Source: a bacterium | GTDB taxonomy: Bacteria; Sumerlaeota; Sumerlaeia; SLMS01; JAHLLQ01 | Direction: 5' to 3' | Length of the DNA: 64,000 nucleotides | NCBI GenBank assembly: GCA_020444065.1 | Contig: JAHLLQ010000001.1 | Location: forward strand, 1 to 64,000 | Part shown: positions 1 through 64,000 of the stretch, in pieces | How positions within the stretch are numbered: the first letter of the stretch is position 1 | Layout: each line of letters begins with the position of its first letter | The notes under the pieces: generated by a model | What the model saw: only the letters and a program-made list of their open reading frames with translations | What the model was told of the DNA's origin: nothing | Database searches by the model: none | Made by a program: the position numbers and the translations under genes

Positions 1-134
1 CTCCGCACTCCACCGATGCAGTCACTTCAAGACGTGTGCCTCGTGGGACGGTTACTATTCACCCGCCTGCCCGGCCACAACATCCAACGCCTCGAAGAAC
101 TCCTGCCCGACCACTGGCTGGCCGCGCGCAACTG
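1..134 (+). pseudogene. IS66-type transposase, C-terminal remnant
   Basis: Reading frame 1 is open from the window edge to a TGA at 132-134. Its end reads TRLPGHNIQRLEELLPDHW, which matches the usual last residues of IS66-family (TnpC) transposases, where a xLxRLP...LLPxxW pattern precedes the stop. Codons 41-55 do not fit that family and instead carry a copy of the element's terminal repeat, so the frame appears broken by a nested insertion. Only the tail is in the window. The family call rests on the short C-terminal motif and the nearby terminal-repeat-like sequence. Confidence 0.5.
4..55 (+). repeat. IS66-end-like repeat, copy A
   Basis: This 52-bp segment ends in GGACGGTTAC and is alignable without gaps to 180-231. 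Read from its end on the other strand it begins GTAACCGTCC, similar to IS66-family terminal inverted repeats. It lies inside the transposase tail, which suggests one element end inserted into another. Confidence 0.5.
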
Positions 135-179
135 AATCGAACAGCGCCACCCATCCCCAAATCGTCCCGCGCCTCTCAG

Positions 180-231
180 CGCTCTCCACCGGCGCAAGCA
201 CTTCCAAGCGTGTGCCTCACAGGACGGTTAC
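180..231 (+). repeat. IS66-end-like repeat, copy B
   Basis: This is the second 52-bp copy, also ending in GGACGGTTAC, about 45 bases downstream of the transposase stop. That is where the right terminal repeat of an IS66 element is expected. Sequence after 231 is taken as flanking DNA. No target duplication can be judged because the left end is outside the window. Confidence 0.5.
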
Positions 232-554
232 CCGAATGGCACTAAGGTATCCGTCCTACGAACCGCATCTGGACGGCCGGCCATGCTTGATGCATGCTCT
301 TTGATCATGTTGTTCAAAGGAGCTTACGATGGGGTGTTCAGCGGTAGAGCGTGAGGAGAGGGGCCGGCGGTACGTGGCTCCCTTGGCGTGCCGGAGCACC
401 TGGGTTGGACCCGCCCGACAGCCCGTGCAATTTCGTGCATTTTCGGCCCACTAGGGGCGGTTTGAGGGGGTTGTCAACGTGGTGCGAGCATTCTGTAGAG
501 TGTTGCCTGGTCTCGTGTTAGACTGATCTCACTGGATTTATGAGGACCCGAGGG

Positions 555-582
555 GGCGATTCAAGTCCTCTCCTGGGCACCA
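555..582 (+). other. tRNA 3'-end-like fragment (possible att remnant)
   Basis: The sequence contains a TTCAAGT T-loop at 560-566, then CCTCT, CCTGGGC, a discriminator A and CCA at 580-582, exactly the spacing of a tRNA T-loop, T-stem, acceptor stem and CCA end. The 5' T-stem strand does not pair (GGCGA instead of AGAGG) and no matching 5' acceptor (GCCCAGG) is found upstream, so it is not a complete tRNA. It could be an attachment-site remnant left by integration, or chance. Confidence 0.3.
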
Positions 583-611
583 TTTCAGAAAATCATCAGT
601 TCCAATTGTTT

Positions 612-640
612 ACGGTCCGGTTTTCTCCGGGCCGTTTTTC
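612..640 (+). terminator. Rho-independent terminator
   Basis: CGGTCCGG (613-620), a TTTTCT loop and CCGGGCCG (627-634) form an 8-bp stem with one G-T pair, followed by TTTTTC. It sits 30 bases after the tRNA-like CCA end, as a terminator of a tRNA transcript would. Confidence 0.6.
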
Positions 641-894
641 CTTTTGCGAGTGTTGCCTGCGTCGTACCCAAGCCCTCGGTGTGTCTTGTCGCGCATTCGT
701 ACTCATTGACAGTGGGACCGGCGGGATGCAGTATGGTGTCCTGAAGAAAAGCGAATTGTTGCGAAATTGCAGGATCCTGCTTCTGGTTCGGAATAGCTGG
801 GGAGGGCAGGATCGGAATACCCCCGTTCATCTTCTGTGATTTCTCTCTCACGGATGCGGGACGTCTTCGAAAAAACAGGAGCATGGTCACTATC

Positions 895-3800
895 ATGAAA
901 AGGTTCTCCCTTTATCGAGTCTTCGGTCTTTGTCTTCTCCTTTGTTCCAGCGGATCTGTTTTTGGCGCTACGACGGTTGTCGTGGATAAGAGCCTGGTCT
1001 CCCCCGCCGACGGAGAGGCTGTGATCGGGGAACTGGTCAATTTCCAGATTTCGATCAGCAATAGCGGTCCACAGACCGTTATGTCGCTCAGTCTTACCGA
1101 TCTGTGTAACCCGGCCTACCTTGAGTATGTCTCAGCCTCACTGCCGCCCGATATCGGCAATGCGGAGATCGGAGAGTTCGTATGGAATGATCTTACGGAG
1201 GCCTTTGGAGACTTGGAGGTGGGTGATGTCGCGACTCTCTCCATGACCTTCAGGGCAGTTGGTGTATCGGCCGTCGCTCCGGCCATGAATACGGCGGAGG
1301 TGCAAGGTTTCGACGATCAGCAGGAGGCCATATCCGCCAGACCGGATACAGTGACGGTGAATGTCATTCAGGCTTGCGCCGATGATTCGTGGGAGCCGAA
1401 CGGGCCGAATAATCTCGCCTCCATTCCTACTGGAGATCCTATCGAGGCGTATATCTGTCCTGCCGCGGACCTCGACTACTACAACGTCGATTTGGACGAG
1501 GCGGGAACATGGTCGGTTCGACTTTATGATCTTCCTCAGGACTACAATCTCTACGTGTATGGCGGGCCGGATCTGTTGGGGAGTTCCGAGAATCCGGGAA
1601 CCGCATCGGAACAGGTCACGGTAACAGTTCGATCGGCCCAATCACTCACTGTCGTGGTCGATGGAGGCAGGAACTTCTCGTACACCGAGCCTTATCATCT
1701 CAAAGTTGTGAAGGCTCGAGCCGTTCTTCGCGATACAGATGACTTTGCCCCAGGCGAGGTTTCGAACTTCCTGTTCCGCGATCTTCCAACGGGCTCTCCT
1801 GGCGAGCCCGCCTGGGGATCGCTTTATCTCGATTCGATCTCACCCGAGAACCTCTTGGGGCAGGCACCAGTGCTTCCCGACGGGCGCCTGGTGACGGCCG
1901 CGAGGATTCCTGTCGGTACGGCTGGAGCCCACAAGGTCGTCGCGGAAGTGAAAGCCGGGTCACAGGAGCTCGGGGTGGCCGACTATGATATCCACGTGAC
2001 GGTTCCCAAGGTGAAACTCCGTCTGTGGATCGATGATGCGTGGCTCCACAACGGGTCCTATCACTACCCCGTCGTGAACAAGGTTCGGCATCCTGACTTC
2101 GGCGACTTCGGAGCGACTATCGTCGAGGTTTGTTGTTCCGTGGAACCGAAGTACTACAGCGAGAGCACGGCTCGTGTGGAGATCAGCGTCGCGGACGATA
2201 AACTGGGCGCACCCGAGTTCGTTTGTAGACGCAATGGATTCGGTGGATCCACTGTGAATGTCCCATTCGTGGATGAAGGAGGGGGAGCCTATTCAGCAGT
2301 CACCAACATCGATGAGACTGTTTACGATCAGCAACTGATCTTTCGGTTCCGTATGCCGTCCACATTGGCCGAGCAGGAACTGGTGAATGTCACTGCGAAG
2401 GTGTACTCGCCAAGCGACGAGGAACTGGTGTGGTTCAAGTTCCCGCGACAGATCCGCAATCTGCTCGGTTGCCAGACCGTTCTGTTCGTGAACAGGAATA
2501 CCATGTTCCGAGACCATAACGATGCCGATGTGGCAGAGCTGTTGGCGAATCTTTATATCCACAGCGAGGATTGGTGGGGAGCAGCGCCGCGCGACTGGAG
2601 AGCCGTGATCTACTACATCGACCAGTATCGCGATGAGAACGTGGTCAGGAACTGGAACAATTCAACAATCAGCTATGCCTCCGAATTCGTCGCCAATGAA
2701 GGGGCAAGGCTCAATCACCAGTTCATGATCAACCGATTCATCTTCTACACTCCCAAGCCCGAGTATGTGCTTATTGTGGGGAACGATGAACAGTTTCCTT
2801 TCTACAGGTTAGCAGATCCGGTCGATGAAGAGAAGGACTGGATCGACGATGGAGCCGGGAATCCGGCGATGACGACGTGCTTGAACAGCTACTATCTGAC
2901 CGACGATTTCTACGCCGACTGGTTCATGGGATCTGTGGGCGGTCTCTGGCAGGAAGGCAATGTCGATCTCAAAGTGGGGCGCATCATTGGCGACTCTGCG
3001 GAAGACATGTTGCAACTCTACCTTGCGGGATTGAATGTTAACGGCCACACAGGGCGGGCTGTCATGGCCAGTGTGGATGGATGGGAACTTGGATACGAAC
3101 CTCATCCCAGTTCTCCCCCAGGTTATGGGTATCCGGATCTCATTAGTGTCCCTGGCTCGTTGGGTAGCAGGGGGATTCAGGTCTTCAACGACACTGAAAG
3201 CCCTCGCACCATTGATGTCCTCGAGCCCTATCCTTCCGGCTGGGCCAGTTCTTTCCAGGCCGCATCGAATGGGGGAATGGACCTGTTCTTTATCGGAGGG
3301 CACAACGGCTACAGGGGCGCGACGATTCCCGAGGACAGTTTCGGACCTGCGGACATCCCTTCTAAGTACCACCGCTTCGACGACGACAATCCCCTCGTGA
3401 TGATCGTTGGGTGCCATGGCGGACTTCCCGTTCCGCACCTCGGTTGGCCGGGCGGGGCCAGCAACTCTATGGTCTACAATGTGATTCACAATGGGGCGCG
3501 TGCATACTACGGAGCGTCGGGGTTCTCCTATGGGTCACCGGGAAATCTGCACAGTTGCAAGTGGGGGGAATTGCTGATCCAATACAACTTCTACTACTTC
3601 CTCTCTGCAGGATATCAGTCGCGGACACTGGGGTACGCATTGCAGCGAGGCAAGATCAACTTCCCATTCGGAGTCGGCAACAATACGCAATTGGATAGAA
3701 AGACGGTGACGGAGTTCAATCTCTTCGGAATTCCGTGGCAGAATCTGGATTACCCTGGTGGACCGAGCCGTGCAAAGACGGCAGAGAACTTCATGCCCGA

Positions 3801-4950
3801 TTCGTTGAAACGAGAACGCCAACTGATGATCAAGCCTCGACGGATCACACGCGTGGCCGACAATGTGTACCAGCAAACGTTCAATGTTCAGACGCCTTCG
3901 TGGCAGCAGCAGGACTTTGAGGGCTTCGATACGATCACCATCGCCGATGGACAGCAGCAAGCGATCCCGGATGCTCCGTTGCTTCCAGCCATCACGAAGC
4001 ACAGTATCGCGCTGCCATCGGACGGCAAGATCCTGAGCCTGGAGGCCAGTGTTGCCACAACAACAACCATTGGGCAATTCAATATCCCCACTGTGCAAGT
4101 CGACGCCTGGACCCGCTCTGGGATTCACTACACGGCCGACACAAACATCGACTCACTGTACCCCTCACAGATCGCCTGGTCGCACGAGGGTGAGCAGAAC
4201 CATCATCTGATCAGCGTCTTCCCAATGCGGCATAATCCTACAACAGACGAGACTTTGTGGTATCCGAACATCGATGTAACGGTCACCTATGAAGCCCCAG
4301 TGCCCTTCGGCATTCTCGATTTCCTCCCGGACGAAGCCAACATAACTGCAGGTCAAACCCCATCCTTCTCGGCTCGCGTTTTCAATATGGGGGACACCAC
4401 GGTGATGCTGGATGGCACGCTGGCCGTTACGGATGATGCGACATCAGACGGTTTCAGTACGAAGACGCTCAGTCTTTCTTTGGCACCCGGCACTATTTAT
4501 GATTTGCAATCCTCCATGGCGGGTGTTCCTGGCGTTGGCCAGTACACTGCGACTCTGAGTCTAAGTGACGGAATGAACGGGGATGTGACTGCACAGACCG
4601 CCTTCTCCGTGGTGACGACTCAACTGACAAATCTCAAGGCGTCGTGGAGCCCTGAAGAAAGAAAATCGTACTTATCCGTTGATATCGAGAATCCATCCGA
4701 CCAGCAGAAGCTCCTTACGCTGGCGTTTGTTGTTACAGATTCCGAGGGCGTTTGGTTGGAGACTATCTATGTCGATCCAGTTTCGATTGGAGCTGGGGAA
4801 AAAGTGAACGTCGAGGGCCCGTGGAATCCGGCGCAAATCTCCGGTGGCACCTACAAGATTCAGGCCGTTGGTGCCCTGGACGGCACGCCAGTGAATACCA
4901 TTGATGGTGTCCTGGAGATCAATGGTCTGCAGGGATTCATCATGATGTGA
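895..4950 (+). CDS. Gingipain-like (C25) cysteine peptidase, secreted
   Basis: Secreted protein of about 1350 residues. The Sec signal peptide is MKRFSLYRVFGLCLLLCSS followed by a small-residue cleavage region. A DUF11-like beta domain comes next (about residues 30-150), then a bacterial pre-peptidase C-terminal-type domain (about 155-270, from DDSWEPN to YHLKV) and further beta domains. A caspase-fold clan CD peptidase domain of the gingipain C25 family spans about 530-950. The catalytic pair is visible: His in GGHNG (codon at 3301) and Cys in VGCHGG (codon at 3412), 37 residues apart as in gingipains. The C-terminal 300 residues are CARDB-like or Ig-like beta domains. ATG 883 is only one base from AGGAG (877-881), so ATG 895, which starts directly on the signal peptide, is preferred, although its spacing is long. 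A role in extracellular proteolysis or processing of surface proteins is inferred. It converges on the Hcp-like gene. Confidence 0.8.
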   Translation: MKRFSLYRVFGLCLLLCSSGSVFGATTVVVDKSLVSPADGEAVIGELVNFQISISNSGPQTVMSLSLTDLCNPAYLEYVSASLPPDIGNAEIGEFVWNDLTEAFGDLEVGDVATLSMTFRAVGVSAVAPAMNTAEVQGFDDQQEAISARPDTVTVNVIQACADDSWEPNGPNNLASIPTGDPIEAYICPAADLDYYNVDLDEAGTWSVRLYDLPQDYNLYVYGGPDLLGSSENPGTASEQVTVTVRSAQSLTVVVDGGRNFSYTEPYHLKVVKARAVLRDTDDFAPGEVSNFLFRDLPTGSPGEPAWGSLYLDSISPENLLGQAPVLPDGRLVTAARIPVGTAGAHKVVAEVKAGSQELGVADYDIHVTVPKVKLRLWIDDAWLHNGSYHYPVVNKVRHPDFGDFGATIVEVCCSVEPKYYSESTARVEISVADDKLGAPEFVCRRNGFGGSTVNVPFVDEGGGAYSAVTNIDETVYDQQLIFRFRMPSTLAEQELVNVTAKVYSPSDEELVWFKFPRQIRNLLGCQTVLFVNRNTMFRDHNDADVAELLANLYIHSEDWWGAAPRDWRAVIYYIDQYRDENVVRNWNNSTISYASEFVANEGARLNHQFMINRFIFYTPKPEYVLIVGNDEQFPFYRLADPVDEEKDWIDDGAGNPAMTTCLNSYYLTDDFYADWFMGSVGGLWQEGNVDLKVGRIIGDSAEDMLQLYLAGLNVNGHTGRAVMASVDGWELGYEPHPSSPPGYGYPDLISVPGSLGSRGIQVFNDTESPRTIDVLEPYPSGWASSFQAASNGGMDLFFIGGHNGYRGATIPEDSFGPADIPSKYHRFDDDNPLVMIVGCHGGLPVPHLGWPGGASNSMVYNVIHNGARAYYGASGFSYGSPGNLHSCKWGELLIQYNFYYFLSAGYQSRTLGYALQRGKINFPFGVGNNTQLDRKTVTEFNLFGIPWQNLDYPGGPSRAKTAENFMPDSLKRERQLMIKPRRITRVADNVYQQTFNVQTPSWQQQDFEGFDTITIADGQQQAIPDAPLLPAITKHSIALPSDGKILSLEASVATTTTIGQFNIPTVQVDAWTRSGIHYTADTNIDSLYPSQIAWSHEGEQNHHLISVFPMRHNPTTDETLWYPNIDVTVTYEAPVPFGILDFLPDEANITAGQTPSFSARVFNMGDTTVMLDGTLAVTDDATSDGFSTKTLSLSLAPGTIYDLQSSMAGVPGVGQYTATLSLSDGMNGDVTAQTAFSVVTTQLTNLKASWSPEERKSYLSVDIENPSDQQKLLTLAFVVTDSEGVWLETIYVDPVSIGAGEKVNVEGPWNPAQISGGTYKIQAVGALDGTPVNTIDGVLEINGLQGFIMM

Positions 4951-4979
4951 TGGGGCTCGAAGTCTCGCGTACAGGACAA

Positions 4980-5005
4980 GCGCCCCCTCCATGCGGAGGG
5001 GGCGC
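4980..5005. terminator. Bidirectional hairpin between convergent genes
   Basis: GCGCCCCCTCC (4980-4990), ATGC loop and GGAGGGGGCGC (4995-5005) form a perfect 11-bp GC-rich stem, midway between the stops of the peptidase and the Hcp-like gene. Neither strand has a long T-run after it, so it is a strong hairpin of likely but not classic terminator type. Confidence 0.6.
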
Positions 5006-5021
5006 GGTCAATAGCTTTCGA

Positions 5022-5696
5022 TCAGTCTCCAACAGTGATGGCCGTACCAGTCGAGACTGGAGGCGCGCCGGCGGGGACGGGCTCGGGGACCGTGCTGGTC
5101 ACGTCGTCGTTGTTTGTGGCGACGTTCCAAGAGAATACGATCGGATCGAGTGGCTTCCCAGACCGATCCTGCGGTATGTAGGACATGATGACCGATTTGA
5201 ACGTGAGACTCACGTCTTCCTCGGGCGCATCATCGCCATCGTTGGCTGAATTCGAGATGGATGTCACAAGGACATCCTGCAATTCAATTGTGAGAAAGAC
5301 GAGGCCTTCGGTATTGCTGCCACCGGCTCTTCGCACACTGAGGATCGCGCTGTCGTACATGACCCCCTTCGCAAGGGCCTTCATCATCGAGGGTGATGCT
5401 TTGTCCAGATGGTGGGAGAAGTCCAGGTCCTGGATGTTCGCCTTACCCGCTCCGCCGCCACCGCCGAAATGGAATGTGCCGGCGTTGCTCGCCCCCCAAC
5501 TCCAGGAAAGCACCTCGATCGCATCCTTGAACTGCTCGTCCTGCGATTCGCCGACAATCTGGTCCGATCCAGGCGAGTCCGGGTTGCCGAACTCCAGGAA
5601 CATATCCACTGCCGCGCCTGCTGAACTCCAGAGGGCGAGGGAAAGTATCAGGGCAAAAGCAAGGGCGTACGGTCTGAACAGCCGGTGGTGTGACAT
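5022..5696 (-). CDS. Hcp1-family protein with Sec signal peptide
   Basis: This 224-residue protein has the full signature of the Hcp1 (type VI secretion tube) family: VDMFLEF at the mature start, GESQDEQFKDAIEVLSWSWG, a glycine run GGGGGAGKANIQDLDFSHH, then DKASPSMMKAL, the DVLVTSIS strand and a closing FSWNVATNN. Unlike true T6SS Hcp, it starts with a clear Sec signal (hydrophobic ALAFALILSLALW, cleavage near AGA-AVD). The ATG at 5696 has AAAGGA 8 bases upstream; an upstream TTG frame extension at 5717 lacks this. A 35-residue Pro/Thr-rich tail follows the Hcp fold. No other T6SS gene (TssB/C, VgrG, ClpV) is in the window, so a periplasmic or extracellular ring- or fibre-forming role independent of T6SS is more likely; this is inference. 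Confidence 0.85.
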   Translation of the reverse strand: MSHHRLFRPYALAFALILSLALWSSAGAAVDMFLEFGNPDSPGSDQIVGESQDEQFKDAIEVLSWSWGASNAGTFHFGGGGGAGKANIQDLDFSHHLDKASPSMMKALAKGVMYDSAILSVRRAGGSNTEGLVFLTIELQDVLVTSISNSANDGDDAPEEDVSLTFKSVIMSYIPQDRSGKPLDPIVFSWNVATNNDDVTSTVPEPVPAGAPPVSTGTAITVGD

Positions 5697-5750
5697 TGGA
5701 TGAGTCCTTTCGATCAAGCGAGAGTTGAGAACAGAGTTGATGCCACTTAT

Positions 5751-8700
5751 CTAGTGGCCTTGCTGAATATTCGTTTGAATGTCTGCATCGTCGAAAACTG
5801 CGTCTGTGTTAACGTCCTGCTCTGGAAGTTGCCGAAGGGCGGGATCGACTCCGATGAGTTGGTCAAGCAGTTCGCCGGTTGTTTGGAAGCCGAATCCGGA
5901 CAACAACACCGGACGAGTCGGCAACAGGAAGTCATCGGTTTGCACGATGAGGTACGCGACTCTGTGCCCGAGTATCGATGGATTCGATGCAAGTTCGAGG
6001 GCGCGGAAATCGAAGAGCCCAAGACGTGTCTCGGAGCTATCAGACGTGACTTCGAATTCGTTGATCAGACCGGCAAGAGTCGGCGTGGTTGAGATATCGA
6101 GGCTCGTGAAGCCCACATTCTCGATCCTGATGTCCGTAGGAACACTGTTGCCATCATCGATATCCTGATCGGCCGAAGCAACTTCAGGAGGAGAGACGTT
6201 CACCTTCAGATCGGCAGGATCGAACTCGTGCGCGGCAATGACTTCGTCAATGTTGAGATAACCATCGCCGTTTGTGTCGATCTCATCGAAGTCGGCCTGA
6301 TCAAAGGCGGCTGCGCGCTGAGAGGCCTGCCCCAGGCGCCGCGTCGCAAAGCCGGCGACCTCACCGTAGGACAGCAGACCGTCAAGATCTACGTCGAGCG
6401 CGGCAAACGACGGCAGGAGACTGATCGCGATCAACTGTCCTCGGGAGAGGACGCGGACATACACCGGATCCGAATCGTCAAAGCCCGCAGCATTGGATGC
6501 CCGACAGAAGTACAGACCTTGATCCGCCTTCTGTGCAGCCGTGATCGGATACGACGCCGTGGCAGTTGCCGTCTGCACGCCATCCTTCCACCACTGATAG
6601 GAAATTGAACCGGTCGCCTGAGCCATCGCGCGGAGCTCGATATTCTTGCCTTGCAAGACATCGACAGAAGTTGAGTAGAAGCGATTCCCGAGATTCTGAT
6701 TTCGTTCGAAGACCGTCGAGCCGCCTACAACATTGTCGTATGAACCGACGGGCAGGAAATGTACTCCATGACCTTCGTTTCCAGGCGGACGCGTGCCTTC
6801 AATCGGCAGGCCGATGGAATTTCCCTCGATACTGTTTGAGTCTGCGTCTGCCACCGTGATCGCGGAGAAGGAGTTTCCTGAGATGGTGTTCACAAGGGTC
6901 CCATTGCTACCACCGACGGTGTTGCCGATTGCGCCATCGGTGATCAGAACGCCCGAACCGCGGTTCCCCGAATCCTCGGCATCATCGATGCCAATATGGC
7001 AACCGGTCACAACGTTGCCGGTGGCTTCTGCCCCACTGAAGACCACGCCATTGCCGGGGAATCGAACGATCGTCAGATCGCGAATCGCATTCTCAGCGGA
7101 GGTCGCAACCAGGCCGTCGGCGCGGTTCTTCAACAAATGACCAGAGAGTTTGACATCGAGGCTGCCGAGAATTGTTGTTCCTCCAGTTGAATCGGAAAGC
7201 GCAGGCAGCGGTGTCTCCGGTGCGATCGTGCCACTGACGACAAACGTGATCGTTTGCGGGCCTTCAGTACTGTTCGCCCGTACGATCGCATCGCGCAGAC
7301 TGCCGGGACCGTCATCATTCAGGTTCGTCACCGCAAATGGATCGACAACGGTGATATCGATGAAGAGTTCCATGTCCTGAGGCAGGTCAGGCGATTGAAC
7401 CGTCAGGACGGCCTGATAGACATTGATGGCCAAACCAGTCGTATCGAAGGAGACTTCGACACTGACCGGCGACGTGGTGATCGCTCCGGATGCAGGATCG
7501 ACTGAGTGAATCCATGTGTCGGCCGCGTCGGTCGCGATGGTGAAGTTGAGCGTCCCCTGACCGATATTCTCCAACACGAAACTCACCGGAGGCAGGTTCT
7601 CTCCTTCGCGAACAAAGAACGAACGCTCAGGCTCTGCGACGAATAACTCGGGTGGCGGGGTGTATGTCGTGAGTTGGGCCGCACCGGAGAACAGCGAGCC
7701 AAAGTCATTGCTGACCTGACAGCGATACGCGCCAGCTACAGAAGGATCGCAATCGTACACACTCAGATTCTGACTGCGCGTGCCGACGTAGCGCAAACCA
7801 TCGGAGATTGGGGCGAATGCCCGGCCATCGGATGCAAACTCCCACTGATAGGACAGTGGATAGGTGCCTCGCGCTCTAACGAAGAAAGAGGCCGTTTCGC
7901 CGGTTGGCGTTTGCGAGTCCTGTGGGTCGGCAAGAATCTCCGGCGGACTTTCGACTGTCACGCGCGCGTGATTGGAGGCAGTGCTGCCGCCGCGATTGGT
8001 CACGACGCATCGGTACCATCCGTCTGCATCAAACGTGAGGTTGTTGAGGGTCAGCGTTGGCAACGTTGCTCCCGAGATCCCAGGTCCATCTTCCAAAGGC
8101 GAGAAGGCCGTATCGTAGATCGAGTACTCCCACTGGTAATCGAACGGACTGGTTCCTGTGACGGCCACCGAGAGCGAAGCTCCTCCGTCAAGCGGAACTG
8201 TCGCGGAAGTGGGATGTTCCACGAATTGTGGGGCCACAAGTGGCAGGACATCCAGCATCGCCAGTGATGTTGTCGTGCTCCCGTACTGGTTGGATACGAC
8301 GCAAGCGTACGAACCAGCGGCCTCAAGAGGGACGGAGTCAGTGCTCAGGATATCCCAGTTTGTTGTCGTCCAGATTTCGGTGTTCGCGGGAGCGAGTTCA
8401 GTGCCGGGCTGCGCCTGGGAATACCAATCATAGTTGAGTGGAGGACGACCATTTCCGATCGTGAGAAATTCTGCATAGTCGCCTTCTGTCACGGTGACAT
8501 CTTCCGGCTGTGTGACAATCACCGGCGGGGCCGGAACGTCGAGTCGCCACGCCCAGGTCTCCGTCGCCCCGAGCGAGTTCGTGATCAGGCATCGGTAATA
8601 TCCTGCATGCTCAGACTGGAACGCCGATCCCGTCATGATGTTAGACTTTGTCCCGATAAACGGAGCACCCTCCTGGAGGTTTGTGAAGACCTCGCCATCG

Positions 8701-9275
8701 GTGGATGTCTGCCACTGGTAGGAGAAAGGCGGGGTGCCTGCGACCAAGACGGAGAATGTGGTCGGTGAATTGAGTTCGATCACGAACCCTTCCGGAGTCT
8801 CCTCAAGATAGTTCGCATCAATGTAGTAGTCCGAGACCTCTGGCGGCCCTGGGACATAAACCTGCACGCTCACCGCAACAATTAGATTGGGGACTTCGCC
8901 TCGGTCGCCGCGAGCGGGAAAGGCCTCCCAGATCTCGACGTTTGCAGTGTATTCACCTGGGAACAGATTCTCTGTATAGACGGTGAGCTGGAGGTCCCAC
9001 GGATCGATCTCGATATTGCCGATGCTTGGCGTCACGCCAATCAGAGAATCATCCGATACTGTGACCTGAAACCAGCGATTAATTTGAGAGGGATTTGTCA
9101 GGCGCAACGTCTGCGCGGGAGCAGAGGTGCCGAACGGGACTTTGAGGGAGACCTCTGCGGGGGCCACTTGGAACTGGGCCAGCGAAGTAACCGGGAAGAG
9201 GAGCGCGAGGAACAGGAGGATCTGCCGGACCGGCGAATAGGATGAGAACCATTTTCCCATACGAGTGCGTCCCAT
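5751..9275 (-). CDS. Secreted Ig/beta-helix/EF-hand protein with dockerin-like tail
   Basis: 1174-residue exported protein. A signal anchor (ILLFLALLFPVTSLA) is followed by a beta domain (35-140). Four Ig-like domains (about 142-535) each carry the Y-Q-W ... G-x-Y-x-C pattern. A BACON-like domain follows (535-640), then an opening DDGPGSLRDAI motif typical of right-handed beta-helix proteins, and a parallel beta-helix region with repeated GN and VGG turns (about 660-850). After a fifth Ig-like domain there are two EF-hand loops, DVDLDGLLSYGE and DTNGDGYLNIDE (about 950-1010). The extreme C-terminus contains DVNTDAVFDDADI, which resembles one half of a type I dockerin repeat. No strong ribosome site precedes ATG 9275; ATG 9260 is a possible shorter start. 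Function is likely extracellular adhesion or polysaccharide interaction; substrate unknown. Confidence 0.75.
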   Translation of the reverse strand: MGRTRMGKWFSSYSPVRQILLFLALLFPVTSLAQFQVAPAEVSLKVPFGTSAPAQTLRLTNPSQINRWFQVTVSDDSLIGVTPSIGNIEIDPWDLQLTVYTENLFPGEYTANVEIWEAFPARGDRGEVPNLIVAVSVQVYVPGPPEVSDYYIDANYLEETPEGFVIELNSPTTFSVLVAGTPPFSYQWQTSTDGEVFTNLQEGAPFIGTKSNIMTGSAFQSEHAGYYRCLITNSLGATETWAWRLDVPAPPVIVTQPEDVTVTEGDYAEFLTIGNGRPPLNYDWYSQAQPGTELAPANTEIWTTTNWDILSTDSVPLEAAGSYACVVSNQYGSTTTSLAMLDVLPLVAPQFVEHPTSATVPLDGGASLSVAVTGTSPFDYQWEYSIYDTAFSPLEDGPGISGATLPTLTLNNLTFDADGWYRCVVTNRGGSTASNHARVTVESPPEILADPQDSQTPTGETASFFVRARGTYPLSYQWEFASDGRAFAPISDGLRYVGTRSQNLSVYDCDPSVAGAYRCQVSNDFGSLFSGAAQLTTYTPPPELFVAEPERSFFVREGENLPPVSFVLENIGQGTLNFTIATDAADTWIHSVDPASGAITTSPVSVEVSFDTTGLAINVYQAVLTVQSPDLPQDMELFIDITVVDPFAVTNLNDDGPGSLRDAIVRANSTEGPQTITFVVSGTIAPETPLPALSDSTGGTTILGSLDVKLSGHLLKNRADGLVATSAENAIRDLTIVRFPGNGVVFSGAEATGNVVTGCHIGIDDAEDSGNRGSGVLITDGAIGNTVGGSNGTLVNTISGNSFSAITVADADSNSIEGNSIGLPIEGTRPPGNEGHGVHFLPVGSYDNVVGGSTVFERNQNLGNRFYSTSVDVLQGKNIELRAMAQATGSISYQWWKDGVQTATATASYPITAAQKADQGLYFCRASNAAGFDDSDPVYVRVLSRGQLIAISLLPSFAALDVDLDGLLSYGEVAGFATRRLGQASQRAAAFDQADFDEIDTNGDGYLNIDEVIAAHEFDPADLKVNVSPPEVASADQDIDDGNSVPTDIRIENVGFTSLDISTTPTLAGLINEFEVTSDSSETRLGLFDFRALELASNPSILGHRVAYLIVQTDDFLLPTRPVLLSGFGFQTTGELLDQLIGVDPALRQLPEQDVNTDAVFDDADIQTNIQQGH

Positions 9276-9448
9276 CTGAGTTCGGAATTGGCCCTATGAT
9301 CCGGGAGTGAGTGGCGTCTCTGCACACCTCGAAGCCATTGGCGCGTCAGGGGCGCCGAAAGGGCTGATTTCAGCCGGTTTCCTGAAAGTGAATTCGAATA
9401 GAGCAAACGGCGTGACAGTGGGAGGTCTCCCCTGCCAAGTGCAGTGCG

Positions 9449-11050
9449 CTACTGCCCGTCTGGAGCGAAGAGGGACTCCTGAGGCGCGCCTCGTGGAACC
9501 CAGAATACCAGCCAGTTCGATGGGGCTTTCTCGAATGGGATCGGTGTGTAGGAAGCGCGAAGTGCTGTCCAGAGTCCTCGGGGAGAGACTGGGAGGTCAT
9601 GATAGTTCGCAACGGCCCCATAGTAGGCAAACCGACCTGTAATCACCAGGTCGTATTCGCCTGCGGCGACCTTGGCGAAAATTGGATCGAAGACCCCGGT
9701 CCCCGTCGCATCCAGGAGCGATGCGTGATACGTGTCGGCCCACGGGATGGCCGCTTCGCGAGTGATGCCATATACGGGATCGGCAACGAGAACCTTGTCG
9801 TCCGCGATCTGCTTCCGTAGTTCATCCGCGCGAGAGAACTCTTGCTGCGAAGGCAGCGAAATCTCCTTCGTGATCCGCGGCGCCGACGGCATGTCCAGCG
9901 CGATCAGGGATACGATCATCCCCGCCAGGATCATCTCAGGGACGGAGAGAGCGAATGGCCGGCGTTGGGTCACATCCACAACAGCCGCCAGCCCCCAGGC
10001 CAGTGTCGCTCCGAGCAGATAGTTGATGTTGGCCCCCTGCTTTGCCAGGAAGAGGAGATTGACCAGCAGCAGTGCGAGGAAGACGCCGTAGAGCGGTTGG
10101 CGTGCTGTGCGCAGAATCGCCCAGACGGTCATGACAAGAAACACGCCCAGGCCACCAAAGATCACCGGCGCCTTTGGACCGAGGAAACTCGCCGGCGCAA
10201 AGCTGATCAGGCTGCGGACAACATAGCCGAATCGAAAACGACAGGCCGCTGTCGAATCCACCGCATTCAGCTTCCACATGCCATCAGTCATCACGTTGAC
10301 CAAGAGCGATGTGAGCAGGACCCCCACCAGGACAGCAAAGCCGGCAATCGCGACCGGAAGGACAGACTTGCCAGAGCGCTGTCTGAGGGCCGCGCTGAGC
10401 CGTTCGGCGGCAAAGCCAACCGGTCCGATCAGGACGATCAGCTTCACGTGATAGACGATGATCCATAGAAGAATCGCCCCGCAGAGACGTGCCACGTCCT
10501 TCCTGCTGCCCCTCTTTCCAGGCGGACCAACGAGCGCCCAGCCTCCGAGGCTGGCCAGAAGCGCGAGCGTATCCGGTGTGAACTTCACGAGCCACTCGTC
10601 CATATAGGGAAACCAGAAGAGTGGAAGCCCTGCGATGAAGGCATAGCGCCACGGGACGGAGCGTTGGTGAGCGAGAACAGCAATCAGAGCGACACAGCCG
10701 ATCGTCGCCAGGAACGTCACCCAGCGCCCGAGCAGGAGCATCCCCGTGGTCGTCTCAATACCCAGCACCCGACCAATTAGGCCGATCGATTCATATTCCA
10801 GAGCACCATATGTGAGCGGCACAACGGGGAACTCGTCCATGTAATCTCGATAGAGGACTTCACCCCGTGCGACGCGCAGTGCACCGACCACCGGTTGCGG
10901 TTCGACGGCACTGAGGGGCACGGGCTCCGAGAGCCGAAAGGGCAGGGTGGTCGCGAATCCCAAAAGGAACAGCCCGGTGAAGCCCGCCGCAACAACCAGG
11001 ATGAGGCGGGAAATCGATTGGATTGCAACGTTATTGGCGGGCTGCTTCAT
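9449..11050 (-). CDS. GT-C (family 39-like) membrane glycosyltransferase
   Basis: 533-residue polytopic membrane protein with about 10-12 hydrophobic segments. It follows the layout of dolichyl-phosphate-mannose/ArnT-type GT-C enzymes: a first transmembrane helix, an extracytoplasmic loop with an acidic motif (YRDYMDEFP near residues 68-76) that would bind the divalent metal and lipid-phosphate sugar, and a soluble C-terminal domain after residue 400. It would transfer a sugar from an isoprenoid carrier to a glycan or protein on the periplasmic side. The gene lies 42 bp downstream of the flippase gene on the same strand, consistent with a shared role in surface-glycan assembly. Donor and acceptor cannot be read from the sequence. 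Confidence 0.65.
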   Translation of the reverse strand: MKQPANNVAIQSISRLILVVAAGFTGLFLLGFATTLPFRLSEPVPLSAVEPQPVVGALRVARGEVLYRDYMDEFPVVPLTYGALEYESIGLIGRVLGIETTTGMLLLGRWVTFLATIGCVALIAVLAHQRSVPWRYAFIAGLPLFWFPYMDEWLVKFTPDTLALLASLGGWALVGPPGKRGSRKDVARLCGAILLWIIVYHVKLIVLIGPVGFAAERLSAALRQRSGKSVLPVAIAGFAVLVGVLLTSLLVNVMTDGMWKLNAVDSTAACRFRFGYVVRSLISFAPASFLGPKAPVIFGGLGVFLVMTVWAILRTARQPLYGVFLALLLVNLLFLAKQGANINYLLGATLAWGLAAVVDVTQRRPFALSVPEMILAGMIVSLIALDMPSAPRITKEISLPSQQEFSRADELRKQIADDKVLVADPVYGITREAAIPWADTYHASLLDATGTGVFDPIFAKVAAGEYDLVITGRFAYYGAVANYHDLPVSPRGLWTALRASYTPIPFEKAPSNWLVFWVPRGAPQESLFAPDGQ

Positions 11051-11092
11051 GGGGAATGGAATCTCCTCGGTCAGGCTGCGGCAAGGCGAACC

Positions 11093-12616
11093 CTACACCC
11101 CCAACCTCTGCCTGATCTTACCGAGCGCATGGCTGACGGCTTTGGTGCGGCGTTCCAGTCCATAAAGCATCGGCAGGCAAGCGATGGTGTGGACAACGCC
11201 ACAGAGCGCTGCGTGAGGAAAGGTATTCAACTCGAGACCTATGCGGGTCATCAGCCAGGAGACAGCGGGCAATTCGATCGCCAGAAACGCCATTGGCAAT
11301 AGCCAGCGCAGAAGGCGCCAAAGCGTCCAGAGTACGCCATCGCCAAAGAGTCGCTGCACGGCAAACAGGATTCCGCCGCTAAGAAGGAACCAACCCACGG
11401 AGTGGATCCAGAGCACTTGCTGGAATCCCGCCCCCGCGTGAGTCGCGGCCAGGCTGAAGCACGTGCAAGCCCCCGCTGTCGCAATCAGTGCCATAAATGC
11501 GATCTTCTCTTTCTTCGCGACGATGAGAATCGCAAAGGCCGTCTGAATCAGGAGGATTGGATAGATCAGGACTGCGAAGTCCCGGACGGCTCCGATGGCT
11601 GAAACGTAGTCGTCCAACAACCAACTGATGAGCCACGGCACGCCGTAGTACACGGCGCCGATCACGATGGGCGAGCCGAGGGCGATGGCCATGATGGAGC
11701 GCTCATAGACTGCGCGGACGGATTCCAAGGTTCCCGTTCTGCCGAACTTGTCGTAGATATCGATGCTGATGACCTGGCGGAGCGAGAATGGCCCGAGCAT
11801 CAGAATCGGCTGCGCAAAGATCGCCATCTGATAGAGGCCCATTTCTTTCGCGCCAAGCACGCCCGCCACGACCCACTTGTCGGCGGTGATCAGGACTTGC
11901 TCTCCGACAACTAGCAGGGTCATCGGCAGGCCGATCGCGAAGAGCTGGCGGAAGATTGACCAATGGAATTGCACGTGGAGGCGAAGTTGACTCTGGCGCC
12001 ACATGTAAACGGCGGTGAGTGCCAGAACAACTACGAACGTAACGAGGACACCCTCGAGCCCAAACAGGAGTGCGGCGCCGATGCTGATCACAACGCGCGC
12101 CGTTGTGGATCCCAACATCGCGATGGCCCGGGCTCCGAACCTCTTTTCAACACCAAGGATGGACTCGGCGTGCCCGTTGAGCGGCTGCACAAGGATCAGC
12201 ATCGCGAGCGCAAGGCAGCCCGATCGCACGGGACCGCCTTGGGTAATGAGCGCCGCCAAAACCAGAGCCGCCGCGCCAAGGATTGGAAGAACAAAGCTGA
12301 ATCCGAGCGAATTGGAGACAAGCTCCTGATAGCGCTCGTTCTTGCGTTCGGAAACAAGCGACGGCCCCAGGCGATCAATCCCCTGCGACGTGCCGAGATA
12401 GCCGAATGCGCTGTACTGCATGGCCAATTGCACGGTCTTCCAAATACCATACAGCCGAGGCGCCAGAATACGTGCAATGACGAGGCCACCGATCAGATTG
12501 ATGCCATAACTGCAGGCAACGGCTCCGGTCAGCTTGGAGGTATCGCTGACGAGCTTTCGCCCCGCTGGTGCCGGGGGCGGCGGTGTCTCTGGCGGTGTGG
12601 AAGCCGAATCCGTCAT
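11093..12616 (-). CDS. Wzx-like lipid-linked oligosaccharide flippase
   Basis: 507-residue membrane protein of the MOP superfamily (polysaccharide biosynthesis/Wzx type). After a Pro-rich cytoplasmic start comes a typical opening segment (DTSKLTGAVACSYGINLIGG), then about 12-14 hydrophobic helices and the conserved RxLxPxxYGxW pattern (ARILAPRLYGIWK) after the first helix pair. It would flip undecaprenyl-linked oligosaccharides across the inner membrane. The gene is followed closely by the GT-C glycosyltransferase, forming a small envelope-glycan unit. Length is normal for the family. Confidence 0.8.
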   Translation of the reverse strand: MTDSASTPPETPPPPAPAGRKLVSDTSKLTGAVACSYGINLIGGLVIARILAPRLYGIWKTVQLAMQYSAFGYLGTSQGIDRLGPSLVSERKNERYQELVSNSLGFSFVLPILGAAALVLAALITQGGPVRSGCLALAMLILVQPLNGHAESILGVEKRFGARAIAMLGSTTARVVISIGAALLFGLEGVLVTFVVVLALTAVYMWRQSQLRLHVQFHWSIFRQLFAIGLPMTLLVVGEQVLITADKWVVAGVLGAKEMGLYQMAIFAQPILMLGPFSLRQVISIDIYDKFGRTGTLESVRAVYERSIMAIALGSPIVIGAVYYGVPWLISWLLDDYVSAIGAVRDFAVLIYPILLIQTAFAILIVAKKEKIAFMALIATAGACTCFSLAATHAGAGFQQVLWIHSVGWFLLSGGILFAVQRLFGDGVLWTLWRLLRWLLPMAFLAIELPAVSWLMTRIGLELNTFPHAALCGVVHTIACLPMLYGLERRTKAVSHALGKIRQRLGV

Positions 12617-12689
12617 GCACCGTTTCTCAGGAGGAACGGTGAGGAACGTCCAGGGGAATCAGCGCAGAAGTTGTCCGAATGCCTCACCC

Positions 12690-13550
12690 TCAGTACCAGA
12701 ACCTCTCGTCGACGCCTTGCGGGCCTTCTTCTTCCTTCTTCTCGTCGGCCTCCGGTGCCGGCGTCAGTGGGCGCCTTGGGGGAGCCTGGAAGCTCGGCTT
12801 CTTGACTTCGCGAGAGCCGCTGCCGGGCATAAAGGGGAATTCCTGCGGGGCCGGCGGCGGAGGATTTGCGGGTGGAGCTGGCGGTCGAGTCGGAGGTGAA
12901 GGTGCCAGGCCAGAGCGAGAAGCGGCGCTGGGAGATTCGTATGCCTCCATCTCCTGTTCGTTGAACCTCTCGATCTCAACAAGTCCGGATGTGCGAGTAA
13001 CGTGCTCCGGATGGGACTTGCTGGTTATTCCCTGCATGGCCTGCCCCTGCATTTGGACCTTCAGAATGCTGTCGCGACGGACGAAGTAAGTGCCTCGTTC
13101 GCCGTGGACACAGACATATCGGACCTCACGATTAAGGGCAGCCATGACATTGCGTTCGTCATGTGGATCGAAATCGAAGAACCAAAGGTCGCCACGCACA
13201 ATGCGGTTCGTTGCCAGAGTAATGATCACAGGAGCGTACGACGCGACGGAGTTGGGGTCGGAAGTCGGCTGCGTCTCCCGGATGTCCGGATCGATCGCGC
13301 GCATCATCTCTTCCGTCTGATAGGAAATCTCGAACATCGCACAGCGATCCAGCGGCAGCAGCATTTGGCTACCGTCCTGCAACCGAGTCAGGAAGAACTC
13401 GCCGCGTCGCTGATTCAAGAACCCCGCCAGGGTATCTACCGGCGGATCGTGACGATGAGATGGAAGCGGGAAGAGCACGGCGTCCATCTGGACATCGTTG
13501 GTCAGTGTAACTCGGACCTGAATTTCATAATAGGCATCGGATTCGGCCAT
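12690..13550 (-). CDS. Protein with two copies of an uncharacterised small domain
   Basis: 286 residues without a signal peptide or membrane segment. Residues about 8-75 and 107-170 appear to be two copies of one small beta-rich domain: each opens with a V-x-(I/V)-TL strand and an N followed by a V/M-x-G/D-x-L-x-F turn, includes a loop with basic residues, and closes with L-x-(R/V)-(D/x)-x-(I/M/L)-x-(K/F)-(V/I). The pattern is reminiscent of DUF6812-type proteins seen in Planctomycetes-like bacteria, but this cannot be confirmed by eye. The last 100 residues are a Pro-rich, low-complexity tail ending with acidic residues. It sits between the PHP gene and the flippase on the same strand. Function unknown. 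Confidence 0.7.
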   Translation of the reverse strand: MAESDAYYEIQVRVTLTNDVQMDAVLFPLPSHRHDPPVDTLAGFLNQRRGEFFLTRLQDGSQMLLPLDRCAMFEISYQTEEMMRAIDPDIRETQPTSDPNSVASYAPVIITLATNRIVRGDLWFFDFDPHDERNVMAALNREVRYVCVHGERGTYFVRRDSILKVQMQGQAMQGITSKSHPEHVTRTSGLVEIERFNEQEMEAYESPSAASRSGLAPSPPTRPPAPPANPPPPAPQEFPFMPGSGSREVKKPSFQAPPRRPLTPAPEADEKKEEEGPQGVDERFWY

Positions 13551-13643
13551 CGCACAATCCCAGGAAAGAATGACGGTCGGGAGATCATTCCCAGCGTCTC
13601 CATTGGAGCGGTTCCGATTGGATTCGTCAACCGCGACTGAGGG

Positions 13644-14708
13644 TCAGGTGAAATCCGTAACGGTCGTCGGGCGAGAGGGGGCTTCGTCCGTCATGATGCG
13701 GATGGCATTGCTGAAGATCCAGACCTTCCGGTCGCGATAGGCCTCGATCCGGTAAACCCCAGGCCCAGTGACGGGGAATCGGATGTTGCTGCCCATACCC
13801 CAAAAGAGGGGTGCGGCATTGTGCCGGATGACGATTTCGGCCTCGTCCGGCAACTGGACCTGGATGTGTCCGCCCTGAACGTACGGGACGGTCTCTCCCA
13901 TGTGGTAGAGCACACCCTCGGGATCTTCATAGGCGAAGTTGAAAGGCCCCGTGGGGCCAAGCGCCTCGTTGCCGATGTATGAATGGCCTTGGCGCAGCGC
14001 CGACCAGATCAAGTCCCGCGCGCGGGTTGAAGACTTAGGAAGTTCCGGGCAGTACACGATGGTCCGCAACGTCCGGAAACCGACATCGCAGGTGAAAAAG
14101 GTCTTCCACTCCAGCATCGGTTCCTTGCGGCAGTGGAGATTCAAAGATCCGACCACGGGAACCTGCCGAAGCATGAGTTCATCGTCCCAGGCGCGGACGA
14201 ACTTCCTTGGCGGTCCCGTCACGACGCGCTCAGGCTTGAAGTGCGCCTGCAGGGCGCGATTCCCGCGCGTGCGTGCGAGGAACTCATCGGTGAAGGACCA
14301 GATCTCGACGATATCAACATCGCTGATCGGAACCGGGGGCGGAATTGCCTCCGGGCGATGGCCATTGTCGAAATGGTAGTGAGTGCCAACGACGACGCCC
14401 ATCTGACGCCGGACCTCTTCGATTCCATACTGGACGCTGGACGCTTGCCCGACGTCCTCTCGTGTCTCGAAGGCCAGGAAATGTCCGTCGGAGCAGTAGA
14501 CTTCCTCCCCCGCCAGCACCAGCAGGCCGTTCTCTTGCCAGCCGACGAGTTCGTCGGTATTCTCGTGCTTGGCCTGGTGATCGGTAAGCACGACGAAGTC
14601 GATCGAGGCCTTGCGGGCCTCGTCGATGATCTGGGAGAGCGGCGCTCCCCCGCTCAGGTCGCTGTGAACATGGATGACGCCACTGTACGTCTTCCACTGG
14701 GCGGACAT
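13644..14708 (-). CDS. PHP-domain metal-dependent phosphoesterase family protein
   Basis: 354 residues. The N-terminal part has the PHP metal-site motifs: HVHSD (about residue 13-17), LTDH (about 41-44), a Glu in LAGEEV (about 64-69) and GTHYHF (about 109-114). These are the His/Asp/Glu ligands of a trinuclear metal centre used to hydrolyse phosphoesters. The C-terminal ~90 residues are a beta domain with GPFNF and GVYRIEAY strands, as in stand-alone PHP proteins that carry an extra domain. Possible substrates are nucleotides or phospho-sugars; none is indicated. It is transcribed with its neighbours on the minus strand. Confidence 0.75.
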   Translation of the reverse strand: MSAQWKTYSGVIHVHSDLSGGAPLSQIIDEARKASIDFVVLTDHQAKHENTDELVGWQENGLLVLAGEEVYCSDGHFLAFETREDVGQASSVQYGIEEVRRQMGVVVGTHYHFDNGHRPEAIPPPVPISDVDIVEIWSFTDEFLARTRGNRALQAHFKPERVVTGPPRKFVRAWDDELMLRQVPVVGSLNLHCRKEPMLEWKTFFTCDVGFRTLRTIVYCPELPKSSTRARDLIWSALRQGHSYIGNEALGPTGPFNFAYEDPEGVLYHMGETVPYVQGGHIQVQLPDEAEIVIRHNAAPLFWGMGSNIRFPVTGPGVYRIEAYRDRKVWIFSNAIRIMTDEAPSRPTTVTDFT

Positions 14709-14772
14709 GAGGGCTAACCTGCCGTTTTCGGTATCGTCGCACCTGCCGGGATCCCCATCTCCGGCGCCTTGC

Positions 14773-15156
14773 TCAACCCTCTCCCGACTTCACCCACTGC
14801 AACAATCGAAGGACGTTTCCGTCCAGGTCCTGGAATTCCAGGTAAAGGAATCCGGAGCCCTGCTGAGGCTCGGAAACCAGCCGAACACCGAGCTCGAAAA
14901 GGTCTGCGTAGGCCTTTCGAATATCATCCACAACCATCGAGAACTTCACGGTGCTGCGCGCCGGGACCGTGCCCTCCAGGCGCTCATCGCTGGCCTTGCA
15001 GATGGCGAAATCCGATCCCTCGGGCAGCTTCCATTCCACCCAGAACGGATTGTCGACCGCTGGCTTTCCAAATCCAAGGACGTTTGAGTAGAAATCTTTG
15101 GCCTTCTCCACATCCTCGACGTAGACAAATACAACATTGATTTTCTTGATCTTCAT
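14773..15156 (-). CDS. VOC superfamily (glyoxalase-fold) protein
   Basis: 127 residues forming one paired beta-alpha-beta-beta-beta module. It opens with the classic VOC strand INVVFVYVEDVEKAKDFY, followed by NVLGFGK, and closes with YLEFQDLDGNVLRLLQW, where the DPDGN-like turn and a Glu ligand are expected. AGGA lies 8 bases before the ATG. VOC proteins include lyases, dioxygenases and resistance proteins; specificity is not predictable here. It lies between coaBC and the PHP gene. Confidence 0.8.
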   Translation of the reverse strand: MKIKKINVVFVYVEDVEKAKDFYSNVLGFGKPAVDNPFWVEWKLPEGSDFAICKASDERLEGTVPARSTVKFSMVVDDIRKAYADLFELGVRLVSEPQQGSGFLYLEFQDLDGNVLRLLQWVKSGEG

Positions 15157-15243
15157 TCGCGAATCCTAAAGGGAATCGAGTCTTTCCATACCACTCTGTT
15201 CGGAATCTAGAGCCAAGCCCGGAGGAGTGGCAAGCCCTGATGG

Positions 15244-16476
15244 TCATTCCCCGTCGGTGGAGTGGCTCAGTCGTTGGGCCAGTTCTCTCAGAATCTCGAC
15301 GGACAGCCGATCCTTTGTCTGCAGCGGTAGTTCCCGCACCTTGTCAGCAGTCACGATCAGCGCACGATTCGTTTCGGTTCCGAACCCCGAATCGGCCTCT
15401 GTGATCGGATTGGCGACGACGAAATCGAAGCCCTTTCGGACGAGCTTGTCCTTCGCGTGCTTGGCCAAATCGTGCGATTCCGCTGCAAAACCCACGAAAA
15501 CCTGACCCGGCAGGCGATGCTCGGCGGCAGAGCCGGCCACATCGGGCGTCCGAATCAGCCGCATGGTCAGTTCTTCCGGGGCGCCTTCCTTCTTGGCCTT
15601 CCGGGTCGCCGGCTCGGCGGGGCGCCAGTCGCTGACCGCAGCCGCGAAGATCACCGCATCGGACTTCGGCAGGTGCTCAAGGACGGTGTCGCGCATCTGC
15701 TCCGCCGTCACGATCAGATCAAGCGAGGCCAGCCCTGGCGGGAAATTCAATTCGCACGGGCCGGATACCACACGCACGCGGGCGCCGGCACGGAGGGCTT
15801 GGCGGGCCAGCGCGACGCCCATTCGTCCCGTCGCGGGATTCGTGAGGCACCGGGCGGGGTCGGCGAATTCGCGAGTCGGACCGCTGGTGATCAACACGTT
15901 CTTGCCTCGCAGATCGGGGAACTCCCGATTCTCGCGGAGGCAATCGACGATCGAGATCAGGATATCGTCCACCATCGCCAGGCGACCGATTCCCACATCG
16001 CCACAGGCGGTCGCGCCCTGGTCTGGACCGACGATCAGATCACCGCGGGATCGCAGCGTCTCGAGGTTCTGGCGCACTGTCGCGTGCTGGAACATCGTCG
16101 GGTTCATGGCAGGCGCCACAACCAGCGGGCGGGGCCATGCGACGGCCAGCGTGGAGAGAGCATCGTCCGCCAGCCCGTGAGCCAGTCGGGCGATCGTCGC
16201 TGCCGTGGCAGGGGCGATCGCAAACACGTTCGCCCATTTCGTGGCCGCCAGGTGATCCATCTCGCCGGGAGCAGCGGATTCCCACAAACTGCTGACGACG
16301 CGATTGCCGGTGATTGCTTCAAAGGCCGCAGGGGCGACCAGGCAGGTGGCGTTCGGCGTCATGATGGCGCGAACCTCGCCACCGCCCTTCACAACGGAAC
16401 TGGCGATATCCAACGCGCGGTAAGCGGCAATGGAACTGGAAACGCCAAGCAGGAGTCGGAGGCCGGAATAAATCAT
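15244..16476 (-). CDS. coaBC: Bifunctional CoaBC: phosphopantothenoylcysteine synthetase/decarboxylase
   Basis: 410 residues from ATG 16476 (an upstream TTG extension is unlikely). It catalyses two steps of coenzyme A synthesis: ligation of cysteine to 4'-phosphopantothenate, then FMN-dependent decarboxylation. The N-terminal CoaC half has GVSSSIAAYRA, the active-site His in DHLAATKWAN, the PAMNPTMF motif and the catalytic Cys in ATACGDVGIGR. The C-terminal CoaB half begins at NVLITSGPTREFADP, with TGRMG for nucleotide binding, AAAVSDWRP and a basic KAKKEG stretch. Length and order are normal for the family. Essential housekeeping gene. Confidence 0.95.
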   Translation of the reverse strand: MIYSGLRLLLGVSSSIAAYRALDIASSVVKGGGEVRAIMTPNATCLVAPAAFEAITGNRVVSSLWESAAPGEMDHLAATKWANVFAIAPATAATIARLAHGLADDALSTLAVAWPRPLVVAPAMNPTMFQHATVRQNLETLRSRGDLIVGPDQGATACGDVGIGRLAMVDDILISIVDCLRENREFPDLRGKNVLITSGPTREFADPARCLTNPATGRMGVALARQALRAGARVRVVSGPCELNFPPGLASLDLIVTAEQMRDTVLEHLPKSDAVIFAAAVSDWRPAEPATRKAKKEGAPEELTMRLIRTPDVAGSAAEHRLPGQVFVGFAAESHDLAKHAKDKLVRKGFDFVVANPITEADSGFGTETNRALIVTADKVRELPLQTKDRLSVEILRELAQRLSHSTDGE

Positions 16477-16578
16477 AGTACCCGGAATATCCGAGCACTC
16501 CGCGAGGGCGCGCAAGGGTTATCGAGCGGAAGAGTGCGCTCAGCCTTCCTGATGCTCGGATGGCAATTGCACGGCAGC

Positions 16579-17499
16579 TCACAGAAACGTCTTGGCCAAC
16601 GTCAATCCTCCGAGGATGACGGCAAATCCACCAACAGCGAAGCGGAGAGCTTCCTCTGGAATGGCTCGCACAGTCAGAGTGGCTATCGGCACTGAGAGAA
16701 GAGCACCGGCCGAGAGTGGGAAAGCCAGTGTCCAATCGATCTTGCCGCCAGTCGCGATCAAGTATACGCACAGGCCCGCGAGACAGGTGAAGGACTCGGC
16801 CAGCGAGGTGATTGCCACTGCATGGCGAGCCGGCAGTCCGGAAACGACCTGTCCCGCTGTGACAAGTGGGCCGTAGCCCCCTCCACTAAGGCTCTTATTG
16901 AAAGCGGCGACCGCACCAATGATCACAATATGGCTTCGACGGTAGCGGAATCTTCGCCCATATGTGGCGACAATCAGCAGACCTATCGAGAGAATGATCG
17001 TACCAATGATGGCGCTCAGCCAGAACTTCGGAATCTTCAAAGCCAGGACAACCGCAGCTACTGCGCCTATTGTGCTGAGCGAGGTGAGGAGAATCGCAGT
17101 TCCACGAGCCGTGCGGTCAGAAATGAAATCCACATTTCCGTCACGGTGGTGCATGGCTGCCGCCGTCAAGCCTGTCAGCAATTCACTTAGCAGCACGCAA
17201 GGGACAATCTGAAGAGGCTCGTATCCCACCAACAGGAGCAACGGGGTGAGCGTCGTTCCATATCCCATACCGAGACTCGAGTCTGTCATTTCGCAGACCA
17301 TGGCGACGCCGAACGTGAAGAGAACCGCAGCTACGCCCAGGCTGGTTCCCCATGGCGGCAAGATGCCAAAGCCAGGAATGCGATCCTGAACAATGACGGC
17401 GATCGACGTCAGGAGAACAGCGATTGCCCAGATGGTTAACCGACGACGGCGCCCTCTGGCAGATGACAACACGGCCTTTCTCAGATCGACAAAACTCAT
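16579..17499 (-). CDS. TauE/SafE (TSUP) family membrane transporter
   Basis: 306-residue inner-membrane protein with about 8 hydrophobic helices in two halves, each starting with a G-x-G-Y/G-G-x-L/P motif: MGYGTTLTPLLLLVG and LSGGGYGPLVTAG. That is the TSUP (sulfite/organosulfonate exporter) signature. GAGGAAAG sits 5-6 bases before the ATG. It is divergently transcribed from the sigma-54 activator gene across 260 bp, which may control it. The substrate (sulfite, sulfoacetate or other organic anion) is unknown. Confidence 0.85.
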   Translation of the reverse strand: MSFVDLRKAVLSSARGRRRRLTIWAIAVLLTSIAVIVQDRIPGFGILPPWGTSLGVAAVLFTFGVAMVCEMTDSSLGMGYGTTLTPLLLLVGYEPLQIVPCVLLSELLTGLTAAAMHHRDGNVDFISDRTARGTAILLTSLSTIGAVAAVVLALKIPKFWLSAIIGTIILSIGLLIVATYGRRFRYRRSHIVIIGAVAAFNKSLSGGGYGPLVTAGQVVSGLPARHAVAITSLAESFTCLAGLCVYLIATGGKIDWTLAFPLSAGALLSVPIATLTVRAIPEEALRFAVGGFAVILGGLTLAKTFL

Positions 17500-17759
17500 G
17501 AGCTTTCCTCGAACTCGGTGTCTAGGGGGATGCCCGCCCGGATTCTGTATATGGCGAGATTCGCTCCAGCTCTCGCAGCAGGGGCATCGAACGGATATGC
17601 TCGATGGTACATGATTGATTTTAGAGCGGATAGGCCATTTGGACCCAAGGTGGCCGGGTATGATCCAGTGCTGATTTCCATTGGCAGACGCGATATTTAG
17701 CGGATATCAGTCGTTGTATTTCGTGTGATTCAGAGAAATCTCAAGGGAGCGGCCGAGCA

Positions 17760-19343
17760 ATGAAGCAGTTTCAGAGGTTCCTTCTCGAGATCTGGCAGGA
17801 GGCTGCCAGGCACATCGAAATCGCTGAATCCGCATCGCGCATAGCACCGATTGTCGCAAATCGCTTGTCCCATAGCTCACTCATTGTCCGAGCCACGAGT
17901 CCGGATGGGGGGGCACTGGAAACTGTAGCATCTGTCGCATCAGATGGGGCCCAGGTAGAGGTTGAGGCTCGGGATGATCTGCATCCTTCCGACCTCCGCG
18001 CCTTGATCGAGGGACGAAGGGCGCGAACGTCTCCGGCCCCAGTTGAATTTGCAGGACGGTATGCAGGTTTGCTGTCCGGCTCGGGCACCGGACGACCTGC
18101 AATGGCCGGACCCCTGCTGTTGGATGGGCAATTCTGTGGGATTCTCATTCTGCACGGTCTTCAGGGTGCGGTGTTTGATCATGCTGACGAAGAGGTTTTC
18201 GGCGCGCTCCTGGAACCGTTGGCCGCAGCACTTGGCAATGATCGTCGCCTGCGTGAATTGCGTCAGTTGCGGGAAGCAGCCGAGGCGGATCGTCGCTCCC
18301 TGTTGAGGCGCTTGGGCAGGGAATCCCTCTCCGTCCAGATCGTAGGGGAACAGGGCGGCTTCCGCATGGTCATGGAACGCGTCGACCAGGTCGGCCAAAC
18401 GAATGCTCCCGTGCTCCTGCTTGGAGAAACGGGAACAGGCAAAGAGGTTGTTGCGCGGGCCATTCACGAGAGGTCGAGGCGCGCCCGCGGTCCGTTCCTG
18501 CGCGTGAACTGTGGCGCGATTTCGTCGGAACTGATCGATTCCGAGCTATTTGGCCATGAGCGGGGGGCATTCACGGGTGCCTCGAACGCGCGCATGGGCT
18601 GGTTCGAGCGAGCAGACGGTGGGACTCTCTTCCTGGATGAAGTCGGCGAACTTCCCCCAGGCGCACAGGTCCGAATGCTACGCGTCCTGCAGGACGGGAT
18701 ATTTGAGCGAGTGGGTGCGCAACAATCCAAGCAGGTCGATGTGCGAATCGTTGCGGCGACGAACCGCGATTTGTCCAATATGGTTCGTCATGGGACGTTT
18801 CGTGAGGATCTGTGGTACCGACTCGCTGTCTTCCCGATTTACCTCCCCCCCCTGCGTGAAAGGGCGGAAGACCTCTATCCCTTGGCTTGCCACTTCGCAC
18901 GGCGTGCCTCCGAGCGTCTGGGGTTGTCCCTTCACGAGCCGACGCAACAGGACATGAGAATACTGAGTCGCTATGATTGGCCAGGGAATATCCGTGAGTT
19001 ATCCTCAGTGATCGAACGAGCGGCAATTCTGGGTGAAGGTCGTGGGTTGGAGATCGCCCGCGCACTTGGCCGGGGGATGACGGCCCAGGCGAGTCCGCTT
19101 CGAACTCAGGCTAGAAGCAGGGAGCGCGAGGGAGAAGAGGGACTCTCAACGTTGGAGGATGCGACGCGCCTCCACATTGAGAAGGCTCTTGAGCTCACAC
19201 AAGGAAGAGTAGACGGACCCAACGGGGCTGCGAAATTGTTATCCGTGAACCCCAACACGCTCCGATCGCGAATGCGCAAACTCCGGATCGATCGGAAGGA
19301 TTTCATTGGCATCGAACGATCACGCAATATCGAGCACCGCTAG
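17760..19343 (+). CDS. Sigma-54-dependent activator with GAF sensor domain
   Basis: 527 residues. The N-terminal ~165 residues form a GAF-type sensor, followed by a coiled coil (about 160-190). The central AAA+ domain has Walker A GETGTGKE (from about residue 222), the sigma-54 contact loop GAFTGA (269-274), Walker [12 protein letters not shown], the arginine-containing [11 protein letters not shown] sensor segment and DWPGNIREL. The C-terminal Fis-type helix-turn-helix (about 465-515) reads [20 protein letters not shown]. No receiver domain is present, so it should respond directly to a small ligand or redox state. GGGAG lies about 10 bases before the ATG. Its target is not evident; the divergent TSUP gene is one candidate. 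Confidence 0.9.
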
Positions 19344-19396
19344 AGTATCGGCGAAGCCTTGGGGCGTGAATCTACTGACCTGTCTCTTCTGAAATC

Positions 19397-20455
19397 CTAT
19401 CCGCGGCGAGCCTGGAGGGCACTCCAGCCAGTCGTGGAGTGGCAACGGTCGTCCTTCTCAATCAGGAAGGCCTCAACGCCAGACAGGGCATCGATCATCT
19501 TCACGGCTGCTGCGGGGGCGGCGATGAAGGCGGCGGTGGACAGCGCATCGGCGCACATGACTGTATCGGCGACGATGCTGGCGCTGGTGCTCTGGAGCGG
19601 ACAGATTCCGGAACGCGGATCGACGATGTGGTGATAAATGCCGGCGTTGTCGTAGTAAATTTCGTAGCGACCGGACGTTGCGACAGCGCCGTCGCGCAGG
19701 TGCAAGACCTGCGGGTAGTTGCCATGCTTGCGTGGGTCTTCGACGGCGATGGTCCACGGTCGGCCCTTTTCATTCAGGCCGCGCGTGCGGATGTCTCCTC
19801 CACCATTCACGAGATGATTTGTCACGCCGTGGCGAGTCAGTACTTCCGATGCCCGATCGATGATGTAGCCCTTCGCGATGCCATCGAGCGTCACGCCCAT
19901 TCCGCGCTCATTCAGTCGCAGTTCTTTGTCGGCAACCTGAAGGTTCCGGATTCCAACGTGCGACAGTGCCGCAGAAATGTGGCGATGGAAGTCTGAAGCA
20001 GACGAGGCCTCACTCTCCAGCACATCGATCACCGGCTTAATCGTCACATCGAAGAGCCCGCCCGTGAGCTTGTGATACGCGAGCGATTCATTGACGACAG
20101 AAAGCAGTTCCGGCGGAGCACCCTTGAGAGCACCGTCTCGGTTGAGAGCAAAAAGTGGGGACGCAGAATCATGGCGACTCAGGAGCGGAACGAGACGATC
20201 GACTTCCTCGAAGGCACGGCCGATCGCTTCCTGGGCCAGAGAGCGCGATGCGTGGACTGCCGTGATGCTGACAGTCGTGCCCATCGCGACGCGCGTGAGT
20301 GAAACGCTCTCAAGGCCATCGCCGAGTTTGACGATGTTGAAGGTGCCTTGCAGCAGGCCGCCGGCAATAGCACCGACACCGAGCGCACCGCAGGTCTTCA
20401 AGAACGTTCGGCGGTCGCAGTTGCGCAGTGAATCGAAGATGCTCGAACGAGTCAT
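19397..20455 (-). CDS. apbE: FAD:protein FMN transferase ApbE (Tat-exported)
   Basis: 352 residues. It attaches FMN covalently to Thr in RnfG and RnfD, using FAD as donor. The start has a twin-arginine signal (CDRRTFLKTCGALGVGAIAGGLL). The ApbE fold follows, with MGTTVSI, ...GLFDVTIKPV, LDGIAKGYIIDRA, VNGGGDIRTRG and HHIVDPRSG motifs and a late TVMCADALSTAAF segment that holds the Mg ligand. The ATG at 20455 overlaps the stop of the preceding small gene (ATGA), and GGAAGG is about 9 bases upstream. It is the last gene of the kor-rnf operon, which fits its job as maturase of the complex. Confidence 0.95.
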   Translation of the reverse strand: MTRSSIFDSLRNCDRRTFLKTCGALGVGAIAGGLLQGTFNIVKLGDGLESVSLTRVAMGTTVSITAVHASRSLAQEAIGRAFEEVDRLVPLLSRHDSASPLFALNRDGALKGAPPELLSVVNESLAYHKLTGGLFDVTIKPVIDVLESEASSASDFHRHISAALSHVGIRNLQVADKELRLNERGMGVTLDGIAKGYIIDRASEVLTRHGVTNHLVNGGGDIRTRGLNEKGRPWTIAVEDPRKHGNYPQVLHLRDGAVATSGRYEIYYDNAGIYHHIVDPRSGICPLQSTSASIVADTVMCADALSTAAFIAAPAAAVKMIDALSGVEAFLIEKDDRCHSTTGWSALQARRG

Positions 20456-20682
20456 GTCATGCTTCCTTCCGCATGCCGGCGCTGGTCGCCGGCATGATCG
20501 CAGTGGGATGAGGACAATGCGCATCCCTCGCAGTTGTTTTCGTGACAATGAGAGCGGTCGCCGATGATGTCGGCACCCGCGGGAAGTTCCGGGTTCTGCT
20601 TCCTCAGAACAGTCATGACGCCCAACCACAGAAGCGACAGGCCGACGATCGTCCCGACGGCAATAAGCAGGTGATAGATCAC
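20452..20682 (-). CDS. Small Cys-rich membrane protein, NqrM-like
   Basis: 76-residue protein with one transmembrane helix (IYHLLIAVGTIVGLSLLWLG) and a Cys/His-rich tail (SHCHENNCEGCALSSSHC). The layout is that of NqrM (DUF539), a small factor needed to insert the iron centre between NqrD and NqrE; RnfA and RnfE are their homologues. The gene starts with GTG at 20682, overlaps the rnfA stop by 4 bases (GTGA), has GGAGGT 5 bases upstream, and its own stop overlaps the apbE start. Such tight coupling argues that it is real although short. Similarity to NqrM is judged from architecture and position, not alignment. Confidence 0.75.
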   Translation of the reverse strand: MIYHLLIAVGTIVGLSLLWLGVMTVLRKQNPELPAGADIIGDRSHCHENNCEGCALSSSHCDHAGDQRRHAEGSMT

Positions 20683-21266
20683 TCGCCACCTCCCATGCCG
20701 GCAAACCCCATGAAGGCCATCGACAGAATGCCGGCGACCATCAGCGTGATCGCAGCGCCCTTTACGACAGAAGACATATCGGAGAGTTCGAGGCGCTCGC
20801 GAATGCCGGACATCAGCAGTAACGCCAGCGTGAACCCGGCGCCCGCACCAACCGCGAAGCTGAGGCACTGGACAAAGTTGTAGCCGCGGCTCGTTTGAAA
20901 GAGCGCCACGCCGAGAATCGCGCAATTCGTCGTGATCAGCGGAAGGAAGATGCCGAGGGCTCTGAAGAGAGCGGGGCTGAACTTCTTTACGAACATCTCG
21001 ACCAATTGCACGGAGGAGGCGATGACGACGATGTATGAAATCAGGTGCAGATAGGGGGCGTTAATCGCAGTGAGGATCTGGTGAATCGCGTACGCACACA
21101 TTGAACTGACAAGCATGACGAACGTCACCGCGGCACCCATGCGGACGGCTGTGTCCGTCTTGTTGGAGACGCCGAGGAATGGGCAGATACCCAGGAAAAG
21201 GCTGAGCACGAAGTTGTTAATCAGCACCGCCTGGAGGAGGATTTTCAATGGGGAATCGGTATTCAT
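20679..21266 (-). CDS. rnfA: Rnf complex subunit RnfA
   Basis: 195-residue inner-membrane protein with six helices. It is the RnfA/NqrE-type half of the ion-translocating core and pairs with RnfE around a [2Fe-2S] centre. Typical motifs are LINNFVLSLFLGICPFLGVS (N-terminal, with the conserved Cys) and LPLITTNCAILGVAL (the second conserved Cys after TTN). ATG 21266 overlaps the rnfE stop as ATGA, and AAGGAGG is 7 bases before it. Length matches the family. Upstream extension in the same frame has no similarity. Confidence 0.95.
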   Translation of the reverse strand: MNTDSPLKILLQAVLINNFVLSLFLGICPFLGVSNKTDTAVRMGAAVTFVMLVSSMCAYAIHQILTAINAPYLHLISYIVVIASSVQLVEMFVKKFSPALFRALGIFLPLITTNCAILGVALFQTSRGYNFVQCLSFAVGAGAGFTLALLLMSGIRERLELSDMSSVVKGAAITLMVAGILSMAFMGFAGMGGGE

Positions 21267-21895
21267 GCAGCAGCCTCCTTGCGACGTTCGCGCATCCAAT
21301 TGAAAAGCAGGAGCCACCCGCCCAGAACGAAGAAAGCACCGCCCGGCAGGACCATCACGACCCAGGGCTCGAAGTGAGAGCCAAGGATCGGAACACCGGC
21401 AAACGTCCCGTTTCCAAGAATCTCGCGGACGACGCCGAGCGAAAGGCATGCGATGGTGAACCCGATTCCCATGCCAAGCGCGTCGAGAATAGAACGGCCG
21501 ACGCTGTTCTTCGAGGCAAATGCCTCCGCCCGGCCTAGGATGATGCAGTTCACAACAATTAGCGCGATGAAGGCGCCCAGGGCGTTATAGATTTCCAGAC
21601 TGATCGCCTGGATCAAGTAATCAACGACTGTCACGAAGGTCGCAATGATCAGAATGAAGGAGGCGATGCGGACCTGTTTCGGGATCCACTTACGAACGAG
21701 AGAAACCATGACGCTCGACATCAGGAGCACGAAGGTCGTCGCCATTCCCATCGCCAGCGCATTGATGACCGAGTTTGTCACGGCAAGTGTCGGGCACATG
21801 CCCAACAGCGCCACGAATACAGGGTTTTCGCGCCAGAGGCCCTTGATGAACTCGTCCATGGACGGGTTGATGGCGGGCGAATTACTCGGAGACAT
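21263..21895 (-). CDS. rnfE: Rnf complex subunit RnfE
   Basis: 210-residue six-helix membrane protein, partner of RnfA. It carries FIKGLWRENPVFVALLGMCPTLAVT (first Cys motif) and LIVVNCIILGRAEAFASKN (second Cys motif), hallmarks of RnfE/NqrD. ATG 21895 lies inside the last codons of rnfG (14-base overlap) and has GGGAG 7-8 bases upstream; a second in-frame ATG at 21859 lacks a comparable site. Confidence 0.95.
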   Translation of the reverse strand: MSPSNSPAINPSMDEFIKGLWRENPVFVALLGMCPTLAVTNSVINALAMGMATTFVLLMSSVMVSLVRKWIPKQVRIASFILIIATFVTVVDYLIQAISLEIYNALGAFIALIVVNCIILGRAEAFASKNSVGRSILDALGMGIGFTIACLSLGVVREILGNGTFAGVPILGSHFEPWVVMVLPGGAFFVLGGWLLLFNWMRERRKEAAA

Positions 21896-22601
21896 CGTCC
21901 GCTCCCTTTTTCAGAATATCAACGCTGCGTTCGATGACGGGTACTGTCGATTCAGTATCTGTGCCGAGGATTGTCGCGACGGCACGCGAAGAGATTGTCG
22001 CACCCGTGATCGCTTCCATTTCCCAGGGTTGCGTCTTCTCCCCGTTCTTCACAAGCTTGACCTTCTCCTTCACCGCCGACCCATCGTCCGTCAGAGGAAT
22101 GGCCAGTTCATTGAAATTCGACAGGAATGCAGGATCGCTGATGATCTTGTCGCCCAGGCCGGGAGTTTCTTTACTCTCAAGGACCTTGAAACCAATGATT
22201 GCGTGCTTCGAGGGCGAGTAGCCGTAGATCAAAGAAATGGTATCCTGGAAGCCTTGTCCGGCAGTCTGTATGGCAACGCCTACAACTTCGCCATCATCGT
22301 CATAGCCGACGTAGAACTTCTTCTGCACCGGCGCATCCATGGTGGTGGGTTCGAGCTTGCCGTCGACCTCTGCGAACGGATGCTGAGACGTCGCGCCGGG
22401 GAGAACTTCGACAATGGCCGCCTCAAGCGCCGCCTCCTTGTTGGCGACGATGAAAGGCAACGTCAGTTGGAACGTCGCCACGATCAGGATGCCGGAGGCC
22501 AATCCAATACCGGCCATCGTCATGATCAGACGCAACGGACTGGGCGAATCGTCCTGCGGGACGACTTGTTGCTGCGGCATCTGTTGTTCCATATCAGACA
22601 T
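21882..22601 (-). CDS. rnfG: Rnf complex subunit RnfG (covalent FMN)
   Basis: 239 residues: short cytoplasmic N-terminus, one transmembrane helix (about 24-50) and a periplasmic FMN-binding domain. The flavinylation motif EAITGATISSRAV places the modified Thr at about residue 202. ETPGLGDKI, another family motif, is present at about 145-152. RnfG passes electrons between the membrane core and RnfD. Its ATG directly abuts the rnfD stop (TAAATG). Confidence 0.95.
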   Translation of the reverse strand: MSDMEQQMPQQQVVPQDDSPSPLRLIMTMAGIGLASGILIVATFQLTLPFIVANKEAALEAAIVEVLPGATSQHPFAEVDGKLEPTTMDAPVQKKFYVGYDDDGEVVGVAIQTAGQGFQDTISLIYGYSPSKHAIIGFKVLESKETPGLGDKIISDPAFLSNFNELAIPLTDDGSAVKEKVKLVKNGEKTQPWEMEAITGATISSRAVATILGTDTESTVPVIERSVDILKKGADDVSE

Positions 22602-23633
22602 TTAGGCAGCTTCCGCTTTCGATTTCACCGCGCCGTAGATGCGCGGCTGCGTCCAACGATCGATCAGTGGCGACAGTGCGTTCATGAATAGGATCGAGTA
22701 CATCACGCCTTCGGGCAAACCGCCGAACTCGCGGATTGCCACGACCAGAATCCCGATCCCTGCGGCAAAGAACCAACACCCACGGGGAGTAACGGGAGAA
22801 GTCACTGGGTCGGTTGCCATGTAGATCGCACCAAGCATCAATCCGCCACACAGCAGATGTTGCACGGGTCCGGGATACTTATCGGCGTCAATCAAGTGCA
22901 ACAAGGTCGCCAAAATAGCGACCGTCAAAAAGATTCCGACGGGAATGCGCCATTTGATGAAGCCGCGTACGCCAAGGTAGATGCCCCCGGCGAGCAGAAG
23001 GAGCGCACACGTCTCGCCGATCGAACCGGAGATATTGCCGAGGAGGAGCGAACTTGCCTGGGTCGAGATGCCCTCGAACTTCATCTTCGCCAACGGCGTC
23101 GCCGCCGTAATGGCATCGAACTCCGGACGCATGAACGGAAGGGCAAACGTGTCGCCACGCAGACGGAAGAAGTCCTGCAGTCCCGAATGAACCGGCCATG
23201 TGGTCAGCGCGAGGGGGAATGAGGCCTGGAGGAAGGCGCGTCCCGTCAGCGACGGATTGAAGACGTTATTGCCGAGTCCCCCGAAGAGATACTTGCCCAG
23301 CGCGACCGCGACAATTCCACCCATCAGCGCCATCCAGATCGGCAAGCCCGGCGGCAAGGTCAGCGCAAGGAGAATTGCCGTCAGCAGTGCGCTGCCGTCG
23401 CGCAGCGTGCTTTCGCTCCAGCGAGGCCGGCCAGTGATGATCCACTCCGTCCCCATGGCGCCAATCGTACAGGCCAACAGCACCATCAGCGCGCTGATTC
23501 CGAACAAGTACAACGCAACGAGCACGACAGGCGCCAGCGCGTAAAGCACATGCCGCATCACCTTGGGCGTGTCGACCGGGCGCTTCAGGAACGGCCCCGT
23601 GGAGATAATCAGCTTGGGCGATTGTGCACTCAT
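22602..23633 (-). CDS. rnfD: Rnf complex subunit RnfD (covalent FMN)
   Basis: 343-residue polytopic membrane protein of the NqrB/RnfD family, about 9-10 helices. Motifs: FGGLGNNVFNPSLTGRAFL and the flavinylation segment DAITAATPLA (residues 173-182, Thr 179 the expected FMN site), and near the end TDPVTSPVTPRG. It forms the main ion-channel subunit with FMN and riboflavin. Start overlaps the rnfC stop as ATGA. Confidence 0.95.
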   Translation of the reverse strand: MSAQSPKLIISTGPFLKRPVDTPKVMRHVLYALAPVVLVALYLFGISALMVLLACTIGAMGTEWIITGRPRWSESTLRDGSALLTAILLALTLPPGLPIWMALMGGIVAVALGKYLFGGLGNNVFNPSLTGRAFLQASFPLALTTWPVHSGLQDFFRLRGDTFALPFMRPEFDAITAATPLAKMKFEGISTQASSLLLGNISGSIGETCALLLLAGGIYLGVRGFIKWRIPVGIFLTVAILATLLHLIDADKYPGPVQHLLCGGLMLGAIYMATDPVTSPVTPRGCWFFAAGIGILVVAIREFGGLPEGVMYSILFMNALSPLIDRWTQPRIYGAVKSKAEAA

Positions 23634-24973
23634 GCGGCGTTGTTCTTCTTCCGAGCCATCTCTTCACGGATGACTCCCTTGGCCACGCGGAATCGCTGGA
23701 CCAGGGGAATGTTCGACGGACAGACATAGGAGCATGATCCGCACTCCATGCAATCCATCAGATGATAGTTCTCCAGCATCTCGTCGTACCGCCCCATCCG
23801 GGCCAGCGCGCCGAGTTGAGTCGGATTCAGGAACACCGGACATGCGTCAAGGCAACTGGCGCACCGAATGCACGCATACTCCTGCCGCGGTCCGGCTGCC
23901 TGCTTCGAAGTCAGGCACACAATTCCAGACACGCCCTTTGTAACAGGGACGCGCAGATCGTACTGCGGCGTGCCCATCATCGGGCCGCCAAAGAGAATCT
24001 GAGACGCGTCCTCGGTGATACCACCGCAGTAGTCGAGGATCTCCTGGAGAGCGGTCCCGACCGGGACAAGAAGCGTCGATGGTTGCTTGATGCCAGGGCC
24101 GGTCACTGTGATGACGCGCTCGATCAGAGGCTGGCCGAAGGAGAAGAGCTCGCCGATTCCCGCTACCGTCCCAACGTTCTGCACAACAACCTGTGCATCG
24201 AGCGGAAGTTTGCCGCTGGGGATCTCACGCTGCAGAACGGCCGTGACGAGCATCTTTTCCGCGCCTTGTGGGTACTTCGTTTCCAGAGGGACCAATTCGC
24301 ACGGAAGATCCGCCGGCACGCGGTCTTGCAGGCCGCGGATAGCGTCCCACTTGTTCGTCTCGACGCCGATGAAAGTCTTCTCTGCACCAAGCAGTTTCTG
24401 GATAATGCGGATTCCAAGGAAGATCGCATCCGCCCAATCCAACATGATGCGATGGTCGGTCGTCAGGTAGGGCTCACATTCGCATCCGTTAACGAGGAAA
24501 TACTGGACGTGCTTGCCCTCGGGAACAGAGAGCTTCACATGCGTCGGGAATGCCGCCCCGCCGAGACCGACGAAGCCGCCTTCCTTGACCATTGTCAGCA
24601 GTTGCTCGGCCGGCATGGATTCCCAATCAACGGGTTCTTCATTATGTAGAGTCTGCGGCGATGAGGGATCCGTTGCGATGACAATCGATTCCACCATTCG
24701 CCCCGACGGGTGATGCCGAAGTTCGATCGCCTTTACCTTTCCCGTCACGGATGCATGGAGAGGCACCGAAACAAAGCCACCGGCCTTTGCAATCAACTGA
24801 CCGCGATAAACGCGATCGCCGGCTTTCACAAGAGCGACCGACGGTGCCCCCAAGTGCTGGCTGAGCGGCAATACCACCTCGGCCGGCATCGGGATACGCT
24901 CAATCAAGCGCCCCTCGGTCAGTCCTTTGTTCTCCGGCGGATGAACACCGTGGCGGAAAGTCTTTGCGCTCAT
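23630..24973 (-). CDS. rnfC: Rnf complex subunit RnfC
   Basis: 447 residues. RnfC is the peripheral NADH/FMN subunit. The glycine-rich nucleotide/FMN region is seen at VGLGGAAFPTHVKL and NGCECEPYLTTDHR (about 155-195), followed by the SLBB-type domain. Two [4Fe-4S] motifs follow, CIRCASCLDACP and CMECGSCSYVCP (about 367-415). Length is standard (no long C-terminal repeats as in some Proteobacteria). ATG overlaps the stop of the PFOR-like gene by 4 bases. Confidence 0.95.
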   Translation of the reverse strand: MSAKTFRHGVHPPENKGLTEGRLIERIPMPAEVVLPLSQHLGAPSVALVKAGDRVYRGQLIAKAGGFVSVPLHASVTGKVKAIELRHHPSGRMVESIVIATDPSSPQTLHNEEPVDWESMPAEQLLTMVKEGGFVGLGGAAFPTHVKLSVPEGKHVQYFLVNGCECEPYLTTDHRIMLDWADAIFLGIRIIQKLLGAEKTFIGVETNKWDAIRGLQDRVPADLPCELVPLETKYPQGAEKMLVTAVLQREIPSGKLPLDAQVVVQNVGTVAGIGELFSFGQPLIERVITVTGPGIKQPSTLLVPVGTALQEILDYCGGITEDASQILFGGPMMGTPQYDLRVPVTKGVSGIVCLTSKQAAGPRQEYACIRCASCLDACPVFLNPTQLGALARMGRYDEMLENYHLMDCMECGSCSYVCPSNIPLVQRFRVAKGVIREEMARKKNNAA

Positions 24974-27900
24974 GACTCCGTCCCTACTTCTGCTTCACTT
25001 GCGCGGTTCGCCAGGAATTCACGAAGCGACTGACGGAAGAAGTCCGGGTCGTTGCTGTAGCCGGACAGTGCCAGCAGGCGCTGGACGATCTTCTGTCGGG
25101 TTTCCTCCGGTGTCTCTGCAACGACAACTGGCTCCGGTGGCGTGGGACTCGAAGCGGGCTCCTCAACAAGCGCGGGAGCCTTACCCGATGCGATCCGTTG
25201 CAGTTCATGCCATTCGGCGAGCTTCTTCTCGCTGAATGCGATCAATTCCGGGGACAGGATCGCAAGAAACTGGCGTCCACGCGCATCGGCTCCACGAACA
25301 AACGCGTGCAGCCCGGAACGCTCGTCTTCCGAGATCTGAAGGTACTCTGCGAGCGGCATCCCGCGCTCCCCTGCCGGAGCTTTGCGGAAGCCGTTCTGGA
25401 AACGCGCTTCCTGCACCGCCCAGTCAGCCGGAGTTGCAGCCACTTCCAGAGCTTCAACATCTCCGCCTGGCTTTTGGACGTTCAGAGTATGCGTTCCCCA
25501 ATCCTCAGAGGCTGCGCGATTATCGCCCAATTGCAGCTTGCCCGAGGCATATCGGAAGAGCGGGAAAACGCGGCCGGAAACTGCGATTTCTGCATGAGCG
25601 ACGATCTTCTGCGGGGCAACACCGCTGCTCGCCGGGTGAGGCGCATGGACGTGCAAGAGGGCCGGTCGGGAGGACTCCATGCAGTCGACGACTCCAGCGA
25701 CGAGATGTGCCGGCGCACCGATGCTGCTTTGCAGTGCGATCGCATCGTACCGGCGAGCCAAGGCCAGCAGATCGATCTTGGGATCTGCGCCATCTGTGTT
25801 GAGAAGAACAACATTCACCGGGTATTCCGACTTCAGCAGTGCCGCGACCGATGCAGAACTCGCCTTTGCACTATCGCAAAGCACAACGATTGGGGGCAGG
25901 AGGTGCTTGGCATCGACTTCCTGCGCGACTCCTGCGGCAACAAGGTCATCGGCTTCCTGCACGATCTGCAATTCTCCAGCGATCTGTTGCCGGATACCTT
26001 CCATCATGCCGCGTGCAATGCCTGCAATGTCGCCGGCATCCTGAGCAAGCCACGGATTCCGGTGTGGGTTGTATGGATAGGTGGCATTCCAGTAGGCAGC
26101 GCCGTCGCGATCAATAGCTAACACTAAGGGTGTCCGCGACGGAACGGTGCCGGAGTAGCTCTGCTGTTGCTTCTCGAGGCTCGTCAGCAGATGTCCGAGG
26201 TGCTTCAGTAATTCGACATCGCGATCTTCGATTCCGCGGTTGTCACCGAAGATACCCAACAGTGCGTCAGGCTTCACATTAGAAGTCTCCAACTGCGCGA
26301 TCTTCTGATGGAAGGCTTCGAAGTCGTTGATCTTGAGAGTCGCATCGACTTTCCCCTGGATTCGATCGCGTACGCGGTCGATCAACGTGGTCAGATGCTT
26401 CGCATGTGCCGCGTAACGCGGATAAACACACGAGTGAATTGCCGCCGTGATCAAATGGACGGCAATCTTGGTGCTATCGCCCGGCAGCGAACCATCGCCA
26501 CCGACCAGAGAGAAGTACGCAGAGGGATCGAGCAGTCTGTTCAATTGCGACTGCGGTTTGTCCGCGCTGACGAGATCCGAGATACTGGCAGCTGGAACTT
26601 CACGCTGGAATTCGCAATCTTTGCGACCCACGGACAGCATCTCCTCGGATTGCTCCGCCCACTCGATGGCCCCCTCGGGACAAACTTCGAGACACAAGCC
26701 ACATGCCGTGCAACTCATCGGATCGATCGCAATGGTCAGGAGCCGACGATCATCCTTGTCGCGCGAATCGAAGAACTCCTCCGTTCGACTGAACGTGTAG
26801 TTCGGCGTCGCCGCCTGCAGCTTTTCGAATTCCTCATCGAAGACCTTGCGATCGTCCTCGCTCGGCTTCATGCGATCCATGAGTCGCTTGTAGGCCTCAT
26901 CAAGCAGCGGGCCGAATGCGAGAAACTGTCCGAGATCGTCTTTGGAAACGATCGTTGTGGCTTGTTGTGCCAGATGTTTCTGAATGCGCTGAAGCTGCAC
27001 AAGTCCATCGCAGCGATTCATCACAGTCTCGATCAGCTCCGAGGGCGTACTCACCGTCGACGGCATCGCCGAGTCGGGACACTGCGACCAACACGACGCA
27101 CATCCCGTGCAGTTCTCGGGCAGCCAGTGCGGTATGCGAAGACGCCATGGTGTCAGATCGCGGAAAGCGCTGCTGCCCGCCGGGATTATTCCCGATGCCA
27201 AATGCGGATCCGTCGCGGCCTGCTCAGGCTGGCCGGAATCGTAGAGGAATCCAACCGAATGCCAGAACCGCGCGCGGTTGAAGACAGTTGCGTCGGCGCC
27301 ATCTTCGCCGATCGTCCAGGGCGCATCGCCTTCTGGATTTGCAGGGCTTGGTGGAAGATCCTTGCCCGACCAAACGAGCTCCGCCGCTTCCTCTGCTGCG
27401 CGCTGCATACAGTCGGCGATCTGCGCGGCCAACTGCTCCCCGCCCAACTTCGTGAGGCGTTCGCGCAGTGCCTTGCGAACGTCTGCCTGCTTCGTATCCT
27501 CTACCAGCGTTCCAAGTGCCGCGCCGATGAGTGCCCAGCAGGCCAGCGAATCGAAGAACGCCGGCTGATCGGAAGCTTCACTTGAGATATTCTCGGCGTC
27601 GACGACGGTGATCTTCAATTCATTCTTGCAAATCCACTGTGCCGTCGACCGAGGCATCTCCGCCCAGAAGGAATTGGGATCGCAATCCGTTGCCACGATT
27701 ACATGTGCCCGCTTCTTCACGGACGACTGAGTTTCGTTCGCATCCAGGAGGTTTGACGATGCGACCAGGAGGATGTCGGACTTCTCCGGCGCCGTTGAAG
27801 CCACATCGGCGTCGCTTGCGTATGCGATGACGAGAGAAGCGGGAAGAAGATCCGATCCAAGACCGCCGGCTGCGAAGGTGCGCACATCCCAGTTCGAAGC

Positions 27901-29400
27901 TTCGGCCAGGGATTGGGCCAAGATACTCCCAACTGCGAGACCGCCCTGCGCCGCCAGGTAGTCCATGCGAAGCGAAGAAGTCTCTTCACTCGGAGAATCC
28001 GACGACTTCGGAAGGCAGAGCGAAGGAAGTTCAGGGTAGGCCTGAGCCAGGCGCTGCTGAACGGCCTGCAGGTGTGGGTAGCGACGGTTCGTCGCCGCTA
28101 CAAGATCGCCAAGATAGAAGAGGCGCTTGCCCGCCGTCTTTCCGCACATGTTGCGGACAGCAGCAGCCAGTTCACTGAAACGAGGCAACGGCCCGCCAAT
28201 TCCATACAATCCCGTGTGAATTGCCGGACGATCAGTCGGCTTCGCGAATCGGCCGAAGCCCGGGAATGGTGTCTCGTTTGCGGGCGCCAGCGTGTTCTCC
28301 GTTGCCTTGTCAAGCGCCGCGCGCACTTCGCGCGTGATCGGAGCGTGTGCGCTGCGCTCCAGGATCGTGATCGCCTTCTTCTTTGCCAGAAGATGCGATA
28401 ACATCTGCGCAGGGAACGGATGCCAAGTGACGATCGAGGCGATGCCCGCTTTGATCTTCTGCTCGCGAAGCCGATCGATGACTTCCCTGAGTGCGCCCCC
28501 AATCGCTCCCATGCAGACAACTAGATATTGAGCATCGTCAGCGCGGTACTCCTGCACCGGGGCGTACTCGCGTCCGGTCAGTTCACCATACTCGCGGAAT
28601 GCCTGATCGATGAATTCAGCGACATGATTCTGGAAGAAGATATCGTGACCAACGGCAGCGCGTGAGGCGCTTTCGCTGCCCATCAGTCCGCCAAGTCCTG
28701 CCGGATGATCGACATCGATCAGTCGCGGCACACGCCGGCGCTCACGTCCAAGCAGAATCTCCTGAGAAGTGCTGGGCGTCGCAATGCGATCGCTGGAATG
28801 TCCAAGAAACGCAGTTGCCAGGGCCTCATCCGGAAGTAGGAGCGACTGCACAGACTGTGCGGTTTCTGCGAGATCCTGCCCGCATACGCCAGGGATGAAC
28901 GACAGTTCTGCTACACGGTGGGCGATCATCGCCAAATCGGCTGCCTGCTGCGCGGTCGAAGCGAAGAACTGGAATGCGCCCGTGGCGCAAGCCCCAAAGA
29001 AATCATCCTGCCCGCCGGCGGAAGTACTTGCTGCTCGCTCGGAAGCATGGCAGGCCAGATGCACCGTAAAGGGTGCGTGTTTTCCTACGGCCGTTGTCAG
29101 TTCGGCCTGTGCACAGCCAAGGTCGGAGACCAATGCAGTCGCGCGTGCACCGGTCAGTGCGGCGCCCGTGAGCGTGCCGATCGCCCCGGCAGAATTCTCA
29201 GAGGACTCGATGGTCTTCTCGCCCGGAACCAGGTTAATCAATCCACTTTCCAGTTCCGTCAATTCCGGCGTGGACTGTACTACGAGCACGTCGGCAACAA
29301 GCCGTTCAACGGCGCAGGCGGCCGCTTGCCCATCGAGTGTCGATGCGACTCCGGGACAAGGCGCTTCTTTTTCAGGCGATTTAGCTTTTCGAAACCACAT
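24970..29400 (-). CDS. PFOR-like multidomain iron-sulfur protein inside the rnf operon
   Basis: 1476 residues, longer than pyruvate:ferredoxin oxidoreductase (about 1170-1200) but with its domain order. A domain-I-like region (about 15-250) contains SSENSAGAIGTLTGA and APFTVHLACH. Domain II lies near 285-400 (YLVVCMGAIGGALREVID), a gamma-like domain near 490-690 (GGLAVGSILAQSLAEA, AAGGLGSD). Two ferredoxin motifs follow: CTGCASCWSQCP (about 760) and CTACGLCLEVCP (about 895). The C-terminal 500 residues fall where the TPP domain should be. The catalytic features look lost: the conserved domain-I Arg falls at a His in HLACH, and no GDG-x-(A/S)-x-D-IG TPP/Mg motif is visible. It starts inside the last 20 bases of rnfB and overlaps rnfC. 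A structural or electron-wiring subunit linking ferredoxin to Rnf is inferred. A Pro-rich linker (VEEPASSPTPPEPV) precedes the last 50 residues. Confidence 0.8.
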   Translation of the reverse strand: MWFRKAKSPEKEAPCPGVASTLDGQAAACAVERLVADVLVVQSTPELTELESGLINLVPGEKTIESSENSAGAIGTLTGAALTGARATALVSDLGCAQAELTTAVGKHAPFTVHLACHASERAASTSAGGQDDFFGACATGAFQFFASTAQQAADLAMIAHRVAELSFIPGVCGQDLAETAQSVQSLLLPDEALATAFLGHSSDRIATPSTSQEILLGRERRRVPRLIDVDHPAGLGGLMGSESASRAAVGHDIFFQNHVAEFIDQAFREYGELTGREYAPVQEYRADDAQYLVVCMGAIGGALREVIDRLREQKIKAGIASIVTWHPFPAQMLSHLLAKKKAITILERSAHAPITREVRAALDKATENTLAPANETPFPGFGRFAKPTDRPAIHTGLYGIGGPLPRFSELAAAVRNMCGKTAGKRLFYLGDLVAATNRRYPHLQAVQQRLAQAYPELPSLCLPKSSDSPSEETSSLRMDYLAAQGGLAVGSILAQSLAEASNWDVRTFAAGGLGSDLLPASLVIAYASDADVASTAPEKSDILLVASSNLLDANETQSSVKKRAHVIVATDCDPNSFWAEMPRSTAQWICKNELKITVVDAENISSEASDQPAFFDSLACWALIGAALGTLVEDTKQADVRKALRERLTKLGGEQLAAQIADCMQRAAEEAAELVWSGKDLPPSPANPEGDAPWTIGEDGADATVFNRARFWHSVGFLYDSGQPEQAATDPHLASGIIPAGSSAFRDLTPWRLRIPHWLPENCTGCASCWSQCPDSAMPSTVSTPSELIETVMNRCDGLVQLQRIQKHLAQQATTIVSKDDLGQFLAFGPLLDEAYKRLMDRMKPSEDDRKVFDEEFEKLQAATPNYTFSRTEEFFDSRDKDDRRLLTIAIDPMSCTACGLCLEVCPEGAIEWAEQSEEMLSVGRKDCEFQREVPAASISDLVSADKPQSQLNRLLDPSAYFSLVGGDGSLPGDSTKIAVHLITAAIHSCVYPRYAAHAKHLTTLIDRVRDRIQGKVDATLKINDFEAFHQKIAQLETSNVKPDALLGIFGDNRGIEDRDVELLKHLGHLLTSLEKQQQSYSGTVPSRTPLVLAIDRDGAAYWNATYPYNPHRNPWLAQDAGDIAGIARGMMEGIRQQIAGELQIVQEADDLVAAGVAQEVDAKHLLPPIVVLCDSAKASSASVAALLKSEYPVNVVLLNTDGADPKIDLLALARRYDAIALQSSIGAPAHLVAGVVDCMESSRPALLHVHAPHPASSGVAPQKIVAHAEIAVSGRVFPLFRYASGKLQLGDNRAASEDWGTHTLNVQKPGGDVEALEVAATPADWAVQEARFQNGFRKAPAGERGMPLAEYLQISEDERSGLHAFVRGADARGRQFLAILSPELIAFSEKKLAEWHELQRIASGKAPALVEEPASSPTPPEPVVVAETPEETRQKIVQRLLALSGYSNDPDFFRQSLREFLANRASEAEVGTES

Positions 29401-30229
29401 CTTTGGGCCTGTTCATAAGTGACTTAAATTGCTGTCCTTCGATCCACGTGATAGCGCCGGTGGGACAGCGCTTTATGGCATTCGAATCCTGCAGCGAGAG
29501 CAACTCCTCGTTCAGGACGGGCAGATTGTGTTCCATCTTCAGCAATCCCTGGGGCGCATCGGCAACGCAACGACCGCAAGCCGTGCAAGCGACCTTGCAG
29601 AAGTCGAGCATGCCGTCGCCCTCGAGTACGGACTTGCATTGGACGAAGAGCTTCTGCTTCATCGGGACGATTTCAAAGAGATCCTTCGGACACGCGCGGA
29701 CGCAGTCGCCGCAGGATGTACACTTCACCGGATCCACGATCGGAAGACCGGTCTCGCTCATCGTGATCGCGTCGAACGTACACGCCACATCGCAATCGCC
29801 GAAGCCGAGACAGCCATAACGGCAGCCCTTCGTTCCACCAGCAACGGATGCTGCTGCACGACACGTTGGCTGACCTTGGTACTCGGCCATCTGGATGGCA
29901 ACATTAGAGCCACCGGCGCACCGTAGTCGAGCAACCATCGGCTCGGCCTCGCCCGCTTCGACGCCGAGGAAATCCGCGACTAACTGGGCCGTTGCCGCCC
30001 CACCGACGGGGCAACCACTCGGCTGAATGTTGCCGGCGATGACGTTCTCCGCAAAGGCACGACAGCCGGGCAGCCCGCACGAGCCGCAATTGGTCCCGGG
30101 CATCATGTCATTGACAACATCGATGCGCGGATCCTCGTAGACCTTCAGCTTCTGGCTAGCCACGGCAAGCACGCCCGCGAGGATAGTCGTCAGCCCCAGA
30201 AGGTAGCCTATGGCGATCAGACTCTCCAT
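29381..30229 (-). CDS. rnfB: Rnf complex subunit RnfB (ferredoxin-binding)
   Basis: 282 residues: one N-terminal transmembrane helix, the Fes [4Fe-4S] motif NCGSCGLPGCRAFAENV (about 47-63) with a further Cys in GCPVGG, then a ferredoxin-like region with CTSCGDCVRACP and CTACGRCVADAP, and a final CPTGAITW. The second cluster motif lacks the usual closing Cys-Pro directly after VADA and borrows one further on. RnfB takes electrons from soluble ferredoxin. It lies 8 bases after the 836-residue gene; TAGGGA precedes the ATG. Confidence 0.9.
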   Translation of the reverse strand: MESLIAIGYLLGLTTILAGVLAVASQKLKVYEDPRIDVVNDMMPGTNCGSCGLPGCRAFAENVIAGNIQPSGCPVGGAATAQLVADFLGVEAGEAEPMVARLRCAGGSNVAIQMAEYQGQPTCRAAASVAGGTKGCRYGCLGFGDCDVACTFDAITMSETGLPIVDPVKCTSCGDCVRACPKDLFEIVPMKQKLFVQCKSVLEGDGMLDFCKVACTACGRCVADAPQGLLKMEHNLPVLNEELLSLQDSNAIKRCPTGAITWIEGQQFKSLMNRPKDVVSKS

Positions 30230-30237
30230 ATCCGTCC

Positions 30238-32748
30238 CTAGTTAAACTTCGCTGCGCGCTCGACCAGACCATCCAAGCCGGGCTCATTCGGGTTCAGCGG
30301 TTTGCCGGGATGGATGATGTGGACAGGGCACTTCTCCGCTGCTTCGACCAGTTGGCGGAACGAGCCCGCCGACGCGTCGTTGATGAAGGCCTGCTTGTTC
30401 TCGTTGTACTTGAACAACTCGCCGTTCAACTGCACGCACTCGTTGCACGTCGTGCAGCGCGGCGTCTCGATGTACGGATCGTCGAAGGAGAGAGATTCTT
30501 CCTCCTCTTCCACCGGTGCCGCTTCGGGTTCCGTTGCGGCTTCCTCGACCGAGGCGGCAGAGGAGTTCGGTGCCGGGCGAGGTGATGCTGGCCGTGTGAC
30601 AGCACCTGTAACGGGAGCTTCGCTCAGCAACTGCCCGGCGATGCGATCGACGATCTCCTGTGTCAGTTCATCGAGATTGCGATCCAGTTCGGCACTGAAC
30701 TTCTCTTCGACAGATGCGATCGCGTTCTGCTTCTCGTCTTCCAGGCGCTGCTTTTCGTGCGCCAGAAGTCGCTCCGCATGGGAGTTCTTCACGCCGCCGA
30801 GTTCCTGCAGACGCCTCCACTGCGCACGGCACTGAAGAACGGCCTGCACGATCGGTTTCGACACGACGATTCGATGAACGCGGTTCTGTTCATCGACTGC
30901 CAGGATATACGGAATCTGGACTTCACGAGTTTCCGGAGTCCGGTCCATGTACTGCATCAATGGCACCATCTGGCGGTGCCACATCTCAACCGGCAGATCC
31001 CAGAAGGACTTCGCCGCGCGTTTGTCGGCCAGCAGGAAGTCCGCCGGCGTCATGGCGACTTCGACAGCCTGTGTTTCGCCTTCATTGACCTCAAAGAAGA
31101 ACTCCTCCGACGACCAATCGGCGTCGACCTTCGAGTTCATGTCGATGGCTATTCGATCGGCAAGGGCCGAGCCCTTCGCTGGATCGTAAGTAAAGGCGGG
31201 AAATGCGCGGGCTTCGAACGCGGCTGCGGACGAGAGATAAACCGGCAGGCCGGTGGTATTCTCGGGGGCCGACGCGAAGACGCTGAAGAGTGCCGGCCCG
31301 GAGTAGCTGAGGCCATCCATGAAGCCGGAGTACATCAGCGAGAATCGCGAGACAGGCGTCTGCAGAACATAGACGTCGCCAAGGGCCGCCGCCATTGTTC
31401 CCAGGCGCGCGAGCCAGTTCGCTTCGAACGGAACGCGAGCCAGACGATTCGGATCGGCAAGAAGATCGTCGACCTGAACGAGGACCTTGATCGGAGCATC
31501 GCTGGTCAACATATCGAGAAGCGCCGTCACCTGGCCCTTCCCAACGATGCTTCCCTCCACAATCAGGAGGACCGGAGGACAGAGTGCCTTCTCTTCTTGC
31601 GAAAGCATGGCTTCATCGAAGGCTGCGAAGATCGGATCGTGCAGCTCTTCGCGATAGCGATTCTCGAGATCGAGTCGCGCGACCTGCACGGCCTTGAAGA
31701 ACTCGACCATTTCGGCCATGCGATTGCGATAGCACTCGATCGCCGCCAGGCAATCGTTCACCACCGGTTCCATGGCGAACGGCAGACTCGAGGCGCCTCC
31801 CGAGCAACCGCACCAATTAAACAGCGGCGCGATGCGACGTAGCGTCGCGAGTGTCTTCTCGACGCGGGCCACGCGGGCTTCCGGAAGGCGATGGCTGAGT
31901 CGACTTTCGCTGAGCAGATCGGACAATGCGTTGAAATCCAGATCGGCCGAACCGACAGAATCTCGCAACGAATCCGGGCTGGCAGCATTTGCAGACTGAC
32001 TCTCGTCGGCCGACAGCAGGTTTTCGAGCCCGACGATGATCTCCGCTAATTCGTCCTTCCACTGCGCAGTACGCGCGTGCCAATCGGCGGAGAACGCCGC
32101 CGCCATCAGGCGGCGTGCCGCATCCGCGTTGCAGGGCAGAACATCGCCTGCGCCCCTTAGCGCGCGACGGGCGATCTCCAGGTCGGCGCGCAGTTGCTGA
32201 CTCTTCGCCTCGGGCAGTTTCGTGGCCGACATGACGCGCTCGATCGCGGGATCGAGAAGCTTGTCCATCGGTGATCCGGGGTTGTTCCCATCGAGTTGCT
32301 TGATCGACCACTCGAGTTGATGGAAGTGACGCGTCAGCCGCTCTGCCGCATCGCCTTCCTCGCCGGTTCCCTCGATGGCCTGATCGACCAATTGCATCAG
32401 TGTTTCAGCAACGGGCTGCTCGCACGTCGGCTTTACACAGAATGGGAACTCGTGCCGGAGCGAATCCAGATCGCGGAATGGACGCAGCAATGCCGGCACC
32501 GGCAATGACGCATCCGCCTGGCTATCCGGACGACGGCGGTTGAGGAAGAAATCCAGAAGCTGACGATAGACGGCAGCCTCGCGGTTTTTATCCATCGCCG
32601 GCGGAGTCGGCTCAACAGGCAGCGCGACCTTGCTCTCCTCAATGATACTCGCCCCTTCGGAGACTGCAGCAGTCCCTTCCGGGGGGAGATCCTTGTGGCT
32701 GTCGGGATGGAGTTCGCTTTGTTCTACAACGTCTTGTTGCTTATCCAT
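30238..32748 (-). CDS. Large protein with PFOR-related domain and C-terminal ferredoxin
   Basis: 836 residues, of no family I can name. After an acidic start comes a long helical region (about 50-380), then an alpha/beta domain (about 390-560) with PVLLIVEGSIVGKGQV, IKVLVQVDD, DVYVLQTPVSRFSLMYSG and ARAFPAFTYDP. The same order of strands occurs in the C-terminal part of the 1476-residue protein (PPIVVLCDSAKASSASV, VNVVLLNTD, IALQSSIGAPAHLVAG, GRVFPLFRYASG), so the two share a domain related in layout to the C-terminal TPP domain of PFOR. A coiled coil (about 665-720), a Pro/Glu linker and a ferredoxin-like end (CTTCNEC near 763-770, CPVHIIHPG near 806) follow. It lies 2 bases after korB and 8 before rnfB, suggesting an electron bridge between KorAB and Rnf. 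Confidence 0.7.
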   Translation of the reverse strand: MDKQQDVVEQSELHPDSHKDLPPEGTAAVSEGASIIEESKVALPVEPTPPAMDKNREAAVYRQLLDFFLNRRRPDSQADASLPVPALLRPFRDLDSLRHEFPFCVKPTCEQPVAETLMQLVDQAIEGTGEEGDAAERLTRHFHQLEWSIKQLDGNNPGSPMDKLLDPAIERVMSATKLPEAKSQQLRADLEIARRALRGAGDVLPCNADAARRLMAAAFSADWHARTAQWKDELAEIIVGLENLLSADESQSANAASPDSLRDSVGSADLDFNALSDLLSESRLSHRLPEARVARVEKTLATLRRIAPLFNWCGCSGGASSLPFAMEPVVNDCLAAIECYRNRMAEMVEFFKAVQVARLDLENRYREELHDPIFAAFDEAMLSQEEKALCPPVLLIVEGSIVGKGQVTALLDMLTSDAPIKVLVQVDDLLADPNRLARVPFEANWLARLGTMAAALGDVYVLQTPVSRFSLMYSGFMDGLSYSGPALFSVFASAPENTTGLPVYLSSAAAFEARAFPAFTYDPAKGSALADRIAIDMNSKVDADWSSEEFFFEVNEGETQAVEVAMTPADFLLADKRAAKSFWDLPVEMWHRQMVPLMQYMDRTPETREVQIPYILAVDEQNRVHRIVVSKPIVQAVLQCRAQWRRLQELGGVKNSHAERLLAHEKQRLEDEKQNAIASVEEKFSAELDRNLDELTQEIVDRIAGQLLSEAPVTGAVTRPASPRPAPNSSAASVEEAATEPEAAPVEEEEESLSFDDPYIETPRCTTCNECVQLNGELFKYNENKQAFINDASAGSFRQLVEAAEKCPVHIIHPGKPLNPNEPGLDGLVERAAKFN

Positions 32749-32750
32749 GG

Positions 32751-33722
32751 TTATGCATCGGCACCCTGGGCGATTCCGAATCGGTCGAAGGATTTGGTGA
32801 GAAGCTGCTCGCGCTGCTGCCAGATGGGCATCTTCTGCGGGCGGCGAATCTCGTCGTAGCAGGGAATGCTCTCGTTCTGGTAGAAGATGCCGATGGGCAC
32901 CTTGTCTTCCAGATCGGCCAAGCGGCGGGCATTGTTCATATCGCTGGGATCATGGTCTTCGTGAGTCTTGTACACGCGAGCCAGATCGTCGCTGACCTTC
33001 ATACCATTGTCGTGGCGCAGCAGCATCAGGTTATTCGGGTCGGCCAACAGCGACTGAAAGCCGGTCGGCATAAAATGCGGACAGCGCTGCAGAATGCGGA
33101 TGAACGCAAAGCCCTTGTGGTGATACGCGCGGCGGATCACATCGAACAGCAGTTCGGGAATCCACTCCACGACCTGCGCCACAAAACTCACGTTCGTAAT
33201 GCCGAGCGTCGCACTGACCGGGTTGATTGGATTCAAATACGCGCCGCCGGGGGTTGTGTTGGTCTTCCAGCCCTTCGGCGTCGTCGGCGAAACCTGCTTC
33301 TTGGTCAAGCCGTAGATGTTGTTGTCGTGCAGCATCGCGACCATATGGAAGTTCATGCGGACGGCATGAATCCAGTGTGCGGTACCGATACTGCAGCAGT
33401 CGCCGTCACCCATATTGACAAAGACATTCAGATCCGGGCGACGGATCTTGACACCCTGCGCGGTCGGCAGTGCGCGGCCGTGAAGGCCGTGGAAGCCGTA
33501 GGTGCTGACGTAATGCGGGAAGCGCGCGGCACAACCAATGCCGGAAACGAACACCGTCTTCTCCAGCGGCAGTTGCTCGTCACGGCACAGGCGCTGCACT
33601 GCAGCCAGAATACCATTGTCACCGCAGCCTGGGCACCAGCGCGAAACGCGGCCGGCGTAATCTTCCAACTCGAGGTATTCCTGGGGGTCGCTAAGGACAC
33701 ACTCTGTATTCAGTCCAAACAT
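32751..33722 (-). CDS. korB: 2-oxoacid:ferredoxin oxidoreductase beta subunit
   Basis: 323 residues. Catalytic TPP-binding subunit. It has the cluster/TPP motif WCPGCGDNGI near residue 30, the Mg-TPP motif GDGDCCSIGTAHWIHA (about 107-122) and NNIYGLTKKQVSPTTPKG after it, typical of 2-oxoglutarate- or 2-oxoacid-specific KorB proteins. The GDG motif here contrasts with its absence in the PFOR-like protein of the same operon. AGAGGA precedes the ATG, 21 bases after korA. Substrate (2-oxoglutarate or another 2-oxoacid) is inferred from subunit type. Confidence 0.92.
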   Translation of the reverse strand: MFGLNTECVLSDPQEYLELEDYAGRVSRWCPGCGDNGILAAVQRLCRDEQLPLEKTVFVSGIGCAARFPHYVSTYGFHGLHGRALPTAQGVKIRRPDLNVFVNMGDGDCCSIGTAHWIHAVRMNFHMVAMLHDNNIYGLTKKQVSPTTPKGWKTNTTPGGAYLNPINPVSATLGITNVSFVAQVVEWIPELLFDVIRRAYHHKGFAFIRILQRCPHFMPTGFQSLLADPNNLMLLRHDNGMKVSDDLARVYKTHEDHDPSDMNNARRLADLEDKVPIGIFYQNESIPCYDEIRRPQKMPIWQQREQLLTKSFDRFGIAQGADA

Positions 33723-33743
33723 GGGGAGAATCCTCTTCTTATC

Positions 33744-35651
33744 TTAGCGGGCACCAAGCCGGCGCTCGATCATTTGTTCGACTTCTTCGGGTTTGATGGG
33801 TTGTCCGTGCACATGGCTCCAGCAGTCGACATCCACAAGATAGCGGGCGCGGAGCAGGAGACAGAGGTTCGAGTAACGGCGGTTGTCATCGTCGATCAAC
33901 TCGTCATTCGGATCGTCGGAATAGTTGATCTCCACCGTAACGACTTGCTTGAACTTCTGCATGATCTCTTTGATGCCGGATGCCATGGGCTGCAGGAACG
34001 TCAGATGGAGCGAGGACACCTTGTGTCCCTTGCTGCTCATCGTATCGACGGCTTCCTCGATCGAACCCTTCGTGCTCCCCCACCCGACGATCAGCAGATC
34101 GCCCTCGGGGTCGCCATGCACCTTCGGCGTCTTCAACGTCTTCTGGAAAGCCGCCAGCTTCAAGCTGCGGTAACGGCAACCTTGCTGGTTGATGCCCGGC
34201 TCGTACGCAACGTGGCTCTCGCGATCATGGGCAAGACCCGTCAGCGCGTACATGCCGCCCGGCTGGCCGGGGATGTGGCGCTGGCTCAGGCCTGTCTTCT
34301 CATCCCAATCGAACGGCGGGTGGCTGGGATCCACCGGGCTCTGATCGATCGGAGGAGCCAGCCATTCCTTCTTGAACTTCGGACGCGGGAACATTTGCTG
34401 GCCGGTGGCCAGATTGGCATCGCTGAGGACGATCACAAGCGTGCGGAACGTCTCCGCAATCTTGCGAGCGGTGATAATCGAGTAGAAACAATCTTCAATC
34501 GTTGCCGGGGCCATGATGATCTTCGGCGCATCCCCATGCGTTCCAAAGAGCGCCGCCAGCAAGTCGCCCTGCTCCACCTTTGTGGGAAGACCGGTGGATG
34601 GGCCGCCACGCTGGACATTGACCAGGACCAGAGGAACCTCGCCCATCACGGCGAGGCCCATGAGCTCCGTTTTCAATGCCATGCCGGGACCCGAGGTGAT
34701 CGTGACAGCGCACTTGCCGGCATAGGATGCGCCGATCGCAAAGGCAGCCGCGGCGATCTCGTCCTCCGCCTGGTGGACAACGCCGCCGCACTCGTCGAAG
34801 ATTTCGCTGAGATAGTGAGAGGCCGAGGTCGCAGGCGTAATCGGATACATGGCACAAACGTCCATGCCCGACGCCACAACACCCAAAGCGATCGCCGTAT
34901 TGCCGTTCATGACGACCTGGGGTTCCGTAGATTCCATCGGGGTGACATCGAAACGGAAATCCAGATGCCCGCCCGCATATTCGAAGCCGGCTTCCAGCAA
35001 CTTCACGTTTGCATCGATGACCGGCTGGCCCTTTTTCTTGAACTTCGCCGCGATGGCCTTTCTGGCGTAGGCAAGCTCGCGCGAGTACACGCGGCAAAGA
35101 ATACCAAGGATGAACATATTCTTGCCGCGCTTCGGATTGTCCGTGTGCTTCAGACATTCCTCTTCCATCGGGACCTCGTAGACACGGTATCCCTTTGCTC
35201 GGAGGTCTGCGACAGTGGACGTGTAAGCCTTTGCGACGCCTGGGACCTTCGAAGAGGCCCAGACATTCTCCAGAATAATGATGGCGTTCTTCTTGAACTC
35301 GCCCGCGGCCTCACGCCCCTTCAAAACCTGCTCGTTCAGAGCCAGGACAATGTCGGTGTGGTTACCGGCGTTCGTGATCGGAAAGGAACCCAGTCGGATT
35401 CGGTTGCCGCTGGCGCCCGCCGTGCTGCGAGCAGGGGGCTCGACCTCGGCGGGGATAATCTCCACCGTCCAGACGCTGTTACCCATCTGGGCGCTGACGG
35501 TGCCGAACATCTGTCCGGCGGTCTGAGCACCTTCGCCGGAGTCGGAGATGATCTCGACGATGTGCTGGTCGACACGCTGGATGGTGCCGGCTTCCTGTGT
35601 GGGACTCATGCCCTCTTTTGCGCCTTCATTCATGACATTTCCTGTGCTCAT
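33744..35651 (-). CDS. korA: 2-oxoacid:ferredoxin oxidoreductase alpha subunit, gamma-alpha fusion
   Basis: About 635 residues. The first ~240 residues are the gamma domain (ISDSGEGAQTAGQMFG ... FKKKGQPVIDANVKLLEAG). The alpha domain follows with MNGNTAIALGVVASGMD, the substrate motif YPITPATSAS, QAEDEIAAAAFAIGASYAG and TSGPGMALKTELMGLA. This is the usual fused KorA layout. Several in-frame ATGs exist: 35651 has GAGG 4 bases upstream and 35633 has AGGAA 6 bases upstream; an even longer reading to 35747 has no support. First gene of the kor-rnf operon. Confidence 0.9.
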   Translation of the reverse strand: MSTGNVMNEGAKEGMSPTQEAGTIQRVDQHIVEIISDSGEGAQTAGQMFGTVSAQMGNSVWTVEIIPAEVEPPARSTAGASGNRIRLGSFPITNAGNHTDIVLALNEQVLKGREAAGEFKKNAIIILENVWASSKVPGVAKAYTSTVADLRAKGYRVYEVPMEEECLKHTDNPKRGKNMFILGILCRVYSRELAYARKAIAAKFKKKGQPVIDANVKLLEAGFEYAGGHLDFRFDVTPMESTEPQVVMNGNTAIALGVVASGMDVCAMYPITPATSASHYLSEIFDECGGVVHQAEDEIAAAAFAIGASYAGKCAVTITSGPGMALKTELMGLAVMGEVPLVLVNVQRGGPSTGLPTKVEQGDLLAALFGTHGDAPKIIMAPATIEDCFYSIITARKIAETFRTLVIVLSDANLATGQQMFPRPKFKKEWLAPPIDQSPVDPSHPPFDWDEKTGLSQRHIPGQPGGMYALTGLAHDRESHVAYEPGINQQGCRYRSLKLAAFQKTLKTPKVHGDPEGDLLIVGWGSTKGSIEEAVDTMSSKGHKVSSLHLTFLQPMASGIKEIMQKFKQVVTVEINYSDDPNDELIDDDNRRYSNLCLLLRARYLVDVDCWSHVHGQPIKPEEVEQMIERRLGAR

Positions 35652-36056
35652 GGTGCCTCGGTTTGATGGTAATTCGGAGTATTCGGACAACTCTTCTCCC
35701 ATATGGGAATATTGCGCTAGAGCAGATGTCGGTCGAATGCAACACAAGAATCCGTCTGTTTGGTCGGAAACATTGCTCTTTCCAGTGTCCGATCTCGAAA
35801 GGAGCCTTCCCCAGCAGCCCGGTCACTTCCAAGCTTTAAATGTGCAGTATCTGTGGAAAACTAGGTGTCAATGACCGAATTTGACCGCAACATATTGCAT
35901 CCACGGAATAAAGACCCGTGTCCATATTCCGGAGCCGTGATTGTCGAGATCGCAATATTCCTGTCTTCCGAAGACTGACGGATTCCTCCAGGGACGGTTT
36001 TCGCCTTTGGAGGAAGTGAGACACCTGTAGCTGGCCATTGCCGCCGAACCAGCGAC
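35652..36056 (-). promoter_or_regulatory. Probable promoter region of the kor-rnf operon
   Basis: This 400-bp gap upstream of korA holds no gene. On the minus strand a TTGACA (35866-35871) is followed 14 bases later by GATACT (35846-35851), a weak -35/-10 pair with short spacing. No terminator with a T-run is seen after the beta-helix gene; its last codons contain a GGGGC-TCCG-GCCCC hairpin. The promoter call is tentative. Confidence 0.3.
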
Positions 36057-39000
36057 CTACCGCGGCAGGGGCTCCGGCCCCTGGGCCATCCAGCCCGTTA
36101 GCACCGGCGAGATGAAGAAGATCTGTTTGCATTCGCTGAATTCGGAGGTGTTGCCCTTGCTGTCGGTCGCCGTCGCCGTCACGAACCAATCGGGCTCGCC
36201 GCAGCAGGGGAACATCTTGGAGAACGTTGCCTCGCCGGATGCATCCGTGGTCACCCGGATTGTCGCGAACAGGTCATAGCCCTCGCCGTAGTTGGACGGG
36301 TCGCAGTACTCATTCAAGAAGAAGTCGATATCGATTTTCTCGTTTGGGAGACCTTCGTATGTTCCCGAGAGGAAGAGATTCAGCGTCCCTGTCGTGTGCG
36401 CGTCTACGATTACGGGGAAATTGGCGTAGTTGTTCGGACCGACATCGGCATCCAACGGATCATTCAGCGTCACCGCGTTGAGCCCAAGATCGATCCCGAG
36501 ACCTGCGTTGTCCTTGATCGAGTTGCCAACGATCTCGTTCTCGATGGAAGCGGCTCCCTTAATGACGATCCCTTCGCCGAAGTTCCACCAGATCCAGTTG
36601 TGCCCGCCAATCAAGTTGCCCGAGCTGTCCTCGATCAACACGCCACGCTGGATGTTTCCCGCTGGATCCCAATCGGACGAGATTCCAATGTGGCAATTGT
36701 GAATCTGGTTCTTTGCGTTCAGCAGCGGAATCCCATTCCGACCGCGAATGACGACTCCCGCCTGGCCATTGCCTGCAATCACATGCTTGCGAAAGCCCAC
36801 GAAATCGAATCCGATATCGTTCTGCATACCGTCCTCGATCAAGATACCGTTCTCGACGTTGGGAATTGTGTTGGTCTGATCGATGTTCAGACCAATGATG
36901 CAGGTCTCCACTGTATTGCCCGATGCATCGCCGGTCATGAAAGCAATTCCGTTCTTCTTATTGCCGGAAACAAGCAGCATGCTGTTGTACCAACCACCGC
37001 CGAAGAAGTTTCCCCCGGACTCGACGAGAATGCCGTTCTCTTCATTACCGATTCCAACCATGCCCGTCTTGTCGGTTCCGACGTAATTGTATTCAACTAC
37101 GTTGGTACCTGCGATCAACTCCTGCTCCTGCGAGAGGTGGATTCCGTTTCCCTTGTTTGCCGATATGATGTTCCGAACATTTTCCTCATGACCGCCGATT
37201 CGGTTCTCCTTGGCACCTCGCGTCACCAAGATGCCGTCCCCGCCGTTCGGGATGGCTGCTCCTCCGGTCTCGTCCAATCCAACGATTGATGTCTTGATCA
37301 GGTTCCACTTTGAGAGCACACCCCGGATCTCGATCCCGTGACCGATATTTCCGGAAATCACACAACCGCCCAAGGATGTCCCTTCAATGGTCGTGGAGGT
37401 ACACTCATCGATGTAGACGCCATTGCCTTGGTTCGGCATGGCCTTATCGCCGGTGATGTTCACACCGATGAAGTTGTCGACCAGCGCATTGTCATGACAG
37501 TTGTTCGAGGCCGGATCGTCGGATCCGTGCTCGATACTCACGCCGTTCTGAGTGTTTCCGGAGATTGTATTCGCGAAGACAAGGTTCGAGTGCGCTCCCC
37601 AGAGGAAGTGCACCCCGTTGCGTACATTCGGTTGCGCTGCATCGCCGACGCTGTCGGTCCCGATCGCGTTGCCTCCCAGCGAATTCTCATGCGCGCCGGA
37701 ATAGCGGAACTGAACGCCATCCCCACCGTTCCAGCAGATCACGTTCCCCTCGCCTTCGGCGACGCCGCCAATAACGCTGTATGTTCCAGTTACATAAACA
37801 CCGCTGCCGCCATTGCCACGATCATTGTAGCCGAACCGGTCTGTCCCGATGAAATTCCCATACACCTGATTGGGCCGTTCACCCTCCTCGCCATACAGGT
37901 AGAGGCCGGAACTGCGATTCGCGGCGATGATGTTTCCCGCACCGGTTGTTGACCCCCCGACGGTGTTCCCCCACTCCCCCACTCCGATGCCGGCCTGATT
38001 AGGCAATTCCAACATCTCATCGTAGTCGAGACCCACATAGTTCCCTTGAATCACCACATCTGTGATCGGATTGTCTGAAGTAGTGTTCGTCATCGAAATG
38101 CCGTTCCCATCGTTGCCTCCAATGACGTTCGCGCCAAGAGCAGCCGTGCTGCCGATCTGTGAGCCGCTGGCACCACTGAGTCGAATACCACCCTGCTGCT
38201 GATTCCCCAGGCCTGCCGTCTGGTCGACCTTCATCCCGATGCGATTCCCCATCACGAGGACGCCCTGGTCCGTGTGACCGAAGAGCGATTGCAGATCGAT
38301 ACCGGAGTACTGATTGCCAGCCACGTAGTTTCCGGTTCCTTCAAATGCACCGCCGATGACATTCCCGACACCACGCACAAAGATGCCCGTTGTGTTCGAA
38401 GACACCGCGTCGCCATCGCGCGTCGTCCCGCAGAGATTTCCGGCCACCATATTCATGTCGCCGCCAACGATCGCAATGCCTTGCCCAGACGTCCCGAAGT
38501 TTCCGGCACACCAGTTTCCCTTTTCGCGTCCGGGTGTTGTCGTCATCCCGCCGATCGTGTTGCTGTCCGAGTTGATGTTGATTCCGGCGCCCTCATTGAA
38601 GGTGCAATTGTTTCCCTCGACGAAGTTCGTGCCATCGGCGATCAGAAGAGCTAAGCCAATGCCGGGGAAGTGCGTGATGTTCATGTGGCGCACGACCGAG
38701 TTGTTCTTGATGCCGATGCCCATCGCGTCATCAAGGTCGCTGCCATCCAAGGTGATCTGATCCGTCAGCAAATCGCCTGCCTGTAATTGGCCATCGATCG
38801 TGACCGGCCACACCAGGGCTGGATAGTCTGACTGCGGTTTCAATACGGTGCCCGCTGGCAACGAGAAGCTGATCGCATCCGCAGCCGCATCCTTGTTGGC
38901 GTTTTCGATTGCCGCGCGGAACGTTGGTGGATTCATCACTGTGTCCGAGAGGTCCGCGTCGGGAGAGTCACTCGGGTCCGTCACGATGTACGTTGCGCGT

Positions 39001-40286
39001 GGTTGAGTCAGCAGCATGCTGATCGGCGCGTTTGCGGATGGATCCAAGATAACGAAGTCTACCTGCGCATCATCATTGAGGAAAGCGGGAATCATCACCG
39101 CCGTATCGGAAACGGGGAATCTTACCGATCTCATTGTAATCGGACCGACAGTCGCTGCACGGCGATCGCGTTCCCAGGTTGTTTCGGCATCGGCACTTGT
39201 GATGGCGAGCCCTTCGTACTTGTTCGGCTCCATCGAATCGAACTGGATCCAATCCGTCGAAACGATCAACTCCGAACGCGCCCCCGGAATGCAGGCGGTT
39301 GGTGTGAGTCGTGTTGGTGGCTCGTGCATCATCGTGCTGGTGATCGTCTCGATCGTGTCTTCACCTGCACCGAGAATCTGCAGCGTTCCGTCCAACGACG
39401 ACACTGCAATCTCCGCTCCCCCGCCGCGGAGGAAATCGGCGACTGCGATCGAAGCGATTGGATCGTCCTGGAAATGCGCCAGAGGCTTCGGCGGCCAAGC
39501 ATGTGCTCGCCGCACCTGCGAAATCGTGAGTTGCCGGTCGATGCCGCGATAGATCGCCAGCTCGTGATCGCCCGCGATCACAAGATCGCCGCGCAGGTTC
39601 TCCCCCAGCGACACGATCTCCAACTGGTTCGGAACGAATGTGAGCTTGATCGAATCCGGCTTTGTAGAAAGCACACCGCCCGGCGATTCGTAGAGAAGAA
39701 GGCGCCCCTCTCCATCGGCCACGAAGGCAATCGCCAGATCCTTGATCCCATCGTGGCGATTCACGTCGCCGACAGCGATTGCTTCGATCCGGCCCGGCAC
39801 AGAGAGCGTTTGCTCCGCACTGAAACCACCGGGCTCGTCCTGGAGGAAGAAGTGCAGCGTACGCTCTCCCCTCGCGCCGGCGACAAGATCCTGCCGCCCG
39901 TCATTGTTGAAATCGCCTGCGCAGAGAAAGTCGGGACGCACCGGAACGATCAGCGGCGCCCGATCGCTCGCAAAGGGCGCGTCCGCATCTGCGGCAACGC
40001 CCGGAGGCGCTGGAGTCACTCGCCATCCAAGCCAATCCGTCCGCTTCGTCAGCAGCAGGATTTTACCGCCACCACCGGTTGCCAGGCCCACAGCGAAGTC
40101 CAAGTCGCCATCGCCATCGAAGTAGATCGGCGCGGCGCTGATCGGGTCGCTCCCGGGGGCGGCAACCTCTAGGGGGATCGGAGGCTGCCAGATCGGATCG
40201 GTAGCGAATACTGAAGCTGCGGCGAAGACGATCGCTATCGAGAGGACGCGGCTTGGCGCGCGCCATCCTTGGGCGAGAAATCTCAT
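36057..40286 (-). CDS. Giant secreted FG-GAP plus parallel beta-helix protein
   Basis: About 1409 residues from ATG 40286, which has GGAGG 6 bases upstream; signal peptide VLSIAIVFAAASVFA. Residues about 30-420 contain FG-GAP/VCBS-type calcium loops (YFDGDGDLDFAVG, GDFNNDGRQDLVAG, VGDVNRHDGIKDLAIA). Residues about 430-1290 are a long right-handed beta-helix, with dozens of repeats of an N-x-(I/V)-G-G ... G-N turn (for example GNVIGGAFEGTGNYVAGNQYSG, NGVHFLWGAHSNLVFANTIS), opening with a PPTFRAAIENAN segment. The C-terminal ~110 residues are a beta domain ending in a non-motif tail. Likely cell-surface or secreted, binding or degrading polysaccharide, or an adhesin. No catalytic residues can be assigned. 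Confidence 0.75.
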   Translation of the reverse strand: MRFLAQGWRAPSRVLSIAIVFAAASVFATDPIWQPPIPLEVAAPGSDPISAAPIYFDGDGDLDFAVGLATGGGGKILLLTKRTDWLGWRVTPAPPGVAADADAPFASDRAPLIVPVRPDFLCAGDFNNDGRQDLVAGARGERTLHFFLQDEPGGFSAEQTLSVPGRIEAIAVGDVNRHDGIKDLAIAFVADGEGRLLLYESPGGVLSTKPDSIKLTFVPNQLEIVSLGENLRGDLVIAGDHELAIYRGIDRQLTISQVRRAHAWPPKPLAHFQDDPIASIAVADFLRGGGAEIAVSSLDGTLQILGAGEDTIETITSTMMHEPPTRLTPTACIPGARSELIVSTDWIQFDSMEPNKYEGLAITSADAETTWERDRRAATVGPITMRSVRFPVSDTAVMIPAFLNDDAQVDFVILDPSANAPISMLLTQPRATYIVTDPSDSPDADLSDTVMNPPTFRAAIENANKDAAADAISFSLPAGTVLKPQSDYPALVWPVTIDGQLQAGDLLTDQITLDGSDLDDAMGIGIKNNSVVRHMNITHFPGIGLALLIADGTNFVEGNNCTFNEGAGININSDSNTIGGMTTTPGREKGNWCAGNFGTSGQGIAIVGGDMNMVAGNLCGTTRDGDAVSSNTTGIFVRGVGNVIGGAFEGTGNYVAGNQYSGIDLQSLFGHTDQGVLVMGNRIGMKVDQTAGLGNQQQGGIRLSGASGSQIGSTAALGANVIGGNDGNGISMTNTTSDNPITDVVIQGNYVGLDYDEMLELPNQAGIGVGEWGNTVGGSTTGAGNIIAANRSSGLYLYGEEGERPNQVYGNFIGTDRFGYNDRGNGGSGVYVTGTYSVIGGVAEGEGNVICWNGGDGVQFRYSGAHENSLGGNAIGTDSVGDAAQPNVRNGVHFLWGAHSNLVFANTISGNTQNGVSIEHGSDDPASNNCHDNALVDNFIGVNITGDKAMPNQGNGVYIDECTSTTIEGTSLGGCVISGNIGHGIEIRGVLSKWNLIKTSIVGLDETGGAAIPNGGDGILVTRGAKENRIGGHEENVRNIISANKGNGIHLSQEQELIAGTNVVEYNYVGTDKTGMVGIGNEENGILVESGGNFFGGGWYNSMLLVSGNKKNGIAFMTGDASGNTVETCIIGLNIDQTNTIPNVENGILIEDGMQNDIGFDFVGFRKHVIAGNGQAGVVIRGRNGIPLLNAKNQIHNCHIGISSDWDPAGNIQRGVLIEDSSGNLIGGHNWIWWNFGEGIVIKGAASIENEIVGNSIKDNAGLGIDLGLNAVTLNDPLDADVGPNNYANFPVIVDAHTTGTLNLFLSGTYEGLPNEKIDIDFFLNEYCDPSNYGEGYDLFATIRVTTDASGEATFSKMFPCCGEPDWFVTATATDSKGNTSEFSECKQIFFISPVLTGWMAQGPEPLPR

Positions 40287-40567
40287 GGCATGCCTCCATG
40301 AAGAGAATCTCGCCGGCCAGTCGTCCGGCCCTATTCCCAGCAGAATCCCAAATCGTGCGTCCCCCAGCCCCAACGCTGGGCGCCATCCCCTCGGGGCCAG
40401 CCGGTCATATGCGTATAGTGGATTCTACCCAGAGCCCGATGCGTTTGGCAATTGATTTACGGGTGAAGAAGCGCTCGTCAGGCCTGCTCTATTCTCCATT
40501 CGGCCCAGTGCTTCGGTTCTCTTGCCCCAAGTGATTCGTTGACAAGTGGGTCTTCTGCGGTGTTCGT
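40287..40567. other. Divergent intergenic region
   Basis: Region between the beta-helix gene and the conserved leader of the first scaffoldin-like gene. A TTGACA occurs at 40539-40544 on the plus strand without a good -10. No gene, repeat or terminator is recognised. Confidence 0.4.
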
Positions 40568-40669
40568 GGCAAGATTTGAGTAGATTTACGCCTGCTATTT
40601 CTGGCAATCTTGTCGTGTTGGGGATGATTTTGGAATCTGACAAGTTCCCAGGAGGGTTGCGTGAGGATG
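40568..40669 (+). promoter_or_regulatory. Conserved leader of scaffoldin-like gene 1
   Basis: This 102-bp segment aligns without gaps, about three quarters identical by eye, to 50539-50640 before the second paralogue. The first ~50 bases are best conserved (ATTTGA-x-TAGATTTACGCC); the end holds AGGAGGG. In the second copy GCCCG-CTGTTT-CGGGC forms a small hairpin; here the same place has one T-T mismatch. It should contain the shared promoter and 5' UTR. Confidence 0.5.
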
Positions 40670-42325
40670 AATAAGCGGGATTGGACTCTGTCGATTGCTC
40701 TTCTGGCATTCCTTCTCCTGGCTCCGGTTTGGGCGCTGGCGGAGGTTACGATAACAGTCGGCGAGGGGGCCGGCAACCCGGGCCACGATATTACACTGTC
40801 GATCACATTCAGCGGGGCCGAGGAGCCTGGGATCATTTCGGCGTTCTCAGTCTTCCTGGACTTTGACCCGCGTCTTCTGGATGTTCCGAAGGGTTCGACC
40901 CAGCCGACGAACCCGGTCGCCGGCATTGGAGCCGAGCAGCCGAACGTGACGATCCTAAGCAGGATCAGCTCTGAGGAAGACCCGAATCGGAAAGATAAAC
41001 TCGAGATCTCGGGCGTCATCATCAGCGGCCCGGACATCGCCAACGGCGAGATTGCCACGCTGACGTTCACGATTCCTGGCGACTTGCCCGATGGTTACTA
41101 CGAAGTTGCCGTGACTGACACGGAAGTCCGAGATAATCTCAATGTCGAGGTTCCAAGCACCAGTGTTCCGGGCACGCTGACGATCGGTACACCACCCATC
41201 CCAACGCCGAGCCCGACTCCGTCTGATACTCCAACGCAGAGTCCAACCCCGGTGACGGGTGCGATCGTTTCGACGATGAACGTTGTGGGTGATCCATACG
41301 CGGCGAGTGGCAGCTACACGGTGGATATCGCCGTGAGCAACAACACCGAGGATCCCGTGGCTGCCTACGCATTGCGCGTCTATTACGATCCGGCCTCGAC
41401 GGAGCCGACGGGTATCACGGACGCCAGTAACGATGGCATGCCGCCGAGATTCAGGGATGGTGGCCAGCCGCAGACCGATGCGCAGGGCACGTTCAAGAGA
41501 TTCGCCGCGTTGGGCAGCTTCGACGCGACGCAGAACAACCTGACTCTGTGCACGATTACGTTCACCAACACCGCTTCGCCGGCGCCGAGCCACAATTTAG
41601 TAGTGGCGCCCGATCCTCCGGACGTTCCGCTGATTTCGGTGCTGATCGCTCCGCTGACGGTGGCTGCGTACGACAGCACGTTGACGGATCCGTTCGTCAG
41701 TTGGGTGACGCCGACTCCGTCCGAGACGCCGAGCCCGACGCCCTCTTACACACCGACGGCTACCCCGACGGATGTTCCGACCAGTACGCCGAGTCCGACG
41801 CCGAGTCCGACTCCGGTTGCAGGTGCGATCGTTTCGACAACGAACGTTGTGGGCGATCCTTATGCGGCGAGCGGAAGCTACGCGGTGGATATCGCGGTGA
41901 GCAACAACATCGAGGGACCCGTGGCTTCGTACGCTTTGCGCATCTACTACGATCCGGCTTCGACGGAGCCGACGGGTATCACGGACGTCGACCTTGGCGG
42001 CGTCCGGCCAAGTTTCGGCAATTTCGGCGTTCCGCAGACCGATGCGCAGGGCACGTACAAGAATCTCTTCACGATGGGCAACCTCGACGCGACGCAGAAC
42101 AACCTGACACTATGTACGCTTACGTTTACGAACACGGCTTCGCCGGCGCCAAACCACAGTGTGCTGGTGGCGGCCGATGATGGTAACGTTCCGCTGATTT
42201 CGGTGTCATTCTATCCGCTGACGGTGGGGGCGTACGACAACACATCGACGGATCCGCTCCCGGGTGGTGCGACGCCGACCCCGACGCCTACACCCCGCGG
42301 AAGCCAGGGCTGGTACTTCTGGTAG
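40661..42325 (+). CDS. Scaffoldin-like secreted cohesin-domain protein 1
   Basis: 554 residues. Signal peptide (DWTLSIALLAFLLLAPVWALA), then a cohesin-like domain (about 28-170: [59 protein letters not shown]). Two copies of a second Ig/cohesin-like module follow (about 200-350 and 390-535; each GAIVST[14 protein letters not shown] ... [12 protein letters not shown] ... LTLCT-(I/L)[10 protein letters not shown]). They are joined by Thr-Pro-Ser linkers and end in PTPTPTP-RGSQGWYFW. Scaffold proteins of cellulosomes have this layout. GTG 40661 lies 4-5 bases after AGGAGGG; ATG 40667 is the alternative. The paralogue at 50632 has the same start context. An assembly or surface-display role is inferred. 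Confidence 0.75.
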   Translation: MRMNKRDWTLSIALLAFLLLAPVWALAEVTITVGEGAGNPGHDITLSITFSGAEEPGIISAFSVFLDFDPRLLDVPKGSTQPTNPVAGIGAEQPNVTILSRISSEEDPNRKDKLEISGVIISGPDIANGEIATLTFTIPGDLPDGYYEVAVTDTEVRDNLNVEVPSTSVPGTLTIGTPPIPTPSPTPSDTPTQSPTPVTGAIVSTMNVVGDPYAASGSYTVDIAVSNNTEDPVAAYALRVYYDPASTEPTGITDASNDGMPPRFRDGGQPQTDAQGTFKRFAALGSFDATQNNLTLCTITFTNTASPAPSHNLVVAPDPPDVPLISVLIAPLTVAAYDSTLTDPFVSWVTPTPSETPSPTPSYTPTATPTDVPTSTPSPTPSPTPVAGAIVSTTNVVGDPYAASGSYAVDIAVSNNIEGPVASYALRIYYDPASTEPTGITDVDLGGVRPSFGNFGVPQTDAQGTYKNLFTMGNLDATQNNLTLCTLTFTNTASPAPNHSVLVAADDGNVPLISVSFYPLTVGAYDNTSTDPLPGGATPTPTPTPRGSQGWYFW

Positions 42326-42545
42326 ACTCCTTCCTGGAAGGCAGTTTTCAGAATAATCTGGGACAGGACACTCTATCCATCAAACGTCAGTTCCGCCGGA
42401 TCCGGGAGACTCTTCCTCTTTCGGTTCTGACGCAGAGACTCGCCGTGCAAGCGTGCTCGCCGTGTGCGAATTAGACCTAATGTACTGGTCTCACCAGGCG
42501 ATTTTCTCACGGGAATTCCGCGATATCGCGTGCGAGGCGTCCCCC

Positions 42546-43610
42546 TTACTGCTTCTCCACAATCTTCACAATGCGCCCATAAACCACCAGCGCCGTCAGT
42601 TCCGTATCCCCGCCCGTCGTGTTCACAAATTGAACAATCACGGAGTCGCTGTCCTTGTGATAACGCGCGATGCTCTGGTAACCCAACAACCATCCCTTGT
42701 GACCGTATTCGTAAATGGACGAGTAGATCTCCCGCTCGTCTTCAGTGAATAGAGAACCGTCATTGAGGGCCCTTAAGAAAACCCCGACATCTTCCGCCGT
42801 CGCGATCATGGAGCCTCCGGGAGTGACGTAGTTGATCTCCTTCAGATCCGCTTCATAGGGGATATGGTATCCACTCGCGACATCATCGAGATTCACATTG
42901 CTGAGTGAGCCGAAAGTCTGTTCGAGACCCAGCGGGTCCAGGATTTCCTCTTTGATGTAGCGCTGGTGAGAATATCCCAATGTCCGATCGAGGATTCTTC
43001 CAATCAGCAGGTAATTGGTGTTGGAGTACTCCTGGTCGGTATCCGGCACAAAGTCCGCCGGTTTGTCCAGAATCAGCCCAAGACCTCCGCCGCCATCCGC
43101 ACGTGGTTTCGCCCATTCAAACCCCTTTTGATCCGTGAAGTTGGGAATTCCACTGCGATGGCTCAGCATCATCCTCAGCGAAATCCGGTCGGCGTACTCG
43201 ATTCTCCCCGCGACATCCGGCAAGAGCTCATCGAGCGTATCGTCCAGCGAAATTCGCTCGGCGCTGACCAGTTTGGCGGTGGCGGCGGCGATATAGAGCT
43301 TGCTGATGCTGGCGATCTTGAACAATGCGTGCGGATCGGCGGGAACCTGATTCGCCCGATCTTTCCAGCCGGCTGCGTACAGGGCGGGTGGCTTACCGGC
43401 CTGATCCACGTAAACGATGATCCCAACCGGCTCGCGTTCCGCCGCGGCGTCGACTTGTTCCTGAACGGTGTCGGGCAACGGCGCCAGCCACGCCAGAATT
43501 CCATCCCAGGGAGGAAACACCACCGCGCAGACAATCGCCACAAGGGGCATGACGATCCGAAGGATAAGGATGATCCGCTTCTTCTTCTGAGTGTCCAAGG
43601 AACCTTTCAA
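42546..43610 (-). CDS. Serine hydrolase, beta-lactamase (class C/PBP4*-like) family
   Basis: 354 residues. One N-terminal transmembrane helix (ILRIVMPLVAIVCAVVF) anchors it to the membrane. The S-x-x-K catalytic motif is SISK (in KIASISKLY, about 97-105), the Y-x-N motif is YSNTNY, and HKG near residue 310 takes the place of K-T-G. Such proteins include DD-peptidases, esterases and aminopeptidases; true beta-lactamase activity is not implied. Start is TTG at 43610 or TTG at 43598; the nearby GGGTGG is a weak ribosome site. It is preceded by a decayed RAYT-start repeat. Confidence 0.85.
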   Translation of the reverse strand: MKGSLDTQKKKRIILILRIVMPLVAIVCAVVFPPWDGILAWLAPLPDTVQEQVDAAAEREPVGIIVYVDQAGKPPALYAAGWKDRANQVPADPHALFKIASISKLYIAAATAKLVSAERISLDDTLDELLPDVAGRIEYADRISLRMMLSHRSGIPNFTDQKGFEWAKPRADGGGGLGLILDKPADFVPDTDQEYSNTNYLLIGRILDRTLGYSHQRYIKEEILDPLGLEQTFGSLSNVNLDDVASGYHIPYEADLKEINYVTPGGSMIATAEDVGVFLRALNDGSLFTEDEREIYSSIYEYGHKGWLLGYQSIARYHKDSDSVIVQFVNTTGGDTELTALVVYGRIVKIVEKQ

Positions 43611-43685
43611 ACCACCCCATCAAGTCCGCGAGAATAACTGCCCACCAATCATGCCCACGCCCAGCATTCGCGCAAGCCGAGAAAA

Positions 43686-43732
43686 CTGCGGTGAGTCACG
43701 TGGCACGGATCACCGGGCAAGACGATGCGAGC
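43686..43732 (-). repeat. RAYT-start relic, copy 1
   Basis: On the minus strand this reads ARIVLPGDPCHVTHR, matching the first residues of REP-associated (IS200-like) tyrosine transposases; the frame then diverges and stops. No transposase body follows. It lies about 75 bases 5' of the serine hydrolase start. Confidence 0.6.
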
Positions 43733-43776
43733 AAAGAGTATCCTGTTTCCGAATTGCTCTTCTGTTGCTGAAGCTC

Positions 43777-44079
43777 CTAGTTGATGCTGAGAACTGCACC
43801 GATCAGAAGTCGCGCGACAAGGAGTGCAATAAAGAGAACCAACAGCCGACCCAACACTCGCGGCTCATCCTTGTGCCGAAAACCAACCACAAGGTCCAGA
43901 ATGAGCAGCCCCAAAAGCCATACGCCTGTCTGCCATGGCTCTTCCACTCTGCGGAGCCCTTGTAGAGCTTGCACATCAAGCTGCTCGACAAGAAGATACA
44001 CGGCCGCAATATAAGCCAGGAAGGCCAGCTTCGCGACGTACACGATCCAAAGATCGGTCTGGGGTCCGTTTTTGCTCAT
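43777..44079 (-). CDS. Small membrane protein
   Basis: 100 residues starting MSKNGPQTDLWIVYVAK, with three hydrophobic segments (about 12-30, 50-68, 75-97). No family recognised. The first ~16 codons plus the bases just before the ATG recur as an isolated fragment at 47308-47366, showing that this gene start has been copied. The region directly upstream is RAYT-relic copy 2. No good ribosome site; GGA lies 11 bases before the ATG. Confidence 0.6.
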   Translation of the reverse strand: MSKNGPQTDLWIVYVAKLAFLAYIAAVYLLVEQLDVQALQGLRRVEEPWQTGVWLLGLLILDLVVGFRHKDEPRVLGRLLVLFIALLVARLLIGAVLSIN

Positions 44080-44088
44080 TCTGGTAGG

Positions 44089-44136
44089 ATTCCACGCGCC
44101 ATGATGACCTTTCCTTATCCTGTCCCCGTATTGCCA
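44089..44136 (-). repeat. RAYT-start relic, copy 2
   Basis: Minus strand carries GGCAATACGGGGACAGGA followed by TCATC and ATGGCGCG, the same series of blocks found before the transposase-like start at 47217. The coding part is truncated to a few codons. It abuts the start of the small membrane protein gene at 44079. Confidence 0.5.
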
Positions 44137-44175
44137 AGCAGACAATGGATTTCATCGAGCCTCGAATACATGGAT

Positions 44176-44469
44176 TCAGCGGAGAAAGTCCTCAGGATCC
44201 GGTGGCGGCCAATAACTCTTGTCGAGATACCACTCGACGTTACCATCGCCCAGCACTGGGTGATGAAGGATACACATGGCATAGTAATACGGTATCTCGT
44301 GGTAGATAAGTGGACCTTCTGCGTCGATATCGTCGCAGTCCTTCCAACAACGCGAGACCAAGTCCACGGCTTCCTCCTCCGTCTTCTCTCCATACTTCAT
44401 CAACATCTGAACAATCTCGCTGAAGAACTTCTGACTTTCTTCCGATTTGCAGAATCTGAACTTGTTCAT
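44176..44469 (-). CDS. Hypothetical protein, possibly immunity-like
   Basis: 97 residues, soluble, acidic, rich in Trp and Tyr near the end (IYHEIPYYYAMCILHHP, WYLDKSYWPPP). AGGAG lies about 10 bases before the ATG, good evidence that it is expressed. Small acidic proteins with an EDP/EIP-YYYAM-type segment are common as orphan immunity-like genes in uncultivated bacteria, but this is a resemblance of style only. No partner toxin is seen. Confidence 0.6.
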   Translation of the reverse strand: MNKFRFCKSEESQKFFSEIVQMLMKYGEKTEEEAVDLVSRCWKDCDDIDAEGPLIYHEIPYYYAMCILHHPVLGDGNVEWYLDKSYWPPPDPEDFLR

Positions 44470-44598
44470 GGTCTCTCTCCTGAGGAAACTTGCACCAACT
44501 CTAATGGCTCATACGCCTGAGGGCGTCCTAAACTGAACCGGCCAATCAGCCTCCTCGCAAGAGGCGCTGCTGAGACTGCCTATACTCTCGACTTCAAC

Positions 44599-44844
44599 TC
44601 ACCAATCGCGGATCCGCAGGAGGATTAGAACCGCTTTCTTGAATTCACTGATTCTGAAGTACCACTCTGGGTACATCGGGTTTAGCGCCTCAACAGATAG
44701 TATCTCTATTTGCTCGAGCCTCGGATTGTGCTCTTTGAGTCTCTGTGGAAGACTCTCGATATTGGGTGCATAGATATCCAGCCGGTGATAAGACTGATCC
44801 TCAAGAAGGATGTACCTTACATGGTATGGAACATCGATTTTCAT
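44599..44844 (-). CDS. Small hypothetical protein
   Basis: 81 residues, alpha/beta-like composition (KIDVPYHVRYILLEDQSYHRLDIYA ... PEWYFRISEFKKAVLILL, quoted in parts). No signal, membrane segment or known motif. Immediately upstream (44867-44992) lies the longest RAYT-start relic. Weak ribosome site. Function unknown. Confidence 0.5.
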   Translation of the reverse strand: MKIDVPYHVRYILLEDQSYHRLDIYAPNIESLPQRLKEHNPRLEQIEILSVEALNPMYPEWYFRISEFKKAVLILLRIRDW

Positions 44845-44866
44845 GATGTCAGAGCCCCCAGGTCAA

Positions 44867-44992
44867 TCATCGAGAAATTCGAGGGCATGCCCCTCCATTC
44901 AGATCATCGACGAAGCTTGGCCGACGACGATTGCCGCGGTGAGTCTCGTGATGCGGAACACCGGGCACGGCGATGCGAGCAAGCTGTGCCAT
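44867..44992 (-). repeat. RAYT-start relic, copy 3 (41-codon frame)
   Basis: Open from ATG 44992 to TGA 44867. It begins MAQLARIAVPGVPHHETHRG and continues NRRRPSFVDDLNGGACPRIS, then stops. The first half is the RAYT/IS200-like N-terminus; the second half is shared with copy 4 but is not the usual transposase continuation. The Y1 catalytic HUH and Tyr regions are absent. It lies 22 bases upstream of the 81-residue gene. Confidence 0.65.
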
Positions 44993-45041
44993 GATCGGCG
45001 TCGGCGGCCGTGAGAAGCACTGGCTCGCGATTGCACGGAGA

Positions 45042-45512
45042 TCACTCCTCCTCTTTGGTGGTGGACCAGGGCTGGATGATAAACTGCGCTGCTCTCCTGA
45101 ATGATGAGCCTTGCGGCTTACGCCACTCGCTCCACCACAGGCTGAGGCCTACTGCAAGAGTCACCACGATCAGATCGGGCTTTAGCTCATCCCCTAACAG
45201 CCCACCGCTCAGCACGTAGCCAGCAGCGAGGCCCGAAAACAAGGCAATAGCGAGAGCCAGTTTCATTCCGACAAGAAGTGGAGTGAGCATCGGCGGATTC
45301 CAGCCCCATCGGTCTACTGCATCCAGATAGGTCTGGGCGCTCGGTAGCAGAATCAGCGCCACAACATAGGGGACCTGCATCAAATGGCCTTGCTCCTGAT
45401 CCGGACCGACAGATGCAGCCACGATGGGTACCCAGAGGCAAGCGAACGCCATCGATCTCAACACTTCGAGACCACCATGGACGATCTGGTATGGAGTCAG
45501 GATCTTCTTCAT
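45042..45512 (-). CDS. Hypothetical membrane protein
   Basis: 156 residues with about four hydrophobic segments (about 20-35, 48-62, 80-105, 112-126). AGG lies 8 bases before ATG 45512. No family recognised. RAYT-start relic copy 4 ends 48 bases upstream. Confidence 0.65.
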   Translation of the reverse strand: MKKILTPYQIVHGGLEVLRSMAFACLWVPIVAASVGPDQEQGHLMQVPYVVALILLPSAQTYLDAVDRWGWNPPMLTPLLVGMKLALAIALFSGLAAGYVLSGGLLGDELKPDLIVVTLAVGLSLWWSEWRKPQGSSFRRAAQFIIQPWSTTKEEE

Positions 45513-45560
45513 GTCTTGAACCTATTCAATATTGTATTCTTGCTTCAGTTGCTCAAGGTC

Positions 45561-45760
45561 TCAGGAAAATCGGGAACATGCCCCTCTATTCAAGTCGTCG
45601 GCCAATATCGGCTGAGGGCGGTCGCCGCGGTGAGTCCTGTGATGCGGAACACCGGGCAAGACGATGCGAGAAAGCTGCGCGCCACTATGGGATGTCCTTG
45701 GAACGTCTCCACCTCTGCAAGAACATCCCGGCAGATGTCCGCGGCGAGAGAGAGGTATCC
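45561..45760 (-). repeat. RAYT-start relic, copy 4 with leader
   Basis: Minus strand carries a leader (CCGGGATGTTCTTGCAGAGG about 60 bases before the coding part) that matches the leader before the 47217 copy, then RIVLPGVPHHRTHRGDR and a second half (QPILADDLNRGACSRFS) parallel to copy 3, then a stop at 45561. A 2-base change disrupts the original start. Confidence 0.6.
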
Positions 45761-45781
45761 TACCGTCAAACGCCGCCCAGA

Positions 45782-46771
45782 TCACATCTTCCCTCCGACA
45801 TCGATACTGCAAATCTGGCTGGTCGTGAATGACACAATGATTCGGTCCCCAAGCAATATCCCTCGGACTGCCATTCCTGCCTGATCCACGGAGCGGGCCG
45901 TATATCTGCAGAGCACTTCCCCAGACTGCACATCGATCAGATGGACTGATTTCTTGTCCGTCGCCACAAGGTATCGGCCATCACGGCTGTACATCAAGCA
46001 TCTAACCTCTTTGTGTCCACGCAACTCTATCTCCTTGAGCAGAGCTGGTGGATCCGTCGCGCAGAGGTGGACCTTGCCAAAGTCGCCCAGAGCAAACTGG
46101 TCGCCCGACGGAGCCATGTCTGAGGCCGTATAGTCGCCCTTGGTAAGTGGTTGCAGTCGCGCGACCTGGATCTTGCCGTCGCGGCGAGAAGCGACTGTCG
46201 TGATCCTCGATATTCGATTCGCTACGAAGGCGCACTCCCCATTTCGTGAAACTCCTATCTGGTAGAACGTCGCCGGAGATTGGAGATTGAATTCCCAGGA
46301 GTCCTGGAACTTCTCGCCCGCCAAGACCCGCACGAGCGGAGTCTTCTCACTGGCGATGACAAGAGCGCTGCAGTCGCATGCGTCAGCAGGTCCATCGCCG
46401 AACTTCTGCTGCCAGGTGGTTGATTCACCAGTCTGCCGAGACGTCTCCTCGATCCTGACGAGTTGCGTCTCTTGGTCACGTCCAAGAAACGAGTAAATGT
46501 GGTCCGAACCCATACAGATCGCGGATCCTTGTGGGTACTTCGCGACGACATTTAGCTCACGATCCATTTCCCAGATTTCATCACTCTCTGCGCCATAAAC
46601 GAGAATCGTTTCCGGATCGTCTGGAGAGTATCGCATGTACGAGAAGAAGTTCGCGCGCACATGCTTGTAATCAGGTGAGCACGAACTGAACGCAAGCATC
46701 AGCAGGACGAGAAACGCCCCTCCGGCCAATCTTCTGTGCACCGAGTCGATACTCCTTGCTCTCGTCGCCAT
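45782..46771 (-). CDS. Lipoprotein with beta-propeller-like repeats
   Basis: 329 residues from ATG 46771 (AAGGGGAG lies just upstream). The signal ends in a lipobox (LLMLAFSSC), so the mature protein should be lipid-anchored. The body has WD40/PQQ-like repeats (MRYSPDDPETILVYGAE, DMAPSGDQFALGDFGKVHL, LMYSRDGRYLVATDKKSVHLIDVQSGEVL, each a blade motif; quoted segments are separate). A scaffold or sensor role at the membrane is inferred. It follows the 97-residue gene by 31 bases, probably the same transcript. Confidence 0.7.
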   Translation of the reverse strand: MATRARSIDSVHRRLAGGAFLVLLMLAFSSCSPDYKHVRANFFSYMRYSPDDPETILVYGAESDEIWEMDRELNVVAKYPQGSAICMGSDHIYSFLGRDQETQLVRIEETSRQTGESTTWQQKFGDGPADACDCSALVIASEKTPLVRVLAGEKFQDSWEFNLQSPATFYQIGVSRNGECAFVANRISRITTVASRRDGKIQVARLQPLTKGDYTASDMAPSGDQFALGDFGKVHLCATDPPALLKEIELRGHKEVRCLMYSRDGRYLVATDKKSVHLIDVQSGEVLCRYTARSVDQAGMAVRGILLGDRIIVSFTTSQICSIDVGGKM

Positions 46772-46802
46772 TGTCACTCCCCTTGTGGGATGTAAACGCC
46801 CT

Positions 46803-47096
46803 TCAGCCTTCCACGATATTTCGCGAGATGAGTTCGAGCGCTCGATCAAAATCCTCGCGGAGTACAGAAGCAAGATGTCGCAGCAGCTCGAACTGTGCCT
46901 TCGTAACCTGTATCTCCTCTTCGCAGAGGTGATCCATGAGCATGTCGTATGCAACTCCCCACTCGCCGGCCTCTGAATCTGCCCTGATCATATAGACTTT
47001 CTCCGGCGAGAGAGACTCCTCCAGCTCTGTAACAAGTCCAAGAAATCTTTCTTCACTGCTCAGTCGATGGAACATGTCGCAATAGCCCCTAACCAT
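46803..47096 (-). CDS. Hypothetical protein, MafI-immunity-like
   Basis: 97 residues from ATG 47096. The segment GEWGVAYDMLMDHLCEEEI followed by QVTKAQFELLRHLA is reminiscent of MafI-type immunity proteins, where a 'E-x-G-x-A-x-(D/E)-x-L-x-x-x-L-x-x-x-x-(I/V)-x-(I/V)' helix pair is usual. No toxin gene is adjacent. The natural 5' end may have been replaced by the RAYT relic: sequence upstream of ATG is part of that repeat and no ribosome site is clear. Confidence 0.55.
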   Translation of the reverse strand: MVRGYCDMFHRLSSEERFLGLVTELEESLSPEKVYMIRADSEAGEWGVAYDMLMDHLCEEEIQVTKAQFELLRHLASVLREDFDRALELISRNIVEG

Positions 47097-47100
47097 TAGC

Positions 47101-47285
47101 AAATTCGAGGACAGGATACTTTCTTCCCGCCTCCAACGAAGGTCGGCTTCAGCGGTTCCCACGGTGAGTCTCGTGATGCGGAACACCTGGCAAGACGATT
47201 CGAGCGGGCCGTGCCATGATGGATGTCCTCGATGTTCTGTCACCACGTCTGCAGAAACATCCCGGCCGATCTCCGGGGCAAGATG
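47101..47285 (-). repeat. RAYT-start relic, copy 5 with leader
   Basis: Leader with CCGGGATGTTTCTGCAGACG, then ATG 47217 with a 22-codon frame MARPARIVLPGVPHHETHRG-NR and a stop at 47149. The bases after the stop down to CCTCGAATTT (47101-47110 region) match the equivalent end of copy 3. Clearest match to the RAYT start (MARPARIV-x-PGVPHHVTxRGN in the family). Confidence 0.65.
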
Positions 47286-47307
47286 AAGTCTCCTGTCCCC
47301 GTATTGC

Positions 47308-47366
47308 CACATACACGATCCAAAGATCGGTCTGGGTCCCGATTTCACTCATTCTGGTACCGTTCC
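47308..47366 (-). pseudogene. Fragment: duplicated start of the 43777-44079 gene
   Basis: Minus strand reads taccagaATGAG and then MSEIGTQTDLWIVYVA, closely matching the first 16 codons and the preceding bases of the small membrane protein gene at 44079, then breaks into GGCAATACGGGGACAGGA. It is a gene-start fragment, not a functional copy. Confidence 0.65.
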
Positions 47367-47398
47367 GATATGGTGCCGCCAGTCCCCCTTCTTCTCCC

Positions 47399-47944
47399 CT
47401 ATGCTGCGCTGTCTTCACGGTCAAACCGCAAGAGGAGCAGGTTGAGGGCAAGCAGAAAAGACAGGAGCTCTTCGGAATGCACCACGACATCAGCGTCTCT
47501 CGCGATTGCCAGGGGGGAGAACTCGCCTCGGGCTAACGCACTGAAGTTCGATTGGAGTGTTTCGACTCTTGGCCCAGAATGGTAGCGGATCTCACTCAGA
47601 ATGTCGGCTTCGCCGTAGACTCTCCATCCGGTCTCATCACAAGCGACGGAGAGCGTCGTCGAATGTCCCGCGAGGGAAGCGGCCGAGACACTCACCGGAT
47701 TAATTCCCCAGACTTGCCTGTGTACTGTCGCCGAGTTTCCATCGAGCGTCTCAATGCCGTAGATTCCGTGGAGTAGCGACTTGCGAACAACTCGCGCGAT
47801 GAGCCTCTTTGCTGCATCGTTCAGGACTACTCCCCTAAGCCAGAAGTTCTTGAATCTGACATCAATTTCCCCATCCGGACTCGAGATGACCCCCGAGGCC
47901 GGCGTGAAGAGGGAAGTTCGCGTATGTCGGATTTCCAGGTTCAT
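47399..47944 (-). CDS. Hypothetical protein
   Basis: 181 residues, soluble, mostly beta-strand-like in its first 130 residues (MNLEIRHTRTSLFTPASG, EIDVRFKNFWLRGVVL, quoted apart), with a hydrophobic helix near the end (SEELLSFLLALNLLLL). A weak AGAGAAG precedes the ATG. No family recognised. Confidence 0.55.
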   Translation of the reverse strand: MNLEIRHTRTSLFTPASGVISSPDGEIDVRFKNFWLRGVVLNDAAKRLIARVVRKSLLHGIYGIETLDGNSATVHRQVWGINPVSVSAASLAGHSTTLSVACDETGWRVYGEADILSEIRYHSGPRVETLQSNFSALARGEFSPLAIARDADVVVHSEELLSFLLALNLLLLRFDREDSAA

Positions 47945-48028
47945 CGTGGTCTTCTCTGGGTTTTCCGTTGGGTGTATTCCTGCCTTTGTGACCGAGCCCC
48001 ACAGAGTCCATAGCCTTTCAAAACATCA

Positions 48029-48160
48029 TCAGGCTGGCTCATCGCCTTGGGAGATATCCAGACCTGGCGCACCCCTTGAAACTTGCTCTGTGGCCATCGT
48101 GCGCTGGCACCTTGCACCAATGCTGTCAATCTGCTCGACGAATGTTGCGGTCATGGTCAT
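48029..48160 (-). CDS. Possible 43-residue peptide gene
   Basis: A short frame MTMTATFVEQIDSIGARC ... ends at 48029. Its ATG overlaps the stop of the upstream 115-residue gene as ATGA, with GAGGAG just before, so translation could be coupled. No motif; could be chance. Confidence 0.3.
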   Translation of the reverse strand: MTMTATFVEQIDSIGARCQRTMATEQVSRGAPGLDISQGDEPA

Positions 48161-48504
48161 CTCTCCTCGACAGCGGCCGCGCCGGGCCGCTGCGCATCGG
48201 CAGAGTTCCCTTCCGGCAATTGCGGCAGTTCTGACCGGTGAATCCCTTTGGGCGCGTTGAGGACCATCTCGACACCAACGGAAGCCTCGAAGAGAGACCC
48301 GATCGTCATCATCCCTAATCCGGCCAAGAAAAGGCCGATCCCGATCACTCGGCCTGCCGCGGTGAGCGTCGCGAGCCACCCTTCTGCACGCTCCTCAGGC
48401 ATCATGGCACTGAAGGCGATTCCTCCCATGATGCCGACGAACGCAGACAGGAGGCCCAGATGAACAAGAATGTCTCTAAATCGGAGTCTGCGCTTCATTG
48501 TCAT
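48157..48504 (-). CDS. Small membrane protein
   Basis: 115 residues. ATG 48504 has GGGAGG about 9 bases upstream. Two helices (about 11-30 and 46-66) with a positively charged start (MKRRLRFRD) and a Pro/Glu-rich soluble tail. Family unknown. Confidence 0.6.
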   Translation of the reverse strand: MTMKRRLRFRDILVHLGLLSAFVGIMGGIAFSAMMPEERAEGWLATLTAAGRVIGIGLFLAGLGMMTIGSLFEASVGVEMVLNAPKGIHRSELPQLPEGNSADAQRPGAAAVEER

Positions 48505-48576
48505 GGTGGATTTCCTCCCTTCTCCATACGCCAAACCCAGTGCTTTATTCTACATCGCCGCAACGATAGTGACCCC

Positions 48577-49203
48577 TCAGCCCCTTCCCCGTTCACTCTG
48601 CCGAACCCTTCGGAAGGAGTTGAAATCCTTTGGCATTAGAAGAGCAATCGAGAGCAGGCTGAGTTCACCCTCGTAACCGATGGACTCCACCACAGGGGCA
48701 TTAGGATCGAGGACGATCCGGGTTCCCAGCCGCCTTGTCATGCTGAGGAGAACTCTTGAGCCCACAAAACCCGCGATCATGAGCAGGCCTTCGATCCAAA
48801 GGTGATAGGGGTGCTGCCACAAGACCCAGATCGCCCGAATGCCAAGCATCACGCCCAGAAAGTGGAAGCATAACCTCACCCTCGCGACCATCAGCGGCTC
48901 AATCCAGATGGAGTACGGATCCTTCCCCACAATTGCCATCCGGTCCCACACAAGAAAGAACCAGCAGTAGGACATGAACGCCGCGACGGGAATTGTGCTG
49001 AGCAGCCACATGGCCCTGTTATGCTGATATTGCGGCTGCCGGAGAACTTCCCAGCAAAACGCACACGAAAGCACGGCTGCGAAGGCCGCAAAGCCGATTA
49101 CCAGGCGCCTTTGTGTACGCATTCTCCGGACCACAAAGCGATGGAACGTCTCACTATTGGTGCCGGTAGAGAGGGTCATGCCCAAGCCTGCTGATGTCTT
49201 CAT
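48577..49203 (-). CDS. Hypothetical membrane protein
   Basis: 208 residues from ATG 49203 (a GTG 9 bases earlier overlaps the probable ribosome site TAGGTG). About four helices (about 36-54, 66-84, 105-123, 130-147), then a soluble C-terminus (TRRLGTRIVLDPNAPVVESI). No family recognised. Confidence 0.65.
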   Translation of the reverse strand: MKTSAGLGMTLSTGTNSETFHRFVVRRMRTQRRLVIGFAAFAAVLSCAFCWEVLRQPQYQHNRAMWLLSTIPVAAFMSYCWFFLVWDRMAIVGKDPYSIWIEPLMVARVRLCFHFLGVMLGIRAIWVLWQHPYHLWIEGLLMIAGFVGSRVLLSMTRRLGTRIVLDPNAPVVESIGYEGELSLLSIALLMPKDFNSFRRVRQSERGRG

Positions 49204-49221
49204 TGTCTGCACCTACCAAGT

Positions 49222-49560
49222 CTAAGCACTCGGCTTCGTTCTCCCTTGACGGCGATTGCGAGTGCAAATGTGCTTGATGAGATCCTTCATGACTCGAAAG
49301 CCAAGCCAGCCGATCGGCAACACGCAGCAGATGCCCAGCAGAAGTCTGGCGGTGAAGCCGTATACCTCGCTGGAGAGAATCAGCATGAGGAGGACGACAG
49401 ATAGAACTGAAAACGCGAAGACGGCGACCGACATGACAGCCGTCCCCAGTTCTTCCATCTCTCTTTTCCTGCGCTCGGACTTGGCGATGATGGAGATCCA
49501 AATGATCAGGATCCCACAAGCCAACAAGAGCAGGATGCCGAATGTGGCGAGCTTCAACAC
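49222..49560 (-). CDS. Small membrane protein
   Basis: 112 residues starting at GTG 49560 with AAGGAGGG about 9 bases upstream. Three hydrophobic segments and a basic C-terminus (KHICTRNRRQGRTK). No family recognised; ends 18 bases before the next membrane gene, likely co-transcribed. Confidence 0.65.
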   Translation of the reverse strand: MLKLATFGILLLLACGILIIWISIIAKSERRKREMEELGTAVMSVAVFAFSVLSVVLLMLILSSEVYGFTARLLLGICCVLPIGWLGFRVMKDLIKHICTRNRRQGRTKPSA

Positions 49561-49604
49561 GGGGGATTCCCTCCTTTCTCAGTACGCGCAACTCAACTGC
49601 ATAT

Positions 49605-50276
49605 TCATCGCTCCCGCGGAACCTCTTTGAACGTGAGATACGTTATCAGGAAGAGGGTGAAAAGGAGCACCGTGCACAGGAGCGCCAAGAGGATCTGGCC
49701 CGCCAGTGAAACCGGACTACAGCACGCAAACACGAACAAGGCGACCACAAGTGCCAAGAAGCACAGATCGACACAGATGACAAGGATCGGCCCGCCCACA
49801 CGTTCGATCAGCTTCCGAATCCGTTGGCTTGGAGAGAGATGTTGCAGGACGTAACACGCCAACCCAATGCCAACCAAGATCATCCCGGCGCGGAATAGCC
49901 ATGATATCGCAGAATCATACTGGATGCTCGCTTGCTCTGGGGATAGATGAGCCGGGTCTGAGACGAAGAGAAGTACCCCACAAAGGACCAGGAATCCTGC
50001 ACATCCGAGAACTTTCACTCGCACGCCCAGGATCGAATCGATCAGAAGGAGCGCAGAAGGAACGGCAATGATCAGGATCGAATGAACAACGGGCGGAATT
50101 TCGATGCCAATTGCCGCGATATAGACACTGATGGCTGCAAGCGAGTACCCAAGGAACTTCCCATAGAGCCGAAGCAGGTCCTGATACTGTCCAGAGTTTC
50201 CTCTGAACGACGAGACAAGTATCATCCCGAGAACCGGCGCCGCTGGAACGGCCCCCAGAGTACAGAGTGGTGCCAT
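49605..50276 (-). CDS. Hypothetical membrane protein
   Basis: 223 residues from ATG 50276, which has GGAGGAAGGAAG just upstream. About six hydrophobic segments. No family recognised. It is the most upstream of four consecutive membrane genes on the minus strand (50276-48157). Confidence 0.65.
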   Translation of the reverse strand: MAPLCTLGAVPAAPVLGMILVSSFRGNSGQYQDLLRLYGKFLGYSLAAISVYIAAIGIEIPPVVHSILIIAVPSALLLIDSILGVRVKVLGCAGFLVLCGVLLFVSDPAHLSPEQASIQYDSAISWLFRAGMILVGIGLACYVLQHLSPSQRIRKLIERVGGPILVICVDLCFLALVVALFVFACCSPVSLAGQILLALLCTVLLFTLFLITYLTFKEVPRER

Positions 50277-50538
50277 GCTCTTCCTTCCTCCGTGAAAGCC
50301 GCCAGAATCTCTCTCTCCCTTGTCTTCCACTTGGATAGGTCCGCACTGGGCCCGCGGACGGATCATCTCTGGCGGGCGGAACTTCGAGCCCACATGTTTG
50401 ACGACTGTGCTAATTGCGGAGTGTCGCTCGGGCAGGCACAAGGCAAAACGCGGCCCCCTTAGCCGGGATTGGAGCGATACTTGAGCTCCTTGCCTGTTCG
50501 CCCCTTTTCCACGGCAGTCCACACTCTATGGCAGAATG
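50277..50538. other. Gap between membrane gene and scaffoldin-like gene 2
   Basis: No gene, repeat or terminator recognised. It should contain the divergent promoter of the membrane-gene run; no good -35/-10 pair stands out. Confidence 0.35.
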
Positions 50539-50640
50539 GGCAAGATTTGACTAGATTTACGCCCGCTGTTTCGGGCAGTCTTGGCGTGTTGGTACGGATT
50601 CCGGGATCGAATGAAATTCCAGGAGGGTCGTGTGAGGATG
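50539..50640 (+). promoter_or_regulatory. Conserved leader of scaffoldin-like gene 2
   Basis: Gap-free counterpart of 40568-40669. It includes a perfect small stem GCCCG-CTGTTT-CGGGC (50561-50576) and AGGAGGG at 50621-50627 with GTG 50632 and ATG 50638 downstream. Presumed shared promoter and 5' UTR of the paralogous pair. Confidence 0.5.
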
Positions 50641-52530
50641 GAAAAACGGAATTGGTCTCTGTCGATTGCTCTGATGGCAATTCTTCTGCTGACCCCGGTT
50701 TGGGGCCTGGCGGAGGTATCGATAACAGTCGGCGATGGGGCCGGCAACCCGGGAGATGATATCACCCTGTCAATCACGTTCAGTGGCGCCGAGGAGCCCG
50801 GGGTTATCTCTGCGTTCTCCGTCTTCCTGGACTTTGACCCGCGTCTTCTCGATGTTCCGAGTGGTTCGACTCAGCCGACGAACCCAGTCGCTGGGAAGGG
50901 TGCCGACCAGCCGAATGTGACGATCCTGAGCCGAATCAGCCCGGAGGAAGACCCGAACCGGAAAGACAAATTCGAACTCTCAGGCGTCATCATCAGCGGC
51001 CCGGACATCGCCAACGGCGAGATTGCCACGCTGACGTTCACCATTCCTGGCGATCTGCCGGACGGTTACTATCTGGTCGGCGTCACCGACACGGAAGTCC
51101 GAGACAATCTCAATGTCGAGGTTCCCAGCATCGGCACCTCGGGCACTTTGACCATCGGCAACCCACCGACACCAACACCAAGTCCCACTCCGTCGGAGAC
51201 ACCTACCCCGAGCCCGACTCCCAGTGAAGTACCGACAGATACGCCGACGGCCACCCCGTCCGCGACGCCTTCGGACACGCCAAGCCCAACTCCGTCCGAT
51301 ACTCCAAGCCCGACTCCGTCTGATACTCCGAGCCCAACTCCGTCTGACACGCCGTCTCCCACGCCTTCTGATACTCCGACGGCCACGCCTACGGAGACTC
51401 CATCCCCGACACCGTCTGATACTCCAACGCCGAGTCCGACTCCGGTGATCGGTGCGATCATCTCGACGACGAACGTTGTGGGCGCCCCGTACGCGGCAAG
51501 CGGCAGCTACACGGTGGACATTGCCGTGAGCAACAACACCGAGGGGCCAGTGGCTTCGTACGCACTTCGCGTTTACTACGATCCGGCTTCGACGGAACCG
51601 ACGGGTATCGTGGACGCCGAACTTGGTGGCATCGCGCCGAACTTCAGCCACAGTGGCCAGCCGCAGACCGACGCGCAGGGCACGTACATGGGTATCAATA
51701 CGTTGGGTAACTTCGATACAACGCTAAACAACCTGACGCTCTGCACAATTACGTTCACGAACACGGCTTCACCGGCGCCGAGCCACAGTGTGGTGGTGGC
51801 GCGAGATGGTAATAACATTCCGCTGATTGCGCCGTCTGACAATGCGCTGACGGTGGGCGCGTACGACAGTTCGATGACGGATCCGTTCCCTGGTGGCGGG
51901 ACGCCGACACCATCTCCGACGCCCTCGGAGACTCCGACTGAAACTCCGAGCCCGACGCCTTCGGATACCCCGAGCCCGACGCCGACATCGTCTGATACTC
52001 CGACGCCGAGTCCGACTCCGGTGAACGGTGCGATCATCGCGACGACGAACGTTGAGGGCGATCCATACGCGGTGAACGGCAGCTTTACGGTGGATATCGC
52101 GGTGCGCAACAACATCGAGGATCCCGTGGCATCGTACGCGTTGCGCGTCTACTACGATCCGGCTTCGACGGAGCCGACGGGTATCGTGGACGTCGACCTT
52201 GGCGGCATCGCGCCGAGGTTCAGCAACAATGGCCAGCCGCAGACCGATGCGCAGGGCACCTACAAGACGATCGCTACGCTGGGTAACCTCGACACTACGC
52301 AAAACAACCTGACGCTGTGCACAATTACGTTCACGAACACGGCTTCGCCGGCGCCGAACCACAGTGTGGTTGTGGCGCCCGATCCTCCGAACGTTCCGCT
52401 GATTTCGGTGTCCTTCCTTGAGCTGACGGTGGGTGCGTACGACAGCACGTTGACGGATCCGCTCCCGGGTGGCGCGACGCCGACTCCGACGCCCACCCCC
52501 CTCGGGGCCCAGGGATGGTACTTCTGGTAG
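50632..52530 (+). CDS. Scaffoldin-like secreted cohesin-domain protein 2
   Basis: 632 residues from GTG 50632 (ATG 50638 alternative). Paralogue of 40661-42325 with the same signal peptide style, N-terminal cohesin-like domain ([18 protein letters not shown] ... GTLTIG), two copies of the GAII-(S/A)-T-x-NV module and the identical [16 protein letters not shown] end. It differs by a much longer Thr-Pro-Ser linker after the cohesin-like domain (about 95 residues against 17). Flanking similarity extends from about 100 bases before the start to about 35 bases after the stop, so the whole unit was duplicated. Probably exported and surface- or matrix-associated. Confidence 0.75.
51164..51445 (+). 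repeat. Tandem repeat coding the Thr-Pro-Ser linker
   Basis: Imperfect tandem units of 18-24 bases coding SDTPSPTP. Synonymous changes between units and length difference from the paralogue point to expansion by slippage or recombination. The antisense strand gives a long Gly/Val frame that is an artefact. Confidence 0.8.
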
Positions 52531-52661
52531 ACTCATCCCTGGAAGGCAGTCTTCAAGTACCGGCCCAGAAATTCCTGCTTGAGTCCCACCTCGGGCCGGG
52601 CTTTGCTTTGCGTCCTGTGAATTCTTGGTGCCTTGACAGGAGAGTTCTCCGCAGCTTGTCC

Positions 52662-53303
52662 ATGGATTTCCCCCCTCCGAAGAAGAAGCCCCTGTGGGTC
52701 CGATTCATCTCCTTCATGGCGGTGGTCTACGGGACCATCTACCACCGCCTGTCTATCTCCGGGCGCGAGAACATCCCGAAGAGCGGCCCAGTCTTGGTCG
52801 TCTGTAACCACATCAGCGATCTGGATCCGCCATTCGTGGGCGGTCCCTTCCCGCGCATGATGCATTACATGGCGAAAAAGCAGCTCTGGAAGACCGGATG
52901 GTTCGGACGATTCATTGCTTCGCTCGGTGCGTTCCCGGTCGATCGCGAACTCCCTGTCGATCGAAAGGCCATCAAGAGGGCCATTCACCTCCTGAGCGAA
53001 GGGGAATGCGTTCTCCTCTTTCCGGAAGGTGAGCGATCCGTGACAGGCGAGATGCAGGAATTCCTGCTTGGGGCAGCGATGTTGGCGACATCTGTGCCGG
53101 GAACCCAGATTCTTCCGGCTCGAATCCGCGGCACCTACGAGGCATGGCCCCGTGGCGGCGGGAAGTGGCCCCGCCCGGCCAAAGTGCGTGTTCGCTACGG
53201 GAAACCGTTCCTGGTAAAGGACCGAGTCGACATGAAACAGGAAAAAAAGTCCTTGTATCGCGCCGTCTCTGACTTAATGTTTGCCGAGATTTCTGCACTC
53301 TAA
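52662..53303 (+). CDS. 1-acyl-sn-glycerol-3-phosphate acyltransferase (PlsC-like)
   Basis: 213 residues. It would transfer an acyl chain to lysophosphatidate in phospholipid synthesis. The H-x4-D catalytic motif is NHISDLD, and FPEGERS is the substrate-binding motif. ILPARIRGTYEAWPR and RVRYGKPF match the later blocks. One N-terminal membrane-associated segment (LWVRFISFMAVVYGTIY). ATG 52662 is preferred because upstream sequence is the duplicated tail of the scaffoldin unit. It is followed by rpsA on the same strand; cmk, often found here, is absent. Confidence 0.85.
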   Translation: MDFPPPKKKPLWVRFISFMAVVYGTIYHRLSISGRENIPKSGPVLVVCNHISDLDPPFVGGPFPRMMHYMAKKQLWKTGWFGRFIASLGAFPVDRELPVDRKAIKRAIHLLSEGECVLLFPEGERSVTGEMQEFLLGAAMLATSVPGTQILPARIRGTYEAWPRGGGKWPRPAKVRVRYGKPFLVKDRVDMKQEKKSLYRAVSDLMFAEISAL

Positions 53304-53383
53304 CTCGAATAGGGGACCAATCCCCCCAGTCACCTACAACGCACTCTCAGACGTGCTACCACCCTCAAGGAGTTCTCTGAAGA

Positions 53384-55255
53384 ATGAGCCCCGAACGAAC
53401 CAGCCCGGAACCGGAAAATACACCTACCAATCCTGAGCAGAACGAGAAGGCGTCTTTCGAAGCCGAAGCCGCCGCCCGTCCACCCGCAGAATCGGAGTCT
53501 CCCGCCTCTCCCCCACAGGAAGAGCATGGCGAGGACGAAGACGCGGAACTGCAGCAGGAAATCGATCAGTTTGACGCCCTCATTGACCAGCACCTGCCCG
53601 GTGCCGGCGAAGATGCCTCTCGTGGCGAAATCATCGAAGTGCCGGTCGTTGCCGTGCGCGAGGACGGTGTCCTCGTCGACATGGGCGGCAAAGCCGAAGC
53701 TCTCGTGCGCCTCGACGAGTTCAAGCTGATTGATGGAAAGCCGGATGTTCAGCCCGGCCAGGTGATCCAGGTCGTCCAGGTCGGTCGCGATTCCGAGGGC
53801 AGCCCCCGGGTTTCGCACCGCGAGGCTCGCGTTCGCGAAGCGGAAGCCACCGTTCGCGAGGCGCTGAAGTCTCAGGAGCCGGTCCGCGGTCGGATTTCAG
53901 CCACCGTCAAGGGCGGCGTCATGGTCGATATTGGATTGGCCGCTTTCATGCCAGCCAGCCAGGTCGATCTATTCCGCATCCCGGACTTGAACTCCATGGT
54001 CGGGCAGGACATTGAAGCCTACGTGATCGAGTACGATCCTCGCCGCAAACGCGCCGTCCTTTCTCGCCGTCGTCTCCTGTACGAGCGTCGCGAGAGTGCG
54101 CGCCGCGAGATGCTCGACTCCCTGTCTGAAGATCAGCTTATCAAAGGCAAGGTGAAGAGCGCGCTCGACTTTGGCGTTTTCCTCGACCTCGGCGTCATCG
54201 ACGGGTTCATTCCGCGCGAGGAAGTCTCCTATGATCGCGGCACGCATCCGTCGGAGATCGTCAAGGCCGGCGACGAGATCGAAGTCAAGGTCATCAAGAT
54301 CGACGAGGAGACCGGCAAGGTCACGCTCTCTCGCAAGCGCATCAATCCCGATCCCTGGGATACGATCGACAACAAGTACAGCGTTGGCACCATCGTCACC
54401 GGCAAGGTGATCGCCATTCAGAATTACGGCATCTTCATCCATCTTGAGGAAGGCGTCACCGGTATGGTGCACGTTTCCGATCTCAGTTGGGCTCCGGGAA
54501 ACAAGAAGCCCTCGGAGTTCGCAAAGATCGGCGACGATCTGACCTGTCAGGTTCTCGATCTCAACAAGCAGAACCGCCGGATGTCGCTGGGCCTGAAGCA
54601 AATCACGATGGATCCCTGGGCAGAAGCCGACAAGAAGTACTCCCGCGGAACCAAGGTGAAGGGCAAAGTGACCTCGCTGACCAATTACGGCGCTTTCGTC
54701 CGCCTGGACGACTACATCGAGGGCATGGTGCACGTCTCCGACCTGTCCTGGGAGAAGCGCATCAATCACCCGAAGGAAGTCCTGAAGGTCGGTGAAGAGG
54801 TCGAATGCGTTGTGATCAAGACGGACAAGAAGCAGCGCCGCATCAGCCTTGGGATCAAACAGCTTACGGAGTCTCCTTTCGACCAGTTTGTGAAGGAGCA
54901 CCCCGTCGGCACGTTGATCACTGGCAAAGTTACGCGATTCGCCCCCTTCGGCGCGTTCGTTGAAGTGGCACCAGGCCTTGAGGGCCTCGTGCACATCAGC
55001 CAGATCGACGAGAAGCGGGTGGAACTGCCAGAGAAGGCACTGGATGCCGGCGAGGAGATCACCTGCAAAGTGGTCAAGGTCGACGCGCGGAATCAGAAGA
55101 TCAGCCTCTCCCGCCGCGATGCGCTTCGTCAGGTCGAGCGGGATCAGGTGAAGTCCTATATGAAGAAGGGCAGCGACGCCAAGAGCGGAATGATGTTCGG
55201 CGAAGCCCTGGAGCAGGCGCGGAAGGACGCGGAGAAGCAAGACGACGAGTCGTAA
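53384..55255 (+). CDS. rpsA: 30S ribosomal protein S1
   Basis: 623 residues with six S1 domains in order: RGEIIEVPVVAV (about 85), VRGRISATVKGG (about 166), IKGKVKSALDFG (about 252), VTGKVIAIQNYG (about 337), VKGKVTSLTNYG (about 424), ITGKVTRFAPFG (about 511). The first two are divergent (ribosome-binding type) and the rest RNA-binding. An acidic, low-complexity N-terminal extension of about 85 residues (EPENTPTNPEQNEK) makes it longer than the E. coli protein. AAGGAG is 11 bases before the ATG. A strong terminator follows. Confidence 0.95.
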   Translation: MSPERTSPEPENTPTNPEQNEKASFEAEAAARPPAESESPASPPQEEHGEDEDAELQQEIDQFDALIDQHLPGAGEDASRGEIIEVPVVAVREDGVLVDMGGKAEALVRLDEFKLIDGKPDVQPGQVIQVVQVGRDSEGSPRVSHREARVREAEATVREALKSQEPVRGRISATVKGGVMVDIGLAAFMPASQVDLFRIPDLNSMVGQDIEAYVIEYDPRRKRAVLSRRRLLYERRESARREMLDSLSEDQLIKGKVKSALDFGVFLDLGVIDGFIPREEVSYDRGTHPSEIVKAGDEIEVKVIKIDEETGKVTLSRKRINPDPWDTIDNKYSVGTIVTGKVIAIQNYGIFIHLEEGVTGMVHVSDLSWAPGNKKPSEFAKIGDDLTCQVLDLNKQNRRMSLGLKQITMDPWAEADKKYSRGTKVKGKVTSLTNYGAFVRLDDYIEGMVHVSDLSWEKRINHPKEVLKVGEEVECVVIKTDKKQRRISLGIKQLTESPFDQFVKEHPVGTLITGKVTRFAPFGAFVEVAPGLEGLVHISQIDEKRVELPEKALDAGEEITCKVVKVDARNQKISLSRRDALRQVERDQVKSYMKKGSDAKSGMMFGEALEQARKDAEKQDDES

Positions 55256-55276
55256 GATCATCGAAGAGCACACTCC

Positions 55277-55310
55277 GAAAGCCCCGCGCCCACCACAACG
55301 CGGGGCTTTC
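55277..55310 (+). terminator. Rho-independent terminator of rpsA
   Basis: GAAAGCCCCGCG (55277-55288), 10-base loop, CGCGGGGCTTTC (55299-55310), a perfect 12-bp stem followed by TTCTTGG, 22 bases after the rpsA stop. Confidence 0.9.
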
Positions 55311-55413
55311 TTCTTGGATGCTTCACCTGCCGCGCAAATGCCCCCTTCGCCTTGACGGCACACAGCCTCCGGCAATGAAGTAGCCACACTTTGACTTCAG
55401 GAAAGAAAGAGCC

Positions 55414-56700
55414 ATGGCGGATATCTACGAGATTCTCGAGCAGCGCGGGTTCATTCAGGACTGCACCGATGTGGAGGCCTTCCGAGAACTGACCTCCAAG
55501 CAGAGCGTTAGCTTCTACATCGGATTCGACCCGACAGCCGACAGCCTGCACATTGGCAGCATGGTGCCCCTGATGGGCATGATGCACTTCCAACGCCAGG
55601 GCCATCGCCCCATCGCGGTGATCGGCGGCGGGACGGGCATGATCGGCGATCCCAGCGGCAAGAGCGCCGAGCGCAACCTGCAGACCCTGGATCAGATCGA
55701 GGAAAATATCGCCGGGCAACGGAAGCAGTTCGAATTGTTCCTCGATTTCAGCGGCAAGAGCGGCGCCAAGATCGTCAACAACTACGACTGGCTCTCCGAG
55801 CTTTCGTTTCTGGATTACTTGCGCGAGGTCGGCAAGCACTTCCGGATCGGCGAAATGCTCGGGAAGGAATCTGTCCGTGCTCGCCTGAACAGCGACGCTG
55901 GAATCTCCTACACCGAATTCAGTTACATGCTGCTGCAGGCCTACGACTTCCGCTACCTGATGGAGCACGAGAACTGCTGCGTGCAGTGCGGCGGTGGCGA
56001 TCAGTGGGGCAACATCACGGCAGGAATCGAGCTCATTCGCAAGACGATCGGGAAGCCGGCATTTGGGCTGACATTTCCGCTGCTGACGACGGCTACGGGC
56101 CAGAAATTCGGCAAAACCGAGGCCGGCGCCGTCTGGCTCGACAAGGAACGGACGTCCTCCTACGACTTTTTCCAGTACTGGGTGCGGGCCGATGATCGGG
56201 ATGTTGAGCGCTACATGAAGCTCTTCACGCTCCTCGATCTGGAGGAGATTGCGACCGTCATGATCGAGCATTCGAGCGCCCCTGAATCCCGGGCAGCACA
56301 GAAGAGACTGGCCTTCGAAGTCACCAGAATCGTGCATGGCGAGGACGAAGCGAAGAAGGCTCGCGACGCCGCCGAAACGCTCTTTGGCTCGTCTGAGGAG
56401 AGCTTGGCGGAGCAACTCTCAAAGCTTGATAATAAAGAAGTTCAGGCGCGTTTCCCCGATACGCCCTGGCTGTCCTTCGCAGCCACGGACCTGGATGAAA
56501 TCGCAACACTCAGGGTCTTCACAGAGGCCGGTCTCGTCTCCAGCAAAAAGGAAGCGGATCGCCTGCGCAAGCAGGGTGGGCTGTACCTGAACGAGGAGCC
56601 CGTGGAGAAGGTCAAGCTCTCGTCAGCGGACTTCCCGCACCGGATCAATGTGCTGCGCGTCGGCAAGAAGAAGTACGGCCTTGTCGAGGTCAGCGCGTAA
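55414..56700 (+). CDS. tyrS: Tyrosyl-tRNA synthetase
   Basis: 428 residues. Class I synthetase charging tRNA-Tyr. The HIGH motif is DSLHIGSM (about 47-54), tyrosine-binding residues lie in YTEFSYMLLQAYDF and GGGDQWGNI, and the KMSKS loop is KFGKTEAGAVWLD. The C-terminal S4-like domain ends the protein (ADRLRKQGGLYLNEEPV). Length is normal. AGGAAAGAAAGAG precedes the ATG. Confidence 0.97.
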   Translation: MADIYEILEQRGFIQDCTDVEAFRELTSKQSVSFYIGFDPTADSLHIGSMVPLMGMMHFQRQGHRPIAVIGGGTGMIGDPSGKSAERNLQTLDQIEENIAGQRKQFELFLDFSGKSGAKIVNNYDWLSELSFLDYLREVGKHFRIGEMLGKESVRARLNSDAGISYTEFSYMLLQAYDFRYLMEHENCCVQCGGGDQWGNITAGIELIRKTIGKPAFGLTFPLLTTATGQKFGKTEAGAVWLDKERTSSYDFFQYWVRADDRDVERYMKLFTLLDLEEIATVMIEHSSAPESRAAQKRLAFEVTRIVHGEDEAKKARDAAETLFGSSEESLAEQLSKLDNKEVQARFPDTPWLSFAATDLDEIATLRVFTEAGLVSSKKEADRLRKQGGLYLNEEPVEKVKLSSADFPHRINVLRVGKKKYGLVEVSA

Positions 56701-56755
56701 AGAGGCATTCCATTCGCTTATGGGCTCCGCTTAACCGACCACAGGAGCCACAAAC

Positions 56756-57631
56756 ATGGAAGTGCGCGATTTCGGCCAGACAGGATTGAAGGTCTCTGCT
56801 CTGGGATTCGGAGCCGGGCATATCTCCGGCATGGATGAGGACAAGGCAGAGCGACTGCTGAACGGAGTCGTCGATGCAGGCATCACACTGATCGACACGG
56901 CTCGCGGTTATGGCGACTCGGAGGAGATGATCGGCAAGTTCCTCTCCCACCGGCGAGATGACTTCGTGCTCTCCAGCAAATGTGGCTACTCTGTCCCCGG
57001 CCATGACGATTGGACCGGAGATTGTGTGACTGCCGGGATCGATCTGGCCCTGAAGACGCTCCGTACCGATCGCATCGACATCATGCACCTCCACTCCTGC
57101 GAACGCGACGTGCTCGAACGTGGCGAAGTCATCGAGGCGCTGCAAAAGGCCGTCGATGCCGGCAAGGTGCGCGTCGCTGCATACTCCGGCGAGAACGAGC
57201 ATCGCGCCTATGCGCTCGAAACAGGCGCATTTGCCTCCATCCAGACATCGGTCAACATCTGCGACCAGCGCGTCGTCGATGAGGCGCTCCCCAAGACTCG
57301 CGAGCGCAACATGGGCGTCATCGGCAAACGTCCTCTTGCGAACGCCTTCTGGCGTTTCGAGCAGCGCCCCGTCGGCCATTACTGCGAGCCCTACTGGGAA
57401 CGCGCCGCAGCAATGGATCTGACACCTGGCGGCGTGCAGTGGGGCGAGCTGGCTCTGCGCTTCGCAGCCTTCCAGCCCGGCGTCCACTGCGTGATCAGCG
57501 GAACATCGAACCTGGAACATCTGAAGCAGAACATCCGCTGGATCCAGCAAGGCCCGCTTCCCGAGTACCTCCACAATCGCCTCCGCCAAAGCTTCAAGTC
57601 CCACGACGAGGACTGGATCGGTCAGGTCTGA
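56756..57631 (+). CDS. Aldo/keto reductase
   Basis: 291 residues with an AKR barrel. Catalytic Asp and Tyr are in DTARGYGDSE (about 46-55), the Lys in SSKCGY (about 76) and the His in MHLHSC. The NADPH-binding end has ISGTSNLEHLKQN. A cytosolic NADPH-dependent carbonyl reductase; the substrate is not predictable. Co-directional with tyrS with a 55-base gap. Confidence 0.9.
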   Translation: MEVRDFGQTGLKVSALGFGAGHISGMDEDKAERLLNGVVDAGITLIDTARGYGDSEEMIGKFLSHRRDDFVLSSKCGYSVPGHDDWTGDCVTAGIDLALKTLRTDRIDIMHLHSCERDVLERGEVIEALQKAVDAGKVRVAAYSGENEHRAYALETGAFASIQTSVNICDQRVVDEALPKTRERNMGVIGKRPLANAFWRFEQRPVGHYCEPYWERAAAMDLTPGGVQWGELALRFAAFQPGVHCVISGTSNLEHLKQNIRWIQQGPLPEYLHNRLRQSFKSHDEDWIGQV

Positions 57632-57682
57632 AGCTTCGCCCAGCCTGCCGGCTCGCTCTACATCATTCTGCATATCCTATTA

Positions 57683-57710
57683 GTCAACAAACGTTGATTA
57701 TATGGTTGAC
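57683..57710 (+). promoter_or_regulatory. Candidate operator with GTCAAC/GTTGAC half-sites
   Basis: GTCAAC at 57683-57688 and GTTGAC at 57705-57710 form a 6-bp inverted repeat; between them GTTGA at 57693-57697 also pairs with TCAAC to give TCAAC-AAAC-GTTGA. The AT-rich centre (TTGATTATATG) lies 66 bases before the DUF2339 gene. A regulator-binding site is plausible; no partner is known. Confidence 0.35.
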
Positions 57711-57775
57711 CGCCGCACCGACTCGGAAGACACTTTTCCCGTATCCCATTATAGCTCTCCAAAAGGAGCGCCGTC

Positions 57776-60700
57776 ATGCCTCCCGTAGCCCCGCTTCCGG
57801 AACTTGAGGTCGCTGCCCAGTTGCAGCGCCACGAGGTCCGCCTGGCCGAGTTGGATCGCCGAATCGGCCGCCTGGAATTGGATCAGCCACTCCAGCGCGG
57901 CGTTCCCACGTTCCGACCGAAGGACCTGCCAGCCCTCAAGCCCAAGCCGACGGTCATTCCCGAGGAACGCAAGACGCCGAAGGCGATCCCCTTGCGCGAG
58001 ATTCCCAAGCCGATCGTTCCGAAGCCCGTTGCTCCGAAAGTCGTGCATCCACCGGCGGCGCCGAAGCCCAAACCAGTGCCGGCTTTCCTCGGCGAGGATG
58101 ACTTCTTCGAGAAACTCAAGCGATCCGAACCCGCCAAACCCTCCGAGCCGAAAGAATCCTGGGAGGTTCGCCTTGCCACAGTCTGGCTTCCGCGAGTTGC
58201 CGGCGTTCTGATTCTCGTCGGAGCCGCCATCGGCGCGACGCTGTTGCCGGAACAGCTTGGTAAGCCTGTTCGCGTCTTGCTCGGCTACGCACTGATGGGC
58301 GGTTTGGTCGCCGGCGGCTGGTTTGTGCAGCGTCGTCACGAGCGACTTGGCCGACTGACGATGGCAATCGGCCTGGCGGTGGGCTACTTCGTTTCCTTTG
58401 CCGCCCACTACATTCCGCCGATGCATGTCTTCCCTGTGATTCCATCGATTGCGTTGATGCTCGCGTTCGTGGGGACTCTAGCAGTCCTGGCGGAACGATG
58501 GAAGTCTCAGAGCATCGCCATTGCGGGCTTGTCTCTCGGCGTTATCGCCGCGCTGGTCAGCGCACAAACGAGCCAGAGCTTCTGTCTCGTGGCGCTTGGC
58601 ATTCTCGCCCTGGGTGCAGGAGTTCTGCTCGTGCGAAACGAGTGGAAAGCCCTCACGGCGGTGGCTCTTTCCGGAACATATCTGGCCACGTTCATCCTGT
58701 GGGTGCTATTTCCGCTCGGCGATGCAAAAGGCGAGGTCATCGCGCATCTCGGAGCGCTCGCCTGCTATCACGCAATCTTCACCGCCGCGTTCTGGCGGTG
58801 GGGGCGCGTTTGGGTCGCGCGGGAGCGAGCCTTCGATGAAGCCGCTACGCACGATGCTGCGCCTGTCATGCAGCCCGGCCTTCTCCCCTACTCGACATCG
58901 TTCGCGATTGTGAACTCGTTGGGACTTGCCGGTCTGTCGCTCTTCCTTGTCTGGCAAACGAAGGTCTTCTGGCCACAAGTCGAGTACCTGCTCTTCGCAC
59001 TCACGGCAGTCGAGGTTATTCGTCTCGTCGCTCCGGCTCTGCGTCGTGGAACACTGCTCACGTTCCACATTCTCTCGGCTGCAGCGCTTCTCTCTGCCGG
59101 TCTGGTTGCTGCAACCAGCGGGCTGACAGAGGCTTCCGTTCTGGCGGCCGAGGCACTGATTCTCTCCATTGCCGCAAGCCGTGCCCGCGTGCTGCGCCTG
59201 CTGCGTCCCCTGACAGCCGTTTGCGCCGGACTGGCAGTGACATCGATCACGGGTTTCGGTGCCACGACGACGTTCCCACAGTTGGTCGCGCAGATGATTC
59301 CCGGCCTTCTTCTGCTGGCCTCCACACTGCGATGGGAAGCAGTCTGGGTTACAGGTCCTCACCCATTTGCCAGCGGATTGATTGCTTGGCTGGAAGCAGC
59401 ATCCGGGCAGTTCCGCAGCATCACCGCAACCGCCCTTCTGATCGCTGCAATACATTCATTCCCGTCGGCAACTCCGGATATCGTTGAACTTGCCATCTAC
59501 TGCTCTGTCGGCATGGCGCTCCTGCTCGGCATCACTGTTCTTCGCGCGACCAGTTGGACAATCGCGGCGGCCTGCCTTTCTATGCTATCATGCGCTTTCT
59601 TCATCGACGAGCAAGGACCTGCGTTGCTGTTCATCACTTGGGCAGTGCTGTCCATCTTGCTTTGGAACCAGGCTCGACGCACGATTCGTCATTCCATCGG
59701 TCGAGTCCTGATCGACCTGATGCTGGTTCCGGCGGTGTTCCTTGCTGCGGCTGCGTCGGTGCAAGTGTGCTCATCGATCGCGGAAGACTTCCAGGGAGTG
59801 TTAATCGCAATCGTCGGACTTGCCGCGATAGGATTGGAGCTACTCGCTCAGCGAATCCCAGTGCTTCCGAAGCTCATTCCAGGCTTTGTCGAGGATGAGG
59901 CAGAACGGGGTGAGCGAACGACACGATGGGAATCCTACGAGGCCCATCCGGCCGGTCGTGCATTCCGCTTCGGTACGCTCTTTGGATTGCTCGCCCTCTT
60001 GATTGGGACACTCCTCACATCGGTAAGCGACGCCTACGAAGGTCTTCTCTCTCCGATTCTTCTCGGGGCAATCTTCGCCGGCCTCTGGTTCGCCGGGCAA
60101 CTCCGTCCCCACGCGCTCCGTATCCTACGGTATGCAATCCCCATCGCGTTCCTGTTCGTTGCTCTGTTCGCACCATTCACTTACTGGAACAGCCGCGAAC
60201 CTGCGCTCTTCATTTCCACGGCCATCGCAATCGGCGTGTTCGCGCTGGGCAGCAGCAGGCGCTGTCCCTGGACGACGACTCCTGCGCTCCTGATGCTTGC
60301 TCTGATGCCAGCTCTCGGAATTGGAGCCTACACGGCAGGCCGCTTCGAAATTGGTGGGCTTGCCCTTTTCGGACTTCTCTCTGCGCTCGAAATCGTTGCC
60401 GCTTCGCGTGTGATCGTCTGGTCGCAAGGCCGTTGGCAATTGGGTGAAACCGATACCCGAATCTCCGGCGGAATCGCGCTGGCAATGCGAATCTGGCTGC
60501 CTGTTGGTGCGGCGATCGTTGCGCTCTCCGCTCTTTCGACTGGTCAATTCCTCCCAGCGCAGATGATCACCGTAGCATGGGCGGCGGTCGGCGTGGCTTT
60601 CCTCGTTGCCGGCTTCATCTTCATCGATCGCCCGATGCGTCACACGGCGCTTGCCGTTTTGGGAGTGTCGGTTGCACGCATCTTCCTGAGGGATCTCGTC

Positions 60701-60814
60701 GAGGCAGATACGTTGACCAAGTCCATCGCGTTCCTGGGCGTCGGTGTGCTGGCAATCTGCGCAAGCATCGCCTACGGCATCTTGCGCAAGCGCCTCGCGC
60801 CGCCGCCGAAGTAG
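57776..60814 (+). CDS. DUF2339 family large polytopic membrane protein
   Basis: 1012 residues. An N-terminal coiled coil (AAQLQRHEVRLAELDRRIG) and Pro/Lys-rich linker are followed by 25 or more hydrophobic helices from residue 130 to the end, starting with SWEVRLATVWLPRVAGVLIL. This is the DUF2339 layout. The last helices have FLRDLVEADTLTKSIAFLGVG, typical of the family's C-terminus. Function of DUF2339 proteins is unknown; many lie with envelope or glycan genes. AAAGGAG precedes the ATG. Confidence 0.85.
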   Translation: MPPVAPLPELEVAAQLQRHEVRLAELDRRIGRLELDQPLQRGVPTFRPKDLPALKPKPTVIPEERKTPKAIPLREIPKPIVPKPVAPKVVHPPAAPKPKPVPAFLGEDDFFEKLKRSEPAKPSEPKESWEVRLATVWLPRVAGVLILVGAAIGATLLPEQLGKPVRVLLGYALMGGLVAGGWFVQRRHERLGRLTMAIGLAVGYFVSFAAHYIPPMHVFPVIPSIALMLAFVGTLAVLAERWKSQSIAIAGLSLGVIAALVSAQTSQSFCLVALGILALGAGVLLVRNEWKALTAVALSGTYLATFILWVLFPLGDAKGEVIAHLGALACYHAIFTAAFWRWGRVWVARERAFDEAATHDAAPVMQPGLLPYSTSFAIVNSLGLAGLSLFLVWQTKVFWPQVEYLLFALTAVEVIRLVAPALRRGTLLTFHILSAAALLSAGLVAATSGLTEASVLAAEALILSIAASRARVLRLLRPLTAVCAGLAVTSITGFGATTTFPQLVAQMIPGLLLLASTLRWEAVWVTGPHPFASGLIAWLEAASGQFRSITATALLIAAIHSFPSATPDIVELAIYCSVGMALLLGITVLRATSWTIAAACLSMLSCAFFIDEQGPALLFITWAVLSILLWNQARRTIRHSIGRVLIDLMLVPAVFLAAAASVQVCSSIAEDFQGVLIAIVGLAAIGLELLAQRIPVLPKLIPGFVEDEAERGERTTRWESYEAHPAGRAFRFGTLFGLLALLIGTLLTSVSDAYEGLLSPILLGAIFAGLWFAGQLRPHALRILRYAIPIAFLFVALFAPFTYWNSREPALFISTAIAIGVFALGSSRRCPWTTTPALLMLALMPALGIGAYTAGRFEIGGLALFGLLSALEIVAASRVIVWSQGRWQLGETDTRISGGIALAMRIWLPVGAAIVALSALSTGQFLPAQMITVAWAAVGVAFLVAGFIFIDRPMRHTALAVLGVSVARIFLRDLVEADTLTKSIAFLGVGVLAICASIAYGILRKRLAPPPK

Positions 60815-60873
60815 GCTCGACAGGGCTGCGGCGCCAGGATAGGTTACTTTCGAATCCACCCGGAGGTCCCACC

Positions 60874-62136
60874 ATGCGCCGGTCATGTCTCGTGATTGTC
60901 TTCACAATTCTCGCCGGTCTGCTGGCCGCCGAGCCTGTCTCCGTCCGCCTCTCCCCCGGCGTCGACTTGGACGAAGCCGGCCGATCGCTGCGCATGGCGA
61001 TCAACGCATACGAAGAAGCCTTGAAGAGCCCGCTGCCGGATGCATGGTCGCGCCTCTCCATGCGGCCGGACGAGAGTCTCTCTTTCGGGAAAGGCCTCTT
61101 CCTGCTCGCCATCCGGGCCGGGGCACAAGACGCCACGCTGATGTTCATCGACGAAGAAGGGCCACATCGCGCGGATCTCGCGTCAGGCAACCAGGTGGCA
61201 TTGGGAACTATCGATGTCATTCTTGTCACAACCCGGGAAGACGCATCCATCGAGATTCTCTTCCGTCGGCATGACCGCGTTCCTCCCCTGCAACCAACAA
61301 AGCCCGGCGAGAAATCCCCGACTCGCATTTCCGGAGTCGTCAGTCCCCCAGAGATCATCGTGCAATCTCCCTCGCCGCAGACAGCCGCATTCGCCGAAGC
61401 CTTTCTGCTCGAATACAATCGCACTCAGGATGCGATGGCTGCGGCCGAGAAGGCGCGCGAAGCCGTTCCGATCGCGTTTGAGGCAACACCGCATGAGCTG
61501 ATTGATGGTGGTCATGGCGATCCCTACGAAAGCATTCAAGCGTACGAGGATCAGCAGCCACTCTCCGCGCTGGTGACGCTGCATCTCGTTCGCGGCGAAG
61601 CGAGCGCACTGAAGGCGCTCTCTACCAAAGTCACCTATCGCAGCGACGGATCGTCGCCGGACGATCCCAGTGTGCGCGTGTCCGGAGGTGGCCGCGGACT
61701 CGGCGTTGGAGTCGGCAATGCAGGGGATCGCTTCAGAGGACGTCTGCGCGCACTGGAATCCGAAGGTCAGGTGCAATCACAGTCCGAGACATTCGTGCGC
61801 GTTCCGCTTGGCGGTGAGTCGCTACTTCGATTGGATGGGCCAAGTGGTTATCTGGAAGCATGGGTCTCCGCACGCCCCTCCGGCCGCGGGGTCCTTCTCG
61901 ACCTGGATCAACGCTCAGGGAACTGGTCTTTCCTCGGCGGCGTCTCTACGAGCGTCCGCATTCGTGACGGCGAGACCGTGACGCTCGCGCGAAACATTTC
62001 GACGAGAACAACGTCCTCCAGTTCCGGCCCACCAATCGTCGGCGGCATCCCCTACGTTGGCCCCCTGCTCGGCTCGTCTTCCAGGACGTCGCGCGAGAGT
62101 TCCTACGCATTGTACGCCACGGTGGAATTGGAATAG
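60874..62136 (+). CDS. Secreted protein with short secretin-like C-terminal domain
   Basis: 420 residues from ATG 60874 (GGAGG 7 bases upstream), with a Sec signal (SCLVIVFTILAGLLA). Residues about 286-421 look like the secretin (PF00263) barrel region: FRGRLRALESEGQVQSQSE resembles the helix and strand that open the barrel, RDGETVTLARNIS the glycine turn, and GGIPYVGPLLGSSS the lip segment that reads (V/I)P-x-LG-x-(L/I)-F in secretins. Its ~140-residue secretin-like part is shorter than usual and no N-domains are seen. The N-terminal part (27-280) is unrecognised. It might be a regulator or vestigial outer-membrane pore subunit. Confidence 0.5.
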   Translation: MRRSCLVIVFTILAGLLAAEPVSVRLSPGVDLDEAGRSLRMAINAYEEALKSPLPDAWSRLSMRPDESLSFGKGLFLLAIRAGAQDATLMFIDEEGPHRADLASGNQVALGTIDVILVTTREDASIEILFRRHDRVPPLQPTKPGEKSPTRISGVVSPPEIIVQSPSPQTAAFAEAFLLEYNRTQDAMAAAEKAREAVPIAFEATPHELIDGGHGDPYESIQAYEDQQPLSALVTLHLVRGEASALKALSTKVTYRSDGSSPDDPSVRVSGGGRGLGVGVGNAGDRFRGRLRALESEGQVQSQSETFVRVPLGGESLLRLDGPSGYLEAWVSARPSGRGVLLDLDQRSGNWSFLGGVSTSVRIRDGETVTLARNISTRTTSSSSGPPIVGGIPYVGPLLGSSSRTSRESSYALYATVELE

Positions 62137-62164
62137 ACCAAATCACCTTCTCAAGGTAAAGAAA

Positions 62165-62509
62165 ATGGGATATGAACTGCACATCGAGCGGGAAGAGCCA
62201 ATCACTCTGGACGAATGGAAGGCGGCGATCGCGAGAATCAGCGGGATCGACTTGAACGAAGAAGATACCGTTGTGGTCAATCCGGCAACCGGACAGGAGA
62301 TCCGCTTCCCCGCACAATCCGGCGATGCCATCTTCGAAAGCTCCAACAGCTCGGTTGGACTGCGCTGGTCATCGCGGGGAGCCGCTTCATTCGAGCCTCC
62401 CGAAAACTGGGACGAATCCGGCTGCACGTTCCGCGTGCGAGTTCTCGACCTCGCCAAGCAACTCGGCGCACAGGTAGTGGGAGACGAAGGCGAAGAGTAC
62501 GGGCTGTAG
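62165..62509 (+). CDS. Small hypothetical protein
   Basis: 114 residues from ATG 62165 (AAGG 8 bases upstream). It opens GYELHIEREEPITLDEWKAA, a start style common in small proteins whose members sit as orphan immunity-like genes. Central strand NPATGQEIRFPAQ and FRVRVLDLAKQLGAQVVGD near the end. No signal or membrane segment. Function unknown. Confidence 0.6.
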   Translation: MGYELHIEREEPITLDEWKAAIARISGIDLNEEDTVVVNPATGQEIRFPAQSGDAIFESSNSSVGLRWSSRGAASFEPPENWDESGCTFRVRVLDLAKQLGAQVVGDEGEEYGL

Positions 62510-62602
62510 GATCTCTTGATGGCCAACTTTGGTGAGTTCCCTGGGAAGCCAGTGCAGAAGCGCAGGGATCAACTCATACCCTCAGTAGCACGTTGAACTT
62601 CC

Positions 62603-63238
62603 ATGATTATTCAAGAGTTCAATCTCAAGAAGATCGCCGTCCTTGTGATCCTAACTTTGCTTCTGGGATTGCCCGCCACAGGGTTTTTCCATGAATTCGG
62701 GCATGGTGCTACAGCGATTCTACTAGGAGGACGGATTGACCACATCTGGCTTTTCCCCGGCATTGAGTTATTTCCCGATCTTGGCTTCTCCCTGATTGAC
62801 GAGTTTCCATGCAATCTCGGGGGATGCGGCATTTCCGGATTGAATGCGGATTGGAAAGTGAGCGTCGAATCTCTTATGGGATCTGGCTGCACCTTAATCG
62901 CGGCCTATCTCATTATTCTGTGGCCGTTTCTGCGAGAAGCACATTGGTCAACATGCCTGACGATCACGTTCTCGCTTCCCTTTGCATGGGATATCATACT
63001 CTACTCGACACTTCCTTTAGCTGGTCTACGACACGCAGTGTTCTTGGGCGGCGAGGTCCCGGAACCATTGATTGCCGCAAGAGACTTGGGGGTTTCTTAT
63101 TGGGTGTACTTCTCCGCTCTGATCTTCCATGTGCTCTTGTTTCACACCCTACTCGTTCGGGTTTGGCGAAAGAAGAAGATACAGAATGTGATACCGTCCG
63201 ATAAAGGCATCGACCGAACTTGCGCCGGTCATGCATGA
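62603..63238 (+). CDS. M50-like membrane zinc metallopeptidase
   Basis: 211 residues, about five helices. Helix one contains FFHEFGHGATAILLGG, an HExxH zinc site of the site-2-protease (M50) type. A later Asp or other third ligand is probably in FAWDIILYS (about 133). The protein is short for rseP-type members and lacks a PDZ domain; it is closer to the small membrane M50-like or DUF3267-type group. Cleavage target unknown. ATG 62603 has no strong ribosome site. Confidence 0.6.
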   Translation: MIIQEFNLKKIAVLVILTLLLGLPATGFFHEFGHGATAILLGGRIDHIWLFPGIELFPDLGFSLIDEFPCNLGGCGISGLNADWKVSVESLMGSGCTLIAAYLIILWPFLREAHWSTCLTITFSLPFAWDIILYSTLPLAGLRHAVFLGGEVPEPLIAARDLGVSYWVYFSALIFHVLLFHTLLVRVWRKKKIQNVIPSDKGIDRTCAGHA

Positions 63239-63345
63239 CGTTGCGGGCCAAGGGCTTCTTCCGCCCTGCCTCCCCACACTTACCCCCGCATACCGCTGCA
63301 GAATCTGCATGCAGTTGCCGTGGTAGCCGCTGCCGGGTGGTGGTG

Positions 63346-63735
63346 ATGCCGTTTTGCCATGTCACTAAAACAGTGCCAAAACCAATAGATTCAAGGATTC
63401 CTAAAGAAGTCACCACTTGGGGTGATCACGTTAGGAAGTGTCGCTTTGAGCGCGGTCTGCTGCAACGGGAACTAGCCGATATTCCCGGTGTAAACAAGTA
63501 CATCGTCCTCAAATGGGAGAACAACAAGTGTAACCCAGCTCCGAATCTGCTCCCCCGCTTAGTGGAATGGCTTGGCAACGACCCCTTCCCCCCAGGCGAA
63601 ACTGTGGCGGATCGAATCCAGGCCTGCAGGAGGAGACTGGGAACATCCAGAGTCGAAATGGGGGAATGCTCGGGGTGGAACTGTGCGGGATTATACTTCG
63701 GGAGAAGGGCCGCATCGATGAGAAAAGAGGAATGA
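63346..63735 (+). CDS. XRE-type helix-turn-helix protein, second half degenerate
   Basis: 129 residues. Helix-turn-helix: TTWGDHVRKCRFERGLLQRE-LADIPGVNKYIVLKWENN, followed by PAPNLLPRLVEWLGNDPFPP, the typical block of a double-HTH regulator family. The usual second HTH starts (ETVADRIQACRRRLG) but then turns into unrelated sequence, so the copy looks truncated or mutated. ATG 63346 is uncertain; the codons before the HTH (CHVT) resemble no regulator. Possibly a decayed regulator. Confidence 0.55.
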   Translation: MPFCHVTKTVPKPIDSRIPKEVTTWGDHVRKCRFERGLLQRELADIPGVNKYIVLKWENNKCNPAPNLLPRLVEWLGNDPFPPGETVADRIQACRRRLGTSRVEMGECSGWNCAGLYFGRRAASMRKEE

Positions 63736-63839
63736 AACATTGACAGAACGTGCCAAGACTTATTGCCTAAGTACAACGTTTGCCCCTTCCTGCGTAGAGC
63801 CCGGTCAGTCTCTCATCCTTCACAGAGGGTTTTTTCCCC

Positions 63840-64000
63840 ATGAATCGGTTCTTTTCCCCTACTCGAGCGTCACAAGATGGCCTTGTCACCTGGAACGGAG
63901 TGCTGATGACGCTCCTGACGTTTCTTCTTCCCCCACTCCTTTGCCATGTGGCTGCCGCAGATCCCGGAACGGCCTTCAGCTACCAGGGAAGACTGCAAAA
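63840..64000 (+). CDS. Secreted protein, N-terminal part (cut by window edge)
   Basis: Open to the end of the window from ATG 63840, with AGAGGG 10 bases upstream. It starts MNRFFSPTRASQDG, then a hydrophobic signal (VLMTLLTFLLPPLLC) and, after a cleavage region, PGTAFSYQGRLQ. An FTYQGRL-type mature start is common in large secreted proteins of Planctomycetes-like and Sumerlaeota-like bacteria. Only 53 codons are present. Confidence 0.6.
   Translation, partial: MNRFFSPTRASQDGLVTWNGVLMTLLTFLLPPLLCHVAAADPGTAFSYQGRLQ

Follow-up and report, generated by a model that had tools for sequence, protein, structure and literature searches.

The systems closest to the locus analysed here are the Rnf complex, the 2-oxoacid:ferredoxin oxidoreductases and a small number of gene clusters in which genes of both kinds occur together. 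In the rnf2 operon of the Solemya velum symbiont, PFOR genes are located between rnfB2 and rnfC2 (PMC4287430). In the accessible part of that report, the PFOR is read as functional, feeding pyruvate, and KorAB, a second protein and active-site loss are unmentioned. In tubeworm symbionts, Rnf genes share clusters with a four-subunit korABCD, and a complex has been proposed for other partners (PMC6315080). In the literature on Rnf with KorAB, PFOR or KGOR that was covered, mainly open-licence papers, PMC4287430 is the only direct precedent found; earlier descriptions may exist.

The window (the whole stretch of 64,000 nucleotides that was analysed) carries twelve same-direction genes on its minus strand (19,397-35,651), in the order korA-korB-ORF836-rnfB-ORF1476-rnfC-rnfD-rnfG-rnfE-rnfA-small Cys-rich ORF-apbE (Table 1). 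With the Rnf complex as described for C. tetanomorphum and A. vinelandii (RNF1) the window has in common the six subunits RnfA-E and RnfG, flavinylation-like sites, and ApbE. The window differs by an additional PFOR-derived gene between rnfB and rnfC (ORF1476) and by the KorAB-ORF836 block. Neither addition is mentioned in the accessible part of the 2025 RNF/NQR review (PMC12174285). By the published description (PMC4287430), the PFOR genes of the Solemya velum symbiont are sited as ORF1476 is.

Table 1. Features of the korA-apbE block.
Feature	Coordinates	Strand	Basis or remark
KorA, fused gamma+alpha, two-subunit 2-oxoacid:ferredoxin oxidoreductase	33744..35651	-	TIGR03710, POR, POR_N
KorB, TPP/[4Fe-4S] beta subunit	32751..33722	-	TPP_enzyme_C, PFO_beta_C
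ORF836, KorAB-associated, PFOR C-terminal half + ferredoxin domain	30238..32748	-	hhalign, Fer4_13
RnfB	29381..30229	-	PF04060; TIGR01944 74.9 bits, cut-off 68.7
ORF1476, degenerate PFOR (putative pseudoenzyme)	24970..29400	-	profile vs 6cin, motif loss
RnfC	23630..24973	-	TIGR01945 516.7 bits; two CX2CX2CX3C
RnfD	22602..23633	-	PF03116 E 1.5e-105; DAITAAT flavinylation-like site
RnfG	21882..22601	-	PF04205 FMN_bind; EAITGAT flavinylation-like site
RnfE	21263..21895	-	PF02508 E 2.4e-66
RnfA	20679..21266	-	PF02508 E 9.9e-59
76-aa one-TM Cys-rich protein, GTG start	20452..20682	-	NqrM-like in architecture only
ApbE flavin transferase, possible Tat signal	19397..20455	-	PF02424 E 3.5e-68

The initial annotation described twelve genes that overlap or abut with short gaps, including GTGA and ATGA couplings, and this gene set and its coordinates were confirmed. 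Eight of the 11 junctions overlap or abut. The remaining gaps are 21 nt (KorA/KorB), 2 nt (KorB/ORF836) and 8 nt (ORF836/RnfB). Overlaps of 4 nt are found at ORF1476/RnfC, RnfC/RnfD, RnfE/RnfA and small ORF/ApbE (all ATGA) and at RnfA/small ORF (GTGA); RnfB/ORF1476 and RnfG/RnfE overlap by 20 nt and 14 nt, and RnfD/RnfG abut (0 nt). Upstream of korA is a 405-bp gap, the preceding same-strand gene ending at 36,057; downstream, a convergent sigma-54 activator gene (17,760-19,343) lies 53 bp from the end of apbE. Between 18.0 and 37.5 kb, the minus strand yielded no sigma-70-like promoter. Terminator-like patterns on both strands are in only moderate excess (24 vs 15.7 +/- 3.9 expected from shuffling), and those on the minus strand are all within ORFs, the strongest (22,942-22,922) inside rnfD. 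Given the tight junctions, the promoter result, and the position and modest excess of the terminator-like patterns, a single transcript for the twelve genes is plausible. The korA-apbE block contains no separate ferredoxin gene, and searches for Rfam and tRNA features found none.

KorA scores 529 bits against its TIGRFAM model (cut-off 483), aligns to 6n2n_A over residues 31-578 (E 5e-77) and retains the YPITP and QAEDEI motifs. KorB has the motifs CPGCGD, GIGCAARFPH, GDGD...N and RCPHF. As judged by alignment and motifs, KorAB retains its TPP and [4Fe-4S] ligands; it is homologous to the two-subunit 2-oxoacid:ferredoxin oxidoreductases (6n2n, 5b46), with which it has the TPP and cluster motifs in common. 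It is of the two-subunit kind without a ferredoxin domain of its own. Such a domain is supplied by the partner ORF836, which, together with the linkage to Rnf, distinguishes the window's KorAB from the 6n2n/5b46 type. The family names of the best models point to 2-oxoglutarate as the substrate. An Arg of KorB aligns with Lys49 of StOFOR1, in which the K49R exchange favours pyruvate (PMC5020499). Genes for OGDH E1 and for another KorA are also present in the host genome.

ORF1476 is homologous overall to PFOR (6cin, 1b0p). Its profile (12 members) matches solved PFORs with E-values of 8e-109 (6cin) and 3e-102, which are helped by the intact PFOR members within the profile. Compared with the ordinary 1198-aa PFOR that is encoded elsewhere in the host genome, ORF1476 lacks YPITP (domain I), the cysteines of CxGCGEK and N[AS]TGC, GGDG and NTGGQ, and hence, unlike 6cin and 1b0p, is devoid of TPP and proximal-cluster residues. 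As in PFOR, both domain-V CX2CX2CX3C [4Fe-4S] sites are retained (aa ~764-774 and ~894-903, with the sequences CTGCASCWSQCP and CTACGLCLEVCP). In a motif survey of 18 family members, all or nearly all PFOR motifs are present in three (L107, L108, which ends at a contig end, and L112), an intermediate set in four (L099, L104, L106, L118) and none in 11; L111 is split into two ORFs, of which the first was scanned. Judged by these motifs, the family is a decay series, leading from intact PFOR to a predicted pseudoenzyme. The two [4Fe-4S] motifs are kept by 16 of the 18 members. In G279 and G231 these sites are lost, so that a role of ORF1476 as an electron wire is not universal.

The only family match of ORF836 is a C-terminal single-[4Fe-4S] ferredoxin domain (Fer4_13, aa ~755-836). 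The protein is homologous to the C-terminal half of ORF1476 (hhalign against the ORF1476 profile, probability 100, E 4e-92), and its counterparts in G112 and G253 still have a PorA-like N-terminal part. From this we conclude that both large proteins arose from PFOR through duplication. Ahead of the ferredoxin domain, within aa ~655-725, ORF836 has a helical segment of ~30 residues. This segment is found in 18 of 18 Rnf-linked copies and in none of 32 Rnf-free copies. Because the Rnf-free copies form one clade, its absence may reflect a single loss, which is weaker than 32 independent cases.

The six Rnf subunits, RnfA-E and RnfG, are encoded in one operon and all are matched by family models. 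RnfA and RnfE both contain cysteines; these and the motifs listed for RnfG and RnfD we take to be Rnf-typical sites. The assignment of ApbE to the set is solid. For the proposed NqrM-like protein, the position, the single TM and the Cys-rich tail agree, but the small ORF does not match Pfam NqrM (with E allowed up to 10, one weak and unrelated match appears). Seven of 14 relatives have a small Cys-rich ORF with one TM after rnfA; in four of the other seven, the sequence breaks off just past rnfA.

This RnfB is missing from the genomes examined of the same family (four) and of the same order (seven), and the closest relatives of the block sit in other phyla (among the best 80 of at least 544 matches to the ORF836 profile; since only these 80 were used, locus counts are lower bounds). 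The set recurs in Gammaproteobacteria, Gemmatimonadota, Cloacimonadota, Calditrichota, KSB1 and Bacteroidota/Rhodothermota. The hosts among these best 80 matches include the gammaproteobacteria FW602_bin.35, Bco_10 and Ca. Sedimenticola endophacoides, and also Gemmatimonadetes J002, Cloacimonetes 4572_55, and Calditrichota, KSB1, Bacteroidetes and Rhodothermia MAGs. Scanning GTDB with ORF1476 on its own gave no relatives, a phylum-wide search for ORF1476 and ORF836 returned mainly ordinary PFORs, and a plasmid search gave two weak matches only. Most carrier genomes are MAGs, in which individual contigs may be misbinned; misbinning does not account for a pattern that turns up repeatedly. Split PFOR-like genes in G013 and G022 were rejected as relatives, there being no Rnf gene nearby in the stretches read.

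Two arrangements occur: korA-korB-ORF836-rnfB-ORF1476-rnfCDGEA, or the Rnf block first, with the Kor block after rnfA (G231, G259, G226). The block is interrupted by an unrelated gene in G091 and by a restriction system and a transporter gene in G143; in G279, G218 and G156, KorA is on another contig. The expectation of a constant gene order in relatives thus holds across distant lineages, apart from one alternative arrangement and a few loci where the Kor genes are unlinked. A same-clade KorA (48-69%) is present in all 12 set-carrying genomes checked, including those where it is unlinked from rnf, and together with the conserved order this gives good support to KorAB and Rnf being parts of one functional unit. 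That the two are made in a fixed ratio, as the initial annotation suggested, is conjectural. A PFOR-like gene lies beside RnfB (within 1.5 kb flanks) in 13 of 13 loci at 47% identity or above and in none of 16 below. Across loci, the pairwise distances of KorA, KorB, RnfB and RnfC correlate with r 0.86-0.94 (KorA-RnfC, r 0.94, 11 loci; KorA-RnfB, r 0.87, 13 loci), which shows joint inheritance, not contact. For the divergence of ORF1476, the correlation with its neighbours is weak (r 0.18 for RnfB, 0.27 for KorA), which is what a relaxed pseudoenzyme, or a poor alignment, would give.

KorAB and ORF836 are also found without Rnf, in many Proteobacteria as well as in other groups. In the Rnf-free loci inspected, a gene for a GltD-like NADPH flavoprotein (TIGR01316) precedes KorAB-ORF836. 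These clusters (L127, L158, L162, L166) have an orthologous KorA (about 60-66%), KorB and ORF836, and also place a pyridine-nucleotide module by KorAB. They differ from the window in that the NADPH-type flavoprotein replaces Rnf, and in having neither a pseudo-PFOR nor the helical segment. Their arrangement is presumably similar to that of the 2-oxoglutarate:NADP+ oxidoreductase of Azoarcus evansii. In a KorA tree rooted on the ordinary KorA of the window's phylum, the Rnf-linked copies are basal and the Rnf-free copies are one nested clade. With PFOR-like sequences as the root, ORF836 gives the same picture. The two trees were built rapidly under a simple model, and some of their branches are long.

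We consider it somewhat better than an even chance that these genes together specify an ion-translocating 2-oxoacid:NAD+ oxidoreductase in which a pseudo-PFOR serves as adaptor; its assembly, electron route, substrate and direction are what we infer from the genes. The new element is this proposed adaptor. KorAB would catalyze the oxidative decarboxylation of a 2-oxoacid, 2-oxoglutarate being a guess. Electrons would pass from its single [4Fe-4S] cluster to the ferredoxin domain of ORF836, and from there to RnfB, directly or via the two [4Fe-4S] clusters of ORF1476. RnfB would deliver them through the Rnf redox chain and RnfC to NAD+, while Rnf would export Na+ or H+. ORF836 and ORF1476 may be a non-catalytic adaptor, perhaps a heterodimer, that docks KorAB on Rnf. 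ApbE would flavinylate RnfD and RnfG, and the small Cys-rich protein may help to build the intramembrane Fe-S site. A physical supercomplex of KorAB and Rnf is likely, as we infer from the retention of the pseudo-PFOR and from the helical segment of ORF836 being specific to the Rnf context. Synteny and correlated distances would also follow from joint operon inheritance without physical contact. A more far-reaching version is put forward tentatively and with the odds somewhat against it: in a respiratory supercomplex wired by two catalytically dead descendants of PFOR, 2-oxoacid oxidation would pump ions without free ferredoxin, and ORF836 would live on as a relic in many proteobacterial KorAB clusters where Rnf was swapped for the NADPH flavoprotein.

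Alternatively, KorAB and Rnf might merely be co-expressed and linked by free soluble ferredoxin, the two large proteins being ferredoxin-like carriers or relics. Both two-subunit KorAB and Rnf normally use soluble ferredoxin (PMC5020499; PMC12174285), and KorA is apart from rnf in some genomes. Nevertheless, two large proteins (836 and 1476 aa) that lack the catalytic motifs of PFOR are retained between the modules across phyla, the ORF836 segment differs by Rnf linkage, and the block lacks a ferredoxin gene, so that we regard this option as unlikely, at about one chance in four. Rather less credible is that the assembly runs in reverse, with NADH and the ion motive force driving low-potential electrons to KorAB, which would carry out the reductive carboxylation of succinyl-CoA to 2-oxoglutarate. 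Rnf is reversible (PMC12174285), rTCA clusters of tubeworm symbionts have Rnf genes integrated near korABCD (PMC6315080), and the host's OGDH E1 could cover the oxidative step; nothing in the sequence, however, fixes the direction. A further option is that ORF1476 still works, as a PFOR or as some other 2-oxoacid oxidoreductase, and that two substrates therefore feed Rnf. This would suit the three family members that retain the PFOR motifs and the pyruvate donor proposed for the Solemya velum symbiont (PMC4287430), but it is very improbable for the window, where the catalytic motifs are missing and the host has its ordinary PFOR elsewhere.

If an ion-translocating complex with a pseudo-PFOR adaptor is indeed formed, an enzyme has eroded into an adaptor, and its intact, intermediate and dead states all survive within one operon. 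A gene annotated as PFOR between rnfB and rnfC may be non-working. In many uncultured bacteria, central metabolism would then pump ions at a step that oxidizes a 2-oxoacid, with an advantage in energy yield over ordinary dehydrogenases.

The unit keeps its gene order in Gemmatimonadetes J002 (G143) despite intervening genes. In this locus (L099), the PFOR-like gene is separated from rnfB by genes for an EcoRV-type endonuclease, a D12 methylase and an ATP-grasp protein, and from rnfC by a gene for a citrate-type transporter. A normal KorA adjoins a fusion protein, which is KorB-like at its N-terminus and KorA-like, without the gamma domain, at its C-terminus.

Small Cys-rich ORFs with one TM segment recur 3' of rnfA, being found in the window and in seven relatives' loci (L104, L105, L106, L107, L109, L111 and L113). 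The small Cys-rich ORFs after rnfA do not match Pfam NqrM; two show a weak resemblance to FeoB_associated. The large ORF preceding the unit codes for a right-handed beta-helix and FG-GAP repeats.

Features in and beside the unit and in relatives
Feature	Location	Remark
Small one-TM Cys-rich ORF	window 20452-20682	downstream of rnfA
Sigma-54-dependent activator gene	window 17760-19343	convergent with apbE
1438-aa ORF	window 36057-40373	same strand as unit, just upstream
Intervening genes inside unit	L099 10014-13102 and 3021-4808	G143, Gemmatimonadetes J002
KorB-KorA fusion, 708 aa	L099 17510-19636	G143
KorA-like match within 738-aa frame	G279 C82 42124-43293	similar to G143 fusion

The KorAB-associated protein ORF836 is also encoded in clusters without Rnf; that of L158 carries no NCBIfam name. 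In four such clusters (L127, L158, L162 and L166), a gene for a GltD-like flavoprotein is located upstream of korA, followed by korB and the ORF836 gene.

Follow-up and report, generated by a model that had tools for sequence, protein, structure and literature searches.

In most accounts, the Rnf complex, a sodium/proton pump of the ferredoxin:NAD+ type, is fed by a soluble carrier, and the known two-subunit KorAB 2-oxoacid oxidoreductases use free ferredoxin. A different arrangement was reported for the Solemya velum symbiont, where pyruvate:ferredoxin oxidoreductase (PFOR) genes lie between rnfB2 and rnfC2 and pyruvate was suggested as the donor to this Rnf (Dmytrenko et al. 2014, PMC4287430). 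Keyword-matched passages from a 2025 review on RNF/NQR (PMC12174285) make no mention of Rnf-embedded PFORs or of extra PFOR-derived subunits. A search for an inactive PFOR or a KorAB-Rnf operon found none in the literature covered, i.e. open-licence papers only, which is weak evidence. An Rnf-embedded PFOR is already known; the dead and apparently repeatedly arisen form described below, accompanied by KorAB and a ferredoxin subunit built from half a PFOR, looks new.

Layout of the Rnf operon

The window, i.e. the whole stretch of 64,000 nucleotides that was analysed from a bacterium of the Sumerlaeota, encodes all six Rnf subunits (A, B, C, D, E and G) together and in the standard order of the rnfBCDGEA type, from which it differs by extra PFOR-derived subunits (Table 1). 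RnfA, B, C, D and E exceeded the NCBIfam cut-offs, while RnfG scored 96.3 bits, below its cut-off of 102. The order of minus-strand transcription is KorA, KorB, P836, RnfB, P1476, RnfC, RnfD, RnfG, RnfE, RnfA and ApbE, the last of which is expected to flavinylate Rnf subunits. The open reading frame of P1476 shares 4 nt with rnfC at one end and 20 nt with rnfB at the other. The initial annotation had recognised this position, and the coordinates agree. It had further taken this site to be free of genes in all known Rnf operons, which is wrong, as catalytic PFORs occur there in many phyla (published for one organism in 2014; PMC4287430). The same genome encodes a separate, ordinary PFOR of 1198 aa.

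Table 1. Positions of the operon genes and of motifs within P1476 in the window
Feature	Positions	Strand	Remarks
ApbE	19397..20704	-	Flavin transferase
RnfA	20679..21449	-	Predicted start probably too far upstream
RnfE	21263..21895	-	
RnfG	21882..22601	-	
RnfD	22602..23633	-	
RnfC	23630..24973	-	
P1476	24970..29400	-	1476 aa, ATG start; PFOR-derived, predicted pseudoenzyme between rnfB and rnfC
P1476, TPP/Mg motif position	25867..25872	-	Lost; the Asp-Gly of the PFOR GDG motif is replaced by Ser1177-Ala1178
P1476, proximal-cluster CxxC	26476..26487	-	Lost; LPGD instead of CxGC, residues 972-975
P1476, 4Fe-4S motif C	26680..26712	-	Intact; CTACGLCLEVC, Cys 897, 900, 903, 907
P1476, 4Fe-4S motif B	27079..27111	-	Intact; CTGCASCWSQC, Cys 764, 767, 770, 774
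P1476, domain I remnant	28807..29214	-	POR_N, residues 63-198; catalytic Glu to Ser, substrate Arg to His
RnfB	29381..30229	-	
P836	30238..32748	-	836 aa, unnamed; PFOR C-terminal half in degenerate form, ending in a ferredoxin domain with one cluster (Fer4_13, residues 764-813)
KorB	32751..33722	-	323 aa; TPP motif intact (MGDGDCCSIG, DNNIYGLTK) plus 4Fe-4S cysteines
KorA	33744..35747	-	667 aa, TTG start; gamma+alpha fusion; YPITP, QAEDEI and RGGPSTG motifs intact

KorA exceeded the TIGR03710 cut-off. KorB scored 238.8 bits, below the TIGR02177 cut-off of 261.9, yet every motif was intact. Both proteins resemble in their motifs the two-subunit 2-oxoacid (2-oxoglutarate) oxidoreductase of Magnetococcus (OGOR; 6N2N), and on this basis are likely to be the catalysts of the operon. 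They differ from known KorAB enzymes in that P836 follows directly and in being set within an Rnf operon.

The gene for P836 was overlooked by the initial annotation and encodes a second PFOR-derived protein. P836 is a homologue of the C-terminal half of long PFORs (BLASTP 2e-16 against P1476) without the TPP site, and its Foldseek matches were to PFOR C-terminal halves and ferredoxin I. The Pfam Fer4_13 ferredoxin domain at its end is missing from P1476; catalytic Rnf-PFORs bear such a domain at their own C-terminus.

Descent and active site of P1476

P1476 is a remote PFOR homologue. Pfam matches to PF01855 (E 7.5e-13) and PF17147 (E 1.6e-15) were both over the cut-off, with POR_N, PFOR_II and 4Fe-4S domains recognised, and phmmer matched Moorella and Desulfovibrio PFORs at E 1e-16 to 1e-18 (E 3.8e-18 for Moorella 6cin). 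Against the curated PFOR family TIGR02176, P1476 scored 93.7 bits over the N-terminal part only, as compared to a family score of 911 bits. An AlphaFold model of residues 700-1476 had a mean pLDDT of 81, and the best Foldseek match of this C-terminal half was a PFOR (E 2e-12, probability 1.00, 14% identity). Domains I, II, III, V and VI are present in PFOR order, domain III being recognised by alignment only. This order and clusters B and C are shared with stand-alone PFORs (i.e. Desulfovibrio africanus 1B0P, Moorella 6CIN and E. coli YdbK), from which P1476 differs by the apparent loss of TPP chemistry, the absence of the proximal cluster, insertions, an extended C-terminus and its tie to Rnf.

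The active site was examined in two alignments using E. coli YdbK, the genome's own 1198-aa PFOR and catalytic homologues as references; residue roles were presumed to be those of the D. africanus PFOR structure. In both alignments, the GGDG of the TPP/Mg motif was replaced by CDSA, the YSNTGGQ segment was deleted, and Ser and His occupied the columns of the catalytic Glu and the substrate Arg, respectively. P1476 scores 0/5 for the active-site positions (GDG...N, catalytic Glu, substrate Arg, Thr). The four proximal-cluster Cys columns contain L, D, G and H, whilst domain V has 8/8 Cys of the two ferredoxin-type clusters. Conservation of the PFOR domain order and of both ferredoxin motifs, and absence of the GDG-type motif and substrate-binding Arg, had all been proposed from the sequence beforehand and were borne out, the catalytic Glu and proximal-cluster Cys proving to be gone as well. 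The designation of P1476 as a catalytically dead PFOR (i.e. a pseudoenzyme) is well supported by these alignments. The C-terminal half keeps the overall PFOR fold, as would be expected of a normal PFOR that still uses TPP and whose active site has moved or was wrongly aligned. Such an enzyme is, however, extremely improbable given the joint absence of domain I and domain VI residues and all proximal-cluster Cys, the deletion of the NTGG segment and the variation of dead homologues among themselves at active-site places.

Catalytic and dead PFORs across Rnf operons

A single-sequence P1476 query against genome contigs found no relatives and alignment-derived patterns were needed; a GTDB genome scan with these patterns yielded 567 relatives, of which the best 80 were examined, and other loci came from whole-genome searches. 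Searches around G143, G279 and G226 found no further kin. The idea that a P1476-type gene is unique to the source organism was rejected by these relatives in other genomes. Those examined (best 80 of 567) were long PFORs of about 1640 aa, nearly all adjoining rnfB and/or rnfC, from Gammaproteobacteria, Betaproteobacteria, Bacteroidota, Gemmatimonadota, Calditrichota, Hydrogenedentota, Planctomycetes, Myxococcota and others. All checked active-site and cluster A/B/C residues were retained in 86 catalytic homologues (5/5 active-site score), and rnfB or rnfC was present in the locus for at least 82 of these 86; the remainder were on short contigs, except for L085, which adjoins KorAB. Dead homologues are also tied to rnf, in support of the initial annotation. 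Catalytic Rnf-PFORs of the Solemya velum symbiont (L106), Marichromatium (L127) and Flagellimonas (L138) share with P1476 the operon place, the long PFOR family (27-29% identity) and two ferredoxin-type clusters. P1476 lacks three features of these proteins: the TPP site, the proximal cluster and the C-terminal ferredoxin domain, the last being present in L127 and L138. Unlike the Solemya velum symbiont type, P1476 stands with KorAB and P836.

Nineteen dead proteins, including P1476, had active-site scores of 0-2 of 5, and two homologues cut by contig ends scored between the dead and catalytic groups. All four proximal-cluster Cys were absent in 17/19 dead proteins and retained in L081 and L082. 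These two and L094 have dead TPP residues but retain their own ferredoxin domain. All eight cluster B/C Cys were present in 18/19, the exception being L076, which has lost both clusters while the gene and operon are still kept. In the 11 long sequences of the main dead clade, 18% of 450 columns with at least 95% conservation in catalytic members were kept at 90% or more, as compared to 8/8 cluster B/C Cys and 0/4 cluster-A Cys. With so few columns kept, retention of the eight Cys cannot be put down to chance in a slowly changing protein.

Close pairs of dead proteins exhibited dN/dS values of 0.15-0.19, indicating that the dead PFOR is maintained by purifying selection; in these pairs, RnfB, RnfC and KorB gave lower values of 0.02-0.07. 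A more distant dead pair (L174/L175) gave 0.43, with sites saturated. A pseudogene was disfavoured by values well under 1. Faster evolution than the neighbouring genes, one split dead copy (L084) and one copy with an in-frame stop (G414) might suggest a decaying fossil, i.e. a superfluous Rnf-PFOR on its way out. This is very improbable: reading frames of 1420-1600 aa remain open across several phyla, dN/dS is low, the Cys are retained, and the dead state has arisen repeatedly, with KorB alongside wherever readable.

The main rival to an electron relay is a structural scaffold, in which P1476 would position the cytoplasmic side of Rnf or KorAB-P836, the P836 ferredoxin would reduce RnfB directly and clusters B and C would be stabilising relics. 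Loss of both clusters in L076 with retention of gene and operon is consistent with such a scaffold, as is a dN/dS several times that of the Rnf subunits. Presence of 8/8 Cys in 18/19 dead proteins while most other conserved positions were lost argues against it, making this scaffold rather unlikely.

KorB with intact motifs was present in every dead locus with a readable upstream flank, and KorA in all of these except L076. A dead KorB in L075 and L076 was considered and rejected, as the strict motif pattern failed but alignment shows intact motifs. P836, of ~840 aa, was present in most dead loci with readable upstream sequence. The ferredoxin domain has shifted between the two proteins: in dead operons it was found on P836 only in 13 and on both proteins in one, as compared to PFOR only in 74 and P836 only in one of the catalytic operons (Fisher p 5e-10, shared ancestry ignored). 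Three catalytic rows were missed by the domain pattern, and a check of alignment columns shows the domain there. In L090, P836 occurs alongside a catalytic PFOR, and L080 and L088 have KorA-KorB-P836 genes with no adjacent rnf gene in view. Gemmatimonadota and relatives with KorAB and a catalytic PFOR have a short (~335 aa) P836-like protein between KorB and RnfB.

The RnfC tree placed the window in a 12-row clade of dead-type operons only (SH-aLRT 99). Other dead cases were among or beside catalytic ones, amounting to four changes in all. A single clade of dead operons, and with it the idea that PFOR death happened once, was rejected on RnfC (AU p 1e-7), with the caution that the tree was quick, has long branches and takes RnfC as a proxy for the operon. 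These sequence relationships indicate that catalysis was probably lost several times independently. Several Calditrichota carry two Rnf operons, arranged as KorA-KorB-P836-rnfB-dead-rnfC and rnfB-catalytic-rnfC; in one case (L180/L181) live and dead operons are on one contig. The strict rnfB-rnfC position and the separate clade formed by the Rnf subunits that accompany it also bear on whether P1476 could be a regulatory or heteromeric partner, with no wiring to Rnf, that tunes KorAB or a live PFOR at another place in the cell. PFORs are dimers and a separate ordinary PFOR of 1198 aa is encoded in this genome, both of which would suit such a partner, but the position and the clade make this quite improbable.

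A proposed role for the dead PFOR

Since a catalytic PFOR occupies the rnfB-rnfC place in many phyla, P1476 was most likely not recruited to Rnf from elsewhere, being instead a resident catalytic Rnf-PFOR whose catalysis was lost where KorAB and a ferredoxin subunit took over. P1476 is probably a PFOR pseudoenzyme that was kept as a platform and electron relay joining KorAB and P836 to Rnf. The ancestor would have been a catalytic PFOR, a standing accessory of one Rnf operon type (i.e. rnfB-PFOR-rnfC-D-G-E-A), which presumably supplied RnfB with electrons from pyruvate. Labour would then have been divided in the KorA-KorB-P836-rnfB-P1476-rnfC lineage, with KorAB taking over 2-oxoacid oxidation, P836 (a PFOR C-terminal half in its own right) now bearing the C-terminal ferredoxin domain, and P1476 serving as a membrane-side platform with two ferredoxin-type clusters. 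From this arrangement we infer a physical complex of KorAB, P836, P1476 and Rnf, as well as its substrate and the order and direction of electron flow. Electrons from a 2-oxoacid plus CoA would pass to the TPP of KorA/KorB and the KorAB 4Fe-4S cluster, from there to the ferredoxin cluster of P836 and then to the clusters of P1476, which would relay and/or position them for RnfB. Transfer through Rnf to NAD+ would be accompanied by ion pumping, or the path may run in reverse (i.e. reductive carboxylation). The loss of clusters B and C in L076 implies that not every lineage depends on the relay, and retention of their own ferredoxin domain by L081, L082 and L094 implies that labour is not divided in the same way throughout.

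The initial annotation had envisaged P1476 as a recruited wiring or docking subunit coupling 2-oxoacid oxidation to Rnf. Coupling via KorAB is the best reading of the present data; recruitment from elsewhere is improbable, and the place is not unprecedented. A bolder version is offered tentatively, with the chances a little below even: KorAB, P836 and the dead PFOR could form a fixed assembly on RnfB/RnfC that passes 2-oxoacid electrons to the ion pump (or back) without free ferredoxin; it would have arisen several times, each from an Rnf complex with a catalytic PFOR already in place.

Operons with a built-in PFOR are common across phyla and hardly discussed in the papers found, and suggest a hard-wired substrate input to Rnf. 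Existence of an inactive version implies that the embedded PFOR does more than catalyse. Substrate input could be exchanged, with PFOR drawing on pyruvate and KorAB on another 2-oxoacid, and the wiring part would be left in place. The dead PFOR would represent a natural separation-of-function experiment, through which direct electron transfer from enzyme to Rnf becomes testable.

A dead Rnf-PFOR and a possible Kor pseudoenzyme

In L076, one of the homologous loci in other genomes, the cysteines of both ferredoxin-type clusters (i.e. B and C) were also missing from the dead Rnf-PFOR. Despite this loss, the ORF and its operon were still present; KorA was not among the adjacent genes. At L075, KorB and KorA were fused and the TPP motif was broken (MGDMD), with an intact KorB alongside, and this fusion is a possible further pseudoenzyme in the same type of operon as the dead Rnf-PFOR.

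PFORs apart from rnf and other genes of the window's genome

Long PFORs (1500–1620 aa) with an intact active site were observed at L083, L091, L092 and L192, with no rnf genes in view. In two genomes of the window's class (i.e. G013 and G022; loci L038, L039 and L040), PFOR was split over two genes, whose products in G013 are 675 and 532 aa long; the TPP motifs were intact, and rnf was not adjacent within the stretches examined. The window's own genome encodes a partial second RnfC-like protein (L196), scoring below the family cut-off. The large proteins encoded close to the window operon are probably exported.

Coordinates of features in the window and at other loci
Feature	Location	Coordinates (strand)
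Large FG-GAP/beta-helix, cohesin-domain and multi-Ig/EF-hand proteins	window, near operon	36057-40373 (-), 40661-42325 (+), 5751-9275 (-)
Partial RnfC-like protein	L196	G000:C1:986669-987622
Dead Rnf-PFOR	L076	6083-10723
KorB-KorA fusion	L075	17511-19637
KorA-KorB-P836	L080	6230-11281
KorA-KorB-P836	L088	1337-4660

P836 and its short form

KorA, KorB and P836 (i.e. the degenerate PFOR half with a ferredoxin domain) occurred together at L080 and, on a short contig, at L088, with no rnf genes in view; these gene sets suggest that P836 is itself a partner of KorAB. A protein of ~335 aa, weakly matching the middle of P836, was located between KorB and RnfB at L107, L113, L118, L141, L150, L155 and L163, in KorAB-Rnf operons with a catalytic PFOR. 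The novel protein family described adjoining rnf in Joyebacterota (PMC9727166) might be P836 or this short form.
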